In this document: piece after piece, positions 1-64,000 of the stretch
Position numbering within the stretch: the stretch's first letter is position 1
How the letters are laid out: the number at the start of each line of letters is the position of its first letter
Assembly (NCBI GenBank): GCA_903889525.1
Contig: CAISXT010000030.1
Coordinates: 1 to 64,000, forward strand
Source of the DNA: an uncultured Opitutia bacterium
Lineage (GTDB): Bacteria; Verrucomicrobiota; Verrucomicrobiia; Opitutales; UBA953
DNA: 64,000 nucleotides
Direction: 5' to 3'
Translations under genes and position numbers: made by a program
The notes under the pieces: model-generated
Told to the model about the DNA's origin: nothing
Database searches by the model: none
Seen by the model: only the letters and a program-made list of their open reading frames with translations

Positions 1-112
1 CTTAGCCGAGGCGAGGAGGGCGTGCGCCAAGGTAAGGCGAGCACCATCCTTTTCCCGGGAGCTCAGGCTCACGACTTGAGCAGCACCTTGAACAAGCCCC
101 GTAAACATCTGG

Positions 113-140
113 AAATAAAAAGGGGCCTTTAAAAGGCCCC
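113..140 (-). terminator. Candidate intrinsic terminator of tatA
   Basis: Minus strand reads GGGGCCTTTTAAAGGCCCC followed by TTTTT directly after the tatA stop: GC-rich inverted repeat plus T-tract. Confidence 0.75.
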
Positions 141-147
141 GGAGGTC

Positions 148-444
148 TTAGTTCTGCTTGCCGTCTTGGGCTCGCTTGGCGCGTTCTTCAGCCTCAATCT
201 TGGCGCGGACCGCGGCGCGTTCGTCTTCTTCGATCTGCTTTAGGCGGAGCTTCTTGCGTTCGTCTTCTTCGGCGACGATACGCATTTCGTTTTCGACCTC
301 CTCAGAAGCCTTCTTTAATTCGCCTTTGGCCTTACCCCAGCCGCGGGCGAGCTCGGGGAGCTTGCTGCCTCCAAAAAGGAACACGACGACTACAAGGATG
401 ATAATGGCGGTTTCGGCATTGAGGAATGCGAGGGGGGGGTGCAT
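148..444 (-). CDS. tatA: Sec-independent protein translocase TatA/E-like
   Basis: One N-terminal TM (AIIILVVVVFLFGGSKLPELARGWGKAKGELKKA) with FGGSKLPELAR hinge and charged tail. The ORF is open to 495; the start at MHPPLAF (444) is preferred. Confidence 0.85.
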   Translation of the reverse strand: MHPPLAFLNAETAIIILVVVVFLFGGSKLPELARGWGKAKGELKKASEEVENEMRIVAEEDERKKLRLKQIEEDERAAVRAKIEAEERAKRAQDGKQN

Positions 445-509
445 GGTGAGAGATGATTGGTGTGGATTAGTCCCGATAGGTAAACCAATAATCACAAGGC
501 CTCTCGCTC

Positions 510-791
510 ATGTCAACCCATGTCTCCCATCGTGATGTCTGGTATACTGGACATGTCCAAGGGGTCGGTTTCAGAGCCCAAGTCCTAGCTTTAGCCCGCG
601 GATTTGATGTCACGGGATATGTTCAAAACCTTCCGGATGGCCGGGTTTACCTCCATACTGAAGGTAAAGGTGCGGAAGTGGAGGGCTTTACCGATGAGAT
701 TGTGAAGTCGCTCGATGGGCATATTAAATCGGAAGAAATCAAGGATTTCTCCGGCCTCCGCACCTGCAAAGATTTTTCAATCAAGCGATGA
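510..791 (+). CDS. acyP: Acylphosphatase
   Basis: VWYTGHVQGVGFRAQVLALARGFDVTGYVQNLPDGRVYLHTEG matches the acylphosphatase GxVQGVGFR signature. Confidence 0.92.
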   Translation: MSTHVSHRDVWYTGHVQGVGFRAQVLALARGFDVTGYVQNLPDGRVYLHTEGKGAEVEGFTDEIVKSLDGHIKSEEIKDFSGLRTCKDFSIKR

Positions 792-1639
792 CCTCTGCGA
801 TCTCCGTCCGCAACCTCACCAAGGATTTCCGCATCGGCATCCGCGGCCTCAAGCTCCGCGCCGTCGACGACCTCACCCTCGAAATCCCGCGCGGGCAAGT
901 CTACGGACTGCTGGGGCCCAACGGTTGCGGCAAGAGTACAACGCTCAAGATTATCCTGGGACTCGTTCCTGCCACCGCTGGTGAAATCACTATCCTCGGC
1001 CAACCCTCAGCCACGGCTTCCGCCCGTGAGCGCACTGGCTTTCTGCCGGAGGCGCCTTACTTCCATAAGTTCCTCAGCGGCCGGGAGCTGGTTCGCTACT
1101 GCGCACAATTGAGCGGCGTCACCGCCGAGCGCGTTGATCAATCCGTCGAAGAGGCCCTTGCGCTAGCTGCGATGACCGAAGCCGCCAGCCGACCCATCGG
1201 CACCTATTCCAAGGGGATGCTCCAACGCATCGGCTTCGCACAAGCCATTGTCCATGATCCCGAATTGGTCATCCTCGATGAGCCCACGGCGGGCGTTGAC
1301 CCTGTCGGCTCTGCCGCGATTGGCAGAATGATCCATGCGATGCGCGATAAGGGAAAGACCGTCGTGCTGTGCTCTCATTTACTCGGCCAGGTCGAACAAG
1401 TCTGCGACCGCGTCGCCATCATGGATCGCGGCAAGCTGGTCCTTGAAGGCAAGGTCGATGACGTACTCGCGCGCCGAGATCGCCACGTCATGACCATCGA
1501 AGCGCTCACGCCGGCCGCACAGGACGCGGCCGAAACAGCCCTGGCTGCCCACGGCGCCAAGGTTACCTCCGTCACCCATCCACGCCGCTCCCTCGAGGAT
1601 CTCTTCCGAGAACTCGTGACCGGCAGCCGCGACGCCTAA
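788..1639 (+). CDS. ABC transporter ATP-binding protein
   Basis: Walker A GPNGCGKST, signature YSKGMLQRIGFAQ, Walker B LVILDEPTAGVDP. Overlaps acyP by 4 nt. Confidence 0.95.
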   Translation: MTSAISVRNLTKDFRIGIRGLKLRAVDDLTLEIPRGQVYGLLGPNGCGKSTTLKIILGLVPATAGEITILGQPSATASARERTGFLPEAPYFHKFLSGRELVRYCAQLSGVTAERVDQSVEEALALAAMTEAASRPIGTYSKGMLQRIGFAQAIVHDPELVILDEPTAGVDPVGSAAIGRMIHAMRDKGKTVVLCSHLLGQVEQVCDRVAIMDRGKLVLEGKVDDVLARRDRHVMTIEALTPAAQDAAETALAAHGAKVTSVTHPRRSLEDLFRELVTGSRDA

Positions 1640-1641
1640 TC

Positions 1642-2475
1642 ATGAAAGCCTCCCTGCAACGCACCTATTTGATTTCGCGGGTCACCTTCCTCGAAGCGGT
1701 CCGGCAGCGTTTCTTCGCATTCCTCATTGTCCTCGGAGCCACGATGGTACTTTCTTCGCTTTCATTTCGTTTCTTGGATTTCGGGCACGGAGAACTCAAG
1801 TTCATCGCCGACTTCGGCTTTGGCGGTATGTTCCTCTTCGGCTCGGTGCTTGGGGTCGTCATGACTGCCCAATTATTCTTCTCGGAGATGGATAACCGCA
1901 CCGCGCTGACCTTGCTAGCAAAGCCGCTCAGTCGCACAGAGTTCCTCCTTGGTAAGTTTTTTGGTGCTTGGGCGGTGCTGGCTGTTTTCCTCGGCGTTCT
2001 CTCTCTGCTCCTAGGCGGCGTAATGTGGTGGCGGGAGCAGGCAATCCTTGTGCAAGCTGAACAGCGCGGCCTGTTACCGGGGGTTTTCAGCGCCAGCGGA
2101 ATGTTCGCCTATGCACTCCTGCAATGGCTGCGCCTCGGAGTCGTCATCGCAATTGTCCTCACCATCTCTTCCATCGCCCGGACTTTTCTTTTCGCCGTCA
2201 TTGTGGGCGCGCTGGCCGTCGTGGCCGGACAGCTTCAATGGATCGCGCAAGACGTCCTACTCAAGCCGACAGAAAGCCTAACCTACAAAGCGTTCCTTTG
2301 GACCAGCAGTCGCCTGCTACCCAACTTACAGCAATTCAACATCGGGGATGCACTTGTGCTCGAGCCTGCCTCTGTCCCTGCTGACGCGATTCCCTGGGTG
2401 GTGGCGTCCGGCGTCTTCTATATGGCGGCCTATTTGGTGCTAGCCGCCTTCATCTTCCGTCGACGAGAAATTTAA
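1642..2475 (+). CDS. ABC-2 type transporter permease
   Basis: About six hydrophobic segments, MDNRTALTLLAKPLSRTEFLLGKFFGAW motif, directly downstream of the ATPase. Confidence 0.88.
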   Translation: MKASLQRTYLISRVTFLEAVRQRFFAFLIVLGATMVLSSLSFRFLDFGHGELKFIADFGFGGMFLFGSVLGVVMTAQLFFSEMDNRTALTLLAKPLSRTEFLLGKFFGAWAVLAVFLGVLSLLLGGVMWWREQAILVQAEQRGLLPGVFSASGMFAYALLQWLRLGVVIAIVLTISSIARTFLFAVIVGALAVVAGQLQWIAQDVLLKPTESLTYKAFLWTSSRLLPNLQQFNIGDALVLEPASVPADAIPWVVASGVFYMAAYLVLAAFIFRRREI

Positions 2476-2477
2476 CC

Positions 2478-3248
2478 ATGAGGAAGTTAGCCCCATGGCT
2501 GGCCTCGCTGGCCTTAATCACTGCTGCTGGAATTTTTTCCGAGTATTCCTGGATTAAGGTCCGCCCCTGCATCCCGGAAATTGGCCGGAAAGAGTTAGAA
2601 CCCACCTTAGGGCAGGGGGTCTTACTCGGGATCATGGGCGGGTTACGCACCGTGGTGGCAGATCTTACCTGGATTCGGAGTTATGTCCTCTGGGAACGTA
2701 AGGATCGGCCTGGGTGCGAAGCATTGATGCGCACCGCCTGTGCGCTTGACCCCCATTCCCGATACTTCTGGGAAAATACCGGTTACGCCATTGGCTATGA
2801 CCTCGCACACTGGGAAGTCCGCAAGCGGGGAGGGTACGCCAAGGTCCCTAAAGAAACCCAAGATAGGCTCTTTCGTACCTATGCACGGCGCGGTCTCGAC
2901 GTGATCGACGAGGGCCTCAAATACTCTAAAAATAAAGTCTCTTTACTGCTCCTTGCCGCCCAGTTGTCCGACATGAAACTAGGCGACAAGCATCTGGCCT
3001 CCGCGTACTATCGTCAGGCCGCCGAGTTGCCCAACTCACCTTGGTATGCCGCTCGTCTGCACGCACGCATGGAATGGGAGGCCGGTAACAAGCCCGCTGC
3101 TTATACTTGGTATCGCCAATACTGGCTTGGCCGTATGAAAGACGTCGATGACGGCTCGCCGGACGATCTGATGGAGCTACGCGAGATGGAGAACCAACTC
3201 AGACTCCCCATGCTCAGTCGAATCCCTCGGCAGTCCTGGGAAAAGTAA
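2478..3248 (+). CDS. Signal-anchored TPR-like hypothetical protein linked to the ABC transporter
   Basis: N-terminal hydrophobic anchor, helical repeat-like body, 2 nt after the permease stop. Confidence 0.65.
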   Translation: MRKLAPWLASLALITAAGIFSEYSWIKVRPCIPEIGRKELEPTLGQGVLLGIMGGLRTVVADLTWIRSYVLWERKDRPGCEALMRTACALDPHSRYFWENTGYAIGYDLAHWEVRKRGGYAKVPKETQDRLFRTYARRGLDVIDEGLKYSKNKVSLLLLAAQLSDMKLGDKHLASAYYRQAAELPNSPWYAARLHARMEWEAGNKPAAYTWYRQYWLGRMKDVDDGSPDDLMELREMENQLRLPMLSRIPRQSWEK

Positions 3249-5984
3249 TCAGAACGGTTCGTTGTCGGACTTCTTCTCAGCCGGGGCGCCCTTGCCCGCC
3301 TTCGGCTTGCGCGGAGGGAAGGCGAACCACCAGCCTTTTTCCTTATCGGCTACCAGGAACGCCTCAAAAGCGCGACGGGTACGGTTGGAAACAAATTTCT
3401 TCAGGCCCGTCTTACCCTCATTAAGGAGCTTTGATACGTCCTCTGCGGAGAGCGGACACTTCAGCATCTCCGAATTGAGGCTAAAGGTCTTCTTTGCTCC
3501 GGCCTCTTGGGCTTTATGCGGGCAGACGCGATAACCTGCGGTCGGCGTATGCTGGACGGGCAGCCCGCTCACGGGACACATGCCCAGCACAGGCCAGTCG
3601 GTATCGAAAGCATCGGGATTACCGTCGGCACCTTCGCGCGGCGGGAAGAACAAGACAGCCTTAAGCTTACCGCTCGGGGCCTTGGGCTTGGTCTTGCGGG
3701 GTTCCTTTGCGGGGGCGGCTTCTGCGCCTTCGACGACCGGGGGAGGGGTCTCTGCCTTGGCTTCAACTCCGCGGGGCTTAATCGTGTCGGGGTCGACAAG
3801 GTCAATGAATCCCGTGAAGTTCTTGCCCGACTTCATCGAGCGGAAATCGGCAAAGGGACCGATGCGACGCTTCTCAACCAGTTCGGCGACTTCGGCCGGA
3901 GTAATGTTATGACCATTCATGGCCACGTAGATGGTCAGCTTCGGACGATCTGTGGTTCCCACCGTGTCCTGAGAGAAATACTTCTCACCATCGGTCAGCA
4001 GCGGCTTACCATCCGTCGGAGAGAGGACAGATGGCTCAAGCGCGGCCGAAGGCAGCTTCTCGGCGCCGGCGGCCACCATAGAGCGCACCTGTTCTTTAAT
4101 CTCGGAGATAAATTCTTCAGCGGTCAACTTGCCGTGCTCGATCTGCTTTAACTTGTACTCCCACTCGCCCGTCAGTTGCGGCTCAGTGAGGAAAGCCATA
4201 CCCTTGGCATGCAGGAACTGATGAAGCTGGAAAGCCTTGGACAGCGGCACGAGCTCTTTACCTTGGCGCTCGATGTAAGACTTCGTGAGGAGTTCCTCAA
4301 TCGTAGCAGCACGGGTGGCGGGCGTACCCAAGCCACGTTCCTTCATCGCCTCAGCGAGAGCTTCGTCGTCGACGAGCTTGCCGGCATTCTCCATCGCACC
4401 GAGTAACGAAGCTTCGTTATAGCGGGCCGGCGGCTTGGTCGCGTCTTCCTTGACATCAATCCCGTGGACCTTGGCCTTGGCAGGCGCACCGTCCTTATCG
4501 GAGAGTGCGGGGAGGCTCGCGGCGCCTTCCTTATCCTTATCTTCTTCGGCTTCGGCTTCCTGCCCCCAGACGGAGCGCCAACCGGCGACGACGAGGACCT
4601 TGCCAGTCGTCCGGAAAGAATGTTCACCGACGGTCGTGGTGCGAACCGTTTCCTCGAATTCGGCCATCGGGAAGAAGACGCCGACGAATCGACGAACCAC
4701 CAGATCGTAAATCTTCTGTTCAAACGGATCTAACCCCTGGGGCACCGTACCCGTGGGAATAATCGCGAAGTGATCGCTGACCTTACGGTTATCAAAGACG
4801 CGTCGACCGCAGCTATCTACCCAGCCCTTCTGGAGGGCTTCCTTGGCAAAAACCCCAACGGGGTGGGCGCCTTCCAACGATTGGAGCGCGGCCTTGGCAT
4901 TGGGGATATAATCTTCAGGGAGATATTGGGAATCCGTACGAGGGTAGGTGAGTGCCTTATGGCGCTCATACAACGCCTGTGCCGTGCGCAACGTCGTCTG
5001 GGCGGAAAAACCAAAGCGGCGATTACTCTCGCGCTGCAAAGTTGTGAGATCGAATAGGCGCGGAGCGCTTTCTTTCTTCGGCTTACGCTCATCGGAAACC
5101 GTGCCGGTGCCAATCTTGAGCGACTCTTCGGCCACCTTGCGGGCCTGGGCTTCGTCGTAAAAACGCTCAGCCTCCTTGCGGTCGGTGACGCCAGGAACTT
5201 GGGCGGCACCGAGATAGCCGCCGAGGGTGACGCCGAAATTTCCTTCAATCTTCCAGAAAGTTTTGGGAACGAAGCCGCGGATTTCGAGCTCGCGCTTCAC
5301 AATCAACATCAGGGTCGGAGTCTGGACCCGGCCGACTGAAAAGACATCCCGCTTAGCCCCACCGATGATAATGGTACTGAAACGACTCCCATTCATGCCG
5401 ACCAGCCAATCCGCCTGCGAACGGCCGATGGCCGAGCCAAGCAGGCCTGCCTTAGCCGATTCATCGAGGAGATGCTCAAAACCCTCTGCAATCGCGCTGT
5501 TGGTCATACTCGTGAGCCAAAGGCGCTTCAACGGCAGACGGCATTTCGCGAGTTGGTAGATGTAGTGAAGAATCAGTTCACCCTCACGGCCGGCGTCGCA
5601 GGCATTGACGACCGTGCCAATATCTTCGCGACCCAGCAGCTTCTTGAGTAGCTTGAAGCGTTCACCGTTATTGCGCTCACTAATGACGACCTTAAGGATG
5701 TCCGAACTGGCGGAACCATCGAACTTATCAGGAAGAATCGGTAGGTCCTTCAGCGTCCAGCGTTTGAACTTCTCATCAATATCCTGCGGGTCCTTCAAAC
5801 GCACCACGTGGCCGATGGAAGAACTAATCACCCACTGGTCGTTCTCGAAAATCTCGCCCTGCTTGGCCACCTTGAGCACCTTGGCAAGATCCGCGGCCAC
5901 CGACGGCTTTTCGGCGATGACGAGGGTCTTCGAACCAGCAGGGGCGGACTCGGTGGACTTAGACTGGGAAGGCTTCTTGCGCAT
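3249..5984 (-). CDS. topB: DNA topoisomerase III (type IA)
   Basis: Toprim KTLVIAEKPSVAADLAKVL and DAGREGELI; active-site region ALTYPRTDSQYLPED; C-terminal Cys-containing repeats. Confidence 0.92.
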   Translation of the reverse strand: MRKKPSQSKSTESAPAGSKTLVIAEKPSVAADLAKVLKVAKQGEIFENDQWVISSSIGHVVRLKDPQDIDEKFKRWTLKDLPILPDKFDGSASSDILKVVISERNNGERFKLLKKLLGREDIGTVVNACDAGREGELILHYIYQLAKCRLPLKRLWLTSMTNSAIAEGFEHLLDESAKAGLLGSAIGRSQADWLVGMNGSRFSTIIIGGAKRDVFSVGRVQTPTLMLIVKRELEIRGFVPKTFWKIEGNFGVTLGGYLGAAQVPGVTDRKEAERFYDEAQARKVAEESLKIGTGTVSDERKPKKESAPRLFDLTTLQRESNRRFGFSAQTTLRTAQALYERHKALTYPRTDSQYLPEDYIPNAKAALQSLEGAHPVGVFAKEALQKGWVDSCGRRVFDNRKVSDHFAIIPTGTVPQGLDPFEQKIYDLVVRRFVGVFFPMAEFEETVRTTTVGEHSFRTTGKVLVVAGWRSVWGQEAEAEEDKDKEGAASLPALSDKDGAPAKAKVHGIDVKEDATKPPARYNEASLLGAMENAGKLVDDEALAEAMKERGLGTPATRAATIEELLTKSYIERQGKELVPLSKAFQLHQFLHAKGMAFLTEPQLTGEWEYKLKQIEHGKLTAEEFISEIKEQVRSMVAAGAEKLPSAALEPSVLSPTDGKPLLTDGEKYFSQDTVGTTDRPKLTIYVAMNGHNITPAEVAELVEKRRIGPFADFRSMKSGKNFTGFIDLVDPDTIKPRGVEAKAETPPPVVEGAEAAPAKEPRKTKPKAPSGKLKAVLFFPPREGADGNPDAFDTDWPVLGMCPVSGLPVQHTPTAGYRVCPHKAQEAGAKKTFSLNSEMLKCPLSAEDVSKLLNEGKTGLKKFVSNRTRRAFEAFLVADKEKGWWFAFPPRKPKAGKGAPAEKKSDNEPF

Positions 5985-6014
5985 GCGTAGGATGATAACC
6001 GAATGTCAACCCGG

Positions 6015-7094
6015 TCACATCCCCTGCTCGGCGAAGGAGTCGTCGAGGGCGGCGATAAGAGTGGCGATAGTGGCGTCAGATTCGTCGCCCATATTGGAAA
6101 TCCGGAAGGTCTTGCCCTTCAGTTTGCCATAACCGCCGTCGATCACCAGTTGGTGGCGGGACTTAAGCGTCTTGTTAAGGCGCTCCAGATCGGCGTTGCG
6201 GTCATTCTTAAAGCAATTGAGGCCGCGGGTACCGAACTTTACTTCCGGTAGCAACGAGAAGCCCTTGGCGAGACCCCAGGCGCGCATCCTCTCATTCAGG
6301 CGGATATGGCGGGCGTAACGATTGTCCAATCCTTCGGCTTCGACTTCAATCAAGCGCTGCTGGAGACCGTAGAAGAGGGAGATGCACGGGGTCGAAGGGG
6401 TCATGCCTTTGACGTGGTTATCATGAAACTCGATGAGGTCGAAATAGTAACCACGGTCGGACGCCTGCTTGGCGCGCTCCCGGGCACGTGCACTCACGGC
6501 AAAGATTGCGAGACCAGGGGGGAGGGCGAGGGCCTTCTGGGAACCCGTCAGGAAGATATCAATTCCCAGCTCATCCTTCTTAATCGGAATCGTAGAGAAG
6601 GAGCTGACCGTATCGGCGATGGAAATAACTTCAGGGAATTCACGGACGACCGCCATGATGTCGGCGATGGGCGAGAGGGTACCCGTGGAGGTTTCCGAAT
6701 GGATAAAGGTGATACAGTCAAACTTACCGGTGGCCAGAGCCTTGCGCACGGCGTCAGGGTCGACGGGCTGACCCCATTCAAACTTGAGAGCTTCCGCATA
6801 TTTTCCGCAGCGCTTGGCGACATCATTCCACTTGTCGGAGAAAGCGCCGTTCATGCAATTGAGCACACCCTTCTGGCAGACGTTACGCAAAGCACCTTCC
6901 ATCACACCCCAGGCGGAACTGGTGCCCAGGTAAACTGGGTCCTGCGTGTAGAACATCGCTTGCAAGCGAGGCTGCATGTCGTTGTAAAGTTTGACGAAAT
7001 CGCCGGAGCGATGCCCGATCATGGGTTTCCCCATGGCTTGGACGATCGAGTCGGAGATAGTAAGCGGTCCGGGGATATAGAGACGATAGCTCAT
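6015..7094 (-). CDS. Class V aminotransferase (serine/alanine-glyoxylate aminotransferase family)
   Basis: YIPGPLTISDSIVQAMGKPMIGHRSGDF start, HSETSTGT and TGSQKALALPPGL PLP-Lys region. Confidence 0.88.
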   Translation of the reverse strand: MSYRLYIPGPLTISDSIVQAMGKPMIGHRSGDFVKLYNDMQPRLQAMFYTQDPVYLGTSSAWGVMEGALRNVCQKGVLNCMNGAFSDKWNDVAKRCGKYAEALKFEWGQPVDPDAVRKALATGKFDCITFIHSETSTGTLSPIADIMAVVREFPEVISIADTVSSFSTIPIKKDELGIDIFLTGSQKALALPPGLAIFAVSARARERAKQASDRGYYFDLIEFHDNHVKGMTPSTPCISLFYGLQQRLIEVEAEGLDNRYARHIRLNERMRAWGLAKGFSLLPEVKFGTRGLNCFKNDRNADLERLNKTLKSRHQLVIDGGYGKLKGKTFRISNMGDESDATIATLIAALDDSFAEQGM

Positions 7095-7492
7095 CGTTGG
7101 AAGGTGGTAAGGAGGTCGACGGGGACTTCAGGGTTCTCGAGGCGGACAATCCGGCGGTTACCCTCGGCCAGGGTCGCCGTCTTCGGCTTCCAGGAAGGGG
7201 CCTGGGCAGGGTCAACCTCGGCAAAGGTCATGATCACCAGCAGGTCGCCAGGCTTGCCCAGATGGGCGGTGGCGCCGTTTAGGCAGACTTCGCGGCTCCC
7301 GGCAGGGGCAGGGATGGCATAGGTCTCAAATCGCTCCCCATTAGCCAGATTCCCGACCAAGATCTTCTCATAGGGAAGCATACCCACAAGGGCCATAAGC
7401 TCGCGATCGATGGCCAAAGAGCCCTCGTAATCGAGACGAGCCGCGGTGACCTCGGCTCGGAGAAGTTTGGTGCGCAACAGGTGAACAAGCAT
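7091..7492 (-). CDS. panD: Aspartate 1-decarboxylase
   Basis: LLRTKLLRAEVTAARLDYEGSLAID contains the self-cleaving G-S site; NGATAHLGKPGDLLVIMTFAEV. Confidence 0.93.
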   Translation of the reverse strand: MLVHLLRTKLLRAEVTAARLDYEGSLAIDRELMALVGMLPYEKILVGNLANGERFETYAIPAPAGSREVCLNGATAHLGKPGDLLVIMTFAEVDPAQAPSWKPKTATLAEGNRRIVRLENPEVPVDLLTTFQR

Positions 7493-7558
7493 GGCGCTGG
7501 GTCGTCCTTCTCAATCGGGATGCTTGCCTGCGTCAAACAACTTTGCATCAATTCGTCT

Positions 7559-8764
7559 ATGTCAGCGAAGCACAGAGGGTTCCTTTCCTCGCTAGGAGAG
7601 TCCATTGCGGGCTTCGCCGTAGACGTAGTCTACGAACGCCGCAAGGGGGTGGGGGCGACGGTTCTCGGGGGGGTGCTCCGGGTGCTTTCGTGGATTTTTG
7701 AGGTTCTGGTCCGTCTCCGGCTCTGGCTTTACCGCAATCGGCTCTTTCGGGATACCCCGCTAGGCTGCAAGGTAGTCGTCGTGGGGAATCTGACGGTCGG
7801 CGGTACAGGCAAGACCCCGATTGTTCTCAAGATGGCCCACGTACTCGCCAGCCGGGGTCGCCGGGTCGCTATTCTTTCTCGCGGATATAAAGGGGCGAGC
7901 GATTCGATGGTGAAACGTTTCTGGCGCTGGCTCACCCAGGGAAGCCGACCGGACCCGCTCGTGGTCTCGGACGGTAAGTCCGTCCTCGCCGGCCCGGATG
8001 AGGCAGGAGACGAGCCATACATGCTCGCGACAAATCTCTGCAAAGACGGCGTGGTCGTCATCGTTGATCGAGATCGCGTCGAGGGTGGACGCTTCGCCCT
8101 TCGCCGCTTCGGGGTGGATACCATCCTGCTCGACGACGGCCTGCAGTACCTGCCATTACGCGGACAGATTAATCTACTGCTCGTCGATAGTCGCGATCCG
8201 TTTGGCAACGGCGCCCTCCTACCCCGTGGCATCCTCCGTGAGCCCGTCGCCAATCTCTCGCGTGCCTCGTATGTCTTCCTGACTAAATCAGTGGGGCAAC
8301 CGGACCCGACACTCGTGAGCCTCATCCGCCGGCATAACCCCAAGGCTGAAATCATCGCTTGCGCCCACAGCGCCAAGGAGCTGGTCGAAGTGGAAGGAAC
8401 CACCCGGCTGCCCATGACTGCACTCCAAGGTAAGCGGGTGGCGGCCTTCTCAGGTATCGCCACCCCGGAACGCTTTGAGGAAATCCTCCTGGCCCATGGC
8501 GCCATCCTCGCCTCTAAACGTCGCTTTCTGGACCACCATGCCTTCAATGATGAAGACCTTGATGAGGTCTTGGATCAGGCAATTCGCGCCAAGGCGGAGA
8601 TGATCATTACGACCGAGAAAGATGCCGTCCGGCTCCAGGCACGTTTCCGACCGCCGATCCCCTTGATGTATGTCCGGCTAGAAGTGGAAATCCTCGGCGA
8701 TGCCGAAGGGTTCAACGCGGCCGTCGAACGGATCTGCCTCGGGCCTTCTTCGGCGGGCCGATAA
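7559..8764 (+). CDS. lpxK: Tetraacyldisaccharide 4'-kinase
   Basis: VVVVGNLTVGGTGKTPIVLKMAHVLASRGRRVAILSRGYKG and VDTILLDDGLQYLPL. The longest ORF starts at 7481; 7559 preferred. Confidence 0.93.
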   Translation: MSAKHRGFLSSLGESIAGFAVDVVYERRKGVGATVLGGVLRVLSWIFEVLVRLRLWLYRNRLFRDTPLGCKVVVVGNLTVGGTGKTPIVLKMAHVLASRGRRVAILSRGYKGASDSMVKRFWRWLTQGSRPDPLVVSDGKSVLAGPDEAGDEPYMLATNLCKDGVVVIVDRDRVEGGRFALRRFGVDTILLDDGLQYLPLRGQINLLLVDSRDPFGNGALLPRGILREPVANLSRASYVFLTKSVGQPDPTLVSLIRRHNPKAEIIACAHSAKELVEVEGTTRLPMTALQGKRVAAFSGIATPERFEEILLAHGAILASKRRFLDHHAFNDEDLDEVLDQAIRAKAEMIITTEKDAVRLQARFRPPIPLMYVRLEVEILGDAEGFNAAVERICLGPSSAGR

Positions 8765-10796
8765 TCGACTCCGGCGCCAATCGACGGGAAAGTGATAAAA
8801 AGGCATCCTGGGCGCAGGCTGCCTGGCGGCCGTTAGGCTGACAGGGAAGGTATGAACCATCACCCTGCAACTCCTTGGCATCGCCCGTGCGCTCACTATA
8901 GATGGCGAGAATTTCCGTGTCGATGCGCTTACGCAGGGACTTCGAGCGGAGGGGGAAGACACATTCCACCCGACGAAGGAAATTGCGCGGCATCCAATCG
9001 GCGCTCCCCATGAGCACGATGGAATCGCCCCCGGAGTTCTCAAAACGAAAGAGCCGACTGTGTTCCAAGAAGCGGCCCAGAAAACTCCGAACGCGGATAT
9101 TGTCACTCTTACCGGGCACCCCAGGCTTTAGACAGCAGATACCACGCACCACCAGCTCGACCTTCACGCCGGCGGAAGAGGCCCGGTAAAGCGCCTTAAT
9201 CACGTCGGGATCGACGAGACTATTCACCTTGGCAAAAATCCCCGCCGTGCGGCCGGCGGCGGCGGCCGAGGTTTCCGCATCAATCAAATCCACAATGCGA
9301 CGGGACAGATCGAAAGGTGCGATTAAGAGATGCTTAAACTTCGGACGGCTAAGATTGCCGGTGAGCACATTAAAAAGTAAACCGACATCCGCAGTGACCT
9401 CCTCGTCGGCGGTAAAGAGCGAGAAGTCGGTATAGATGCGCGCCGTCTTGGGATTGTAGTTACCAGTACCAAGATGGGCATAGCGTCGCAGGACGCCCTT
9501 TTCCTGACGGACGACGAGGCAGGCCTTACAGTGCGTCTTTAGACCCGAGAGACCGTAAACGACGTGGGCACCCGCTTCCTCCAACTGACGCGCCCATTCG
9601 ATGTTATTCAATTCATCAAAGCGGGCGCGCAACTCGACCAGGGCGGTCACCTGTTTGCCGTTGCGAGCGGCCTCCTTCAAGGCTTCGACGACGGGTGAAT
9701 CGCCACTGGTGCGGTAAAGGGTGAGTTTGATCGCGACCACGGCATCGTCGCGCGCGGCTTGGCGGATAAATTCCACTACGGGCGTGAAAGATTCGTACGG
9801 ATGATGAAGCAGTAAATCCTGCTGCGCGATCCGGGAGTAAAGTTTGGTTGGATCGGCAAATTCAGGCGGCAGGGCAGGAATGAAGGTCGGGAATAAGAGA
9901 TCCGGGCGGGGGATCATGTCGATGAGGCTTCCGAGGCGGAGCAAGTTGACTGGCCCATCGATACGAAAGGCGTTTTCGGCTGATAACCCCAATGATTTCA
10001 AGAGCCAGAGCATCTCTCCTTCAGGCACATCTGCTTCAATTTCAAGCCGCACCGGCGCCCCTTTGCGCAGGTTGCGGATCTCCTCCTCGATAGCCTCGAG
10101 CAAATTCCCTGCCTCTTCTTCATCGACGTACAGGTCGCTATTCCGCGTGATGCGGAAAGCCCACGAGCCCTGCAGCTCCAATCCGGGGAAAAGCCGGTGA
10201 ATGAAAAGTTGCACCACGTGGCTGAGCAACGTGAAGGAGCGACGCTCAGCCTGACCGACCGCCAAAACACGTGCAAGCACGCGAGGTACCGGCACGACCG
10301 CACGACGGATTTCGCCATCAGTCGGGTCCCGCAGAAGGGCGAGGAGGTATAGACCTTTATTGGTCAGGACCGGGAAGGGGTGCGAAGGGTCAATCGCCAG
10401 AGGGGTCAAGGCGGGCAGAATTTCCGTATCAAACCGAGGGGAGAGCTCCGCACGGTCGAATTCATCCAATTGCTCGCGAGACTTAAAACTAATGCCCTGC
10501 GCAATCAACGCGGGCAAGAGGCTCCGCTTCCAGCAGGCCTGCTCAGCCTCGACCAACAGACGAGCCTTACCGAGCACCTCTTGAAGGAACTCCCGGGTAG
10601 CGGGATGGCTGGAGGACTCCTCTTGCTGCATGATACCGGCGACCCGAATCTCAAAGAACTCATCGAGGTTCGAACTGGCGATGGATAGAAAGCGCACGCG
10701 CTCCAGCAGCGGCAGGGTTTCATCCTCGGCCAATTCAAGGACCCTTCGGTCAAAACTAAGCCAACTGAGTTCGCGATTAAACATCGGTGTATCCAT
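8712..10796 (-). CDS. ppk1: Polyphosphate kinase 1
   Basis: FNRELSWLSFDRRVLELAEDETLPLLERVRFL, VKLTLYRTSGDSPVVEAL, HLGTGNYNPKTARIYTDFSLFTA. Confidence 0.96.
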   Translation of the reverse strand: MDTPMFNRELSWLSFDRRVLELAEDETLPLLERVRFLSIASSNLDEFFEIRVAGIMQQEESSSHPATREFLQEVLGKARLLVEAEQACWKRSLLPALIAQGISFKSREQLDEFDRAELSPRFDTEILPALTPLAIDPSHPFPVLTNKGLYLLALLRDPTDGEIRRAVVPVPRVLARVLAVGQAERRSFTLLSHVVQLFIHRLFPGLELQGSWAFRITRNSDLYVDEEEAGNLLEAIEEEIRNLRKGAPVRLEIEADVPEGEMLWLLKSLGLSAENAFRIDGPVNLLRLGSLIDMIPRPDLLFPTFIPALPPEFADPTKLYSRIAQQDLLLHHPYESFTPVVEFIRQAARDDAVVAIKLTLYRTSGDSPVVEALKEAARNGKQVTALVELRARFDELNNIEWARQLEEAGAHVVYGLSGLKTHCKACLVVRQEKGVLRRYAHLGTGNYNPKTARIYTDFSLFTADEEVTADVGLLFNVLTGNLSRPKFKHLLIAPFDLSRRIVDLIDAETSAAAAGRTAGIFAKVNSLVDPDVIKALYRASSAGVKVELVVRGICCLKPGVPGKSDNIRVRSFLGRFLEHSRLFRFENSGGDSIVLMGSADWMPRNFLRRVECVFPLRSKSLRKRIDTEILAIYSERTGDAKELQGDGSYLPCQPNGRQAACAQDAFLSLSRRLAPESIIGPPKKARGRSVRRPR

Positions 10797-10906
10797 GATT
10801 ATGACTCCCTAATCTTTTTTGTCAGCAAGGAGCATACGATAGAGACGTTTTGGGCCAAAATTAGCAATTCACCCCCTGTTAACTCGTTGTTTCGGGCAGG
10901 TTACGT

Positions 10907-12073
10907 TCAGGTCAATTCACCCGGATGCCAAATAACCTCAAAATTGGCAGGGCCTGCCAAACGCAACTTCGGGCTAGCCGGTGCCGGGTGGCGGATGATG
11001 TCACCGCGACCGAAAGAGGCGGCCAGTTTCTTGACTTCATGCTTAGACAAACCCCGGGTCGGAACCTCAACCGATTCCAGATTGCCGTCACGCACCGTGA
11101 CAAATCGCAACAAGCCTTTGATGATCTGTACATCGGAAACTAAACGCGATAAAGCGGCGGGCAACTCGGCCAAAGGAGCATCGGAAAAAGCCGCGAAAGC
11201 GAAACGTACTTCGCGCAAATCTCGGTGCAGCCGACGATTAACGAATTCAGTGGACGCCGGTGTCTTCCAAGCCCTGGCCTCATGCGTCCAATACTCGCCA
11301 ATCTTCAAGAGGGGATCGGGGAGCTGATTGAGATCCGGAGCGACCCGTCGGATGAGTCCGGTATCAGCGATCTCATCACTCAACCTTTGCAACCGCTCAG
11401 CGGTAATCTTCAAGGCGGGCTCCAGGATCAAGATTAACCCACCGGGGCGAAGACGTCGCTTCAGCGCCCCAACCCATTTTAATAATCCTTCCGCATCAAG
11501 GTGCGGCATTTCATTCATAACGAAGCCTGCGACAATAACGTCAAAGTCTCCCTCGGGCCAACTGGAAGGGTCGGCGGCGTCACCGACGCGGGTACGCACC
11601 GTTCCTCGCTCACCCAAGACAGCTCGTCCAAATTCTTCCATCGCGACAAGCGCCATCGGTGATTTATCCAATCCAGTAAGTTCAACCGCAGGGACACCGG
11701 CCGCGAGGAGGCGATAGGCCGCACTGACACCGCATGAACCGGGACCCGAACCGAGATCCAATACCGCCGGAGTTACCGAGGTCGGACGCCAGCCCCGATA
11801 TCCACAAACCTGCGCCAACGCCAAGGATGTCCGGATGAAGCTTTGTGGCAAAAAGAACACGCCGTAGCCGGCGAGCAATTCATCATCGGCAAAGTAATCG
11901 GGGAATTTCTTCTCTGGTCGTTCCGTCGTGAAAAGGTCTGAAAGTCTGCCGACCGGGGACATCATCTTCTCCAAGGCCAACTCTCCCGTGGAGGTAGTCA
12001 CGAACTCCGCCTTGGCGACCCAGAAACCCTCCGCTACTTGCGGATAGGTGGACCAGCCCTCAGTTGATGACAT
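10907..12073 (-). CDS. Rsm22-like small-ribosomal-subunit methyltransferase family protein
   Basis: SAM motif VLDLGSGPGSCG, FDVIVAGFVMNEMP, RLRPGGLILILEP. Start at 12073 preferred (ORF open to 12118). Confidence 0.75.
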   Translation of the reverse strand: MSSTEGWSTYPQVAEGFWVAKAEFVTTSTGELALEKMMSPVGRLSDLFTTERPEKKFPDYFADDELLAGYGVFFLPQSFIRTSLALAQVCGYRGWRPTSVTPAVLDLGSGPGSCGVSAAYRLLAAGVPAVELTGLDKSPMALVAMEEFGRAVLGERGTVRTRVGDAADPSSWPEGDFDVIVAGFVMNEMPHLDAEGLLKWVGALKRRLRPGGLILILEPALKITAERLQRLSDEIADTGLIRRVAPDLNQLPDPLLKIGEYWTHEARAWKTPASTEFVNRRLHRDLREVRFAFAAFSDAPLAELPAALSRLVSDVQIIKGLLRFVTVRDGNLESVEVPTRGLSKHEVKKLAASFGRGDIIRHPAPASPKLRLAGPANFEVIWHPGELT

Positions 12074-12662
12074 CACGGCGTCCCTCCAATGCGCTCCGGA
12101 GCGTCGCAGGGTCGGCAAAAGTCAGGCCACTCCCACTGGGCAAACCGAAACCAATACGGGAAATCTTTATCGAAGGACGAATGCCCTGGATCGCCTCCCG
12201 GATATAATGGCAGGTGGCTTCGCCTTCGATATCATTACCGAGTGCCAAGACAACCTCCGTGATGGGCTCATCTTTGAGCCTTTGCTCGAAACTGCTTAAA
12301 TTCAACTGTTCTGGTCCGACTCCATTAATCGGGGAAAGCCGACCATGGAGAACGTGGTAAGTGCCCCGGTAAGCGGCCGACCGCTCGATCGCCATCATGT
12401 CGGGAACCTGTTCAACGACGCAAACCGATGTGGGCTCGCGCTTCGGATCGACACAAACCCCGCAGAGGTCGGATTCGGCCAGACTCCCGCATCGGGTGCA
12501 CCTCCGTACAGCCAAAGTGGCCGCCTGCAATGATTCCAATAACGGTGCGAGCTTACCCGGGCGCTCCACTAAAAGATGGAGGGCAATCCGCTCCGCAGAG
12601 CGATGCCCCATCCCGGGTAGCATTTTAAGCAACTGTCTAACCTTGTCGAAAGAAGGAGTCAC
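12060..12662 (-). CDS. recR: Recombination mediator RecR
   Basis: LLKMLPGMGHRSAERIALHLL, CxxC zinc site, Toprim region VVEQVPDMMAIERS. Confidence 0.95.
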   Translation of the reverse strand: MTPSFDKVRQLLKMLPGMGHRSAERIALHLLVERPGKLAPLLESLQAATLAVRRCTRCGSLAESDLCGVCVDPKREPTSVCVVEQVPDMMAIERSAAYRGTYHVLHGRLSPINGVGPEQLNLSSFEQRLKDEPITEVVLALGNDIEGEATCHYIREAIQGIRPSIKISRIGFGLPSGSGLTFADPATLRSALEGRRDVIN

Positions 12663-12667
12663 AAGCG

Positions 12668-12973
12668 TTACATACCCGGCAGCGAAAAGCCGGCCGTCGC
12701 CTTCGCCATCGTAGCCTCATGAAGCTCTCGAGCCTTCACCGATGCTTCCTGCAAGGCTGCCACTAAGGCCAGCTCAACGACGGACTTCTCCTCTTTCAGG
12801 AACTCCGGGTCGAGCACCAGCGATTGGACTAAGCCGTGACCGTTGACGACAATCCGGATCGCACCGCCGCCGTGGGAGATTTCGACGCGCTCCGTGGCGA
12901 GCCGCTCTTGTGCCTCGGCGATGCCACGTTGCATTTTTTGTGCCTGTTTAAGTAATTTGCCAACGCCTGCCAT
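12668..12973 (-). CDS. ybaB: YbaB/EbfC nucleoid-associated protein
   Basis: GKLLKQAQKMQRGIAEAQERLATERVEISHGGGAIRIVVNGHG; upstream of recR as is typical. Confidence 0.92.
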   Translation of the reverse strand: MAGVGKLLKQAQKMQRGIAEAQERLATERVEISHGGGAIRIVVNGHGLVQSLVLDPEFLKEEKSVVELALVAALQEASVKARELHEATMAKATAGFSLPGM

Positions 12974-13071
12974 AGTCCCGACAGCCTTTATAAGAGTGCG
13001 GGGGAGTCAAGGGCGTCCCACCACAACTGTCCCTGCTTGCGCCATCATGGTGTCAACGGCAACTTCCGACC

Positions 13072-13374
13072 ATGCAAGCGCCTCGCGACCTCCAGATTGT
13101 CGGAGATTTTGTGGCCGTCACCTGGTCCGACGGCTCCGAACAACTCTTTAAGGCGGAACACCTCCGCGAGCGTTCACCCAGTGCAGAGAATATGGGGGAA
13201 GTCGATATCCTGGGGCAACGCTGGGGTGGGGACGGCCCCCGACGCTTCCCAGGAGTCACTGTCACCGGACTGACGAAGATCGGGAACTATGCCGTCACCT
13301 TTGAGTTCAGCGATGGACATCGCACGGGCATTTACAGCTGGGACTACCTAGCCTCGCTCGCCGAAGGTATCTGA
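13072..13374 (+). CDS. DUF971 domain protein (gamma-butyrobetaine hydroxylase-like N-terminal domain)
   Basis: APRDLQIVGDFVAVTWSDGSEQLFKAEHLRERSPSAE...GNYAVTFEFSDGHRTGIYSWDYL. Confidence 0.85.
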   Translation: MQAPRDLQIVGDFVAVTWSDGSEQLFKAEHLRERSPSAENMGEVDILGQRWGGDGPRRFPGVTVTGLTKIGNYAVTFEFSDGHRTGIYSWDYLASLAEGI

Positions 13375-13419
13375 TTTTTACGGGTTGCCCCGTCGGTCGA
13401 TATCGCTTTAAATAAGAGA

Positions 13420-14955
13420 GTGAAAAAGACTTACGTCCTGGACACCAACGTTCTTATTCACGATCCCGAGTCCCTGTTCAAGTTCGACGAGCATATTGTC
13501 GCCGTACCTGTCGAGGTCTTGTCCGAACTGGATCGTCTTAAGACCCAACAAGGGCAGCTCGGCGCCAGTGCGCGTCGAGTGAACCGCTCCATTCGAAGTC
13601 TTTTCGAAAACCGAAGCTTGAAAGAAATCGCTGAAGGCAATCCGACCAAGCCTGGGGCACTTCACGCGAAGCTGCGTGACGGTGGCGAACTCCGCATTGT
13701 CATCAACGAGTCACTCATCCGTGATCACTTCAACGGTGCCAAAGCGGAGCGACTCCGGGCCGTCTTCATGCAAGTCGACGCACCCGACCACCGCATCATC
13801 GCTTCAGCCTTGTACCTGCGGGATACTTCCAAGGGTGCCGTGGTACTCGTAACGAAAGATGCCTGCATGGCACTCAAGGCCCAGGCCCTCGGGATGGACG
13901 TACAGGACTACCGCAACGATCGCGTCGAAACCAGCGATGTCGGGGATTATCGCACCATCAACGTTACCGCGGCTGCCATGCAGGATTTCCGCGAACTCGC
14001 CCAAGTCCAAGTAAAGGTTAAAGCCGAGCCGCCCCTCATCATCAACGAATACGTGATGCTGACTTCGGACGCTTGGACCGAACCAGCCCGGCACGTCGGC
14101 GAGGGGGCCTTTGTCCCGCTGGGACTTTACCGCGAATTCCTCTCCGCAGACAGTGGTGCCCGGAAGGGACTGCAGATGCCCCGCGGCATGCGCGTCATCC
14201 CGAAGAACTTCGAGCAATGGATTTTCCTCGATGCACTCCTTAACCCTGAGATCAAACTCGTGACCTGCTTCGGTCGGGCGGGTACGGGCAAGACGTTCCT
14301 CTCCATCGCCGCTGCCTTGTCGCAAGTCCTCAGCGACTTCTCGCCATACAAGAAACTTTACGTCTCCCGACCCGTCGTGCAAATCGGCAAAGACATCGGC
14401 GCACTCCCGGGCTCCAAGGAGGAAAAGCTTTCACCCTACATCCAGCCGTACTTCGATAATCTGGAAGTACTGTTCTCCAAAAATGGGAGCGCTGCACAGA
14501 CCCCGACGGCCAAGGAATCCGTCGCGACCGACTCTCAGCGCCGTCAGAAAAAAGCCCAAGCAATGAAGTCGGCTCAGCCTATCTTCGGTTCGCAATTCCA
14601 GGCCGTCAATCAGCCCCGCAAGCCTTACCAATGGCTGATTGATTCCGGATTAATTGAAATCGAAGCGATGACGTTCATTCGCGGTCGCTCCATCGGGCAC
14701 GCCTTCATGATCGTCGATGAAGCCCAGAACATGACTCCCCACGAGGCCAAAACCGTCATTACCCGTATTGGCGAAGGCTCCAAAGTCGTCCTCATTGGTG
14801 ACCTTGATCAAGTCGACACCCCTTACTTGGACGGCAAATCTAATGGGCTAATTCATACACACGAACGCATGAAAGGCCATAGCGTCACGGCCAACGTCCG
14901 CCTGCTCCATGGCGTCCGGAGCGCCCTCTCCGAACTCGCCGCCCAACTCATGTGA
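13420..14955 (+). CDS. PIN domain-PhoH family ATPase
   Basis: N-terminal PIN KKTYVLDTNVLIHDP; C-terminal PhoH TCFGRAGTGKTFLSIAAAL and AFMIVDEAQNMTPHEAKTVITRIGEGSKVVLIGD. GTG start. Confidence 0.93.
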   Translation: MKKTYVLDTNVLIHDPESLFKFDEHIVAVPVEVLSELDRLKTQQGQLGASARRVNRSIRSLFENRSLKEIAEGNPTKPGALHAKLRDGGELRIVINESLIRDHFNGAKAERLRAVFMQVDAPDHRIIASALYLRDTSKGAVVLVTKDACMALKAQALGMDVQDYRNDRVETSDVGDYRTINVTAAAMQDFRELAQVQVKVKAEPPLIINEYVMLTSDAWTEPARHVGEGAFVPLGLYREFLSADSGARKGLQMPRGMRVIPKNFEQWIFLDALLNPEIKLVTCFGRAGTGKTFLSIAAALSQVLSDFSPYKKLYVSRPVVQIGKDIGALPGSKEEKLSPYIQPYFDNLEVLFSKNGSAAQTPTAKESVATDSQRRQKKAQAMKSAQPIFGSQFQAVNQPRKPYQWLIDSGLIEIEAMTFIRGRSIGHAFMIVDEAQNMTPHEAKTVITRIGEGSKVVLIGDLDQVDTPYLDGKSNGLIHTHERMKGHSVTANVRLLHGVRSALSELAAQLM

Positions 14956-15033
14956 GCAACTTCCCGCCTTCAGGGCGGAAGTGAAGTCAGTCCGTTCTTG
15001 CGCACATCCTGAACGAGGGCATCCCTTTTCCTT

Positions 15034-17574
15034 GTGGAAAAAGAGACCCCCATGCAGCGGCAGTACCGCGAGTTTCGCGAGAAACTATCGCCTGGGACTA
15101 TCTTGCTTTTCCGGCTGGGAGACTTCTATGAGGTCTTCGGTGATGACGCGGAAGTGGCCGCCCGCGTCCTCGGCCTCACGTTGACCAAACGCCATGAGAC
15201 GCCAATGGCCGGCCTCCCTCATCATGCCGCACCGGCATACGTCAACCGATTGCTCGCCGCAGGCTGGAAAGTTGCCATTTGCGATCAACTCGAAGCCCCT
15301 GTCGCCGGGAAACTAGTTCGTCGAGGGCTCACCCGAATTCTGACCCCGGGCACAGCGCTCGAAGACTCCCAGCTCGATTCCAAGCGCGGTAATTTCCTCG
15401 CCGCAATCTCGTGGGATAAACATGGCTGGCAGGCTGCGTGGCTTGATGTCTCAACCGCTGATTTCCGGTTGGCCGCAGACACCTCGCCGGCACGCCTACT
15501 CCCGTTACTGCATTCCGTTTCCCCCCGGGAAATCATCCTACCGGAAGGGCTGGAACCACCGCCCGAACACCGCGAAGCCCTTGAGGTATTCCTCCAGGGG
15601 CGGGCAGTCTCCAGACTTCCCGGATGGAACTTTGATGTTTCCGCGGGTGCCCGGCTGGTGACCCAGACGCTCGCCGTCCACGGCCTGGCGGGATTTGGAT
15701 TTAACGACGACCATCCCGCCCTCGGCACCGCCGGGGCAGTCCTAGGCTATGTTACAGATTCGCTCTGTGACCGGCCCAAGAATCTTTTCCGACTGATCGA
15801 AGCCAAACTCGGCTCTTCCGTCCTCCTAGATGCGGCCTCTTCTCGTAACTTGGAATTATTTTCTACCTCGAATGGCTCGCGTGAGGGCTCACTCCTCGAA
15901 ACCATCGATCGGACTAGCACACCGGCGGGCTCGCGCCTTCTCGCATCTTGGCTCGCGGAGCCATCGACCGACCTCGCTATCATCGGGCAACGTCAATCCG
16001 CGGTCGCAGAGTTCTTCAAACACCCCGGCGCCTCCGACCGCGTCGGCGACTCGCTCCGCGGAGTGCGCGACATCGCTCGCATCATCGCTCGTCTTCAAAA
16101 TCGTCTACGCAATCCACGCGAGCTAGGCGGAGTCCGCGACACCCTTCGTTCGATTCCATCTATCAAGGAAGAACTCGGCGCCTTACCCGCCGGATCATTG
16201 TCGGAACAGACGGGTCGTCTGAATCCGGAGTCCAGCTTGTTGGCCAAACTTGATGCCGCACTCGCAGCTGAACTCCCGGTCGACCTCAGCGAAGGTGGGG
16301 CATTACGCTCGGGGTTCGATGCCGAACTAGACCGCCTCCGCAGCCTAGCCTCTGACAGTAAAAGCTGGATCGCTGAGTTTGAACGGAAGGAACAGACACG
16401 TACTGGCATCAAATCATTAAAAGTACGCTACAACGGGGCCTTCGGCTACGCCATCGAGATCACCAAAGCCAATCTCGCGGCTGTGCCCGTTGATTATATT
16501 CGCAAACAAACAATGGTGAACGCGGAACGCTTCACCACCGAAGAACTAAGGACCAAAGAACGGGAGGTGCTGCGCGCCGACGAACAGGCCCTCGCCCGAG
16601 AAACCGAACTCTTCCAATCGCTCTTAGCGGAAGTACTTGCCCGGGCTGAATCACTCCTCGCCACCGCTCAGGCGATTGCGGAAATCGATATCATCCGCGG
16701 ATGGGCCGAACTCGCCCGGGATTCTAGTTGGTCTAAACCCATCGTAGACGATTCCGATCGCCTCGAAATCATCCAGGGCCGCCACCCCGTGGTCGAACGC
16801 ATGCTGCAATCCCGCCCAGGGGCCGGCTCCTTCGTCCCAAATGACACTGGCCTGAGCTCTACGGGAGAGCAGATCGCATTACTGACTGGACCCAACATGG
16901 CGGGTAAATCGACTTACATCCGGCAGGTGGCACTCATTGCTTTACTTGCCCATCTGGGTTGCTGGGTGCCGGCACAATCCGCCCGCATCGGCCTGATCGA
17001 CCGTATCTTTTGTCGTGTCGGCGCGTCCGACGAACTTTCGCGTGGTAACTCGACTTTCATGGTCGAGATGAATGAGACGGCGAACATCCTTAATAATGCC
17101 ACCGCTCGCTCCCTGGTGGTGCTTGATGAAATTGGCCGAGGCACGAGCACCTACGACGGCATCAGTATCGCCTGGGCGGTGGCAGAACACCTCCACGGAG
17201 CAGGGGAGGCTGGCCCGCGCACCCTCTTCGCCACGCATTATCACGAATTAACTCGTCTGGCAGATTCTATGCCCCGCCTTCGCAATTGGTCGGTGGCCGT
17301 CAAGGAATGGAAAGATGAGATTGTTTTTGTTCGAAGGGTCGTCCCAGGTTCGGCTGATCGTTCCTACGGCATCCAAGTCGCGCGCCTCGCCGGCATGCCG
17401 CCCATCGTCGTCCAACGTGCACGCGAAATTCTAGGCGGTCTTGAGTCAGGCACGGGATTGCCCGCCAAAGCCGCCATGACCCAAAGCATCCAAGCCTCCC
17501 CTGAGATTAAGAAACCGAAGGTCACCAAAACCAACGAGAAGTCTGAAGGCCCACAGTTGGATCTATTCAGCTAA
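15034..17574 (+). CDS. mutS: DNA mismatch repair protein MutS
   Basis: TPMQRQYREFREK...LLFRLGDFYEVFGDDA; TGPNMAGKSTYIRQVALI; LDEIGRGTSTYDGISIAWA. Confidence 0.97.
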   Translation: MEKETPMQRQYREFREKLSPGTILLFRLGDFYEVFGDDAEVAARVLGLTLTKRHETPMAGLPHHAAPAYVNRLLAAGWKVAICDQLEAPVAGKLVRRGLTRILTPGTALEDSQLDSKRGNFLAAISWDKHGWQAAWLDVSTADFRLAADTSPARLLPLLHSVSPREIILPEGLEPPPEHREALEVFLQGRAVSRLPGWNFDVSAGARLVTQTLAVHGLAGFGFNDDHPALGTAGAVLGYVTDSLCDRPKNLFRLIEAKLGSSVLLDAASSRNLELFSTSNGSREGSLLETIDRTSTPAGSRLLASWLAEPSTDLAIIGQRQSAVAEFFKHPGASDRVGDSLRGVRDIARIIARLQNRLRNPRELGGVRDTLRSIPSIKEELGALPAGSLSEQTGRLNPESSLLAKLDAALAAELPVDLSEGGALRSGFDAELDRLRSLASDSKSWIAEFERKEQTRTGIKSLKVRYNGAFGYAIEITKANLAAVPVDYIRKQTMVNAERFTTEELRTKEREVLRADEQALARETELFQSLLAEVLARAESLLATAQAIAEIDIIRGWAELARDSSWSKPIVDDSDRLEIIQGRHPVVERMLQSRPGAGSFVPNDTGLSSTGEQIALLTGPNMAGKSTYIRQVALIALLAHLGCWVPAQSARIGLIDRIFCRVGASDELSRGNSTFMVEMNETANILNNATARSLVVLDEIGRGTSTYDGISIAWAVAEHLHGAGEAGPRTLFATHYHELTRLADSMPRLRNWSVAVKEWKDEIVFVRRVVPGSADRSYGIQVARLAGMPPIVVQRAREILGGLESGTGLPAKAAMTQSIQASPEIKKPKVTKTNEKSEGPQLDLFS

Positions 17575-18266
17575 ATTCTTTCGTTCCACTCACGCGAAGC
17601 AAACTTCGCCCAGGTGCCTTCGTGATCAAACTGATTGTAAATCGGCTCTGCGACCGGCACGGGCGGACTCTCCAGGACTTTTCCAAGGGCCTCGGTGAAA
17701 TCCTTCTCGAAACGAAGCCAGTCGCAGCCTTCGAGAAATGGACGCCAGATATAACCTTCAATCAGTAGGCCGTTGCGGTTCCGCTTCTGGGCAGCTCCAG
17801 CGACCTTTCGACCATCATCCGTGCGCACCAGGTCATAGGGTTCGGCGCGCTGAGAGCAGGCATCCGGTGAAGCGAATTCCCGCTTACCAGCTGGAGCCGT
17901 CACGAGTTTAACCGGCAAAGATTGCTGCAGCAGGGCCGCGACCAAGGCCTCATGGACCACCGCATAGCTGGCTAAAGCCTCCGCCGTGAAAAGCGGATGG
18001 GCCGGCGGAATCACCAGAGCGAAGGTCCAATCATCAAGGTGTGAGACCAAGCCGCCCCCGGTGCTGCGGCGGATGAGCGGGAATTGTGCAGGAACCTGGG
18101 CCCGATATTTATTCCAATTTTGGGAAACGCCGAAAGTGTAGGCGGGCTCTGACCATGCAAACGGACGAAAGCGTAGCTTGGATGGGTGCGGGTAGTGCTC
18201 CAGCAACATCAAGTCTGCTGACATATTGACGACTGCATCGGCAGCTTGGCGGGGGAGAACATCCAT
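17571..18266 (-). CDS. Lipoate-protein ligase A-like (BPL/LPL family)
   Basis: PLIRRSTGGGLVSHLDDWTFALV and RKVAGAAQKRNRNGLLIEGYI. Confidence 0.8.
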   Translation of the reverse strand: MDVLPRQAADAVVNMSADLMLLEHYPHPSKLRFRPFAWSEPAYTFGVSQNWNKYRAQVPAQFPLIRRSTGGGLVSHLDDWTFALVIPPAHPLFTAEALASYAVVHEALVAALLQQSLPVKLVTAPAGKREFASPDACSQRAEPYDLVRTDDGRKVAGAAQKRNRNGLLIEGYIWRPFLEGCDWLRFEKDFTEALGKVLESPPVPVAEPIYNQFDHEGTWAKFASREWNERI

Positions 18267-18268
18267 GC

Positions 18269-19234
18269 TTAGAAATCTATCCCTTTCACCAGAAGACGCA
18301 CGACCTTTCGGCCAGTCTCTTGCTCATACCACTCCTCGCAACCCCGTGGAACCCGGAGTTCACTGAGCTGTTCCGCAAAAGCCTGAACCGGGGTGCGCAA
18401 TTTACCAGCCAACGGGTGAAGCTGAAGGCTAAGGTCGCGCGGGCGGGTACCAAGGTCAGCCAGTTCCGAACGTGAAGCCGCCTTGATAAACTTGTCCGAA
18501 TCTAATCCGAAATATTCCGCGATCCTCACCCCGATCTCATATCGACTCAAAGCGTCTGCCCCGGCCCAGTGGTAAACTCCGGAAAGGTTAGAGCGTTCAC
18601 AAAGCTCCACGGTCACGTCGGCCAGATTAGTTAACCCGACTGGCTGCCGGATCTCGTCGGTAAAAAGCGGGGTCGTCTTGCCAGCAGACCAATCCCTGAA
18701 CAATCGCTCGTGGAGACCCCGGACTCCGGGCGGGTGATTCCCGTTCAGCAGGGTGGCACGAATGACCGCAGCATGTTCGCGTCCGTACTTGAGCACCTCA
18801 ACCTCGCCAGCCGCTTTAGTCAGACCATACCGGCTAAGCGGGCGAGGTTGATCGGTGTGTTGGTAACGACCGACCTCACCATCAAAAACCATATCTGTGG
18901 ATAAGTGCACCAGCTTAGCGCCTACATGAAAGGCGAGCTGAGCCATCCGCCGAGGCACCTCCGTGTTTAATTTATCCGCTAGGTCAGGGTTGCGATCGCA
19001 ATCCTGGATGGTGGGGAGCGCGGCGCAGTTGATGACCGCCTGGGGAAACTCATCCAGCATGACCGCTTCGAGTCTCCCCGGGATGGTCAAATCCAGGTGC
19101 ATGGTGCGATGCACCTCAGGAATGCTGGGTAAATGGGTCCCCCCAATCGCAAGCAACTCGTGTCCTCGGCGCAAGGCGGCGAGGCAGACCTCACGACCCA
19201 AGAATCCGGAGGCGCCGGTTACGACGATTTTCAT
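18269..19234 (-). CDS. RmlD-like NAD(P)-dependent sugar-nucleotide reductase
   Basis: MKIVVTGASGFLGREV; VHLSTDMVFDGEVGRYQHTDQPRPLSRYGLTKAAGE. Start at 19234 preferred. Confidence 0.82.
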   Translation of the reverse strand: MKIVVTGASGFLGREVCLAALRRGHELLAIGGTHLPSIPEVHRTMHLDLTIPGRLEAVMLDEFPQAVINCAALPTIQDCDRNPDLADKLNTEVPRRMAQLAFHVGAKLVHLSTDMVFDGEVGRYQHTDQPRPLSRYGLTKAAGEVEVLKYGREHAAVIRATLLNGNHPPGVRGLHERLFRDWSAGKTTPLFTDEIRQPVGLTNLADVTVELCERSNLSGVYHWAGADALSRYEIGVRIAEYFGLDSDKFIKAASRSELADLGTRPRDLSLQLHPLAGKLRTPVQAFAEQLSELRVPRGCEEWYEQETGRKVVRLLVKGIDF

Positions 19235-19331
19235 ACTGCACATTAAGACCTAGGCTAGGGCAGTGGCAAGCGGGTAGGGCAGTCGCTCACGCTTGCCAAG
19301 CGTCTGAACAGTCGCATTGATTGGGACATTC

Positions 19332-20420
19332 ATGGCTTCTTATTCAGACCTAGCCAATCGGCCCGTCCTCACTCAGCCCGTCTATGAAGCTGGGCGGCCC
19401 ATCGAAGTCGTCGCCCGGGAATTTGGCCTCAATCCCGCGGACGTGATCAAGCTCGCCTCGAATGAGAACCCACTCGGACCTTCTCCGCTCGGCCTAGCCG
19501 CCGCCCGCAAGGCGCTCGACACTTGCCATCTCTATCCCGATGGCGGCTGCACCTTTCTTCGTGAGAAATTGGCACGCAAATGGTCGATGGAGCCGGGCAA
19601 CTTCGTCATCGGTAATGGCTCCAATGAGGTTATGATCCTGCTGGCGCAGGCTTTCCTTCGGCCCGGAGATGAAGTCGTCTTCGGGGCCCAAGCCTTCATC
19701 GTCTACAAGCTCGCCACGATGCTCTTCGGGGCAAAACCGGTCGAGGTACCCATGCCTGGCTTCCGCCATGATCTCGCCGCTCTCCGCGCCGCCGTTACCC
19801 CCAAGACGCGCATCCTCTTCCTCGCTAGCCCCAATAATCCAACCGGCGGAACGGATGATCCCGCCGATATTCTAGCTTTGGCCGCCTCACTGCCGGAGGA
19901 TGTTATCTTCTGCTTAGACGAAGCCTACACGGAATACCTCGAAGCATCGGCGGATTTACGCCCCTTGATGATGTCGGGCCGGAAAGTCGTGCTCTCTCGT
20001 ACATTTTCAAAGGCCTACGGATTGGCCGGATTACGAGTCGGCTACCTCATGGGCTCAACGGAAGTCTGCAGCCTGTTGAATCGTGTACGTCAGCCCTTTA
20101 ACGTCAATCTACCTGCCCTGGCCGCCGCGGAGGCGGCGCTGGATGATGAGGAATTCGTTCACCGCACCCGCCAGGTCAACGCCGAGGGTATCGTCCAGCT
20201 TTCCGCCGGACTTAAAAAACTCGGGTTCGCGTTTATCGAGGGCAAAGCCAACTTTTTGGCCACGCAAGTTCCTCAGGCCGAAGAGGCCTTCTTGAAGCTC
20301 CAGAAAGCTGGCGTGATTGTCCGCCCCCTCCGTGGGTATGGCATGACTGGCTGGTTACGACTTACCGTAGGTACGGCTGAGCAGAACGCTCGACTGTTAA
20401 CCGAACTTGCCAAACTCTGA
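19332..20420 (+). CDS. hisC: Histidinol-phosphate aminotransferase
   Basis: KLASNENPLGPSPLGLAAARKAL; LASPNNPTGG; LSRTFSKAYGLAGLRVGYLMG. ATG at 19332 preferred to TTG at 19317. Confidence 0.92.
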   Translation: MASYSDLANRPVLTQPVYEAGRPIEVVAREFGLNPADVIKLASNENPLGPSPLGLAAARKALDTCHLYPDGGCTFLREKLARKWSMEPGNFVIGNGSNEVMILLAQAFLRPGDEVVFGAQAFIVYKLATMLFGAKPVEVPMPGFRHDLAALRAAVTPKTRILFLASPNNPTGGTDDPADILALAASLPEDVIFCLDEAYTEYLEASADLRPLMMSGRKVVLSRTFSKAYGLAGLRVGYLMGSTEVCSLLNRVRQPFNVNLPALAAAEAALDDEEFVHRTRQVNAEGIVQLSAGLKKLGFAFIEGKANFLATQVPQAEEAFLKLQKAGVIVRPLRGYGMTGWLRLTVGTAEQNARLLTELAKL

Positions 20421-20817
20421 GCTCATGGACTTCGACGACGCCGTTCGGATAATCCGACTGAAGGATGCGCGCTATCAGCCGCAGGCCTATGAAGTTGTCC
20501 GCCAGGGCCTAGATCACGCCCAGAAAATCATCCACGGAGAGCCTAAGAAAGGGCGCAGCACGACCAATCGACATGTCACGGGCCCCCAACTCCTCGAGGG
20601 ATTTCGGCTCCATGTTCTCGAAACCTACGGCCCGATGGCCTATCCACTGCTTCATAACTGGGGGCTCCGCAAATCGGCGGACGTCGGGAACATCGTTTTT
20701 AACATCATCGACACTGGGCTTTTCGGCCGTTCCGAAGACGACAACCTCGAGGCCTTCAGTAATGTTTATGACTTCAAGGAGGCTTTCCATAAGCCCTTCG
20801 AGCCAGGCCAGAACTGA
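20407..20817 (+). CDS. Minf_1886-type conserved hypothetical protein
   Basis: DFDDAVRIIRLKDARYQPQAYEVVRQGLDHA...HVTGPQLLEGFRLHVLETYGPMA...LRKSADVGNIVFNIID, a PVC-associated family. Confidence 0.75.
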   Translation: MPNSELMDFDDAVRIIRLKDARYQPQAYEVVRQGLDHAQKIIHGEPKKGRSTTNRHVTGPQLLEGFRLHVLETYGPMAYPLLHNWGLRKSADVGNIVFNIIDTGLFGRSEDDNLEAFSNVYDFKEAFHKPFEPGQN

Positions 20818-20819
20818 GT

Positions 20820-21875
20820 TCAAGCGTTCACAAAACTAATCGAGCGAACATCTTGGCAGCCCCGCAAGGTGCGGATCTTTGCCAGCATCGCTCTTTCGTG
20901 GAAGCGAACTTCGGATTTAATGACCGAGTTCTCGCACTGAACTACCAATTTTCCACCTTCGAGCACGCGCAAGGGTGCGCAGCGCTTGGCCAGCTTAACC
21001 GGGAGTAATTCGTGCCAATTAGCCACAATGGCATCTTCCGGGACAGGCTTATCTAGGCGTAGTTTCTTGAAGGCATCCAAAACCGCCTCATCCATCGATT
21101 TCATGGGGCGATCTGAGGAACGTCCGCGATCTTCCGGCAGCCCGCGCAAGTTTGCCAAGAGATTTTGCACGGTGCGAGAAAACTTACCCTTTAAACGACC
21201 CTCCGTGATTAAAGCCCGAATGATGTAAGGCGTCTCGATAATCTTCTCGGCGCGCATACATTTCTCTGGTGCGTGTGCGCCCCCCACGACGACACCCGTT
21301 GCGCCCGCATCTCGCGCACCGACACCATCGTCGGTCGGACTATCGCCGAAGTGCACCAAGGTGGAAGTTGTTCCGCCCAGTGCTTTCGCAGCATGAGCAA
21401 AGGCCTTAGCATCGGGCTTGGCGAAGCCGGTTTCTGCGGAAAGAAATATGCCATCAAGACGACGGGCAAGACCATGCCCCTCAAGCACGGCGTTCATGCG
21501 CGAATCCGCATTCGAAAGCACGGCAACCTTAACCCCGAGGAAACGTATGGCGGAGATCGCATTCAAAGCTCCGGGTGCCAGCCGCCATGACTCTGGTTTC
21601 GCAAAGGCATCCCAACATTCCTTGTAGACGGGCCCGATTTTAGCCAAAGGAAGTGCTGGCCCAAAACAACGCTCAACCACCTCGCGCCAGAAGACTTCAG
21701 GCTTAGCGCCCTTCGGCCCACCCTTGAAAGCCAGAGGGAAAGCAGCATCGAGCACCGATGCCTCGACCACGAGGCCATGCTTCAAGGCACAGGCAGCATA
21801 GATTGTGCCGACACTGGGGGTCGGGGAGAGCAGGGTGCCTGCGAGGTCAAAGGTGACGGCATGTATTTTGGCCAT
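20820..21875 (-). CDS. HAD-like hydrolase fused to C-terminal DciA/DUF721-like domain
   Basis: N-terminal HAD motifs AVTFDLAGTLL, VAVLSNADSRM, FAKPDAKAF, HFGDSPTDDGVGARDAG; C-terminal MDEAVLDAFKKLRLDKPVPEDAIVANWHELLPVKLAKRCAPLRVLEGGKLVVQCENSVIKSEVRFHERAMLAKI resembles DUF721. Confidence 0.75.
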   Translation of the reverse strand: MAKIHAVTFDLAGTLLSPTPSVGTIYAACALKHGLVVEASVLDAAFPLAFKGGPKGAKPEVFWREVVERCFGPALPLAKIGPVYKECWDAFAKPESWRLAPGALNAISAIRFLGVKVAVLSNADSRMNAVLEGHGLARRLDGIFLSAETGFAKPDAKAFAHAAKALGGTTSTLVHFGDSPTDDGVGARDAGATGVVVGGAHAPEKCMRAEKIIETPYIIRALITEGRLKGKFSRTVQNLLANLRGLPEDRGRSSDRPMKSMDEAVLDAFKKLRLDKPVPEDAIVANWHELLPVKLAKRCAPLRVLEGGKLVVQCENSVIKSEVRFHERAMLAKIRTLRGCQDVRSISFVNA

Positions 21876-21956
21876 GGTAAACGCCGCGGTATGCTCCGCG
21901 GATAATCACAACATGTACCTGCTTGTCTAATTGCGAGAATCGGTAATAAACAAGTT

Positions 21957-22424
21957 ATGCACCACCTGCTTAAGGCCTCCGCTCTTCTCCTAGCTGTTTT
22001 GGCCGCTTTTCTCTCTGGTTGTGCCACCGGCGGGACCACCCACGTCTCCCTTTCGACTATTTCTCGGGTTTATGTCGCCGATACGGTCGGCGCCAGCACC
22101 TCCGAGACCGCCAGCGCCTCCAATGCGGTGCATGACGCAGTAGTCAGTGAACTTCGCCGCCTGGGCTATGTGGTGGTCACCAACGCCTCCGAAGCGGACG
22201 CCGTGCTTAAAAGCAGCTGGCGGATCAAAAAGAGTGAAGACAATCGCAACGATCTCCAGGTCGCTTCTCTTTCCGTGAGCCTCTTTGATAAGAAAAACCA
22301 TCGCTTGTTCGACACCGACTCCGGCCCCTCCGTCCCGGCCAACTTTTGGAATGAGTCCCGCGCCAGCACGGAAGTCGCGAACATGCTGAATCGTCTCGGC
22401 AGGGCGACGACTTCGCAAAAGTAA
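21957..22424 (+). CDS. Putative lipoprotein, unknown function
   Basis: Lipobox-like LLAVLAAFLSGCATGG at the N-terminus. Confidence 0.7.
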   Translation: MHHLLKASALLLAVLAAFLSGCATGGTTHVSLSTISRVYVADTVGASTSETASASNAVHDAVVSELRRLGYVVVTNASEADAVLKSSWRIKKSEDNRNDLQVASLSVSLFDKKNHRLFDTDSGPSVPANFWNESRASTEVANMLNRLGRATTSQK

Positions 22425-22427
22425 GCT

Positions 22428-23345
22428 TTAAGCGCGTCGGTCAGCGATTTTCAGCCTAATCTCGCTAATCAATCGAACGAGTTCGGGCATCGCTACGCCG
22501 GCGCCTTGACCGCGTTTGAGTGGCTCGCCCCAGATCCCCTCAATCTCGACTTCGCGGCCTTCAATAAAATCAATGAGACTGGACGGGCGGTACGGCCCCA
22601 TGCCCACGGTTACTTCGAATTGTCGCTGCACATGCTGGTCATTGAAGCCGTACCCACGAGCAACGGACGCGGCTTGAACTTCTTTCATTAAAACGCGCGC
22701 CCGCTCCGCAAGCACAGGGTGCGCCAGGATGACATCCGTGGTAATAGCCCCTCCCGCGATTGAAAGTCCGTTAAAAGGAATATTCCAACAGAGTTTCTTC
22801 CACAACACCGACTCAAGCGATGCTTCCGCGGCCGTATCTACGCCCGCCGCTTTGAACACTTCGACACATGTCGTCACCGCTGGATTAATGTCGCCCCGGG
22901 CCGCCGCCATCCGGACATAACCGGCCAAGGTCGTATCGATCACCCCAGGGGCTACCCGATTGATACACACGAAACAGAGGCCAGCGACAATGCGCTCGTA
23001 AGGCATCGCCTGCGCGATGACTTCGACGTTCCCCATCCCATTCTGCAAAGTGACCACCAACGTAGCAGGGCCGAGCAAAGGTTTAAGTATTCTCGGCAAA
23101 ATGGGGTTAGCCGTGGACTTAGTCGTCACCACGACCAGATCACAAGGACCCACCGCCTGACCGTCAGCCGATGCCGAAGCCACCCTGACAGCTATCTCCT
23201 GGCCTTTATTCTTAAGCAGTAGCCCCCTGACCGAAATGATTGCATGGTCGCTCCGGGCGAGACAGTGGACCTCATGGCCGGCCTGAGCGAGCAAGCCAGC
23301 ATACCATCCACCGAGAGCGCCGGTGCCAACGACGGCAATCTTCAT
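22428..23345 (-). CDS. panE: 2-dehydropantoate 2-reductase
   Basis: MKIAVVGTGALGGWYAGLLAQAGHEVHCLAR; VVTLQNGMGNVE; KLCWNIPFNGLSIAGG. Confidence 0.9.
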   Translation of the reverse strand: MKIAVVGTGALGGWYAGLLAQAGHEVHCLARSDHAIISVRGLLLKNKGQEIAVRVASASADGQAVGPCDLVVVTTKSTANPILPRILKPLLGPATLVVTLQNGMGNVEVIAQAMPYERIVAGLCFVCINRVAPGVIDTTLAGYVRMAAARGDINPAVTTCVEVFKAAGVDTAAEASLESVLWKKLCWNIPFNGLSIAGGAITTDVILAHPVLAERARVLMKEVQAASVARGYGFNDQHVQRQFEVTVGMGPYRPSSLIDFIEGREVEIEGIWGEPLKRGQGAGVAMPELVRLISEIRLKIADRRA

Positions 23346-24952
23346 GGTCGGCTCTGCGGACGGCGCACCGAAGTATGCCGCGCAACCTCCAACTTGGCCG
23401 GGTAATCTAAAGTGTAATGCAACCCCCGACTTTCATGACGTTGCAACGCACAATCGATAATCAATTCGGCGACCTGAATAAGGTTACGCAACTCGAGCAG
23501 CCTAGGCTCGATCCGGAAGTTCCAATAGTACTCCCGGACTTCATCCGCGAGGGTTCCGATGCGAGTCCGTGCACGTTGTAGCCGCTTGGTGGAACGAACA
23601 ATACCGACATAGTCCCACATCGTTCGGCGCAATTCGTCCCAATTGTGCGTAAGTACGACTCGCTCATCTGGATCGCCTGCCGAACCGTCAATCCAGGCAG
23701 GCAAATCAGCGCGGACCCCCTTAACCTTGGCAATCTCCCGGTCGGCCGCGACGGCGCCATCATGCGCGAGCACGACCGCTTCGAGCAATGAGTTTGAAGC
23801 GAGTCGATTGGCCCCGTGTAAGCCCGTGCAGGCTACTTCCCCCACCGCGAAGAGGCCGGCAAGGGTCGTCTGCCCCTGGAGGTCAGTCGCCACGCCGCCA
23901 CAAAGGTAATGGGCAGCAGGCACGATCGGCACCGGCTCCTTCGTGAGATCAAAGCCAGCTTTTCGGCAGGTCGCGTAAATATGCGGGAAGCGTTCGGCGA
24001 AGTGGCCTTTGGCCACCTGAGTGGCGTCCAGTAAAACGTGCGGAGCGCCGTCGCGTTTCATGACAGAGTCGATGGCTCGGGCTACGATATCGCGCGGTGC
24101 GAGGTCGCCGAGGGGGTGGAAATCCTTCATGAACGCCCGCATCGAGACATCGCGCAGGATGGCGCCTTCGCCACGGACGGCCTCGGAGATGAGCGCCCGG
24201 CTGCCGTCGGGTGCCTTGAGCGCGGTCGGATGGAACTGGACCATCTCCATATCACGTACTTCGGCACCAGCACGATAAGCCATGGCGATACCGTCGCCGG
24301 TGGCGATATCCGGATTAGTCGTGAACTGATAAACCTGCCCCATGCCCCCGGTCGCCAGCACGACAGCCGATGCGGAAAGCGTCTCCACGCGCCCGGCCTT
24401 AGTATTCAGGACGTGTACACCCAGGACACGGTCATCCGTCGCCCCAACCTGACACTGCCCAAGCTTCGCCTTGGTGATGAGATCGATGGCCAGGTGATGC
24501 TCGAGCATCGACACCGAGGGCAGGGCGGCGACCGCACGCAAGAGTGCGGATTCGATGGCGCGGCCAGTCATGTCACGAGCATGGAGAATGCGCCGCTGCG
24601 AATGCCCACCTTCCCGTCCGAGATCAGGTCGACCATCCGCGCCATTCTCAAATTCCACGCCCCAACTAATTAATTCAGCGATGCGCTCCGGCCCAGCCTC
24701 AATGATATGCTTCACCACCTGAATGTCGCAAAGCCCATCCCCGGCCACGAGTGTGTCTTGGACGTGGCTATTGAAATCGTCGGTCTGATCGGTAACACAG
24801 GCGATACCGCCCTGGGCCCAATTGGTATTCGAATCAGAACGGGTCTTCTTGGTCACAATGGCGACGGCATGGCCTCGCTTCGCTAGATTGAGCGCGAAGC
24901 TCAGGCCGCCGATGCCGCTGCCGACGATGATTGCCTCGAAATGGGTCGCCAT
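23342..24952 (-). CDS. nadB: L-aspartate oxidase
   Basis: AIIVGSGIGGLSFALNLAKRG; NTNWAQGGIACV; VQFHPTAL; GLHGANRLASNSLLEAVV. Confidence 0.95.
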   Translation of the reverse strand: MATHFEAIIVGSGIGGLSFALNLAKRGHAVAIVTKKTRSDSNTNWAQGGIACVTDQTDDFNSHVQDTLVAGDGLCDIQVVKHIIEAGPERIAELISWGVEFENGADGRPDLGREGGHSQRRILHARDMTGRAIESALLRAVAALPSVSMLEHHLAIDLITKAKLGQCQVGATDDRVLGVHVLNTKAGRVETLSASAVVLATGGMGQVYQFTTNPDIATGDGIAMAYRAGAEVRDMEMVQFHPTALKAPDGSRALISEAVRGEGAILRDVSMRAFMKDFHPLGDLAPRDIVARAIDSVMKRDGAPHVLLDATQVAKGHFAERFPHIYATCRKAGFDLTKEPVPIVPAAHYLCGGVATDLQGQTTLAGLFAVGEVACTGLHGANRLASNSLLEAVVLAHDGAVAADREIAKVKGVRADLPAWIDGSAGDPDERVVLTHNWDELRRTMWDYVGIVRSTKRLQRARTRIGTLADEVREYYWNFRIEPRLLELRNLIQVAELIIDCALQRHESRGLHYTLDYPAKLEVARHTSVRRPQSRP

Positions 24953-25033
24953 TGAGGCATTGACCGTAGGGGGGCGAGGATTGTGAACAAGCGGATTTGA
25001 CGGGGGGTGTCACACCCCCTAAATCCCCCAAAA

Positions 25034-26350
25034 GTGGAAATCATCCTCATCGCCATCTGCCTGTTGGTCACCGCTGTCTTCGTCTTGGCCGAGATGGCCC
25101 TGGTTTCGTCCAATCGGCGCCGATTGGCCAAGATGGCTGAAAACGGCGACAAAGGAGCTGCCCGGGCCTTAGCGCTCCTCGCCGACCCGTCTAAATTCCT
25201 GTCGACCGTCCAGGTAGGCATGACCTTCGGGGGCATCATTGCGGCCATTTACGGCGGGCCGCCTTTAGCTAAAAAGCTCGTGCCCTTCCTGAGTGGTTCC
25301 AACTGGGGCATACTCGTCGAACATTCGACGGTAATCTCTGAAGGCGTCATCTCTTTCATCATCGGCGCCTTGACGGTCATCTTCGCTGAGATCGTGCCGA
25401 AGCGACTCGCCTTGATTGAATCCGAGAAACTCGCCGCCGCCCTAGCTCGCCCAATGGCCGTGGTCGCAGGCCTCTCTTCACCTTTGGTCAACTCGATGAG
25501 CTGGTGCGCTGACATTGTGATGCTCGCCTTCGGCCGCAAGCGCGCACCCGAGGACAGTATGTCCGAAGATGAATTACGGATGATGGTCGACCAAGGCATG
25601 GCCTCAGGCGTCCTTCACGCGGCCGAACATCGCATGGTGCACGGGGCGCTCTCCTTGGATTTGATTACGGCCGAACAACTCATGACCCCGAGCAATCGAG
25701 TCGTCTGGCTTAATCTTGAAGACACGGACGAAGTCAATTGGCGCAAGGTTGTGGCCTCGGGCCACACCTGGTTTCCCGTCTATCGAGGTTCACCCGACCG
25801 TCCGCTGGGCGTCGTTTCGGTGAAACGCCTCTGGGCCAACCTCTCACTCGTCGGCACTGCCTCGATCAAGGACTTGCTCACCGAGCCTCCGACCGTGCCG
25901 ACCAATTACACGGGGACGCAGTTGCTGGAGATTTTCCGCAAGGATAAGATTCATATCGCCCTGGTCATGGACGAGTTCGGCCGGGTCCGTGGCGTCGTCT
26001 CGTTGAACGACGTGCTTGAATCGGTCGTCGGCGAGCTCCCGAACGAAGGTTCACCCATCGCTCAACCCAAGCCAATTCGCCGTCGTGATGATGGTAGCTG
26101 GATTGTCGATGCGGTCGTCTCGCTGGACGATTTCCGGGAAGCTACGGGCATCATTGGTCGCTTCCCGGGCGAAGGCTCCGGCCGCTTCACCGCGATCTCC
26201 GGCTTCATCATGCGCACCCTCGGTCGCATTCCCGCCGAAGGCGACCGCGTCGAGGCCTTGGGTCATATTTTCGAGGTCGTGGACATGGATGGCCACCGCC
26301 TGGATAAGATCCTGGTGATGCCGAAAGCCGTCCCGACGCCCGTCGCTTAA
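25034..26350 (+). CDS. CorC/HlyC (CNNM-DUF21, CBS pair) transporter-associated protein
   Basis: DUF21 TM region [34 protein letters not shown] repeats, C-terminal CorC_HlyC domain. GTG at 25034 preferred to 25007, which lies in a hairpin. Confidence 0.9.
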
Positions 26351-27105
26351 AGCCGGACGGGCAAACCAGCGGCACGGAGGTGCTCCTTGGCCTGACGGAC
26401 GGTATAAGTGCCGAAGTGGAAGATGCTGGCGGCGAGGACCGCGCTCGCGCCGCCTTGCTTCAGGACGTCGGCCATGTGGTCGAGGTTGCCGGCGCCGCCT
26501 GAGGCGATCACGGGGACTTCGACGGCCGAGGAGACGGCGAGATTGAGCGGGATGTCATAACCGGCGGCCGTGCCGTCGCGATCCATGCTGGTCAGGAGGA
26601 TTTCGCCGGCGCCGAGGGAGTGGGCCTTACGGGCCCATTCGACGGCGTCGAGTCCCGTGGCGTTACGCCCACCGTGCGTGAAGACCTCCCATTTGCCCGG
26701 GGCGATGTTCTTGGCGTCAATCGCCACGACGATGCACTGACTGCCGAACTTGCGGGCTGACTGGAGGATGAGGTCGGGGTCCTTGATGGCTGAGGTGTTG
26801 AGGGAGACCTTGTCGGCGCCGGCATTGAGCATCGTGCGAATGTCTTCGACGGAACGAAGTCCACCGCCGACGGTGAGCGGCATGAAGACCTGGTCGGCAG
26901 TGCGTTCGACGACGTCGACCATGGTCCGACGTTCGTCACTGGAAGCAGTGATATCAAGAAAGACCAACTCATCGGCGCCCTGCTTCTCGTAGGCGGCAGC
27001 GACGGCGACCGGGTCGCCGGCATCGCGCAATTCCTCGAACTTAATGCCCTTGACCACGCGCCCGCCGTGGACGTCGAGACAAGGGATGATACGGACGGAA
27101 AGCAT
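26347..27105 (-). CDS. hisF: Imidazole glycerol phosphate synthase subunit HisF
   Basis: [55 protein letters not shown]. Confidence 0.97.
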
Positions 27106-27153
27106 GGGCGGACTTCAGAGGGTGGGACAGCGGGGTCAGAGGTTAAGCCTAAA

Positions 27154-27591
27154 CTATTCAAGTACCACGGTCACCGGACCGTCGTTCACGAGTTCGACCC
27201 GCATGTCGGCACCGAAGACCCCGGTCGGCACGGCCTGTCCAAGGTGGGTGGAAAGTTCTTGGACGAACAGGTCGAACAGCGGCTTGGCGACTTCTGGCTT
27301 GGCGGCACCATTGAACGACGGCCGGTTTCCTTTGGAGAAATCGGCCAGCAAAGTGAACTGGCTCACGGCTAAGGCCTGTCCGCTGGCGTCCCTAAGATTG
27401 ACGCCCATCTTGCCGAGGGCATCGGGCATAAGTCGCGCCTTAGAGACATCCGTAGCCAGCCTGCGGACGGTGGCTTCGTCATCGCCGGCGGCCAAGCCGA
27501 CAAGCAGGAGGTAGCCGGGGCCGATTTTTCCGGTGGTGCTTCCCTCCACGGATACGGAAGCCGAGAGTACGCGTTGGAGGACGACCTTCAT
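27154..27591 (-). CDS. dtd: D-aminoacyl-tRNA deacylase
   Basis: MKVVLQRVLSASVSVEG...GYLLLVGLA...QALAVSQFTLLADFSKGNRPSF. Confidence 0.95.
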   Translation of the reverse strand: MKVVLQRVLSASVSVEGSTTGKIGPGYLLLVGLAAGDDEATVRRLATDVSKARLMPDALGKMGVNLRDASGQALAVSQFTLLADFSKGNRPSFNGAAKPEVAKPLFDLFVQELSTHLGQAVPTGVFGADMRVELVNDGPVTVVLE

Positions 27592-27593
27592 TC

Positions 27594-28970
27594 TCAGAAC
27601 AAAGCTTCCAGGATCGTCCGTAGCTTCATCTCGGTTTCTGTCGACTCAGCATCGGGATCCGAGCCGGCCACGATACCGGCGCCGGCAAAGGCGCGGGCTT
27701 CGGAACCTTTGAGTCGGGCACAGCGAAGGGCGACGAAGAGCTTGCCGGCGGCACCATCCGAACGAACCCAGCCGACGGCACCGGTATAGAGACCACGCTG
27801 GTGGGGCTCGAATCCGGGGATGAACGGAAGGGCCATCGCACGCGGCTTACCGCCGACGGCCGGGGTCGGGTGAAGTTCGCCGGCGACCTCGAGGAAGCGA
27901 CGGTCGATCGGCATGATCCCTTCGATCGGCGTACGCAGGTGCATCACATTGCCCAGACGCAGGAGTTCGGCGTTACGCGAGGTCGCGGCAAGCACGCCGA
28001 CCATGCGCAGTCGTCGTAGGATCGAGGCGGTGACTGCGCGATGTTCGCGGAGATCCTTTTCACTGGTTAGGAGGGCTTCAGCCAGGCTGGCGTCTTCAGA
28101 GGCTGATTCGCCGCGCCGGGTCGTGCCGGCCACGGATTCCGAACGGACGGCGCCGTCGAACAGGGAGAGTAGCGTCTCGGGCGTGGCGCCGACCAACGCG
28201 CCGTCGGCCTCGTCGACGAGGAAGGTATGGCACTGCGGATTTCCGCGACGAAGACGGTGCAACGTCGCGTAGATGCTGAAGGGCTCAGCTCGGCGCCAAT
28301 CAAAGGCACGCGAAAGGACGATTTTCTCGAAGGAGCCTTCCTTGATCAGCTCGGTCGCACGGATGACCGCGGAGGGGAACCATGAGCCGCCGACTTCCGA
28401 AAGGACGGTCGGGACGGGTGCGCGCGGGGGCGGAGGATTGGAGCGGTAGCTGAACTTGCGGAAGCTTTCCGCCCGGATGGCCAGGCGGGCCGCGCAACCA
28501 GGCGCTGCCAGCTCGCAAAGGGTGACGGTCGTCAGGCCGTCTTCGCTCACGACCTGCCAGCCGGGCAGGAAGAGTTTGGCCTGTGCGCCATCGGTGTCGC
28601 TGCCGGGGTAGAAGGGGAACGTCGCGATGACGCGTGGGCGCGGGCCGACGCAGGTCAGGCTCGCATCCAGTGCACGAAGCCAGCGATCGGCCTCGTCAAA
28701 GCGTTGCTCGCCGCGTCCGGCCCATTGGCGGAGCGGCGCGCCGGCCGCATGGGAACGCTTGCGCGAAGGATTTTCGAAGTACCCGCGCGGAGCTGGTTCG
28801 TTCAGCGTCTCTAACACCGCCAGTGGATCGAGTTCGGGTACCGAAAAGGCGTAGCTGACGAAACCTTGGCCACCGGCGCGTTTTTCAGCGTCGGCCAGCA
28901 AGGCAACTTCGTCGATGGTCTTGACGGAATCCACAGCGGGGAAGGTAAGGTCTCCGCGGGAATTGTCCAA
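27594..28970 (-). CDS. menF: Isochorismate synthase (chorismate-binding enzyme)
   Basis: GATPETLLSLFDGAVRSESVAGTTRRG; LHPTPAVGGKPR; GLYTGAVGWV. TTG start abutting the metG stop. Confidence 0.85.
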   Translation of the reverse strand: MDNSRGDLTFPAVDSVKTIDEVALLADAEKRAGGQGFVSYAFSVPELDPLAVLETLNEPAPRGYFENPSRKRSHAAGAPLRQWAGRGEQRFDEADRWLRALDASLTCVGPRPRVIATFPFYPGSDTDGAQAKLFLPGWQVVSEDGLTTVTLCELAAPGCAARLAIRAESFRKFSYRSNPPPPRAPVPTVLSEVGGSWFPSAVIRATELIKEGSFEKIVLSRAFDWRRAEPFSIYATLHRLRRGNPQCHTFLVDEADGALVGATPETLLSLFDGAVRSESVAGTTRRGESASEDASLAEALLTSEKDLREHRAVTASILRRLRMVGVLAATSRNAELLRLGNVMHLRTPIEGIMPIDRRFLEVAGELHPTPAVGGKPRAMALPFIPGFEPHQRGLYTGAVGWVRSDGAAGKLFVALRCARLKGSEARAFAGAGIVAGSDPDAESTETEMKLRTILEALF

Positions 28971-30578
28971 TCAGGCCGAAGGAGTTTCGAGCGGAGCCTC
29001 GATCGGCGGGAAAAGAATGCACTTTTCGGCGACCTTTGAGCCCGTGCAGGCGGCGGACCACGTTAACTGGCCTTCGAAATGGGTGGCGACGGGGCGACCG
29101 ATGTTAACCAGGAGCTTGTCGCAGGTGGCCGGCATTACCGGTGTGAGGATCGTCCCGACCAAGCGAAGGCCTTCCGCAACATGCGCGAGGCAGGCATCGA
29201 GGCGAGCGCGATCAGCGGCGTCTGCGGACTTGGCAAGTTTCCAGGGCGCCCGGGCCTCGATGTACGCGTTCATGGCGCTAATGAAGACCCAGAGCGCTTC
29301 AAGGGCATGGCTGACCTGGTATTCGGCAAACGATTCGTCGTACTTCTTGATCGAATCGCACCAGAGCTGGCGGAGGTTCTTTTCGAGATCTTCGTCGGCC
29401 GCGGCGGCCGGAATCGAACCGCCATAATTACGGCCGACCATGTTCAGGAGACGGTTGACGAGGTTGCCGAGATTATTGCCCAGGTCCTGTCTATACCTGG
29501 ATGAGAATGTGATTCTTCCAGGGTTCTTTTCATCAGAAACCACAAAGTCTGCGTCTTCGCCGACTACCATCTCGCGGCAAAGGTAGAAACGGAATGCATC
29601 GGCACCGTAGGTCTTGACTACAGAAAGTGAATCCGTGGCGTTGCCGGAGCTTTTAGAGGCCTTCTGGTTATTGACGGTCCACCAGCCGTGGACGAGCAGC
29701 TGGCGCGGCGGCTCGATGCCGAGGGCCTTGAGCATGCAGGGCCAGTAGACAGCGTGGGGCGGCGACAGGATGTCCTTACCGATGACATGGACGTCGGCGG
29801 GCCAGAGCCCCTTGTCGACTACGGCAGAGTAGTAGTTGGTCAGCGCATCGAACCAGACGTAGGTGACGTAGGAGGTGTCGAAAGGGAGCTCGATGCCCCA
29901 GGTCAGGCGGGCCTTCGGACGGGAGATGCAAAGGTCGTTCATCGGCTCCTTGAGGAACTCGAGGACTTGGTTCTGGCGAAAGCGCGGCGTGATGAAGTCG
30001 GGATGAGACTTGATGTACTCAACGAGCCAGGACTGGAATTGCGACAGCTTGAAGTAATAGTTCTCCTCGGTGGTCTGTGTGACCTCGCCATAGATTTCCG
30101 GCCAAGAGCCATCGGGATCGCGATCTTTGTCCGTTAGGAATTGCTCCTGGCGGGTCGAATACCAATCGGTCTTCTGACCCTTATAGATGAGCCCCTGGTC
30201 AAAGAGACGCTGAAGGAAATCCTGCACCACGACCTTGTGCCGGGATTCGGTCGTCCGGATATAGTCGTCGTTAGAAATATTCAGGTCGCCCAGCATAGCC
30301 TGGAAGACGGCAGCGATTTCATCCACCAGTACCTGCGGTTCAATCGCCCGCTTCTGGGCGGCCTGTTGGACCTTTTGGCCATGCTCATCTAAACCCGTAA
30401 GGAAATGCGTCTTCCGGCCGCTCATGCGGGCGTGACGGGCAATGACGTCAGCCAAGACCTTTTCGTAGGCATGCCCTAAGTGCGGGGAGCCATTGGCGTA
30501 ATCGATGGCCGTGGTGATATAGAACGAACTAGGCATGGGACAGTCCCATGGATAGGGCATAGGCAGGGGGCAGGACAA
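28971..30578 (-). CDS. metG: Methionyl-tRNA synthetase
   Basis: FYITTAIDYANGSPHLGHAYEKVLADVIARH; TYVWFDALTNYYSAV; KASKSSGNATD (KMSKS variant). Confidence 0.95.
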   Translation of the reverse strand: MSCPLPMPYPWDCPMPSSFYITTAIDYANGSPHLGHAYEKVLADVIARHARMSGRKTHFLTGLDEHGQKVQQAAQKRAIEPQVLVDEIAAVFQAMLGDLNISNDDYIRTTESRHKVVVQDFLQRLFDQGLIYKGQKTDWYSTRQEQFLTDKDRDPDGSWPEIYGEVTQTTEENYYFKLSQFQSWLVEYIKSHPDFITPRFRQNQVLEFLKEPMNDLCISRPKARLTWGIELPFDTSYVTYVWFDALTNYYSAVVDKGLWPADVHVIGKDILSPPHAVYWPCMLKALGIEPPRQLLVHGWWTVNNQKASKSSGNATDSLSVVKTYGADAFRFYLCREMVVGEDADFVVSDEKNPGRITFSSRYRQDLGNNLGNLVNRLLNMVGRNYGGSIPAAAADEDLEKNLRQLWCDSIKKYDESFAEYQVSHALEALWVFISAMNAYIEARAPWKLAKSADAADRARLDACLAHVAEGLRLVGTILTPVMPATCDKLLVNIGRPVATHFEGQLTWSAACTGSKVAEKCILFPPIEAPLETPSA

Positions 30579-30623
30579 TCCCGAAGCCCGGCCAAGGAGC
30601 CATTTACCTGCCTATGCGGCTAA

Positions 30624-32408
30624 TCAGACCCCGTCACCAGCCCGGACGACGTGAGGCTGGTAAGCGATTTCGAACGAGTAGGAGGAACCAGCGCGGAGAG
30701 GCATTGGTTTATCCCGCTCAAGGGTTTGATAAAAATGGATTTTCCCCCAGCAGCTCCGGTGCTTGGGGCTTTCGCTCACCACCTTGGTTTCCGCCCAGGT
30801 CGCATGGAAATCATCCTTCAATACCTCGCAGCGATGGGATTCCGCCCCAAGGACTAACGCATTACCAGGGGTCATGCGCGAATGGGTAGCTGCGATGGGC
30901 AAAATAAGGCGAAACTCCTCCAGCATCACCGCAGACTTAGCCGTCAGGGTAAAGCGACCGATAATCCGCCCGCTGGCGAATTCCCATTCAACCTTCAAAG
31001 AGCCGATGTTCGTCGAAAGTTTTTCTTCCCGATCGATGAGATCGGGCTGCTCATAGCGGAAGAGATAAGTCCCGGCCTTGGTACCCATCGCCACCTGGGC
31101 GTTCTTACCGTAGTATGAGGGCGTATACACTTTACCTGCGATGGTGAACTCGGGGATGAAAGGGGAGGACTCCACGTTGGACGGCCAATCAAAGACTCCC
31201 GGCATGTGCGGGAAAGCCAGCGAATCACAAAAGCGATGGGAACCTGCGGCGACTAAGGGGAGAATGATATGCACGCCAGAAGCCGGATCCATGTACGACA
31301 GCAGCCCTTGCTCCTTGCGGGGCGATTTATCGAAAGAGAAATAGCGGCAAACGGGCAGCTTACTGACCGGTTTAACAACTTCAAGCGAGCCACCGATGGT
31401 CTTGGCTAGACGCGACCATTGGGAAAGGTAGCGAGCTGCGTCGAAATTGGCCATCCGGGTCGTGTGACCAGGAATGGTGTCACGTTCACCGTCGCGAATG
31501 ATAATTAGGCCATGTTCCGCATCGAAGAATGTCGTGAAGAAATTGGCGTAAAGGCGACGGACGAGGTCGCGAGCGGGCAGCTCCTTGTCGACCGGTACCC
31601 AGCGGTCGCGCAAAGCCTGAAGTAAAACGGTGATGCAATGCATCTGGCCGTAAGCCCCGATACCACGTCCATAGCACCAACCCAGACCATCATCCCGTAC
31701 CGTATCCATAATCACGCGGATATATTTCTCCGCCAAGGCACGCAACTTGGGCAACTTGGAATCGCGGAGCTGAATATTCGCATGTAACTGCAGCGACTGA
31801 CGGATGAAAATAAGGCCGACAACACCGTAGAGATCATAAACCCCGCCGAAATTAGCTGGATCGGCTGCACGCGAAGCCTCGTCGTGAAATCCTCCGGTCG
31901 AAGAGGCGATAACCCGCTCCATGAAGCGATCGACGAGCGGACCCGTTTCGTCCTTCTTGGTCAAGCCAAAGGAAAACCTGCAGACCGCCTTGGCGATATC
32001 GAAGGCCTGCACGTGATCGTGATGATCGTTCTCGATGGCTAGACGCTCATCAATGAGCGCGCGGGTGGACTCGTCGAGAATCTCCCAGACGGGATTACGT
32101 TCCCGAGTCGGACCGAAGGCCAACAGGCCCAGACAGGCGAAGGCCATACCATTGTCCGAACCCTTACTGAGCTTGACCTGAGCCGTAATCGAACGAGCGA
32201 CAATCTGGGCGATATTATGTCGCTCCAGCGTGAGCTCACCCGTGGCACGGAAGTATTCCCCGAAGGCGAGCGCGGCGTGGCCCGGCTCATCCGCGCGAGA
32301 GACCTCACCCGCGACCGGCGTAACGGAGCCGTCGGAAGCGATTGAAGAAAGGTTAAGTTTGAGGAGGGCCTTGGTCTGGTCCAGGCACTGGCTCGCGAAA
32401 TTCTGCAT
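30624..32408 (-). CDS. Uncharacterised large protein, possibly carbohydrate-active (heparinase II/III-like two-domain layout)
   Basis: Helical N-terminal half (YDLYGVVGLIFIRQSLQLHAN, WCYGRGIGAYGQMHCITVLLQALRDRW) and beta-rich C-terminal half. ORF open to 32636; ATG at 32408 preferred. Confidence 0.55.
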   Translation of the reverse strand: MQNFASQCLDQTKALLKLNLSSIASDGSVTPVAGEVSRADEPGHAALAFGEYFRATGELTLERHNIAQIVARSITAQVKLSKGSDNGMAFACLGLLAFGPTRERNPVWEILDESTRALIDERLAIENDHHDHVQAFDIAKAVCRFSFGLTKKDETGPLVDRFMERVIASSTGGFHDEASRAADPANFGGVYDLYGVVGLIFIRQSLQLHANIQLRDSKLPKLRALAEKYIRVIMDTVRDDGLGWCYGRGIGAYGQMHCITVLLQALRDRWVPVDKELPARDLVRRLYANFFTTFFDAEHGLIIIRDGERDTIPGHTTRMANFDAARYLSQWSRLAKTIGGSLEVVKPVSKLPVCRYFSFDKSPRKEQGLLSYMDPASGVHIILPLVAAGSHRFCDSLAFPHMPGVFDWPSNVESSPFIPEFTIAGKVYTPSYYGKNAQVAMGTKAGTYLFRYEQPDLIDREEKLSTNIGSLKVEWEFASGRIIGRFTLTAKSAVMLEEFRLILPIAATHSRMTPGNALVLGAESHRCEVLKDDFHATWAETKVVSESPKHRSCWGKIHFYQTLERDKPMPLRAGSSYSFEIAYQPHVVRAGDGV

Positions 32409-32782
32409 GCGAAAGGTTTGGTTTGAGGCATGGCACCCCCCTGTCAAACCCTCACTGTAAAAAATTGGTAATTTCGGACCATGGTAGCTGTCCAGCGCGG
32501 CCGGATTAGCCCAGCGACCCATAAGAATTGAACAATGCCTCAACAGTAGCGGCAGAAAGACGGGCCCGAAGCCTTCCTTGGCGCCTTCGCAGCCACCAAC
32601 GGTGCAACATAATGTCGATAGGCTTCCAACGGCCAAGCTACCCTCAAATGTTCAAATCTTCACGAATCTAAGCGGCGGCAACCTTCGCCAGCCGGAACTA
32701 GGCTGCGTAGCGCCAAGCTAACGGCCAAGAAGGCCAGACGGAGTTCAATGAGACGGGGGGAAGGAGCTGGGAGGGGGATGGG

Positions 32783-35011
32783 TCATTTTAAGGGAATCGA
32801 TCCACCGAGGGCTGACTGGAAGAAGCGGGCGCGCTTTTCGCGGAAATCATTGCTGTCCCCGCCGCCGTGGTTGGCACCCGGAACAACATGAAACTCAAAA
32901 AGATCCCTCTTGCCCGCGGCAAGCAAGGCATCGCGTAGGTCATAGCTACACTTGACGTCCACATTAGTATCCGACTCGCCGACGGTCAGAAAGAGCTTCC
33001 CGGTCAAATTGCGGGCATAATGGGCACAGGAGTTTTCCTCATACGATGGGCCGACTGGATAACCGAGCCACTGCTCGTTCCACCAAAGCTTATCGATACG
33101 ATTGTCATAACAGCCGCAGTCAGCGGCGCCGGCTTTATAGAAATCGCCATGAAGCAACAAGGCGTGGGCGGTATTCTGACCGCCAGCGGAGCCACCGTAG
33201 ATACCCACGCGGCTGATATCCATAGAAGGATTAACTTTGGCCGCGGCCTTCAGCCACGCAATGCGATCTGGGAAGCCGCCGTCCTTGAGGTTGCGCCAGC
33301 TCATCTGATGGAATTCCTTCCCGCGATTATTCGTCCCACGGCCATCCATCTGGACGACATAAAAACCCATCAAGGAAAGCTCACGCTGGGTTCGATTCCA
33401 AAGATTAAAAGCATGGGGGGCGAAGGATCCATGCGGCCCGGCATAGATATTTTCGATCACGGGATACTTTCTACTCGGATCGAAAGGGTAGGGACGCGTG
33501 ATGACACCCCAGATATCAAACAGTCCATCGCGATCCTTAGCCACGAAGGGCGCGGGGGCAGACCAGCCGACCTTCTGCAACGAGACAAGCGAAGTTGCCC
33601 CCAATTCCGCGATCGCTCGGCCGTCGTGGCCACTTCTCAAAGTGAAGACTGGAGCCGCATCCACCCGGGAAGACGCGTCCACAAGATAACGACGGTCCGG
33701 CGAAAACAACGCCGTGTGATTCCCGTCGCCCGGAGTGAGGTCGATCACACCACCCCCGCTCAAGGAGACCCGAAAAATATGCTCGTGATAAGGGTTCTCG
33801 CCTGGATAACTCCCAAGGGCGGTAAACGTGACGAAGCGGGCAGCGGTATCGACATGGAGTACTTGCTTCATGACCCATGCACCCGAGGTCACCGCTCGCA
33901 ACGTCTCACCGCTGCGCAGATTAACCATGTAAAGGTGATTCCAACCCGTGCGCTCAGAGACCCAGAGGGTTTCCGCTTCCGATAAATCATAGCGAAACCG
34001 CGTGGCGAAACTATAGACGAACTTCGGATCTTCTTCCGCGAAAAGTTTCCGCCACCCGCCCCGCACCACATCATACTCGATCACGCCGTGGCCGGTGAAT
34101 CCCCGGATGATATACTCCGACAGTAGCCGTTTGGAATCGGCTGACCAATCTAGTCGACCCGTATCATAAGTCCGGGGCAAAACCGCCATCGTCGGACTCG
34201 TCGCTATTTTGCCATCGATTCCGAAGATCCAAGGGGTCCGCACGGTGCGATCATCACCAGGCTTCTCATAATTGATGTCTTTCTTGGTATTCTTGACCGA
34301 ATCCGTCACGGTGTACTGACGTACTGGCGCCACCCGCTCGCGCCAAAGCGCGAAGTGCTGGCCATCGGGCGACCAATGCACGGGCCCAATCCAGCCATCT
34401 TTCCCAGGCAAGCCATCCTTGGTCAGCTGAATCTCGGACGGGGTTGCGCCTAACTTCCGTAAAAAAACGTTTCCATCCCGCACCTCGACCCGATGCGTGC
34501 GCAAAGGAGCATCATCACCCACCTTGGTGAAACCCACATATCGACTGCTCTCGACGGAACGGACATTCTTCGACGGGACCGGTGCGGACCGCGAAAATTG
34601 CTGGCTGGGTTTAGTTTCGGTAAGGTCGCCATTAGACTCCAACAGCCAGGCGACCTCCTTGCCTTCCAGCCTCATGCTTCCGTTCGCGAGAGGCACGACT
34701 CTTACAAAGGGCCAGTTCTTGGCGGTGATTTTTCGTTTGGTTAAATCTGACAAGACTGAGGCGACCTTCGCATGATCAAAAGCCGGCGCGATTCGGCCGG
34801 TAGAACAATCGACCATGCGCCAATGAACGCCGGTCGTTTCCGCCCAAGTAAACGTCATCCGATTACCATCATCCGACCAGCCGAGATTTTCCGGGGCCGT
34901 CCGCGGAGCCTCGCGATACCATTCGTCATACTGCTTCTGCCATTGCTGCACCAAGGTCGGCTGGGAGAGGGCAAGCAGTGGAGCGAGCAGCAGCAGGAGG
35001 CGAAGCAGCAT
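32783..35011 (-). CDS. S9 family (DPP-IV-like) secreted peptidase
   Basis: Signal peptide MLLRLLLLLAPLLALSQ; WD-like propeller; catalytic GIYGGSAGGQNTAHALLLHGDFYKAGAADCGCYD and C-terminal GANHGG. Confidence 0.88.
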   Translation of the reverse strand: MLLRLLLLLAPLLALSQPTLVQQWQKQYDEWYREAPRTAPENLGWSDDGNRMTFTWAETTGVHWRMVDCSTGRIAPAFDHAKVASVLSDLTKRKITAKNWPFVRVVPLANGSMRLEGKEVAWLLESNGDLTETKPSQQFSRSAPVPSKNVRSVESSRYVGFTKVGDDAPLRTHRVEVRDGNVFLRKLGATPSEIQLTKDGLPGKDGWIGPVHWSPDGQHFALWRERVAPVRQYTVTDSVKNTKKDINYEKPGDDRTVRTPWIFGIDGKIATSPTMAVLPRTYDTGRLDWSADSKRLLSEYIIRGFTGHGVIEYDVVRGGWRKLFAEEDPKFVYSFATRFRYDLSEAETLWVSERTGWNHLYMVNLRSGETLRAVTSGAWVMKQVLHVDTAARFVTFTALGSYPGENPYHEHIFRVSLSGGGVIDLTPGDGNHTALFSPDRRYLVDASSRVDAAPVFTLRSGHDGRAIAELGATSLVSLQKVGWSAPAPFVAKDRDGLFDIWGVITRPYPFDPSRKYPVIENIYAGPHGSFAPHAFNLWNRTQRELSLMGFYVVQMDGRGTNNRGKEFHQMSWRNLKDGGFPDRIAWLKAAAKVNPSMDISRVGIYGGSAGGQNTAHALLLHGDFYKAGAADCGCYDNRIDKLWWNEQWLGYPVGPSYEENSCAHYARNLTGKLFLTVGESDTNVDVKCSYDLRDALLAAGKRDLFEFHVVPGANHGGGDSNDFREKRARFFQSALGGSIPLK

Positions 35012-35064
35012 AGGAGTATCACAGCCACCCCCGGGCGTGACTCAACCCTTCATTCCCAGTCAGG

Positions 35065-38000
35065 CTATTTCTTTCCTTTAAGATCCTTGGACTTCGCCTC
35101 TGGCGACTTGGCAACCCGTGGTTTAAGCGATGAAAGGTAAGTCACGACGTCACGAATCTCCGCCGCGGTGAGGGTTCCTAACATCGGAGGCATGATCGAT
35201 AAGGGTGTAGACCGTGCGGTCACGATGGCCGATTTGATCTTCCGCGTCTTTCCATCCAATGTACGCAGTTCCAGCGTCTTCCCGTCATCGTTCAGCACAT
35301 TACCGGAAAGGGACGAACCATCCTTCAAAGTCAGCGTTTCTAGTCCGAAGCCCGGGACGATTTTGGCCGAAGGTTCGATTAACGACTCGAGCAGCTCGGC
35401 TTTACTACGGGTGGCACCGATGGCGGTCAGCTTCGGCCCAACTTCGCTCCCCTCATCGGAATCGACCCGGTGGCAGGCCGTGCAATTCGCGCCAATGTGA
35501 CCGTTAATGATTTCCCGGCCGCGGGGGGCGTCGCCACCGTCGAGGAGCAATTCAAATGGCAAATCAGGCGAAGCCATCCGGAGGCCGGCCTTCGCCGTCG
35601 AGGCGAGGTATTTGGCCCATGCATCTTTTACAGTGAGAATCGTTGAATCATGAGCCGCCAAATAGACATCGAACCTGAGGCCTGCATCTAGATTCCGGGC
35701 ATTGAGACGGTCGAGAAGCTCGAGCACCATCCGTCCAGCCAAGGGTTCCGTGCTGTCCCTCAGCTTAGCGATGATGGCTTGTTTTTCCGGCAATTGGGCG
35801 GACTTCGAATTGATGATACTACGCATGACCTCCAGTGCACCCGACAAATCCCGGACGAACAGTTGATTGACCGCTTCAATGCGCACCGTTGAAGGATTTC
35901 CTTCGCCCGCGGCGCTTCGCAGAATTCGGTTAATGGATTCAGTTTCGACCGTCTTGGCGCCGAGCAATCTTAGGGTCTGTTGACGAACCGCGGGGCTGGC
36001 TTTCAAGTCGTCCGCAAACGCCAGCAATACCGGAAGGGGGATGTCTAATTCGTATTTCACCATCGCCTCCAAGGCGAGGGCACGCTGCCCGGGCACAGGG
36101 ATATCCAACAATCTGGCCTGATAGCGCTGCAAGACTCCAGCGATAGCTCGCTTATCGCGTTCGGGGTAAATCTTAGAAGTGCCATCCACCCCATCCAGCA
36201 CCGGTGGCTGATTGAATAAGAGTACCGCCTGCAGGGCCTGCGTTCGTAACGCCGGGTCGGCGGCCTGGGCAAAGTACCAGTCAAGCAGGCGAGTGAGCGC
36301 ACTTTCCGTGCCGATTCGTAAATTCGCGTTAATCGCGCGACGCGTCACCAAGGTGGACAGGGGAGACTTCGGCAGGGTATCGGCCAGCGCCCCCAGCGCC
36401 CCGGGGATACCAACGTCATCATGAATCGCCCGGGCCGCCTCCTTGACGACATCTTCGTTCGAATGGTCAAATAAGCCACCCAGTAAGACGGACTTCTGGC
36501 GGGCGAGCGCGAGCGTCGCAAAAATCGCATCCGCACCTGACTTCGCTTTCGCGATGGCGAAGAGTTGCTCCGGGGAGTTCGTCGCGGCGATTCCCGAAAC
36601 TAACCCATGACGCAACCAAGGGAGGTTCAGATCAGCCGCTGGATCGCGGAGGAAGGCCCCCAACGGCACGCTCCCGCCGATGCGGCCCAAGGTAATCCCT
36701 GCTTGCGTGCGGACGCGGAGATCACCGTGGGCCAGCTGTCCGACGACCTTAGCCTGAAGTGCTGGCGTGACCTTGGCTTCGCTCAAAACCTTAAGGACCT
36801 GCACGCGAATCTCGACATCTTCATCATCCAGCAAAGCGAGATATGGCTCCAGTTCGGCAATCTTACCGTGGCGCAACCCCATACCGCACCCCCAGATGGC
36901 ATGAATCCGACCCAAGCGTGGTGACGTCTTGGCCTGAGCAATCCGCAGCATGTCATCCCATGCGCCCAAGCGGTCCAGCCGGATCGAAGCATTGATCCGT
37001 ACGCGTTGATCGCGGTGCCCGAGCAAGCCGAGTAACTCCTCCTTCGGCACCGGCGTGCTGTAAGGCTTAGCCAGGAATTGCTCTGAGGTCCCGTCAATCT
37101 GCGGGGCGACCTCCATCCGCCAGACCGCCCCTTTTTGCTTCAATGGATACCCGCCCATCCAATCGACAAAATATGCACGTCCGTCCGTCCCCCAGGACAT
37201 GCCGATACCCATGATGCCTTTGTTAATCGTCCGTAATCCGACCATCCGGAAACTATCCCGATCAGCCTCCAGGGTAAACGCATCCATCGCCCCCTTCGGA
37301 AATTGATCCAAGATGAAATGGCCGCGCAACGTACCATCTAATGCATGCCCTGGTTCGCGGAGGAAACCGGCCGGCCCGTCGGAGTAATTCGCAATCGGCG
37401 GGGTGATGAAAAGGGGTTGATCAGGCTGACCAGCGGGCATCCAGATATTCTCCTTCATCCATCGGCTCTCGAGCTTCATGTACTGATGCTGGCAACGCCA
37501 ACCGGAATCCGAACCCTCAAGCAGATAGACCATCCGTTCGCGCTCCTTCGGTTGATCGGCATCGTTATCCACCCCGAGGACATTTCCGAAATCGTCGAAG
37601 GCGATTTCTTGAATATTGCGGACGCCGTGGGCAAAAACCTCGAAGTTTGCCCCATCGGGCTCGCAACGCATAACCGCACCTTCATGGGGATAGAAGAACT
37701 TACGACCTTCCTTGCTCGTCACGTTTAGACCCTTGTCACCAATCGACCAATAAATCCGCCCGTCTGGGCCGAGACGCAAACCATGCATGTCGTGCCCAGC
37801 ATAGGCGATGTGGCAGCCAAAGCCGCTGGCGACAATCTCCTGAACATCGGCGACCCCGTCGCCATTGGTATCCTTAAGCCGATATAGGTTAGGCAACGCC
37901 GTCACGTAAACCCAACCGTCAAAATAAAGTACCCCCGCCGCAATCCCTGCATTCGGCAGATTGAAGCCTTCCGCAAAGACGGTGAGTTTATTGGCGACGC

Positions 38001-38403
38001 CGGCCCCATCGGTGTCGGACAACTTGTAGATTTTCTCTTTATTGAAACTCAGATCCTGCCAGTCGATTACCCCGTCCCCATTGAAATCTTTTATGCCGCC
38101 CCGCGGCGTCCGGAATTTCCCCGGAGCCAGTTCACGGCGGAAAAAAGCGGCTTTCTCCTCCGGGGAGGTCAAAGCCACATCAAAGGGCACCCACAGCGGA
38201 TGCTCCCGAATATCGACATCGCCGGCTTTGCGTCGGCTGGTCGAACTCACATACACGTTCCCGAACTCATCGACGGTGCAAGCGGTGGGGTCGGGCACAT
38301 TGAGTACACCCGACCATTTACGAGGCGTGACCTCCGCCGCTGAAACCATCCCCACCACCACAAACAGCACAATGGTGAGTCTGGTCGTGCGCATAGGGGT
38401 CAA
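35065..38403 (-). CDS. Secreted PVC-type beta-propeller dehydrogenase with HEAT repeats and C-terminal cytochrome c domain
   Basis: Signal peptide; propeller segments GLRLGPDGRIYWSIGDKG, HGVRNIQEIAFDDFGNVLGVDND; HEAT-like middle; CxxCH in GANCTACHRVD; EF-hand-like DFNGDGVIDWQD and DTNGDGVADVQE. Confidence 0.85.
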   Translation of the reverse strand: MTPMRTTRLTIVLFVVVGMVSAAEVTPRKWSGVLNVPDPTACTVDEFGNVYVSSTSRRKAGDVDIREHPLWVPFDVALTSPEEKAAFFRRELAPGKFRTPRGGIKDFNGDGVIDWQDLSFNKEKIYKLSDTDGAGVANKLTVFAEGFNLPNAGIAAGVLYFDGWVYVTALPNLYRLKDTNGDGVADVQEIVASGFGCHIAYAGHDMHGLRLGPDGRIYWSIGDKGLNVTSKEGRKFFYPHEGAVMRCEPDGANFEVFAHGVRNIQEIAFDDFGNVLGVDNDADQPKERERMVYLLEGSDSGWRCQHQYMKLESRWMKENIWMPAGQPDQPLFITPPIANYSDGPAGFLREPGHALDGTLRGHFILDQFPKGAMDAFTLEADRDSFRMVGLRTINKGIMGIGMSWGTDGRAYFVDWMGGYPLKQKGAVWRMEVAPQIDGTSEQFLAKPYSTPVPKEELLGLLGHRDQRVRINASIRLDRLGAWDDMLRIAQAKTSPRLGRIHAIWGCGMGLRHGKIAELEPYLALLDDEDVEIRVQVLKVLSEAKVTPALQAKVVGQLAHGDLRVRTQAGITLGRIGGSVPLGAFLRDPAADLNLPWLRHGLVSGIAATNSPEQLFAIAKAKSGADAIFATLALARQKSVLLGGLFDHSNEDVVKEAARAIHDDVGIPGALGALADTLPKSPLSTLVTRRAINANLRIGTESALTRLLDWYFAQAADPALRTQALQAVLLFNQPPVLDGVDGTSKIYPERDKRAIAGVLQRYQARLLDIPVPGQRALALEAMVKYELDIPLPVLLAFADDLKASPAVRQQTLRLLGAKTVETESINRILRSAAGEGNPSTVRIEAVNQLFVRDLSGALEVMRSIINSKSAQLPEKQAIIAKLRDSTEPLAGRMVLELLDRLNARNLDAGLRFDVYLAAHDSTILTVKDAWAKYLASTAKAGLRMASPDLPFELLLDGGDAPRGREIINGHIGANCTACHRVDSDEGSEVGPKLTAIGATRSKAELLESLIEPSAKIVPGFGLETLTLKDGSSLSGNVLNDDGKTLELRTLDGKTRKIKSAIVTARSTPLSIMPPMLGTLTAAEIRDVVTYLSSLKPRVAKSPEAKSKDLKGKK

Positions 38404-39080
38404 CCGACCAGAATCAGGAAGAGTTCCTTGGGGCCGTGGGCTCCGAGGACGAGAATACGCTCAATGTCACCGGTACGACTAGGTCCGGTGATGAAAGAGA
38501 GCATGCTGGGCATATCAGTACCATGGCGGGCCTTCACCAAAGCCAAGGCAGCGCCGAGATCAGGGACCACCTGAGAAGTCTCGGCGATAACGACATGGAC
38601 GTGAGGGAGGATGGAAAGGGCGCGTCCGCCCGAACTAGTGCTCGAGACGAGGATTGAGCCGAGCTGGGCGACGATGGATTCGCAGGTGGTGATGCCGGCG
38701 TCGCATCCTTCCAGACGCTGCTTATCGAAGGAGGCATCCGCTTCCCAATTCTCGCAGGTCAGTGCGGCGGCAACAGGGCGTAGTAAGTCATGCCCATGGT
38801 AGGCGACTTTCTTCCAGTTCTTAGAAACAGAGAGCTCTGCGACGGCCTTGGCGGCGGAGGCGTGATCCGGTACGCGGATGAGTACGGCTTTCAGTTTCGC
38901 CAGCTGCTCGGCCAGGATGGTTAAGCTGTCTTCGGCGGTCTCGCCGCCGTCCGGCAGCCAAGGCTTGGCCACGGTGGAGGTCTTGCCGGGGGCACCATCG
39001 CCTTTAAGATGCGGCTTCGGGGCCTTGACCTTGAGCGCCTCGCGGATGCGGGCGAAGATATCGGAGCGGGCGTCAGACAT
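38400..39080 (-). CDS. lutC: Lactate utilization protein C (LUD domain)
   Basis: RSDIFARIREAL; CDAGITTCESIVAQLGSILVSSTSSGGRALSILPHVHVVIAETSQVV; SFITGPSRTGDIERILVLGAHGPKEL. Confidence 0.92.
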   Translation of the reverse strand: MSDARSDIFARIREALKVKAPKPHLKGDGAPGKTSTVAKPWLPDGGETAEDSLTILAEQLAKLKAVLIRVPDHASAAKAVAELSVSKNWKKVAYHGHDLLRPVAAALTCENWEADASFDKQRLEGCDAGITTCESIVAQLGSILVSSTSSGGRALSILPHVHVVIAETSQVVPDLGAALALVKARHGTDMPSMLSFITGPSRTGDIERILVLGAHGPKELFLILVG

Positions 39081-40461
39081 TCTGGTTCTTCCACTGGTCG
39101 CGGAAGGATTGAGCAGGTGCTTTGGGGAGATCGCGGGTCTTCATCCAGGCGCCCATGTAGGGAAGCGGAAGTTTCTGCAACAGCGGTAAGGTGGCGCGGA
39201 AGATGCGTCCACCGAGGGCGAAGAGCCACGGACGCTTAATCACGAAGGTGAACCCGTGATGGAAGGCCAGGTCAAAGAGCGTCGGCGACTCCTTGCTGGC
39301 GTTCCGGCGGTTGCGGAGAAGGTGGTGGTGAAGGTCGATGCGGACCGGACAGGCGTCGGTACAGGCCCCGCAGAGTGACGAAGCAGCCGAAAGATGATTC
39401 CACTGCTTGAGTCCGCGGAGGTGGGGCGTGATCACCGAACCAATGGGCCCTTGGTAGGTGGTGCCGTAGGCCAGCCCACCGATGTTCTTGAAGATCGGGC
39501 AGACGTTAAGGCAGGCGCCACAACGGATACAGTGCAGGGAATCGCGTTGCTCGGGGTCGGCCAGGATACGGGTGCGGGCGTTATCCATGAGGACGAGGTG
39601 AAATTCCTCAGGTCCATCGCATTCGCCTTTCTTCCGCGGACCAGAATAGAGCGTATTGTAACACGTCATCGGCTGACCAGCGCCAGCGGTAGCCAGCATC
39701 GGCAGGAGGACGGACAAGTCGTCGAGATGGTTCACAACCTTCTCGATACCCGAAAGGGCAATATGAATGCGGGGAAGGGCGGCGGTAAGGCGCGCATTGC
39801 CTTCGTTCTCGGTGATTGAGATTTGGCCGGTCTCGGCGACGAGGAAGTTGGCGCCAGTAATGCCGATGTCGGCGTCGATGTAAAGTTGGCGCAAATGACG
39901 ACGCGCAATCATCGTCAACTCTTCAGGGCTATCGGTCGGGGCGGTGCCGAGATGCTTCGTGAAGAGCTCGCTGATCGCCTCGCGCTTAACATGCATGCAC
40001 GGAAAAACGAAGTGATAGGGAGCCTCGCCGCGCAATTGTTGGATAAATTCACCGAGGTCGCTCTCGACCACGCCGTAGCCGGCTTTCTCCAGGGCGTCGT
40101 TCAGGTGAATCTCTTCGGTCGTCATGCATTTTGACTTCACGATGGCCTTGGCCTTTACGTCTTCGGCGATTTTCAAGATAATGACACGGGCTTCCTCGGC
40201 ATCGCGCGCCCAGTGGACTACGCCTCCGTTGCGTTCAAAGTTGCTGACAAACTTCTCGAGAACATTGGCGAGGTCATTGACGGCGCTCCACTTGGCCATC
40301 GAGGCCGCGTCCCGCGCACGTTCCCAATCGCGATAGCGGGCTTTCTGGAGGTCGCGGTTAGTGTAATAGCCGCCGAGCGCCTTGTTGATGAAAGCACGCT
40401 GGTCGCCATCCGCGGCGTTGACCGTAGCGTCTTTGAGAAAGATAGCCTTGGAGTCGTCCAT
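39073..40461 (-). CDS. lutB: Lactate utilization iron-sulfur protein B
   Basis: LUD-type N-terminal domain plus two cluster motifs CIRCGACLNVCPIF and LCGACTDACPVRIDLH. Confidence 0.94.
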   Translation of the reverse strand: MDDSKAIFLKDATVNAADGDQRAFINKALGGYYTNRDLQKARYRDWERARDAASMAKWSAVNDLANVLEKFVSNFERNGGVVHWARDAEEARVIILKIAEDVKAKAIVKSKCMTTEEIHLNDALEKAGYGVVESDLGEFIQQLRGEAPYHFVFPCMHVKREAISELFTKHLGTAPTDSPEELTMIARRHLRQLYIDADIGITGANFLVAETGQISITENEGNARLTAALPRIHIALSGIEKVVNHLDDLSVLLPMLATAGAGQPMTCYNTLYSGPRKKGECDGPEEFHLVLMDNARTRILADPEQRDSLHCIRCGACLNVCPIFKNIGGLAYGTTYQGPIGSVITPHLRGLKQWNHLSAASSLCGACTDACPVRIDLHHHLLRNRRNASKESPTLFDLAFHHGFTFVIKRPWLFALGGRIFRATLPLLQKLPLPYMGAWMKTRDLPKAPAQSFRDQWKNQNV

Positions 40462-40463
40462 GT

Positions 40464-41183
40464 TCAGGCGTCGTTCGCCAGGACTTCGGCGATATGGAGC
40501 GGGAGGATCGGTTTACCTTCGCGGGACAGCCAGCCACCGATCTGCAGGAGACAGGAGGGGTCCGAAGAGACCACGTAATCCGCCCCAGTCCGGGCGAGGG
40601 CGCCGCCTTTGACTTGGGCCATTGCGGTCGAGATCATGGGGAATTTGGCGGAGAACAGGCCACCGAAACCACAGCAAGTCTCGCCTTCGTCGGCCTCGAT
40701 GAATTCCAGTCCACGGACGGCGCGGAGCAGTTGGCGCGGTTCTTCCTTGAGGCGCAGTTCACGCATGGCGTGGCATCCATCATGGTAGGTCACCTTCTTA
40801 GCGAACTTGGCGCCGACGTCGGTGACGCCGAGTTTCTTCACGAGGAATTCCGAGAACTCGAACGTACGTGCAGCGAGGTCATCGGCTTCCGCCGCATGCG
40901 GCGTCCCCTTGAGCAGTTCGGGATAGAAGTTGCGCATCATCGCCACGCAGGAACCAGAAGGACCCACGACGACATCGGCGCCACGGAAGACGCTGAGCGC
41001 GCGGATGGCACCCTCGCGGGCAACGTCCCACTGTCCGGAGTTGAAGGAAGGCTGACCGCAACAGGTCTGCGCCGAGCGGAATTCAACATCGTGCCCCAAG
41101 CGTTTAAGCACCTTCGCGGTCGCCAGTCCGACCTTGGGGGTCAGCTGATCGACGAAGCAGGGGACAAAGAGAGAGACACGCAC
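40464..41183 (-). CDS. lutA: Lactate utilization protein A (CCG-domain Fe-S oxidoreductase)
   Basis: RVSLFVPCFVDQLTPKVGLATAKVLKRLGHDVEFRSAQTCCGQPSFNSG and TCCGFGGLFSAKFP. GTG start at 41183, 4 nt after the upstream gene. Confidence 0.94.
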   Translation of the reverse strand: MRVSLFVPCFVDQLTPKVGLATAKVLKRLGHDVEFRSAQTCCGQPSFNSGQWDVAREGAIRALSVFRGADVVVGPSGSCVAMMRNFYPELLKGTPHAAEADDLAARTFEFSEFLVKKLGVTDVGAKFAKKVTYHDGCHAMRELRLKEEPRQLLRAVRGLEFIEADEGETCCGFGGLFSAKFPMISTAMAQVKGGALARTGADYVVSSDPSCLLQIGGWLSREGKPILPLHIAEVLANDA

Positions 41184-41187
41184 GAGC

Positions 41188-43380
41188 TTAGCGCAGGAAC
41201 GCCTCGTGCAAACCACCGTCAACGGTGATGACCTGTCCGGTCGTCTTGCTTAAGCGATTAGTCACGAGAAGGAAGTAAGCTTCGGCTTGGTCAGCGGGAG
41301 TGATGGGGTTCTTCGTCAGGGTGCGATCGGCGTAGAAGCGGGAAAGCTTCGTGGTCAGTGAATCGGTCGCCTCATCATCGGTGTAGGGAATGCCGTACTT
41401 AGCAAGCGAGGCGATCACTCGGTCACGAGGGAACATCGCCGACCCTTGGACGACGGTGGCCGGAGCCACGCCGTTGACGCGAATAAGGGGCGAGAGCTCC
41501 ATCGCCATCTCGCGCACGAGGTGGTTGGCGGCAGCCTTCGAGGTGTCGTAGGCGACGGAGCCCTTCTTGGCGACGGCAGCATTGGCGCTGGTGGTCAGGA
41601 CGAGGTTACCGCGGAGACCCTGTTCCTTCCAGGTCTTGAACGCTTCGTCGGCGACGAGGTAGCTGCCGGTGACGTTAAGGGCGAAGGTAAGCGCCCACTT
41701 GTCGTCCGGAATGTGTCCAGTGGTGTCGGGCGACACGAAGATACCCGCGGTGACGCAGATGGAGTCGAAGCCGCCATAAGCGAGGGCGACCTGGTCGAGC
41801 ATCTTACGGATGGAATTACGATCCATGATGTCACCCGAAAGACCGATGGCCGGACCGCAATTGGAGAGGCCAGTGCCGGCGACGCCGATGCCCGTCCCGA
41901 GCTTGTCGGTAATTTCCTTCGCCGTGGCCTGAGCGGCCTCGACGTTCTTGTCGACGCAGACGATGTGGGCGCCTTCCTTAACCAGACGATGGGCGGTTTC
42001 CTTGCCGATGCCTGAGCCGGCGCCGACGACGATGATGATCTGGCGGGCGAGTTCCTTCTCGGCTGGCATGCGCTTCAGCTTAGCCTCTTCGAGCAGCCAA
42101 TATTCGATGTCGAACGCTTCCTGCTGGGGGAGGGCGATATACTCGTCAATCGCCTCGGCTCCACGCATGACTTCGACGGCACAGTTATAGAATTCAGCGG
42201 TGACGCGGGATTCGGACTTATCCTTGCCCCAAGCAATCATACCGAGACCGGGAATAAGGACGACCGTCGGATTCGGGTCGCGCATGGCCGGAGAGTTGGC
42301 TCGCTTGCAGGTGTTATAGTAAGCGGCGTAGTCCTTGCGGTACTGCTCGAGGGCGGCGGCAAGCTTGGTCTTCAGTGCGGCGGTGTCTTCGGACTGGGGA
42401 TTCCAGTTCACGTAGAGGGGCTTAATCTTCGTGCGGAGGAAGTGATCCGGGCAGGAGGTGCCCAGTTCAGCCAGACGAGGAGCGTCCTTCGAATTGACGA
42501 AGCGGAGAATCTTTTCGTCATCTTGGATCGTACCGATGAAACGCTTCTCACTGGAGACCTGGCCACGCAGCCAAGGTAAGATTGCGGCGAAGGCCGCGTG
42601 GCGCCTCTCCGTATCGAGGGTCTGGTAAAGGGCACCGCCAAAGGCCTTGGCGTCCCCACCCTTGGCTTGGTACTTAGCATCGATATAGGCCGAAGCCTGC
42701 TCGATCATCGCAAGCGTGAGCTCGTAGCAGGCCTTATCATCATCTGCCCAAGAAATGAACCCATGCTGGCCCATCATGATAGCCTTGATGTCGGGCTGCT
42801 TGCCGGAGATTTCCTGCATGGCGAGGCCGAGTTCGAAACCCGGGCGCATCCACTTCACGTAGGCCATCTTGCCAGCGAAAATCTGCTGGGTGAGGGCTTC
42901 GCAGTTATGGGAAGCAGCGATTGAGATAATCGCGTTCGGGTGCATGTGGTCGACATGCTTACCTGACAGGAAACTGTGCAAAGGGGTGTCGATGGAGGAT
43001 GCCCGCGGATTCAGATTGAAGGTGGTGTGATTATACATACCGACCATGTCATCTTCGGCCTGCGACTTGAGACCCTTATCGGCGCGAGCGGCGTAGGACT
43101 TCTGGAGACCGACGAGCTTATCCTGATAGAGGGAGGAAAAATTCTCGCGGTTGCTCGTCCGGAGATCGCCACCGGAACCCTTGACCCAGAGGACCTGGGT
43201 TTCGGACCCGGTCAGAGGATCTTTTTCGACAATCTTCGAGGAAGTGTTGCCACCGCCGGTATTGGTAATGCGCTGATCGGCACCGAGCTTGTTCGAGCGG
43301 TAGACCAGACGGCCGACCGGATCGAGCTTCGCGGCTTCGGCATCATTCCAGAGATGAGAGACGTACTTATAGGAGGACAT
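41188..43380 (-). CDS. Bifunctional class II aldolase/short-chain dehydrogenase (rhamnulose-1-phosphate aldolase-lactaldehyde dehydrogenase type)
   Basis: N-terminal class II aldolase region (TNTGGGNTSSK, HMHPNAIISIAAS); C-terminal SDR IIVVGAGSGIGKETAHRLVKEGAHIVCVD, YDTSKAA. Confidence 0.9.
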   Translation of the reverse strand: MSSYKYVSHLWNDAEAAKLDPVGRLVYRSNKLGADQRITNTGGGNTSSKIVEKDPLTGSETQVLWVKGSGGDLRTSNRENFSSLYQDKLVGLQKSYAARADKGLKSQAEDDMVGMYNHTTFNLNPRASSIDTPLHSFLSGKHVDHMHPNAIISIAASHNCEALTQQIFAGKMAYVKWMRPGFELGLAMQEISGKQPDIKAIMMGQHGFISWADDDKACYELTLAMIEQASAYIDAKYQAKGGDAKAFGGALYQTLDTERRHAAFAAILPWLRGQVSSEKRFIGTIQDDEKILRFVNSKDAPRLAELGTSCPDHFLRTKIKPLYVNWNPQSEDTAALKTKLAAALEQYRKDYAAYYNTCKRANSPAMRDPNPTVVLIPGLGMIAWGKDKSESRVTAEFYNCAVEVMRGAEAIDEYIALPQQEAFDIEYWLLEEAKLKRMPAEKELARQIIIVVGAGSGIGKETAHRLVKEGAHIVCVDKNVEAAQATAKEITDKLGTGIGVAGTGLSNCGPAIGLSGDIMDRNSIRKMLDQVALAYGGFDSICVTAGIFVSPDTTGHIPDDKWALTFALNVTGSYLVADEAFKTWKEQGLRGNLVLTTSANAAVAKKGSVAYDTSKAAANHLVREMAMELSPLIRVNGVAPATVVQGSAMFPRDRVIASLAKYGIPYTDDEATDSLTTKLSRFYADRTLTKNPITPADQAEAYFLLVTNRLSKTTGQVITVDGGLHEAFLR

Positions 43381-43418
43381 AGGTGTTACGTGGAAGAGGG
43401 GGTGTTGAGTAAGGGGGT

Positions 43419-44888
43419 TTATGACTTCTTTAAACCATTAAACTTGGATTGGGCGGAAGCCCAGGCAGCCGTGGCGTTCGGCTTGTAAGTCACTACCTCA
43501 AAAGAGTTTCGGACAACCTTGCGCAGTTCGTCGAGGTTCTTGAGCTCCTTCATAGCGATGGCTTGGACTAAGATATTACCCGCAGCGGTGGCTTCAACTG
43601 GGCCGGCGATAACGGTTCTCCTGGTGGCATCGGCGGTCGCCTGATTGAGGAGCGCATTTCGGCAACCACCGCCGACGATGTGCAAGCGCTTCAACTTACG
43701 GCCAGTCAACTTCTCCATGCCGTCCATCTCGATGCGGTAAAGCAGGGCAAGGGATTCGAGTACGCAGCGGGCGATTTCCCCGTGGGTCTTCGGAATCGGC
43801 TGCTTGGTCTCGCGGCAGAAGGCTTGAACCTTCGCCACCATGTCGCCGCGCTTGGCAAAGCGAATATCATCCGGACGGATGAAGGAGCGTAGCGTCGGAG
43901 CCTTAAGTGCCAGCTTAACGATTTCGCCATAATCGGAGACTTCCCCTTTTTCCATCCACTCCCGGCGGCACTCCTGGAGTACCCAGAGGCCCACGAGATT
44001 CTTCAGGAAGCGAGAGGTGCCGCCGAAACCGACTTCATTGGTGTACTTGGCCTTGCGCACCGTCTCGTTCACGAGCGGCTTCGGCAGTTCAACTCCCAGG
44101 AGAGACCAGGTGCCCGAGGATAAATATGCCCAATCATCTCCCTTGGTAGCCGGCACCGCCGCGACGGCGGCAGCCGTGTCGTGGGCGCAGGTCGTGACCA
44201 CTTCCGTCTGACCGAGGCCCGTTTCTTTAGCCAAATAAGGGAGCATCTTCCCGAGCTTCACGCCGGGTGCGACTGGCTTCGGCAAGATATGCTTAGGGAT
44301 GCCCAGCTTCTTTAATACCGGCAAGGCCCACGCACGCTTGCGCGTGTCCCAACACTGACTTCCGGAAATTAGCGTCTCTTCGGCGCGAGCTTTTCCCGTA
44401 AGTAGCCAAGTAATGTAATCACCGATAAGCAGGAATTTATCAGCAAATTTCAACATCTCCGGACGATTCAGGGCATCGTCGAAAAGCTGGTAGAGCGTGT
44501 TGATGGAAATCGAAGCGATACCCGTCCCTTCAAAAATCTCTTTCTGGGAGAAACGCCGCATGGCCAGTTCGTAGGATTTGAAACTCCGTTCGTCGCGATA
44601 GGTGAACGGCAAAGAGAGCAACGGTCCGTCTCCCTTCAGGAGCACGTAGTCGACACCCCATGAATCGCAGGCCACGGACTTGATCGGCCCAAGCTTGGCA
44701 CCCTTCGCGAGGCCAATCCGGATTTCCCGAAAGATGCGGATAATGTCCCACCGGAGTGTGCCATTGGCAGTAATCGCACCATTGGAGAAACGGTGCACCT
44801 CCTTCATGCTAAACTTTCCTGACTTCAGGGTGCCGAGAATGACGCGGCCGGATTCGGCGCCGAGATCGATGGCGAGATAATGAGACAT
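43419..44888 (-). CDS. rhaB: Rhamnulokinase-like FGGY sugar kinase
   Basis: HYLAIDLGAESGRVILGTL; LRWDIIRIFREIRIGL; DSWGVDYVLL; LHIVGGGCRNALLNQATADA. Confidence 0.88.
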   Translation of the reverse strand: MSHYLAIDLGAESGRVILGTLKSGKFSMKEVHRFSNGAITANGTLRWDIIRIFREIRIGLAKGAKLGPIKSVACDSWGVDYVLLKGDGPLLSLPFTYRDERSFKSYELAMRRFSQKEIFEGTGIASISINTLYQLFDDALNRPEMLKFADKFLLIGDYITWLLTGKARAEETLISGSQCWDTRKRAWALPVLKKLGIPKHILPKPVAPGVKLGKMLPYLAKETGLGQTEVVTTCAHDTAAAVAAVPATKGDDWAYLSSGTWSLLGVELPKPLVNETVRKAKYTNEVGFGGTSRFLKNLVGLWVLQECRREWMEKGEVSDYGEIVKLALKAPTLRSFIRPDDIRFAKRGDMVAKVQAFCRETKQPIPKTHGEIARCVLESLALLYRIEMDGMEKLTGRKLKRLHIVGGGCRNALLNQATADATRRTVIAGPVEATAAGNILVQAIAMKELKNLDELRKVVRNSFEVVTYKPNATAAWASAQSKFNGLKKS

Positions 44889-44915
44889 ATGAGCAAAGAG
44901 GGGAGGGTGGACGGG

Positions 44916-45689
44916 TTATAACCCAAGCATTTTTTGGCGGTAATGCTCATCCGGGCGACCTGCAATACGTTCACACTGGGCGGCCGTAAGGAACACGGGG
45001 CCACCGAGGGCGGCCGCCCCAATGAAGATCTCCGCAGCCTTTTCCGCCATCAAGAGAGAGCCAAGGACGGCCTTAGGGGAGGGGCCCACGGCGATGATAC
45101 CGTGGTTCTGAAGGAGGATGATTTTGGGGTCACGACCCGTACGCTTCACAAAAGCCAAGACTTCCTGGCGGATGCATTGAGACAGACCCAGCCCAGGATC
45201 GGCATAAGGAACAAAGACAGACTCGATGCCGCACATGACAATCTCATCGGGACAGGCCCGTCGTTCCGCGAACTCGCGGGCCCGCGGCGAACAAAGTATC
45301 TGGTTAACCGTAATGGCATGGACGTGACCAACGCAACCCACGCCAGGGAGAGTTAATAAATAGGCGTGAAACAAAGCCTCGATGGAAGGCTTCTTGGCCT
45401 GTTCGTCGACCCGAGCGGCAAACAATGCGGTATCCACTTCGGTATCCGTCGCGCTCGTGGATTCAATCAATGGCAATAAGCGATCGAAACGGCAGGTAGT
45501 CACATCACCCGGACGCAGGCTAGCGAGATTAGACCCCGAAGCCTTGACCGCAAACGTATCGGCATCGAGCCGGACGGACGTGTTGCCTTCACCCAAGATA
45601 GCCATGCGTAGACGGTCACCCCCTAATTGATGAGAAAGTTCCAGCAGGCTTTGGATGGCTTCGACGGACATGGTCAGATTTCTCCGCAA
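44916..45689 (-). CDS. Class II aldolase/adducin family protein (fuculose-phosphate aldolase-like)
   Basis: [57 protein letters not shown]. Confidence 0.82.
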
Positions 45690-47284
45690 AGAGAGACGTT
45701 CAGGCCGAGTTCTGCAAGCGCGGCGGCCTTGGCCGTGAGGCCACGTTGGGCCGCGGAACGGGAAGGCGCATACACGACTTGAATATGATTAGAAGGGTGT
45801 CGAGCCATCATCTGATCCCGGGATATGCCGGGAAGCACAACATGCATGATCGGCCACTGGGACGTTGTGAGTTTCCAGCGTTCTTCAGTCTCCGCCTTGG
45901 GGAGTTCCACCACTTCACCGAGGCCAAGATCGGCATGCAGTTGACCATCCTTCACGAAAATACGTGACCAGACAATCCAGCCGGGCTTGGCGACTCCCTT
46001 GAGCGTGCCACCGCCGAGTCGGAAATACATTGGAGGTTGGCGCTCCGAACGGGCACCCCTGTAGCCACCGATGAAATGCTGAGCGGGCGCCGCGCCGGAA
46101 ATCAGGAAGACCCAAACATACTCATCAATAACCCGGCGACCCGATGGCCCCTGATACTGCCGACCCCAGCGCAAATCATGAAGTGTGTTCTCCGGGTCGA
46201 AGCCCAGTTGCTTCCAAAGTTGGTAGGTAATTAAGCCGTCGAGACCGGCACATTCATCGACTTCATTGAAGTGGGGGAGGGCGTCGCCTTTAAAGAGTTC
46301 CTTGCCGGTCTTAGCGTGGAAAACCGGCGGTCGCTCACGGTTGTTAAGCAAACCCTCGACCAAGTCAGAGGCCGGGGCGAGATCCTTAAGACCCTGCTGG
46401 TATTGAATTCCGATCGAGGCACAGCCGAATTCATCCGCCAGACGCACGGCAGCGATATACATCTTCAGTTGCTCCAATGTCTGTCGGCGAGTGAGTTCGG
46501 TTTTTTCGCTCTTTCCCCAAGCAAAGGTGAGACCCTTGCGAAGAAGCCAGCGCAAGGCAGCCGTAGCTTCGGTCTGCTTTACCGTGAGCATCGTTGCAAA
46601 TAGACTTGATTGACTCAACCGCTCCTTAAAAACACCCGTAGGATGCAAAAGCTCATCCGGGATGATGGCATTGTACATGCCCATGCATCCTTCATCAAAG
46701 ACCCCCATGATGGCCTTGCGGCGACGGAAATCCTGAGCGAAGCGGCGGCCGAGAAGGGCGTCCTTAGATAAAGACGGCTGGAGCTTGCGAACGTGCGACA
46801 CGGCATGAGTCACCAGCCCCGACTTGAGCCACTTACGAAGACCGACGAGGAATTTTTTGTCGGTGAAATCCTCGCTCCAAAGCGTGGAGAAGTTGACGCC
46901 CGCCTTAAGCAAGGACCCGTTAAGATTAAGCATGCCGACGAGTCCGGGCCAAGTCCCTGACCAGTTGGCGACCGTGAGGATCGGGCCACGATGTGAAAGC
47001 AAACCAGGCAAGACATGATGGGAGTATTGCCAAACCGCTTCCGCGACCACCAAGGGGGCATCCGTGGGAATGCCGCGAAAGACCTCGATGCCGTATTTCT
47101 GCGAATCGATAAAACCATGCCCGACCTCGGCACGAAAACCATGGGCGCGCTTCACCTTCCAGCCTTCACGACGTAAAGCCTGGGCGAGCAGGGCCTCCAT
47201 GGCCAATTGAGCGGCTTCACACTTTTGATTGGCCGAGGCGCGCAAGTCGCCGTTCGCCACAAGATAGACGGTTCGGTTCTTCAC
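45674..47284 (-). CDS. L-fucose isomerase-like protein
   Basis: [69 protein letters not shown]; overall FucI/AraA-like layout and operon context. Confidence 0.72.
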
Positions 47285-47302
47285 AGCAAAACAGACCTAC
47301 GC

Positions 47303-48082
47303 TCAGTGAGCCGTCAGAACCCGTTCCGGAGGCAGATTCACTTTAGCCTTCTGCACGGCCGCCGCATCCGCATCGGTGACCAAAAAGAGCGAGGCCACAT
47401 CACGATGGACGAGGCAAGGCCCCCCGCGACCGAGCTTGACCTTATTCATGCAAATCAAGACTTCGGCGGAGCGGCGGATCACCTCGCGTTGCTGATTGGA
47501 AATATCACGCTGGGAATTCCAAAGACCACCGTCATTAATACCTTCGGCACCGAGCAGGGCAGTATCGTAATTCCAGCGGGCAACTTCTTCCAGCGTACGA
47601 TCTCCAGCCACCATCGCATGACGCGTAAGGAAAAGTCCACCGGGGATATACACCTCGACCCCGGGGAGACAGGAAATCAACTGAGCCGTCGGGAGACAGG
47701 TCGTGATAATCCGTAAATCCGGGATGCCCGCGGAGGCGATCGCTTCCGCGGCGAAGAATATCGTGGAGCCCGAATCCAGGTAAACCGTCATGCCCGCCGT
47801 AACCCGTGATGCCGCCTTGATGCCAATGCGTCGCTTGGCTTCAGCGTCTTCGATTTTGCGATCATCGAGCGGCGGGAAGTTGCGATTGAAGTCAGAGAGT
47901 GCGCCGCCATGGGTGCGCGTGATGCGTCGCTGATTCTCCAGCTCCGTCAAATCACGACGGGCCGTGGCCTCCGAGACGTTGAACTGCTTACAGATCTCCA
48001 AGACGGGGACGTATCCGACCTTAGAGAGTAATTTGGCAATCGCCTCACGGCGGGCTTCGATGATGTGTCGGGCGACTTTCAT
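47303..48082 (-). CDS. DeoR/GlpR family transcriptional regulator
   Basis: ARREAIAKLLSKVGYVPVLEICKQFNVSEATARRDLTELENQRRITRTHGGAL, then DeoRC sensor domain. Confidence 0.92.
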   Translation of the reverse strand: MKVARHIIEARREAIAKLLSKVGYVPVLEICKQFNVSEATARRDLTELENQRRITRTHGGALSDFNRNFPPLDDRKIEDAEAKRRIGIKAASRVTAGMTVYLDSGSTIFFAAEAIASAGIPDLRIITTCLPTAQLISCLPGVEVYIPGGLFLTRHAMVAGDRTLEEVARWNYDTALLGAEGINDGGLWNSQRDISNQQREVIRRSAEVLICMNKVKLGRGGPCLVHRDVASLFLVTDADAAAVQKAKVNLPPERVLTAH

Positions 48083-48165
48083 AAAGTAATCGTTGTCTCA
48101 GGGGTAAGAGCCGGATTTATGAGCGTATCCAATCGAGCAATCAATAACCTAGTTTCTCCACCCGG

Positions 48166-48196
48166 TACACCCTTGGTGTATTTCGCACAATATACA
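48166..48196. promoter_or_regulatory. Candidate operator region upstream of the DeoR-type gene
   Basis: Inverted repeat TACACC-CTT-GGTGTA (48166-48180) overlapping a second pair TGTAT-N10-ATACA (48177-48196) in a locally AT-rich divergent intergenic region. Confidence 0.4.
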
Positions 48197-48298
48197 TTAT
48201 GTCTAGTTCTTAATTATTCAATAAATGGAGGCTTTAAACGCTTTTAGCCGTATTATCTTGGGGCAAGTCATGGAATAAACTAAGTATTCGACCCAACA

Positions 48299-49186
48299 GT
48301 GATGAACAACCCCATATGGTCATATTACGTGCGTTTGTACGTTTTGGTGATTTTGACCCTTTTCCTTTCCGGCTGCGCGACGAGCACAAATCCCAGCAAA
48401 CCCGCCGCGCCTGCAACCCAGGTTAGCAAATTCACGGGACTTCCCATTGAACAAGGCCCGAGCTCCCTGGGGGCCGAACCCCGGAAGGAAAAGGTCACCC
48501 ACTTGATTCTGCATTATACCGCGGGCACCCTACCCTCATCCCTGGATATCCTCCAAGGCAAGGATCACGCCCACAAAGTTGGCATTCATTACGTGGTCAC
48601 GGATGAAGCCACCCCGAGGGTCATCCGGATGGTCCCTGAAAACATGTCCGCTTTCCACGCCGGCAAAAGCGGATGGGCGGAACTGAACGCCCTCAATCAA
48701 CGATCGGTAGGAATTGAAATCATCAATCTCGACGGAAACGTTCATCCGTATTCCGCCGCTCAGGCAGAAGTCCTGTTCACGCTCTGCGCCGACATCATTC
48801 GCCGCCATGACATCAAGCCCGTGAACGTCCTCGGTCATTCAGATATCGCCGTCGGACGTAAAATCGATCCGGGCACGCTCTTTCCGTGGGCTAAATTAGC
48901 CGCCCTGGGTATCGGGGCGTGGCCGCTACCCGACGAAGTGAAAGCGAACTTGGCGAAAAGCAAAACTCCGAACGCCGTGGATGTCAGAAAACTTCTAGAG
49001 TTATACGGCTACCATCTTGAAGCTGGTGAACCCGGCCTGAAACTCGGCCTCGAAGCCTTTCAGCGTCATTTCCGTTCCGCCAAGATCACGGGCGTGGCTG
49101 ACTCCGAAACCGTCGCTATCCTCCGCGCCCTGGTTCGGCGCTATCGATCGGAAGAACTCCGCCGGGCCCGCCTCCCCAAAGTCTAA
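48299..49186 (+). CDS. N-acetylmuramoyl-L-alanine amidase (AmiD-like lipoprotein)
   Basis: Lipobox FLSGCATS; HLILHYTAGTLPSSLDIL, VGIHYVVTDEA, VGIEIINLDG, VLGHSDIAVGRKIDPGTLFPW; C-terminal peptidoglycan-binding-like region. Confidence 0.9.
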   Translation: MMNNPIWSYYVRLYVLVILTLFLSGCATSTNPSKPAAPATQVSKFTGLPIEQGPSSLGAEPRKEKVTHLILHYTAGTLPSSLDILQGKDHAHKVGIHYVVTDEATPRVIRMVPENMSAFHAGKSGWAELNALNQRSVGIEIINLDGNVHPYSAAQAEVLFTLCADIIRRHDIKPVNVLGHSDIAVGRKIDPGTLFPWAKLAALGIGAWPLPDEVKANLAKSKTPNAVDVRKLLELYGYHLEAGEPGLKLGLEAFQRHFRSAKITGVADSETVAILRALVRRYRSEELRRARLPKV

Positions 49187-49723
49187 TCAGGCGCCCTCCT
49201 GTGCCACGGTGACAATGATATCCTGGTGCCGGTGGTGAAAAATCGTGAGCGGGACGTTGGCTTTAGGATGTTTTTCGCCCAGCACACCCCCGCGGGCTTT
49301 ATGCGACGCCTCCATCTCCGTCCAGCGACGGGTGAATTGGATTGAAGCATCGACATCCATCAAGTCATCGGCAGCGGTCCCGGATAGATATTGCTCCGTC
49401 AATTCACGGGCCTCGGGGATGAAACGAATTCTCTCAGCGTCGACCCCGATACGGCCAGTGCGTGACCATGCCACCCAACCATCGCACCCATCGTAGGAAA
49501 ACGAAACCCGCCAAGGGGCGCCGAGCAATTCCGGACCAAGTGCAGATTCGATAATCTCCACCCCGCCGCCATGCCAACCCCTAGCCACGGTCAGGACGGC
49601 TCTGCGCAATAGCAGCTTCGAGCCTGCGCCGCGCCCGACGGACGGGACCAGCATGAGCCAGATATTATCTGTCGGCTTAGCCTTCAAGATAGAGGCCTCC
49701 TCTGGTGACAGCACCTTCATCAT
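49187..49723 (-). CDS. Sfp-type 4'-phosphopantetheinyl transferase
   Basis: VSFSYDGCDGWVAWSRTGRIGVDAERIRFIPEA and WTEMEASHKARGGVL; overlaps the NRPS by 4 nt. Confidence 0.82.
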   Translation of the reverse strand: MMKVLSPEEASILKAKPTDNIWLMLVPSVGRGAGSKLLLRRAVLTVARGWHGGGVEIIESALGPELLGAPWRVSFSYDGCDGWVAWSRTGRIGVDAERIRFIPEARELTEQYLSGTAADDLMDVDASIQFTRRWTEMEASHKARGGVLGEKHPKANVPLTIFHHRHQDIIVTVAQEGA

Positions 49724-52700
49724 CCGCGTGCAGCCGGGGCAGAGGGAGTCCCTTCCCAGCGGGTGTTTTCAGGAATATGCTCACCCTTCGCGACAAGGGT
49801 CAGCGGCCCAAGGTGAGCCCCATCGCCAACCGAAGCATCATAAAGCACGGTTGTGCGGACGCCAATCGTACAGCGAGTTCCAATCCGGACCAAACCGATA
49901 CGCATCACCCGATCCTCGAATAAATGTGTCTGCGGGCCGCTGTGATCATTCAGTTCAGCTTCGTCGCCGATACTCACGCAGTCGAATTCCGTAAGGTCCG
50001 TCGAATTCATCCAAACACCCTTGCCCACCTTGACGCCCAATAGCCGGAAAGCCCATGGCAACATCGGCGTACCCTTGAGCAAATTAAGGAGTGCCGGTAC
50101 AGCCAAAGATTCATGTAACGTGGTCACTGCCTCGCTGACCCAGACAAAAAGCGTCCACATCGGGGCTAACCTCGGACGATACTTACCGATAAGAATCCAC
50201 TTGGCGACGAGCACTAGGCCAAAGGAAATCAGTCCGTAAAGCATGCCGGCAATCGTCAAGGCTAGGCAAAACCCGGACCAATTCTCCTCCTCCAGGTAGG
50301 GCATGGTTTCGAAGACGGTCACATAGCCCGCCGCAATGACAAACGCTAGCGGGACAACAATCCGCAATCCTTCGATGAAGGCTCGAGCCCAACGGCGACT
50401 CCGCGATGGGCGAAAGGTCAGCACCGGATCCTGTTCCGCGATGACTTCTCGCGCTGGCAACAACATGGGGGGCGAACCCATCCATGTCTGCCCAGGACGC
50501 ATCTGTTCATTTTGAGGCGCGGAGGATTGCACACCCAACAAGACATCATCAGGAAACTGCGCCCCATCGGGCACGTACGCTCCATTCCCCACAAAGGAAC
50601 GGGCGCCGATGCGCGTCCGACTCAAGGTCATCCAGCCGTCCTGCTGACCTTCGTCCCCAAGCATGGCCCCATCCGCGATAAACGACTCATCACCCAACTC
50701 TAATAGTTCAGGAATAATCCCTTCCGCTGTCGAAACCTCCGCATCACGACCGACCTTTGTTCCCATGATGCGTAACCAGGAGGCGACATAAACCGAAGCA
50801 TACAGACCATGCAGGACCTGCAGGGATGCATCCAAGACAGCCGAAAGCTGCCACTTCCAGAAATATTCACGGCCCTCAATGGGGAAGCGGCCAGCCTGCT
50901 GGCGGGGCAGACATCGGCGAAGTAGGCCGGCCAATCCGACCGTAATGAGTAACAAGATAGCCGTAGCAGGAATCGCGAGCAGGAAAAATATTGGTAAGGC
51001 TAGCCACCAATGCTCGAAGTTTTCGAACACGTCTAACCAGCGCGTATCGAGTGCATCAATAACGACGAAACTTGGGAATACGGGAATGTAGAACAGCACC
51101 GCGACCAGCGCCGCACCGATAACGAACCCAAGGATACGCAGACCTGCGGACCAAACTCCCAGCCTCGGCGGGGGCGTAAGCCTTGCGGCCGAACCTGTCT
51201 TGCGTGCAGGGGCCCCAGCCCAGATTTCGCCGGCGGGGATAGATACCCCTTCGGCCAAGGCCGATTGACCACCAAGTTTTCCGCCGGCACCGATTTGGGT
51301 GTCATTCTCTAACACGGAATACGAGTCGACGGATGCGCCATCTCCAATCGCCACGCGACCAATGATCAGGCGGCCACCCTCGACCCGCGCGTTCTCAATG
51401 TTGACGAACGTACCCAAGCAGACCCCATCGCCGACAACGAGTAGCTCGGGGACGGAGACGGTGACCGAATTAATCGTACAATGTCGGCCGACTTTGGCTC
51501 CTTGCATCCGGAGATGGAAAGATTTCAAAGGCGTACCAGAAATCAGATGTACCGCCGGAATCTCGGCGAGGCGAACGCCCAACCACCAGCGGAAATAGGT
51601 GAGACCCCAGAGCGGATAGCTGCCGGGTCGCAGTCGCCCCACCAGGATCATGCGTAAGAAAATACCAAGGGGGAAAGAGAGTGCCAACGCGGCCAGATAG
51701 GCAGCCAGCGCCATCGCGATTGCGAAAATGGCACTATCCTCCGGCTCACCCGTCAGCCAGTGATAGGCAAAGAATGGTGAAAGCCATTGCAGCATCTGGA
51801 GCAGTACAAGGAACGGCAGACAACTGGCCTGAGCAAAGCCGCAAGCAAAACGTCGCCATAACGGCGCCGACTCATGATGGGGTGCGGCCTCAGCCGTTCG
51901 ACCAGCCTCCGCTAGCTCACGCATGGCCAGGGCAATGGCCTGCAGCGAACGACCTCGATAGATATGCTGGACGCCGACAGCCGCATAGCGGGCATCGCGA
52001 CGAAGCCTCGTCACCAGCCGAGCAGCGAGTAACGAATGCCCACCGAGGTCGGCGAAGAAATCGGCCGATGGCGACAGGTGGCGACCAGGAAGTAATTCGC
52101 ACAAGATGACGCGCAAGGCGGCCTCATGCTCATCGCGAGGCGGAGGCAACGCTTCGGAGCTAGCAACATTCACCGCCAATTCACGACGGCGCAACGCGCC
52201 AAGGTCCGTCTTCCCAGAACTCAGCCGCGGCATCTCCTCAATGAACACGAATCTTGCTGGCACCATGTAAGTTGGCAGTCGCGCCATCAGTGCCGCGCGC
52301 AGCGATTCTGCATTCGCCGCCCCCGAAGACAAAACCACGAAGGCGACGATTTCATCGCTCCCGGCGAGCGGCCGGACGACGGCGGCGGCCGTACCGACCC
52401 CAGGCTGATCACTCAAGGCAGCGGTGATTTCGTCGAGTTCGATGCGAAAACCTCTCAACTTGATTTGATTATCGACTCGGCCCAAACAGCGAACTTCCCC
52501 GTCGGGGCCGACACTTCCAAGATCTCCCGTGAGGTAGGCTAGCTGGCCGGCTATTTCCACGAATCGGGCTGCGGTCAGCTCGGGCCGGCCAAGATAACCA
52601 CCCGAAACGCCAGGCCCAAATACAACCAGTTCACCCGTTTCACCAGCAGCCAATAACCGACGCTCGGGGGTGCAGACCCCGATACCATAATTCGGAAGCG

Positions 52701-53658
52701 GGATACCGATATTAACCGACTTGCCGGGCTGAAGAATGGCGATGGTGGCTGTCACCGTCGTCTCGGTTGGCCCATAGGTATTCAAAACCCGGTACCAATG
52801 TCCCGTCAACCTCGTCGCCAGAGAGTCCGGACAGGCTTCACCTCCCAGATTCAGCAAGCGAAGGCTTGGGGGGAAATTCGTGATCAACGCAGCCAACGTC
52901 GGCACGGCATGCAATACCGTTATTTTCTGTTTCAACAGCGCATCCTGAAGCGCCTCCGGGTCCGCCACGATTTCGGCGGGTGCCACCCAGAGACTCGCCC
53001 CGGCGAAAAAGGAGATCCAAATCTCTTCCAGTGACATATCAAACGCGACGGAAAAACCCTGGTAGACGCGATCGGCTGCCGTGACCCCCAGGACGTCATT
53101 CTCACTACGAATGAAATGGCAGACATTACGCTGGGTGATCGCGATGCCCTTCGGTTCACCCGTGGAACCCGAAGTGTAGATTGCATACGCAATATCCTCG
53201 GGTGCCGCACGTCGTAGTTCTACCTGTACATTCTCCCCCTCCAGCTCCGCCAGAACCAGCGGCTCCAGACCGCGAGCCCGGATGCCTTGCGCGCCTTCAT
53301 GGTCGGTTACGACGTAACGCGCACGGGCATCACGCATGCACGTCGCAAGGCGATCAAGCGGCACAGCGGCGTCAAAAGGCAACCAAGCGGCACCCGACAA
53401 GGCGATACCGACCTGGCCGAGAATCAAAGCATGGCCACGCGGCAACCATAGTCCCACGCATTCACCGGGACCACATCCGCGCGAAGCCAAAGCATGAGCG
53501 ACCTTACGGGAGCGCAACCAAAGTTCACGGTAGGAAAGACGTGTCGAACCATCCTCGATGGCTAAGGCGTCCGGCTGACGTCGCACCGTATCTGCAAGCA
53601 AGTCAGCCAACGTCTCATGGCGGAGTAAATCAGGTCTATGGGCACCCTGCAGAATCAT
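49720..53658 (-). CDS. Pls/PosA-like membrane non-ribosomal peptide synthetase (A-T-TM with three hexapeptide-repeat domains)
   Basis: A domain YAIYTSGSTGEPKGI, FDMSLEEIW, NTYGPTETTVTA, YLTGDLG, GRVDNQIKLRGFRIELDEI; T domain DFFADLGGHSLLAARLV; multiple TM helices alternating with three left-handed beta-helix segments (e.g. MQGAKVGRHCTINSV, IMGTKVGRDAEVS, LLGVKVGKGVWMN). Confidence 0.9.
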   Translation of the reverse strand: MILQGAHRPDLLRHETLADLLADTVRRQPDALAIEDGSTRLSYRELWLRSRKVAHALASRGCGPGECVGLWLPRGHALILGQVGIALSGAAWLPFDAAVPLDRLATCMRDARARYVVTDHEGAQGIRARGLEPLVLAELEGENVQVELRRAAPEDIAYAIYTSGSTGEPKGIAITQRNVCHFIRSENDVLGVTAADRVYQGFSVAFDMSLEEIWISFFAGASLWVAPAEIVADPEALQDALLKQKITVLHAVPTLAALITNFPPSLRLLNLGGEACPDSLATRLTGHWYRVLNTYGPTETTVTATIAILQPGKSVNIGIPLPNYGIGVCTPERRLLAAGETGELVVFGPGVSGGYLGRPELTAARFVEIAGQLAYLTGDLGSVGPDGEVRCLGRVDNQIKLRGFRIELDEITAALSDQPGVGTAAAVVRPLAGSDEIVAFVVLSSGAANAESLRAALMARLPTYMVPARFVFIEEMPRLSSGKTDLGALRRRELAVNVASSEALPPPRDEHEAALRVILCELLPGRHLSPSADFFADLGGHSLLAARLVTRLRRDARYAAVGVQHIYRGRSLQAIALAMRELAEAGRTAEAAPHHESAPLWRRFACGFAQASCLPFLVLLQMLQWLSPFFAYHWLTGEPEDSAIFAIAMALAAYLAALALSFPLGIFLRMILVGRLRPGSYPLWGLTYFRWWLGVRLAEIPAVHLISGTPLKSFHLRMQGAKVGRHCTINSVTVSVPELLVVGDGVCLGTFVNIENARVEGGRLIIGRVAIGDGASVDSYSVLENDTQIGAGGKLGGQSALAEGVSIPAGEIWAGAPARKTGSAARLTPPPRLGVWSAGLRILGFVIGAALVAVLFYIPVFPSFVVIDALDTRWLDVFENFEHWWLALPIFFLLAIPATAILLLITVGLAGLLRRCLPRQQAGRFPIEGREYFWKWQLSAVLDASLQVLHGLYASVYVASWLRIMGTKVGRDAEVSTAEGIIPELLELGDESFIADGAMLGDEGQQDGWMTLSRTRIGARSFVGNGAYVPDGAQFPDDVLLGVQSSAPQNEQMRPGQTWMGSPPMLLPAREVIAEQDPVLTFRPSRSRRWARAFIEGLRIVVPLAFVIAAGYVTVFETMPYLEEENWSGFCLALTIAGMLYGLISFGLVLVAKWILIGKYRPRLAPMWTLFVWVSEAVTTLHESLAVPALLNLLKGTPMLPWAFRLLGVKVGKGVWMNSTDLTEFDCVSIGDEAELNDHSGPQTHLFEDRVMRIGLVRIGTRCTIGVRTTVLYDASVGDGAHLGPLTLVAKGEHIPENTRWEGTPSAPAARG

Positions 53659-53677
53659 ATAAGCGTTTTACCCCGCC

Positions 53678-55264
53678 TCAGCGACGGAGTCGCAATAGTC
53701 GGAGTAATTTATCCCGATAAGAAAGGACTAAATCTTTCTCCGGGTAACCCCAGACGCAGAGAATCCATGCATAGAGCGCGGCGGAAACCGATGCGGTCAG
53801 GAGCATGGCCAAGAACAGGCTAAGCTTGGGGTGAAGCCATACCCCATTGAAGTCATGCAAGATGGCAAAACCCTGATAAGCCACAAGACCCAACGCCGTC
53901 GATCCGGCCAACACCTTCAGCGTGGGGATTAGAAGGTTTTCACCCAAGAAAGCGGGCGCACTACGTTGCAGCAAGCGGCGAAGTACTAGATACTGCCAGA
54001 CGGTGGAAATCCCATTCGCGACCGCGAGCCCCTCGATACCCCAGCCCATCCAGACGGCAATCAGCGAGGCCACGAGATTGACCCCGAAAGCATGGACGGC
54101 CGCCCCGAAAGTGGCCTTGGTGTTACCCGCCACATTGAGCGCACGCGTCACCATTGAGATCATGGCGTAAAACGGCATGACGAAGGCAAATAACACCAAG
54201 ATGATTCGGGTGTGTCCGCAATCAACCTCTGTGAATTTTTGAAATTTAAAAAGCAGCTGAACAATCGGACCCGAAAGGACAATGAGTCCCACAGCCGCAG
54301 CGATGTTTACCGCGATAATCAGCCGCATACCACGGGCATAGTTCCGGGAAAGCGCCGCTTCGTCTCGAGCCGCGAAAGCGGTCGCCATCGCCGGGAACAT
54401 CACCGTCGCGATCGAAGCCGAAAATAGACCAATGGGAAGTTCGACAATCCGATTGGCGATGTAGTAATAAGTCAGGGACGCATCCGAGACCCCGAAAGCC
54501 AGAAAACGTGAGACGAGGAAGTTTATCTGCTGAATCCCTGCGCCAAGAGCCGCGGGTATAAAAGCGGCCAACAGAACGCCCCAGGCGGCTTTATCGGCAA
54601 TCGCAGGACGAGGGCGCCACCCTTCTTGGCGCAGACCCCAAAGAGGGATTAATAACTGTAAAACGCCTCCGGCAATCGCCCCGGCGCAAAGCCAGCGCGC
54701 CTTGCCCATGTCACCGGACGCAAAGTTTTCCCCCATGACCGCCAGGGCGAAAATCATGCATAGGTTGAGCATCGCTGAGGCGAACTCTGCCAAACCGAAG
54801 CGCCCGCTCAGATTAACGGCGGAGGTAAAAAGCGCCGCCAGACAGATTAACGGCATGTACGGCATGCAATAGGCCGTCAGTTCCGCTGCCCGACTCGCCT
54901 TAGAATAATCCATCGCGAGATAAGACCACGCAATGGCGATACCCATGCCGAGTAAGGTGATCCCCATCATCCAAGGGAGCACCCGGCGGATGACATAATT
55001 GAGGAAAGCAAACGCGGAGGCCTTCCCTTCCCTCGCCGTCTTATCGGCGAGCACTGGCACAATCGCCACCGTGAGGGCACCTTCACCGAGTAAACGGCGG
55101 AAGAGATTCGGGATTTGAAAAGCGAAGAGAAAAGCGGCTCCGACCGGACCAGCGCCGAAGACGGCGGCAGTGAGCTGATCACGCACCAGCCCGAGCACTC
55201 GCGAAACCATCGTCCAGGAGGCGGTCTTCGCCATATCCCCGTACTGGCGCGTCTGCTCGCTCAT
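53678..55264 (-). CDS. murJ: Lipid II flippase MurJ
   Basis: TASWTMVSRVLGLVRDQLTAAVFGAGPVGAAFLFAFQIPNLFRRLLGEGALTVAIVPVL. Confidence 0.95.
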   Translation of the reverse strand: MSEQTRQYGDMAKTASWTMVSRVLGLVRDQLTAAVFGAGPVGAAFLFAFQIPNLFRRLLGEGALTVAIVPVLADKTAREGKASAFAFLNYVIRRVLPWMMGITLLGMGIAIAWSYLAMDYSKASRAAELTAYCMPYMPLICLAALFTSAVNLSGRFGLAEFASAMLNLCMIFALAVMGENFASGDMGKARWLCAGAIAGGVLQLLIPLWGLRQEGWRPRPAIADKAAWGVLLAAFIPAALGAGIQQINFLVSRFLAFGVSDASLTYYYIANRIVELPIGLFSASIATVMFPAMATAFAARDEAALSRNYARGMRLIIAVNIAAAVGLIVLSGPIVQLLFKFQKFTEVDCGHTRIILVLFAFVMPFYAMISMVTRALNVAGNTKATFGAAVHAFGVNLVASLIAVWMGWGIEGLAVANGISTVWQYLVLRRLLQRSAPAFLGENLLIPTLKVLAGSTALGLVAYQGFAILHDFNGVWLHPKLSLFLAMLLTASVSAALYAWILCVWGYPEKDLVLSYRDKLLRLLRLRR

Positions 55265-55270
55265 CGTCGA

Positions 55271-56608
55271 TCAGGGCTGAATGGCCCGCATCCCTTCCTC
55301 CAGCACCGCCCGCAAGGCAGGAACTAAATCCGTCCGAGGCACCTCGGCCTCGGCGCGATCCTGCAGGCTGCGCACCTTGGCGACACCCTTCGCCACCTCC
55401 GTGCCACCATAAATAAGGGCATACTTGGCACCCGCGATTTCCGCCGCCTGGATAAGTTTGGGAAACTTGCCGTCCTTAAGATTATATTCCACGCGAAAGC
55501 CGGCGCGGCGCAGATTGGCCAAGTCTTCCAAGGCGGCATTCCGGGCGTCATCCCCGAGAATCATAACGTAGAAATCCGGACCATCGGCATAGGCTGGGAT
55601 CAACTTCTTCGAATCCAGCAAATCGCGGAGGGTGACGTCACCCATCCCGAAGCCGACGGCAGGGAGATCTGGGCCACCGAGTTTCTTCACCAAAGCATCA
55701 TAGCGACCGCCACCCGCCAGGGCACGAGCTTCGCCACCCGTCTCGAATGCCTCGAAGACGAAGCCAGTGTAATAGGCGAGGCCACGAACGATGGTGAGAT
55801 CGATAGCCACGCATTCAGCGAAACCCATCGCCTGGAGCGTACCGAGCAACTGCTTCCATTCGGCGAGGCGCAGCGTCATGGCTTCATCGCCGGCTGCAAG
55901 TTTCTCCAAGTCTGCAAGGGATTTCGTGTTCGTAAAAGAGCGGGCAGACTCGAGCACCTGGACAGGGTCAACCGACGTACCGACTAACGCGGCCGTCATG
56001 GCCTCAAGGAGATCCTTGGGGGCGCCACGTTCGAGTTTATCGACGACACCGAGTACTGCGGTCGCCTGTGCTTCCGGAATACCCAGACTACCAAGATAGC
56101 GGACCCAGAGCGTGCGGTCAGAAATGCGAATCCGGAAATCAGCCTGAGTGAGCCCAAAGCCTATAAGGCAATCGGCACAGAGGGCGATAATCTCAGCGTC
56201 GGCGGCCGGACCGGCTTCACCAAGCAAGTCGGCGTTCAATTGGTAGAATGCACGGAGACGTCCCTTCTGCGGCTTCTCGTAGCGGTAATTTTCACCGATG
56301 GCGAACCACCGAATCGGCTTCGGCATCCCATTAGCCTTGGCCCCAACCATGCGAGCTAAGGACGGCGTCATCTCGGGACGCAGGCTGACCTTACGGCCGC
56401 CCTTATCTTCAAAGTTAAAAAGCTGCCGGACGATCTCCTCGCCTGACTTCTCCGTGAAAAGTTCCAGCGGCTCAAGCACCGGCGACTCCCATTCACGGAA
56501 ACCATAACGTCGGCAGGCTTGCCGCCACACATCCATGACATGACCCAGGACGGCGCGGTCCTCGGGATAAAACTCCCGGAAACCGGGGAGCGTTCTGATA
56601 TCAGACAT
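55271..56608 (-). CDS. hisS: Histidyl-tRNA synthetase
   Basis: LPGFREFYPEDRAVLGHV; LRPEMTPSLARMV; FYQLNADLLG; LTIVRGLAYYTGFVFEAFE. Confidence 0.95.
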   Translation of the reverse strand: MSDIRTLPGFREFYPEDRAVLGHVMDVWRQACRRYGFREWESPVLEPLELFTEKSGEEIVRQLFNFEDKGGRKVSLRPEMTPSLARMVGAKANGMPKPIRWFAIGENYRYEKPQKGRLRAFYQLNADLLGEAGPAADAEIIALCADCLIGFGLTQADFRIRISDRTLWVRYLGSLGIPEAQATAVLGVVDKLERGAPKDLLEAMTAALVGTSVDPVQVLESARSFTNTKSLADLEKLAAGDEAMTLRLAEWKQLLGTLQAMGFAECVAIDLTIVRGLAYYTGFVFEAFETGGEARALAGGGRYDALVKKLGGPDLPAVGFGMGDVTLRDLLDSKKLIPAYADGPDFYVMILGDDARNAALEDLANLRRAGFRVEYNLKDGKFPKLIQAAEIAGAKYALIYGGTEVAKGVAKVRSLQDRAEAEVPRTDLVPALRAVLEEGMRAIQP

Positions 56609-56619
56609 CGCGAAGCGAA

Positions 56620-56994
56620 TTACTGAGCGGGCTTCTCAACGTCGTACGACTTCAACTTGGCCTTAAGTTCCTTGCCAGCCTTGAACTTGATGACGGCACG
56701 CTTGGGGATCACGACATCGGTTTCGGGGCGATTGGGATTACGCCCAATACGGCTCTTACGTACCTGAACCTGAAAGACACCAAAATTGCGGAGCTCGACA
56801 TCACGGCCAGATAGCAGTGCCTCGCTAATAGCATCGAGCGTCATCTGGACGGAATCGCGGATATGCTTCTGCGGGTAGCCCTTGTCCGTGAAAATCTTGA
56901 GGACGATGTCGCGCTTTGTGAGGTTGTTGGACATGGACGTTGCGTAAGTGTTGATAGACAAAGGCATGGGAAAGCGGTCGTGGCAACACCACAC
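56620..56994 (-). CDS. HU/IHF family DNA-binding protein
   Basis: NNLTKRDIVLKIFTDKGYPQKHIRDSVQMTLDAISEALLSGRDVELRNFGVFQVQVRKSRIGRNPNRPE. Confidence 0.92.
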   Translation of the reverse strand: MWCCHDRFPMPLSINTYATSMSNNLTKRDIVLKIFTDKGYPQKHIRDSVQMTLDAISEALLSGRDVELRNFGVFQVQVRKSRIGRNPNRPETDVVIPKRAVIKFKAGKELKAKLKSYDVEKPAQ

Positions 56995-57004
56995 CCCAAA
57001 AACC

Positions 57005-57886
57005 TTATTCGAGGTTCTGGACCTGCTCCCGGATGCGCTCGATCTCGGTTTTCGCCTCTAAAACCAGCTTAGTCGTGGCAATTTCGGCCGCTTTACTCCC
57101 AATAGTATTTACCTCTCGCAGGAGTTCCTGGACTAGGAAATCAAGTTTTCTACCACAATTAGGCTGGTTCAATTCATCCCCAAACTGAGAAAAGTGACTT
57201 TTCAGACGAACCACCTCTTCGGTGATATCCGAACGATCGGCGAACAAAGCGAGTTCCTTCAGCACCCGCTCATCACCGACATCGAGGCTGAGCCCTGCTT
57301 CCTTCAACCGCTTAAGCATGGCCTCCCGATGACGAATGGCTGAGCCCTGCTCCGCGACAATCATACCTTCGACCATCCGCCCCATCTGGGCAAGCCGTAG
57401 GCGAAGGTCATTAGCTAAGGCGGAACCTTCTTGGGCGCGCATGCTCACGAGCGCCGAAAGTGCCGATTCAAAAGCCGATTTAATCTGTGATTCTACCTCA
57501 GCCATCTCGGGCAAAGATACGGACGCGCGCCGGCTGGATTCGGCAAGCCGGTGAAGCAGTTCGGTATCGGGGGAAAATTTGATTCCAACCCGCTGGGCAA
57601 TCTTTGCCAGTTCGTCTAAGGAAGCCTCAACGGCCTCGGCATCCCATTGGCGGGTCGAGACTGAGGCGGCGGCCTGCGTAACGCGGGCTGTCACCTTACC
57701 CCGCTGGAGGCGGGTGCGAATCCAGCCCGAAGCCGCGGATTCCAATGCTGGCCATGCTTCGGGCCCGTACACTGAAACCTGCAGGTTTTTCTGATTAACT
57801 GAGGCGATCTCAACGGCAAGATGGGCGCCCGGCAGATTGAGTTCTGCCCGGCCGAATCCCGTCATCGAGGAGGCGGCCATGTTCAA
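57005..57886 (-). CDS. yicC: YicC family endoribonuclease-like protein
   Basis: [52 protein letters not shown]. Confidence 0.93.
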
Positions 57887-59118
57887 AGTTTAATTTCCGT
57901 ACCCATGGCGCGGGCGGCGCTCCACACGTCCTTATCGCCCCGACCGGAAAGATTGATGATGACGACCTGTTCCCGGGGCAAGGATGCCGCGAGCTTCACG
58001 CCATGGGCGACGGCGTGGCTGGACTCGAGCGCCGGGATGATTCCTTCCTTGTGTGAGAGAAGCTGGAAGGCCTCGAGGCATTCGCTGTCGGTGGCGTGAG
58101 CGTAGTCAACGCGACCCTTCTCCCGGTAATAAGCATGCTCCGGCCCCACGGCGGCATAATCCAGGCCGGCAGAGACGGAATGCGTTCCTTCGATCTGCCC
58201 CTCTCCGTCCATTAAAATATTCGTCATGCAGCCCTGTAGCACGCCGAGACGCCCGCCCGCGAAACGCGCGGCGTGTTCACCCTTACTGATCCCACGGCCG
58301 CCGGCTTCGACACCGATGAGGCGGACGCTTGGTTCGTCAAGGAACTCGAAGAAAGCGCCGATGGCATTGGAGCCGCCTCCGACGCACGCGACGATGTAGT
58401 CCGGCAGACGGCCTTCAGCGCGGAGAATCTGCTGCTTGGATTCGATGGAGATGATGCGATGGAAATCACGGACCATCATCGGATAAGGATGCGACCCGTA
58501 GGCCGTCCCCAAAATGTAATGCGTCTCGCGAACGTTGGTGACCCAGTCGCGCATGGCCTCGTTGACGGCCTCCTTAAGCGTGCGCTGGCCGGCTTCGACG
58601 CCACGGACCTCGGCGCCCATGAGGCGCATGCGGTAGACGTTGAGGGCCTGGCGTTCCATGTCGGTCGCGCCCATGTAGATGACGCACTTGAGGCCGAAGC
58701 GGGCGCAGACGGCGGCGGTCGCGGTACCGTGCTGCCCGGCGCCGGTCTCGGCAATGATACGTTTCTTGCCCATCCGGCGAGCCAGCAAGGCCTGGCCGAC
58801 CACATTATTGATCTTATGGGCGCCCGTATGGAGCATATCCTCCCGCTTAAGATAGATTTTAGCCCCACCCACGTGCTTGGTCAGTGATTCCGCAAAATAG
58901 AGACCCGTCGGGCGACCGGCGTAATCGCGCAACATGTCGGTGAAATCCTTTTGGAAGCCAGGATCACGGCGAGCCTCCGCGTAGGCCTTCGTAAGGTCCA
59001 GCAAGGGGGTCATCAAGGTCTCGGGCACATACATTCCACCGAATTGACCGAAGCGACCATGCGCATCGGGAACCGTGAAGCGCGGCTCGGTAGTCGGGAT
59101 GAGGCTGGAGGCCGACAT
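57883..59118 (-). CDS. trpB: Tryptophan synthase beta chain
   Basis: [60 protein letters not shown]. Start at 59118 preferred over 59196. Confidence 0.96.
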
Positions 59119-59219
59119 AGTAATACCCACATAAAGCGGGAAGCCAACCGAAGGGCAAGCGACAAGGGCTTTTGACGGCTTTCCTTGCCCCGGCACGACC
59201 GCAAGCCTATTGCCCTGCC

Positions 59220-60182
59220 ATGCTTCGATTCGCCTTCGGTCTTTGGTTGCTCTCTTCCCTGCCAGCGATCGCGGCCGGGGAAACGCGCTCTCCTGAGGAA
59301 GTTCGCGCTGACTTCACCTACGGCCGTGCGCTCGTCACCGGCACCGTCGAAGGCGTCACGGAATACCTGCCTGTCAGCTCCACCGGTCACATGATTATCA
59401 GCGATCGCCTACTGAGAGTTCCGAACGACCCGCATATCACCGTGGCCGGCCTCACTGATCGTAAAGGCCGGGCAATCTCTTTGGAGCGTGTCGCCGACGA
59501 CTATATCGTCATCATTCAACTTGGGGCGATTCTCGCCGTCATCGTGGCGTTCTTCGGGCGGATCCGCAATCTGCTGATCGGCCTATGCCGCGGCGAGCGT
59601 CGGTCCGTCGATCTCGCCACGGCCATCGTCGTAGCTTTCATCCCCGCGGCTTTGCTCGGATTCCTGTTCAAGGACGTGATCTCAGCTTACCTTTTCTCGG
59701 TCGAAGTCGTTGCCGCCGCCTTGCTGGTCGGCGGAATTGTCATTCTGGTCTTCGAACACTTACTTCCAAGGAAATCAGCCGAGTCCACCGACGAAGTCGC
59801 TGCGATCAGTTGGCGCTCGGCCCTGGTGGTCGGCCTCTGTCAGTGCTTTGCACTGATTCCCGGCACCAGTCGTTCGCTGTCGACCATCCTCGGCGGGCGT
59901 CTCGCCGGACTTTCCCACGCCGCCGCCACGGAGTTCTCCTTCCTCGTAGGCCTGCTCACCCTTTCCGCCGCCTCGATCTATAAGATGTGGGCGCTCGGCC
60001 CTGCCCTGACCCAGATCTACCCCGCCGGCCCAGCGAGCGTCGGTCTGCTCGTCGCCGCGGTCACCGCATTTGTTTCCGTGAAGTGGCTCGTGGGCTATGT
60101 CTCGCGCAATGGACTGGGCGTGTTCGCCTGGTACCGCATCGCCTTAGGCGGTGTGATACTGGCGACCCTGGCCTTGAAGTGA
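59220..60182 (+). CDS. uppP: Undecaprenyl-diphosphatase
   Basis: [60 protein letters not shown]; start at 59220 preferred. Confidence 0.92.
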
Positions 60183-60189
60183 GCAGGGC

Positions 60190-61569
60190 TTAGGTGCCGA
60201 GTTCGAAACCCTTACGGTAGACGCGGTTGACGTAAGCATTAGCGCCTTCGTCGTTCATGACTTTCATCTTCGCTCCGTCCCAGAGCAGTTTGCGGTCGGG
60301 GAAGCGGGAGGCGAGATTTCCCATGAGTACCATCTCGGAGAGCGGACCGGAGTAATCGAAGTTCGACGAAGCGGCGACGCCGCCCTTGCAGGCGCGGATC
60401 CAATCCTTCTCGTGACCGGAGGTATTGCCTGGGATGCGCGGAATAGTCTTTGTGAGCTTCTTAGCTGCCTCACGAAGGTCGGCGTTGAGGAGACGAGGCT
60501 TTTCGCCATAGCAACCGCAGACGAGCTTGCCCTTGTCGCCGATGAAGTAGCAGCCGCCATTGGGGTCGCCGAACGGCATGTCGTCCTCGAGTTCGTCCGG
60601 GCGCTGGGGCATCAGGCCGCCATCCCACCAGGTGAGAGTCAGGGGGGGCATTTCGCCACGGGCCGGGAACTTGTAGCGGACGATCGAGGAGCGAGGATAG
60701 GATTCATTCTTGCCGGAGGTCTTCTTGCCGAAGGTCTCGTAGACGGTGGAGAGGTTGCCTTCGACGCTATCAGGGTAGCCCAAATTGAGCGCCATGAAGG
60801 CGGGGTCGATGATATGGCAGCCCATGTCGCCCAGGGAACCGGTGCCAAAATCCCACCAGGCACGCCACTTGCCTGGGTGATACGAGGCGTGGAAAGGACG
60901 AAGAGGCGCGGGGCCGCACCACTGGTTCCAATCCATACCTTGGGGGGCATTCTGCACATCGCTCGGGCGGTCCATCTCAAGGCTCTGCGGCCAGATGGGG
61001 CGGTTGGTCCAGGTGTGGACTTCGCGCACCTTGCCAATGAGTCCGGCGGCAATCCATTCGGTGACCTGACGGATACCTTCGCCAGAGTGGCCTTGGTTGC
61101 CCATCTGGGTGACGACTTTATATTTATGGGCCGACTCGGTGAGGATGCGGGCCTCGAAGACGGAGTGGGAGATCGGCTTCTGAACGTAGACGTGCTTCCC
61201 GCGGCGCATGCACTCCATCGCGATGTAGGCGTGCGAATGGTCGGGGGTGGCGATGATCACGGCGTCGATGTCCTTCTGCTCGTCGAGCATCTTGCGGAAG
61301 TCGGTGAAGAGGGCCGCCTTCGGCTGCTGCTTGATCGTGCCGCCGCAGCGGCTGAGGTCTAGGTCGCACAGCGCGACAATGTTTTCGTCCGAGGAATTGC
61401 GGACATTGCTCCCGCCCACGCCACCGAAACCAATGGCCGCAACATTCAGCTTCTCATTAGGCGAAACCGTCCGGGCGGCGGAATTAAGCCAGGGGCGAGT
61501 CACCGCGAAAGCGGCGGCCGCCATGCCGGTGTTACGAAGAAAACTACGACGATTCAGTTGGGGTGTCAT
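60190..61569 (-). CDS. Gfo/Idh/MocA family oxidoreductase with Tat signal
   Basis: Twin-arginine RRSFLRNTGMAAAAFAVTR; LNVAAIGFGGVGGSNVRN; DAVIIATPDHSHAYIAMECMRRGKHVYVQKPISHSVFEAR. Confidence 0.92.
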   Translation of the reverse strand: MTPQLNRRSFLRNTGMAAAAFAVTRPWLNSAARTVSPNEKLNVAAIGFGGVGGSNVRNSSDENIVALCDLDLSRCGGTIKQQPKAALFTDFRKMLDEQKDIDAVIIATPDHSHAYIAMECMRRGKHVYVQKPISHSVFEARILTESAHKYKVVTQMGNQGHSGEGIRQVTEWIAAGLIGKVREVHTWTNRPIWPQSLEMDRPSDVQNAPQGMDWNQWCGPAPLRPFHASYHPGKWRAWWDFGTGSLGDMGCHIIDPAFMALNLGYPDSVEGNLSTVYETFGKKTSGKNESYPRSSIVRYKFPARGEMPPLTLTWWDGGLMPQRPDELEDDMPFGDPNGGCYFIGDKGKLVCGCYGEKPRLLNADLREAAKKLTKTIPRIPGNTSGHEKDWIRACKGGVAASSNFDYSGPLSEMVLMGNLASRFPDRKLLWDGAKMKVMNDEGANAYVNRVYRKGFELGT

Positions 61570-61642
61570 GGGTTAGGGGTGAGTCTTGTCTACGACCGCG
61601 GCGGGCCTCCGCAAGTTCCTTGAATCGTCGCAGAGGACCGAC

Positions 61643-61673
61643 TTATGGCGACCGCGTCGCCTAGACGCCATAA
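61643..61673. repeat. Inverted repeat upstream of mreB
   Basis: TTATGGCG - 15 nt - CGCCATAA, perfect 8-bp arms in the divergent intergenic region. Confidence 0.6.
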
Positions 61674-61910
61674 TGTGTAGTAATAACGACAATATGAGAC
61701 CGCCCGAGCTCGGCCCTCCGGCGACACCAACGCCAGAGGCGACCGCGGCGAAAAGAAAGTTACTCCCAACCCGGGATGGAGACGGGACACCACCTCGCCT
61801 ATCTCCCTGTCAGATTGTATCTTATGACTAGGTAAACCACGGCTGACCGTTCACTTTCCTTTTGACTATGCTGTGAATAAGATGTTCATAAAGGAAACCA
61901 CACGACCCTG

Positions 61911-62927
61911 ATGTTCAAGCGCTTCCCCGGGCTATTCACCCAAGCCATCGGCATCGACCTTGGCACGGCCAACACTCTCGTATTTTTAAAAGATCGTGGC
62001 GTGGTTCTTCGCGAGCCGAGCGTAGTGGCGATTCGCACCAGTACGCGTAAGCCCATCGCGGTCGGCAATGAAGCCCGCATGATGCTCGGACGCACCCCAG
62101 GAGATATCCAGGCTCTGCGCCCAATGAAAGACGGCGTCATCGCCGATTTCGAAATCAGCGAGCACATGCTTCGCTACTTCATCGGTAAGGTCGCCCGTAA
62201 ATCCCTCTTCACTAATCTCACGGTCGTCGTCGCCGTTCCCTATGGCATCACGGCCGTCGAACGCCGGGCCGTCATGGATTCCGCCTACCGTGCCGGTGCG
62301 GATGACGTGATCACTATTCCCGAACCCGTGGCTTCGGCGATTGGTGTCGGCCTACCCGTTGAAGAGCCCACGGGCTCGATGATTGTCGACATCGGTGGCG
62401 GCACGACAGAAGTCGCGGTCCTTTCCCTCGGTGGCATCGTCCACGCCCGCTCCATCCGCGTCGGCGGCGACGAGTTTGACATGTCCATCACCAAGTACAT
62501 CCGCAATTCGTACAACCTGATTATCGGCGAACGCACCGCGGAAGAAATTAAGATCAAGATTGGTTCGGCCTACGCCCTCGAACAAGAACTCACTTATGAA
62601 GTGAAAGGACGCGACAATGTCACCGGCCTCCCCCGCCAGCTGCACCTCACTTCTCAAGAAGTCCGCGAAGCCATGGCGGATAACATCAACCAGATCATTG
62701 AAGCCGTAAAGGGCTCGCTGGAACGCATCCCCCCTGAACTCTCCTCCGACCTCGTCGATCGCGGCATCGTGCTGGCCGGTGGCGGCTCGCTCATCCGCAA
62801 GATTGACCGGGCCATCTCCGAAGCCACCGGATTGCCGGTCATTGTGGCCGAAGACCCCCTCTGCGCCGTGGTCAACGGTACGGGTAAAATCCTGGCCAAC
62901 TCCTCCCGCTGGAGCGGCCGCGAATAA
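61911..62927 (+). CDS. mreB: Rod shape-determining protein MreB
   Basis: AIGIDLGTANTLVFLKDRGVVLREPSVVAI; MIVDIGGGTTEVAVLSLGGIVHARSIRVGGDEFD; LAGGGSLIRKID. Confidence 0.97.
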   Translation: MFKRFPGLFTQAIGIDLGTANTLVFLKDRGVVLREPSVVAIRTSTRKPIAVGNEARMMLGRTPGDIQALRPMKDGVIADFEISEHMLRYFIGKVARKSLFTNLTVVVAVPYGITAVERRAVMDSAYRAGADDVITIPEPVASAIGVGLPVEEPTGSMIVDIGGGTTEVAVLSLGGIVHARSIRVGGDEFDMSITKYIRNSYNLIIGERTAEEIKIKIGSAYALEQELTYEVKGRDNVTGLPRQLHLTSQEVREAMADNINQIIEAVKGSLERIPPELSSDLVDRGIVLAGGGSLIRKIDRAISEATGLPVIVAEDPLCAVVNGTGKILANSSRWSGRE

Positions 62928-62948
62928 GCCCCCGCGGGCCAACCCGCC

Positions 62949-63821
62949 ATGGAACAGAATCGCCGCGGAGCCCAAGCTTCTTACGTCGCCCTGACGATCT
63001 TTATCGCGGTCTGGATTTTCATGCCCAGCACGGTTCGGCGCCTCAACCGCGAGGCCTTCACGGAGTTTCAAGCCCCCGCGTTGCATCTCGTCTCCAAGAG
63101 TCGCGACCTGGCTCGCTTCTGGGAACTCAAGAGTCGCAGCAGTGAAGACATGGCCGCGGCCGGACGTGATCTGGCTCGCGTGAATGCTGCCCTGGAATTA
63201 AAACTGGCGGACTTCGAGGATGTCCGCCGAGAAAATAAACGACTCCGGAAAATCGACTCATACACCGTGCCGGCCGACTACATGTCGGTCGTCGCCCGAG
63301 TTGCCTCCCGTGATAGTTCCTCCTGGTGGAATCGTATCGTGATCCGCAAAGGACGTAATGATGGGATTCGCCCCGGGGCACCGGTCGTCTTCGGAAACTC
63401 CGTGGTCGGACGAGTTACCGCTGTCCATCTCACGACGAGCGAGGTGGATCTCGTGACCAGCCCAGGCTTCCGCTGCACCGCGTTCCTGGAAGGTGATGAA
63501 CAAAACCGCATCGTCCTTGTGAACGGGCTGGCTGGCAATTCGCTCCGAGCACCCCAAGCCCGCATCAGCGTGATCCCGGTCGATTATGAAGAGCGCGTCG
63601 GACAGGTCTCCAAAGTTTACACGACGGGCATGGGTGGGGTCTTTCCCAGCCACCTCATTCTCGGCACGATAGATCTCGAATCCCAAGCCACCAAGCCAGG
63701 TGTGAGTTTCAAAGAGGGCCGACTCAATCCAGTGCGCGACCTGTATAACCTCCAGGAAGTCTCCGTACTCGTCCCCCTCCATCAGAATCCGGGCGAAGCC
63801 TTGCTCGACCAGTTCCAATAA
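62949..63821 (+). CDS. mreC: Rod shape-determining protein MreC
   Basis: N-terminal TM, coiled-coil, VVARVASRDSSSWWNRIVIRKGRNDGIRPGAPVVFGNSVVGRVTAVHLTTSEVDLVTSPG; follows mreB. Confidence 0.92.
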   Translation: MEQNRRGAQASYVALTIFIAVWIFMPSTVRRLNREAFTEFQAPALHLVSKSRDLARFWELKSRSSEDMAAAGRDLARVNAALELKLADFEDVRRENKRLRKIDSYTVPADYMSVVARVASRDSSSWWNRIVIRKGRNDGIRPGAPVVFGNSVVGRVTAVHLTTSEVDLVTSPGFRCTAFLEGDEQNRIVLVNGLAGNSLRAPQARISVIPVDYEERVGQVSKVYTTGMGGVFPSHLILGTIDLESQATKPGVSFKEGRLNPVRDLYNLQEVSVLVPLHQNPGEALLDQFQ

Positions 63822-63823
63822 CG

Positions 63824-64000
63824 ATGGGCTGGGCTTGGCTGATTCTCTTACTGGCGACTTACCCATGGTTGCTCGGCGCCGACCTCGCAACGGACATGCT
63901 CGCAGGTGCCGGCGTGATCATGTTCATCTCGGGCGCCTGCATCATCGCCCCCTGCCGCCGTCTTCGGCCAATCCAAGCCGTGCCCTTCGCTGCCTGCGTG
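63824..64000 (+). CDS. 5' part of a hydrophobic protein in the MreD position (truncated by window end)
   Basis: Manual translation MGWAWLILLLATYPWLLGADLATDMLAGAGVIMFISGACIIAPCRRLRPIQAVPFAACV..., open to the window edge, 2 nt after the mreC stop. Confidence 0.5.
   Translation, partial: MGWAWLILLLATYPWLLGADLATDMLAGAGVIMFISGACIIAPCRRLRPIQAVPFAACV

Follow-up and report, generated by a model that had tools for sequence, protein, structure and literature searches.

A 64,000-nucleotide stretch of bacterial DNA (the window) carries a gene for a large membrane-bound synthetase that overlaps a small gene for a 4'-phosphopantetheinyl transferase (PPTase). What does this synthetase make, and does the PPTase serve it alone? 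The initial annotation had described the PPTase as dedicated and inferred that the locus could yield an uncharacterised (poly)amino-acid product in a PVC-like organism. The host indeed belongs to the Verrucomicrobiota, and we examined the locus for its domain content, its relatives, its predicted substrate and its distribution within the host's genus.

A putative two-gene cassette with a Pls/PosA-family synthetase

The locus consists of two minus-strand open reading frames, 49720-53658 (1312 aa) and 49187-49723 (178 aa), which share the four nucleotides ATGA. Judged from its sequence, it is most likely a two-gene cassette, comprising a PosA-type cationic homo-polyamino-acid synthetase and a PPTase that activates it. 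Promoter and terminator scans of the locus gave results at or below chance level. The features are as follows.

53678-55264, minus strand: murJ, upstream flank, outside the cassette, 19 nt from the synthetase gene
49720-53658, minus strand: Pls/PosA-family single-module membrane NRPS, predicted delta-poly-L-ornithine synthetase, 1312 aa
52192-53613, minus strand: adenylation (A) domain, aa ~16-489, substrate code DMEHNGTVTK
51919-52131, minus strand: carrier (thiolation) domain, aa ~510-580, LGGHS, phosphopantetheine serine S542
49744-51831, minus strand: TIGR02353 terminal domain, aa 610-1305, with membrane helices in three pairs and with left-handed beta-helices 1 to 3
51190-51465, minus strand: left-handed beta-helix 1, aa ~732-823 (AlphaFold2 model)
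50449-50790, minus strand: left-handed beta-helix 2, aa ~957-1070 (AlphaFold2 model)
49753-50064, minus strand: left-handed beta-helix 3, aa ~1199-1302, containing the QTHLFED motif (AlphaFold2 model)
49924-49926, minus strand: codon of H1245, a proposed catalytic histidine, invariant in 44 family members
49187-49723, minus strand: divergent Sfp-type 4'-phosphopantetheinyl transferase, 178 aa, with D95, E97, W134, E138 and K142
48299-49186, plus strand: N-acetylmuramoyl-L-alanine amidase, convergent downstream flank, outside the cassette

A Pfam search of the synthetase detected AMP-binding, AMP-binding_C, PP-binding and Hexapep domains, and neither a condensation nor a thioesterase domain. 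The NCBIfam model TIGR02353 ('Pls/PosA family NRPS' terminal domain; antiSMASH class NAPAA) matches residues 610-1305 with 698.8 bits (curated cut-off 423.1 bits), far beyond chance. Hydropathy places six membrane segments in three pairs. An AlphaFold2 model built with 23 homologues as input and spanning 718 aa at the C-terminus (pLDDT 89.3, pTM 0.90) shows three repeat units, each made of a helix pair and then a left-handed beta-helix. Single beta-helix units on their own match acyltransferases and gamma carbonic anhydrases, and no solved structure matched the whole C-terminal domain by sequence or fold. The protein almost certainly belongs to the Pls/PosA family. The initial annotation had described a single-module membrane NRPS of this kind with one A domain, one carrier with a GGHS motif, no condensation or thioesterase domain, membrane segments alternating with three hexapeptide beta-helix domains, and a PPTase gene overlapping by 4 nt; all of these features were recovered here, and the TIGR02353 search and the phylogeny that it had proposed as checks (699 bits and grouping with PosA, respectively) agree with its assignment.

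The adenylation pocket and the phylogeny point to L-ornithine

We built a tree from 44 full-length proteins, the synthetase among them, by a quick search under LG+G4 without bootstrap. All 12 full-length sequences from the host's genus fall together (SH-aLRT 99.9), and their sister group comprises PosA and the synthetases of Janthinobacterium and Rugamonas, with SH-aLRT 100 for the union of the 15 sequences. The window protein thus groups on the PosA side of the family, at a distance from the Dab/Dap enzymes and from Pls. The architectural match to Pls and related homo-polyamino-acid synthetases noted by the initial annotation is therefore borne out by family profile and tree, with PosA of Acinetobacter baumannii (PMC10522769; PDB 8G95-8G98) as the closest characterised relative. 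The two share the same full-length architecture and 48% whole-protein identity (47% by a second measure, with 100% of the query covered), although posA in A. baumannii is a lone gene whereas the window synthetase gene overlaps that of a PPTase. The Rugamonas brunnea and Janthinobacterium synthetases (loci L039 and L026), which are betaproteobacterial and uncharacterised, show 50% identity and carry the PosA code; a PPTase gene lies directly downstream in Rugamonas, as in the window, whereas the Janthinobacterium locus has none nearby. The streptomycete epsilon-poly-L-lysine synthetase Pls (A domain, PDB 7WEW) has the same order of A domain, carrier and three units of membrane pair plus beta-helix, with the TIGR02353 domain, but the sampled Pls is only 34% identical, has the code DAESIGTVVK and an Ala at the chain-length position, and belongs to a deeper, separate branch. 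This branching and identity, together with the Met at its chain-length position, set the window protein apart from the epsilon-poly-L-lysine synthetases.

The A domain supports the same placement. Compared with solved structures of single A domains, it scores highest with PosA (8G95-8G98, 431 bits), ahead of Pls (7WEW, 256 bits). The 8G95 structure is that of the A domain of A. baumannii PosA, an enzyme whose in vitro product is delta-poly-L-ornithine of 7-12 units. In PosA, Met218 determines chain length and the delta-amine is bound by Glu221, which T304 and S313 support; S313A carries a 183-fold cost (PMC10522769). We checked the code numbering on a PosA copy from an A. baumannii entry of a plasmid collection (CP040041.1, locus L149), which reproduced the published residue numbers. 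The ten-residue codes, DMEHNGTVTK in the window and DMEHNGTVSK in PosA, are the same at 9 of 10 positions, with one conservative change; four of the five pocket residues D217, M218, E221, T304 and S313 are identical, and the fifth, S313, is replaced by Thr with the hydroxyl kept, a difference that weighs against the ornithine reading. At the chain-length position, the window protein and PosA both have Met, the sampled Pls has Ala, and the Dab/Dap-type enzymes (PDAP/PDAB) have Phe. Given this near-identical code, the predicted monomer is L-ornithine rather than an uncharacterised one, and since the host genome encodes an ornithine carbamoyltransferase, ornithine is a likely metabolite. Substrate pocket and tree together suggest that the product is delta-poly-L-ornithine, a known polymer, to which we assign a probability of roughly 0.7. 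On this reading, the (poly)amino-acid product need not be an uncharacterised one.

The foremost rival, though an unlikely one, is that the same mechanism operates on another monomer, such as D-ornithine, L-lysine, diaminobutyrate or a further cationic amino acid, and yields a different or new homopolymer. The S313T replacement in all 12 genus members and the additional T304S in one of them (G137) are consistent with an altered pocket, and PosA itself accepts D-ornithine at about half the efficiency of L-ornithine (PMC10522769). However, the equivalents of D217, E221, H260 and N280 are unchanged, the chain-length residue is that of PosA and not that of Pls or PDAP/PDAB, and the sister clade contains PosA. 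Moreover, no precursor gene accompanies the cassette, in contrast to the streptomycete Dab locus, which includes an aminotransferase.

The synthetase and the PPTase occur together

Within the host's genus, the TIGR02353 domain is found in 14 of 55 genomes; exactly those 14 also hold the PPTase, which the remaining 41 lack. The naive chance of such pairing, 2e-13, overstates the case because the genomes are related; on a species tree of 31 species, parsimony counts 7 changes of the presence/absence state. The host genome encodes only one other PPTase, of the AcpS type. Outside the genus, the PPTase gene is directly downstream of the synthetase gene in R. brunnea (L039:11016-11645) and just upstream of it in a proteobacterial metagenome-assembled genome (L028:6181-6795), and in a Holophagaceae assembly the PPTase is fused to the synthetase C-terminus (L030, residues 1421-1513, PF01648, E 1e-15). 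Pairing does not hold throughout the family, as A. baumannii posA has no PPTase gene beside it. The strict pairing, including the neighbouring and fused cases in unrelated bacteria, nevertheless suggests that some family members need their own PPTase, and the exact co-occurrence and the modelled Sfp fold support the initial view of the PPTase as dedicated. An earlier report of a dedicated PPTase for the Pls/PosA family was not found in the open-licence literature searched. Such a need would be of practical use in expressing orphan family members, and a minimal, self-contained pair of synthetase and activator should be easy to transfer to a laboratory host.

The cassette occupies two sites and is patchily distributed

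The pair is located between murJ and the convergent amidase gene in eight species (G000, G002, G017, G020, G336, G341, G342, G345). The same site is empty, with murJ and the amidase gene overlapping by ~11 nt, in G001, G010, G335, G324, G011, G332, G327, G004 and G137, and likewise in G009 and G021, where the two genes are spaced ~32 nt apart. A second site, always upstream of a convergent DUF1501 gene, is used in five (G004, G007, G013, G137, G326); the contig of G330 is too short to place the pair. These empty sites provide natural presence/absence pairs for tracing the role of the polymer. A functional tie to the flanking murJ and amidase genes was considered and rejected, as both adjoin each other without the cassette in sister species.

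The two sites correspond to two clades of the synthetase tree. In the species tree, carriers and non-carriers are interleaved, a pattern that requires loss of the cassette, its exchange within the genus, or both; G021, inside a carrier clade, has apparently lost it. Recent acquisition of foreign DNA was rejected on composition, the GC and GC3 of the cassette being in line with those of host genes; any transfer would therefore be old or from a similar donor. The domain is rare in Verrucomicrobiota (5 of 289 sampled genomes, 3 of them over the family cut-off), and our work extends PosA-type synthetases to this phylum. The family and its likely product are already known; what is new is the verrucomicrobial host, the cassette and the strict pairing with a PPTase. 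It is conceivable, if rather improbable, that the verrucomicrobial clade, with its S313T pocket and a fast-evolving PPTase locked to one carrier, represents a distinct mobile two-gene system, precisely inserted between convergent genes and producing an undescribed homopolymer, for example of D-ornithine or of mixed composition.

A proposed model for assembly of the predicted polymer

By its sequence, the locus has a full set of loading components (A domain, carrier and PPTase) as well as a conserved domain for polymerisation in the membrane. Taking delta-poly-L-ornithine as the product, we propose the following model: (i) the A domain would select, most likely, L-ornithine and convert it to ornithyl-AMP; (ii) the PPTase would turn the carrier serine S542 to the holo form, onto which ornithine would be loaded as a thioester; (iii) the membrane domain with its three beta-helices would join the monomers through putative delta-amino isopeptide bonds, with H1245 as a candidate acyl-transfer base; and (iv) short cationic chains, perhaps of about ten residues as in PosA, may be released or exported at the membrane. 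In beta-helix 3, Q1243, H1245, E1248 and D1249 are kept almost without exception among the 44 proteins. LacA, CysE and other acyltransferases of the hexapeptide type employ a histidine as general base. The alignments listed with solved hexapeptide acyltransferases covered mainly the last half of beta-helix 3 and did not extend to H1245, whose equivalence to their catalytic histidine is putative. Biologically, the polymer would most likely serve to antagonise competing or eukaryotic microbes, or to modify the surface.

A different fate of the loaded ornithine, in which one or a few residues are moved to a lipid or glycan acceptor in the envelope and no free polymer is made, has little chance of being correct. 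The relationship of the terminal-domain hexapeptide beta-helices to sugar and small-molecule acyltransferases would fit it, as would the position of the cassette beside cell-wall genes (murJ, amidase) in the eight species; however, that neighbourhood also exists without the cassette and is not a functional context, and the characterised family members make free homopolymers (PMC10522769).

A fast-evolving PPTase and a conserved synthetase

The window PPTase has the two-domain fold and the GVDAE and WxxxEaxxK motifs in common with Sfp-type PPTases, but is short (178 aa) and fast evolving. Its Pfam ACPS score of 23.6 is just below the cut-off of 25, but a profile from eight congener PPTases has Sfp as its best PDB match, and its AlphaFold2 model (pLDDT 83.6) adopts the two-domain Sfp fold, with 1QR0 as the best Foldseek match (E 5.6e-07). 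The metal-binding and catalytic residues D107, E109, E151 and K155 of Sfp correspond to D95, E97, E138 and K142, with W134 in the same catalytic set; the E97 equivalent is missing from most congener PPTases, and the equivalent of Sfp K150 is Met in the window and His or Leu in congeners. Identity to the G002 PPTase is 48%, whereas the synthetases of the same pair are 87% identical, and the PPTase dN/dS of 0.17-0.6 is much higher than that of the synthetase, though below neutrality in the pairs tested. Given this fast evolution and the lack of a K150 equivalent, the PPTase might be weakly active.

We also looked for loss of essential residues in the A and carrier domains of the synthetase: the core motifs of the A domain are intact, as are its A10 lysine (K483) and the phosphopantetheine serine of the carrier (S542), and K483 and S542 are unchanged across the 44 relatives. 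That the locus is decaying, with synthetase or PPTase no longer active, as the divergent, sub-threshold PPTase, the patchy presence and the apparent loss in G021 could suggest, is hardly credible, since the PPTase retains its fold and its D/E/K catalytic residues, while the synthetase frame is open in 12 species of the genus and its dN/dS of 0.06-0.11, indicating strong purifying selection, supports a working gene.

Cassette-free junctions and neighbouring genes

Two congeners without the synthetase-PPTase cassette at the murJ/amidase junction (G009, locus L169; G021, locus L170), where the gap is ~32 nt, are placed inside a carrier clade, and G021 in particular looks like a case of cassette loss. 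The window itself contains:

35065-43380: lactate-utilisation-like genes (LUD domain, LutB-like); within the same interval, an aldolase/short-chain dehydrogenase fusion gene and a gene for a protein with DUF7133/HEAT/cytochrome c
43419-48082: an operon for deoxy-sugar catabolism that encodes an FGGY kinase, a class II aldolase, a fucose-isomerase-like protein and a DeoR regulator

The gene order of this operon is kept throughout the genus, with the fucose-isomerase-like gene absent from its position in some congeners (G011, G017, G341, G342).

Synthetase relatives in other genomes

The adenylation-domain code DSECYGGVTK, that of an arginine-activating Bdellovibrionales enzyme (PMC10522769), is common to the synthetases of L162 (G304, Verrucomicrobiota phylum), L036 and L040, the other hosts being Novosphingobium and Gemmatimonadetes, and these synthetases group as a single, long-branched clade. 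Unusual codes occur at L073 (Caulobacter; DIECNGTVTK), L048 (Geodermatophilus; DFEYNGTVTK) and L161 (G153; DMETNGTITK). A Holophagaceae MAG encodes a Pls/PosA-type synthetase naturally fused to a C-terminal PPTase (L030:2876-7486), with the Pls-like code DAESIGTVIK. Finally, a 239-aa protein from the same order as the window organism (L024; G157:C1:3226861-3227163) matches TIGR02353 only over the last 101 profile positions and is possibly a stand-alone relative of the third beta-helix.
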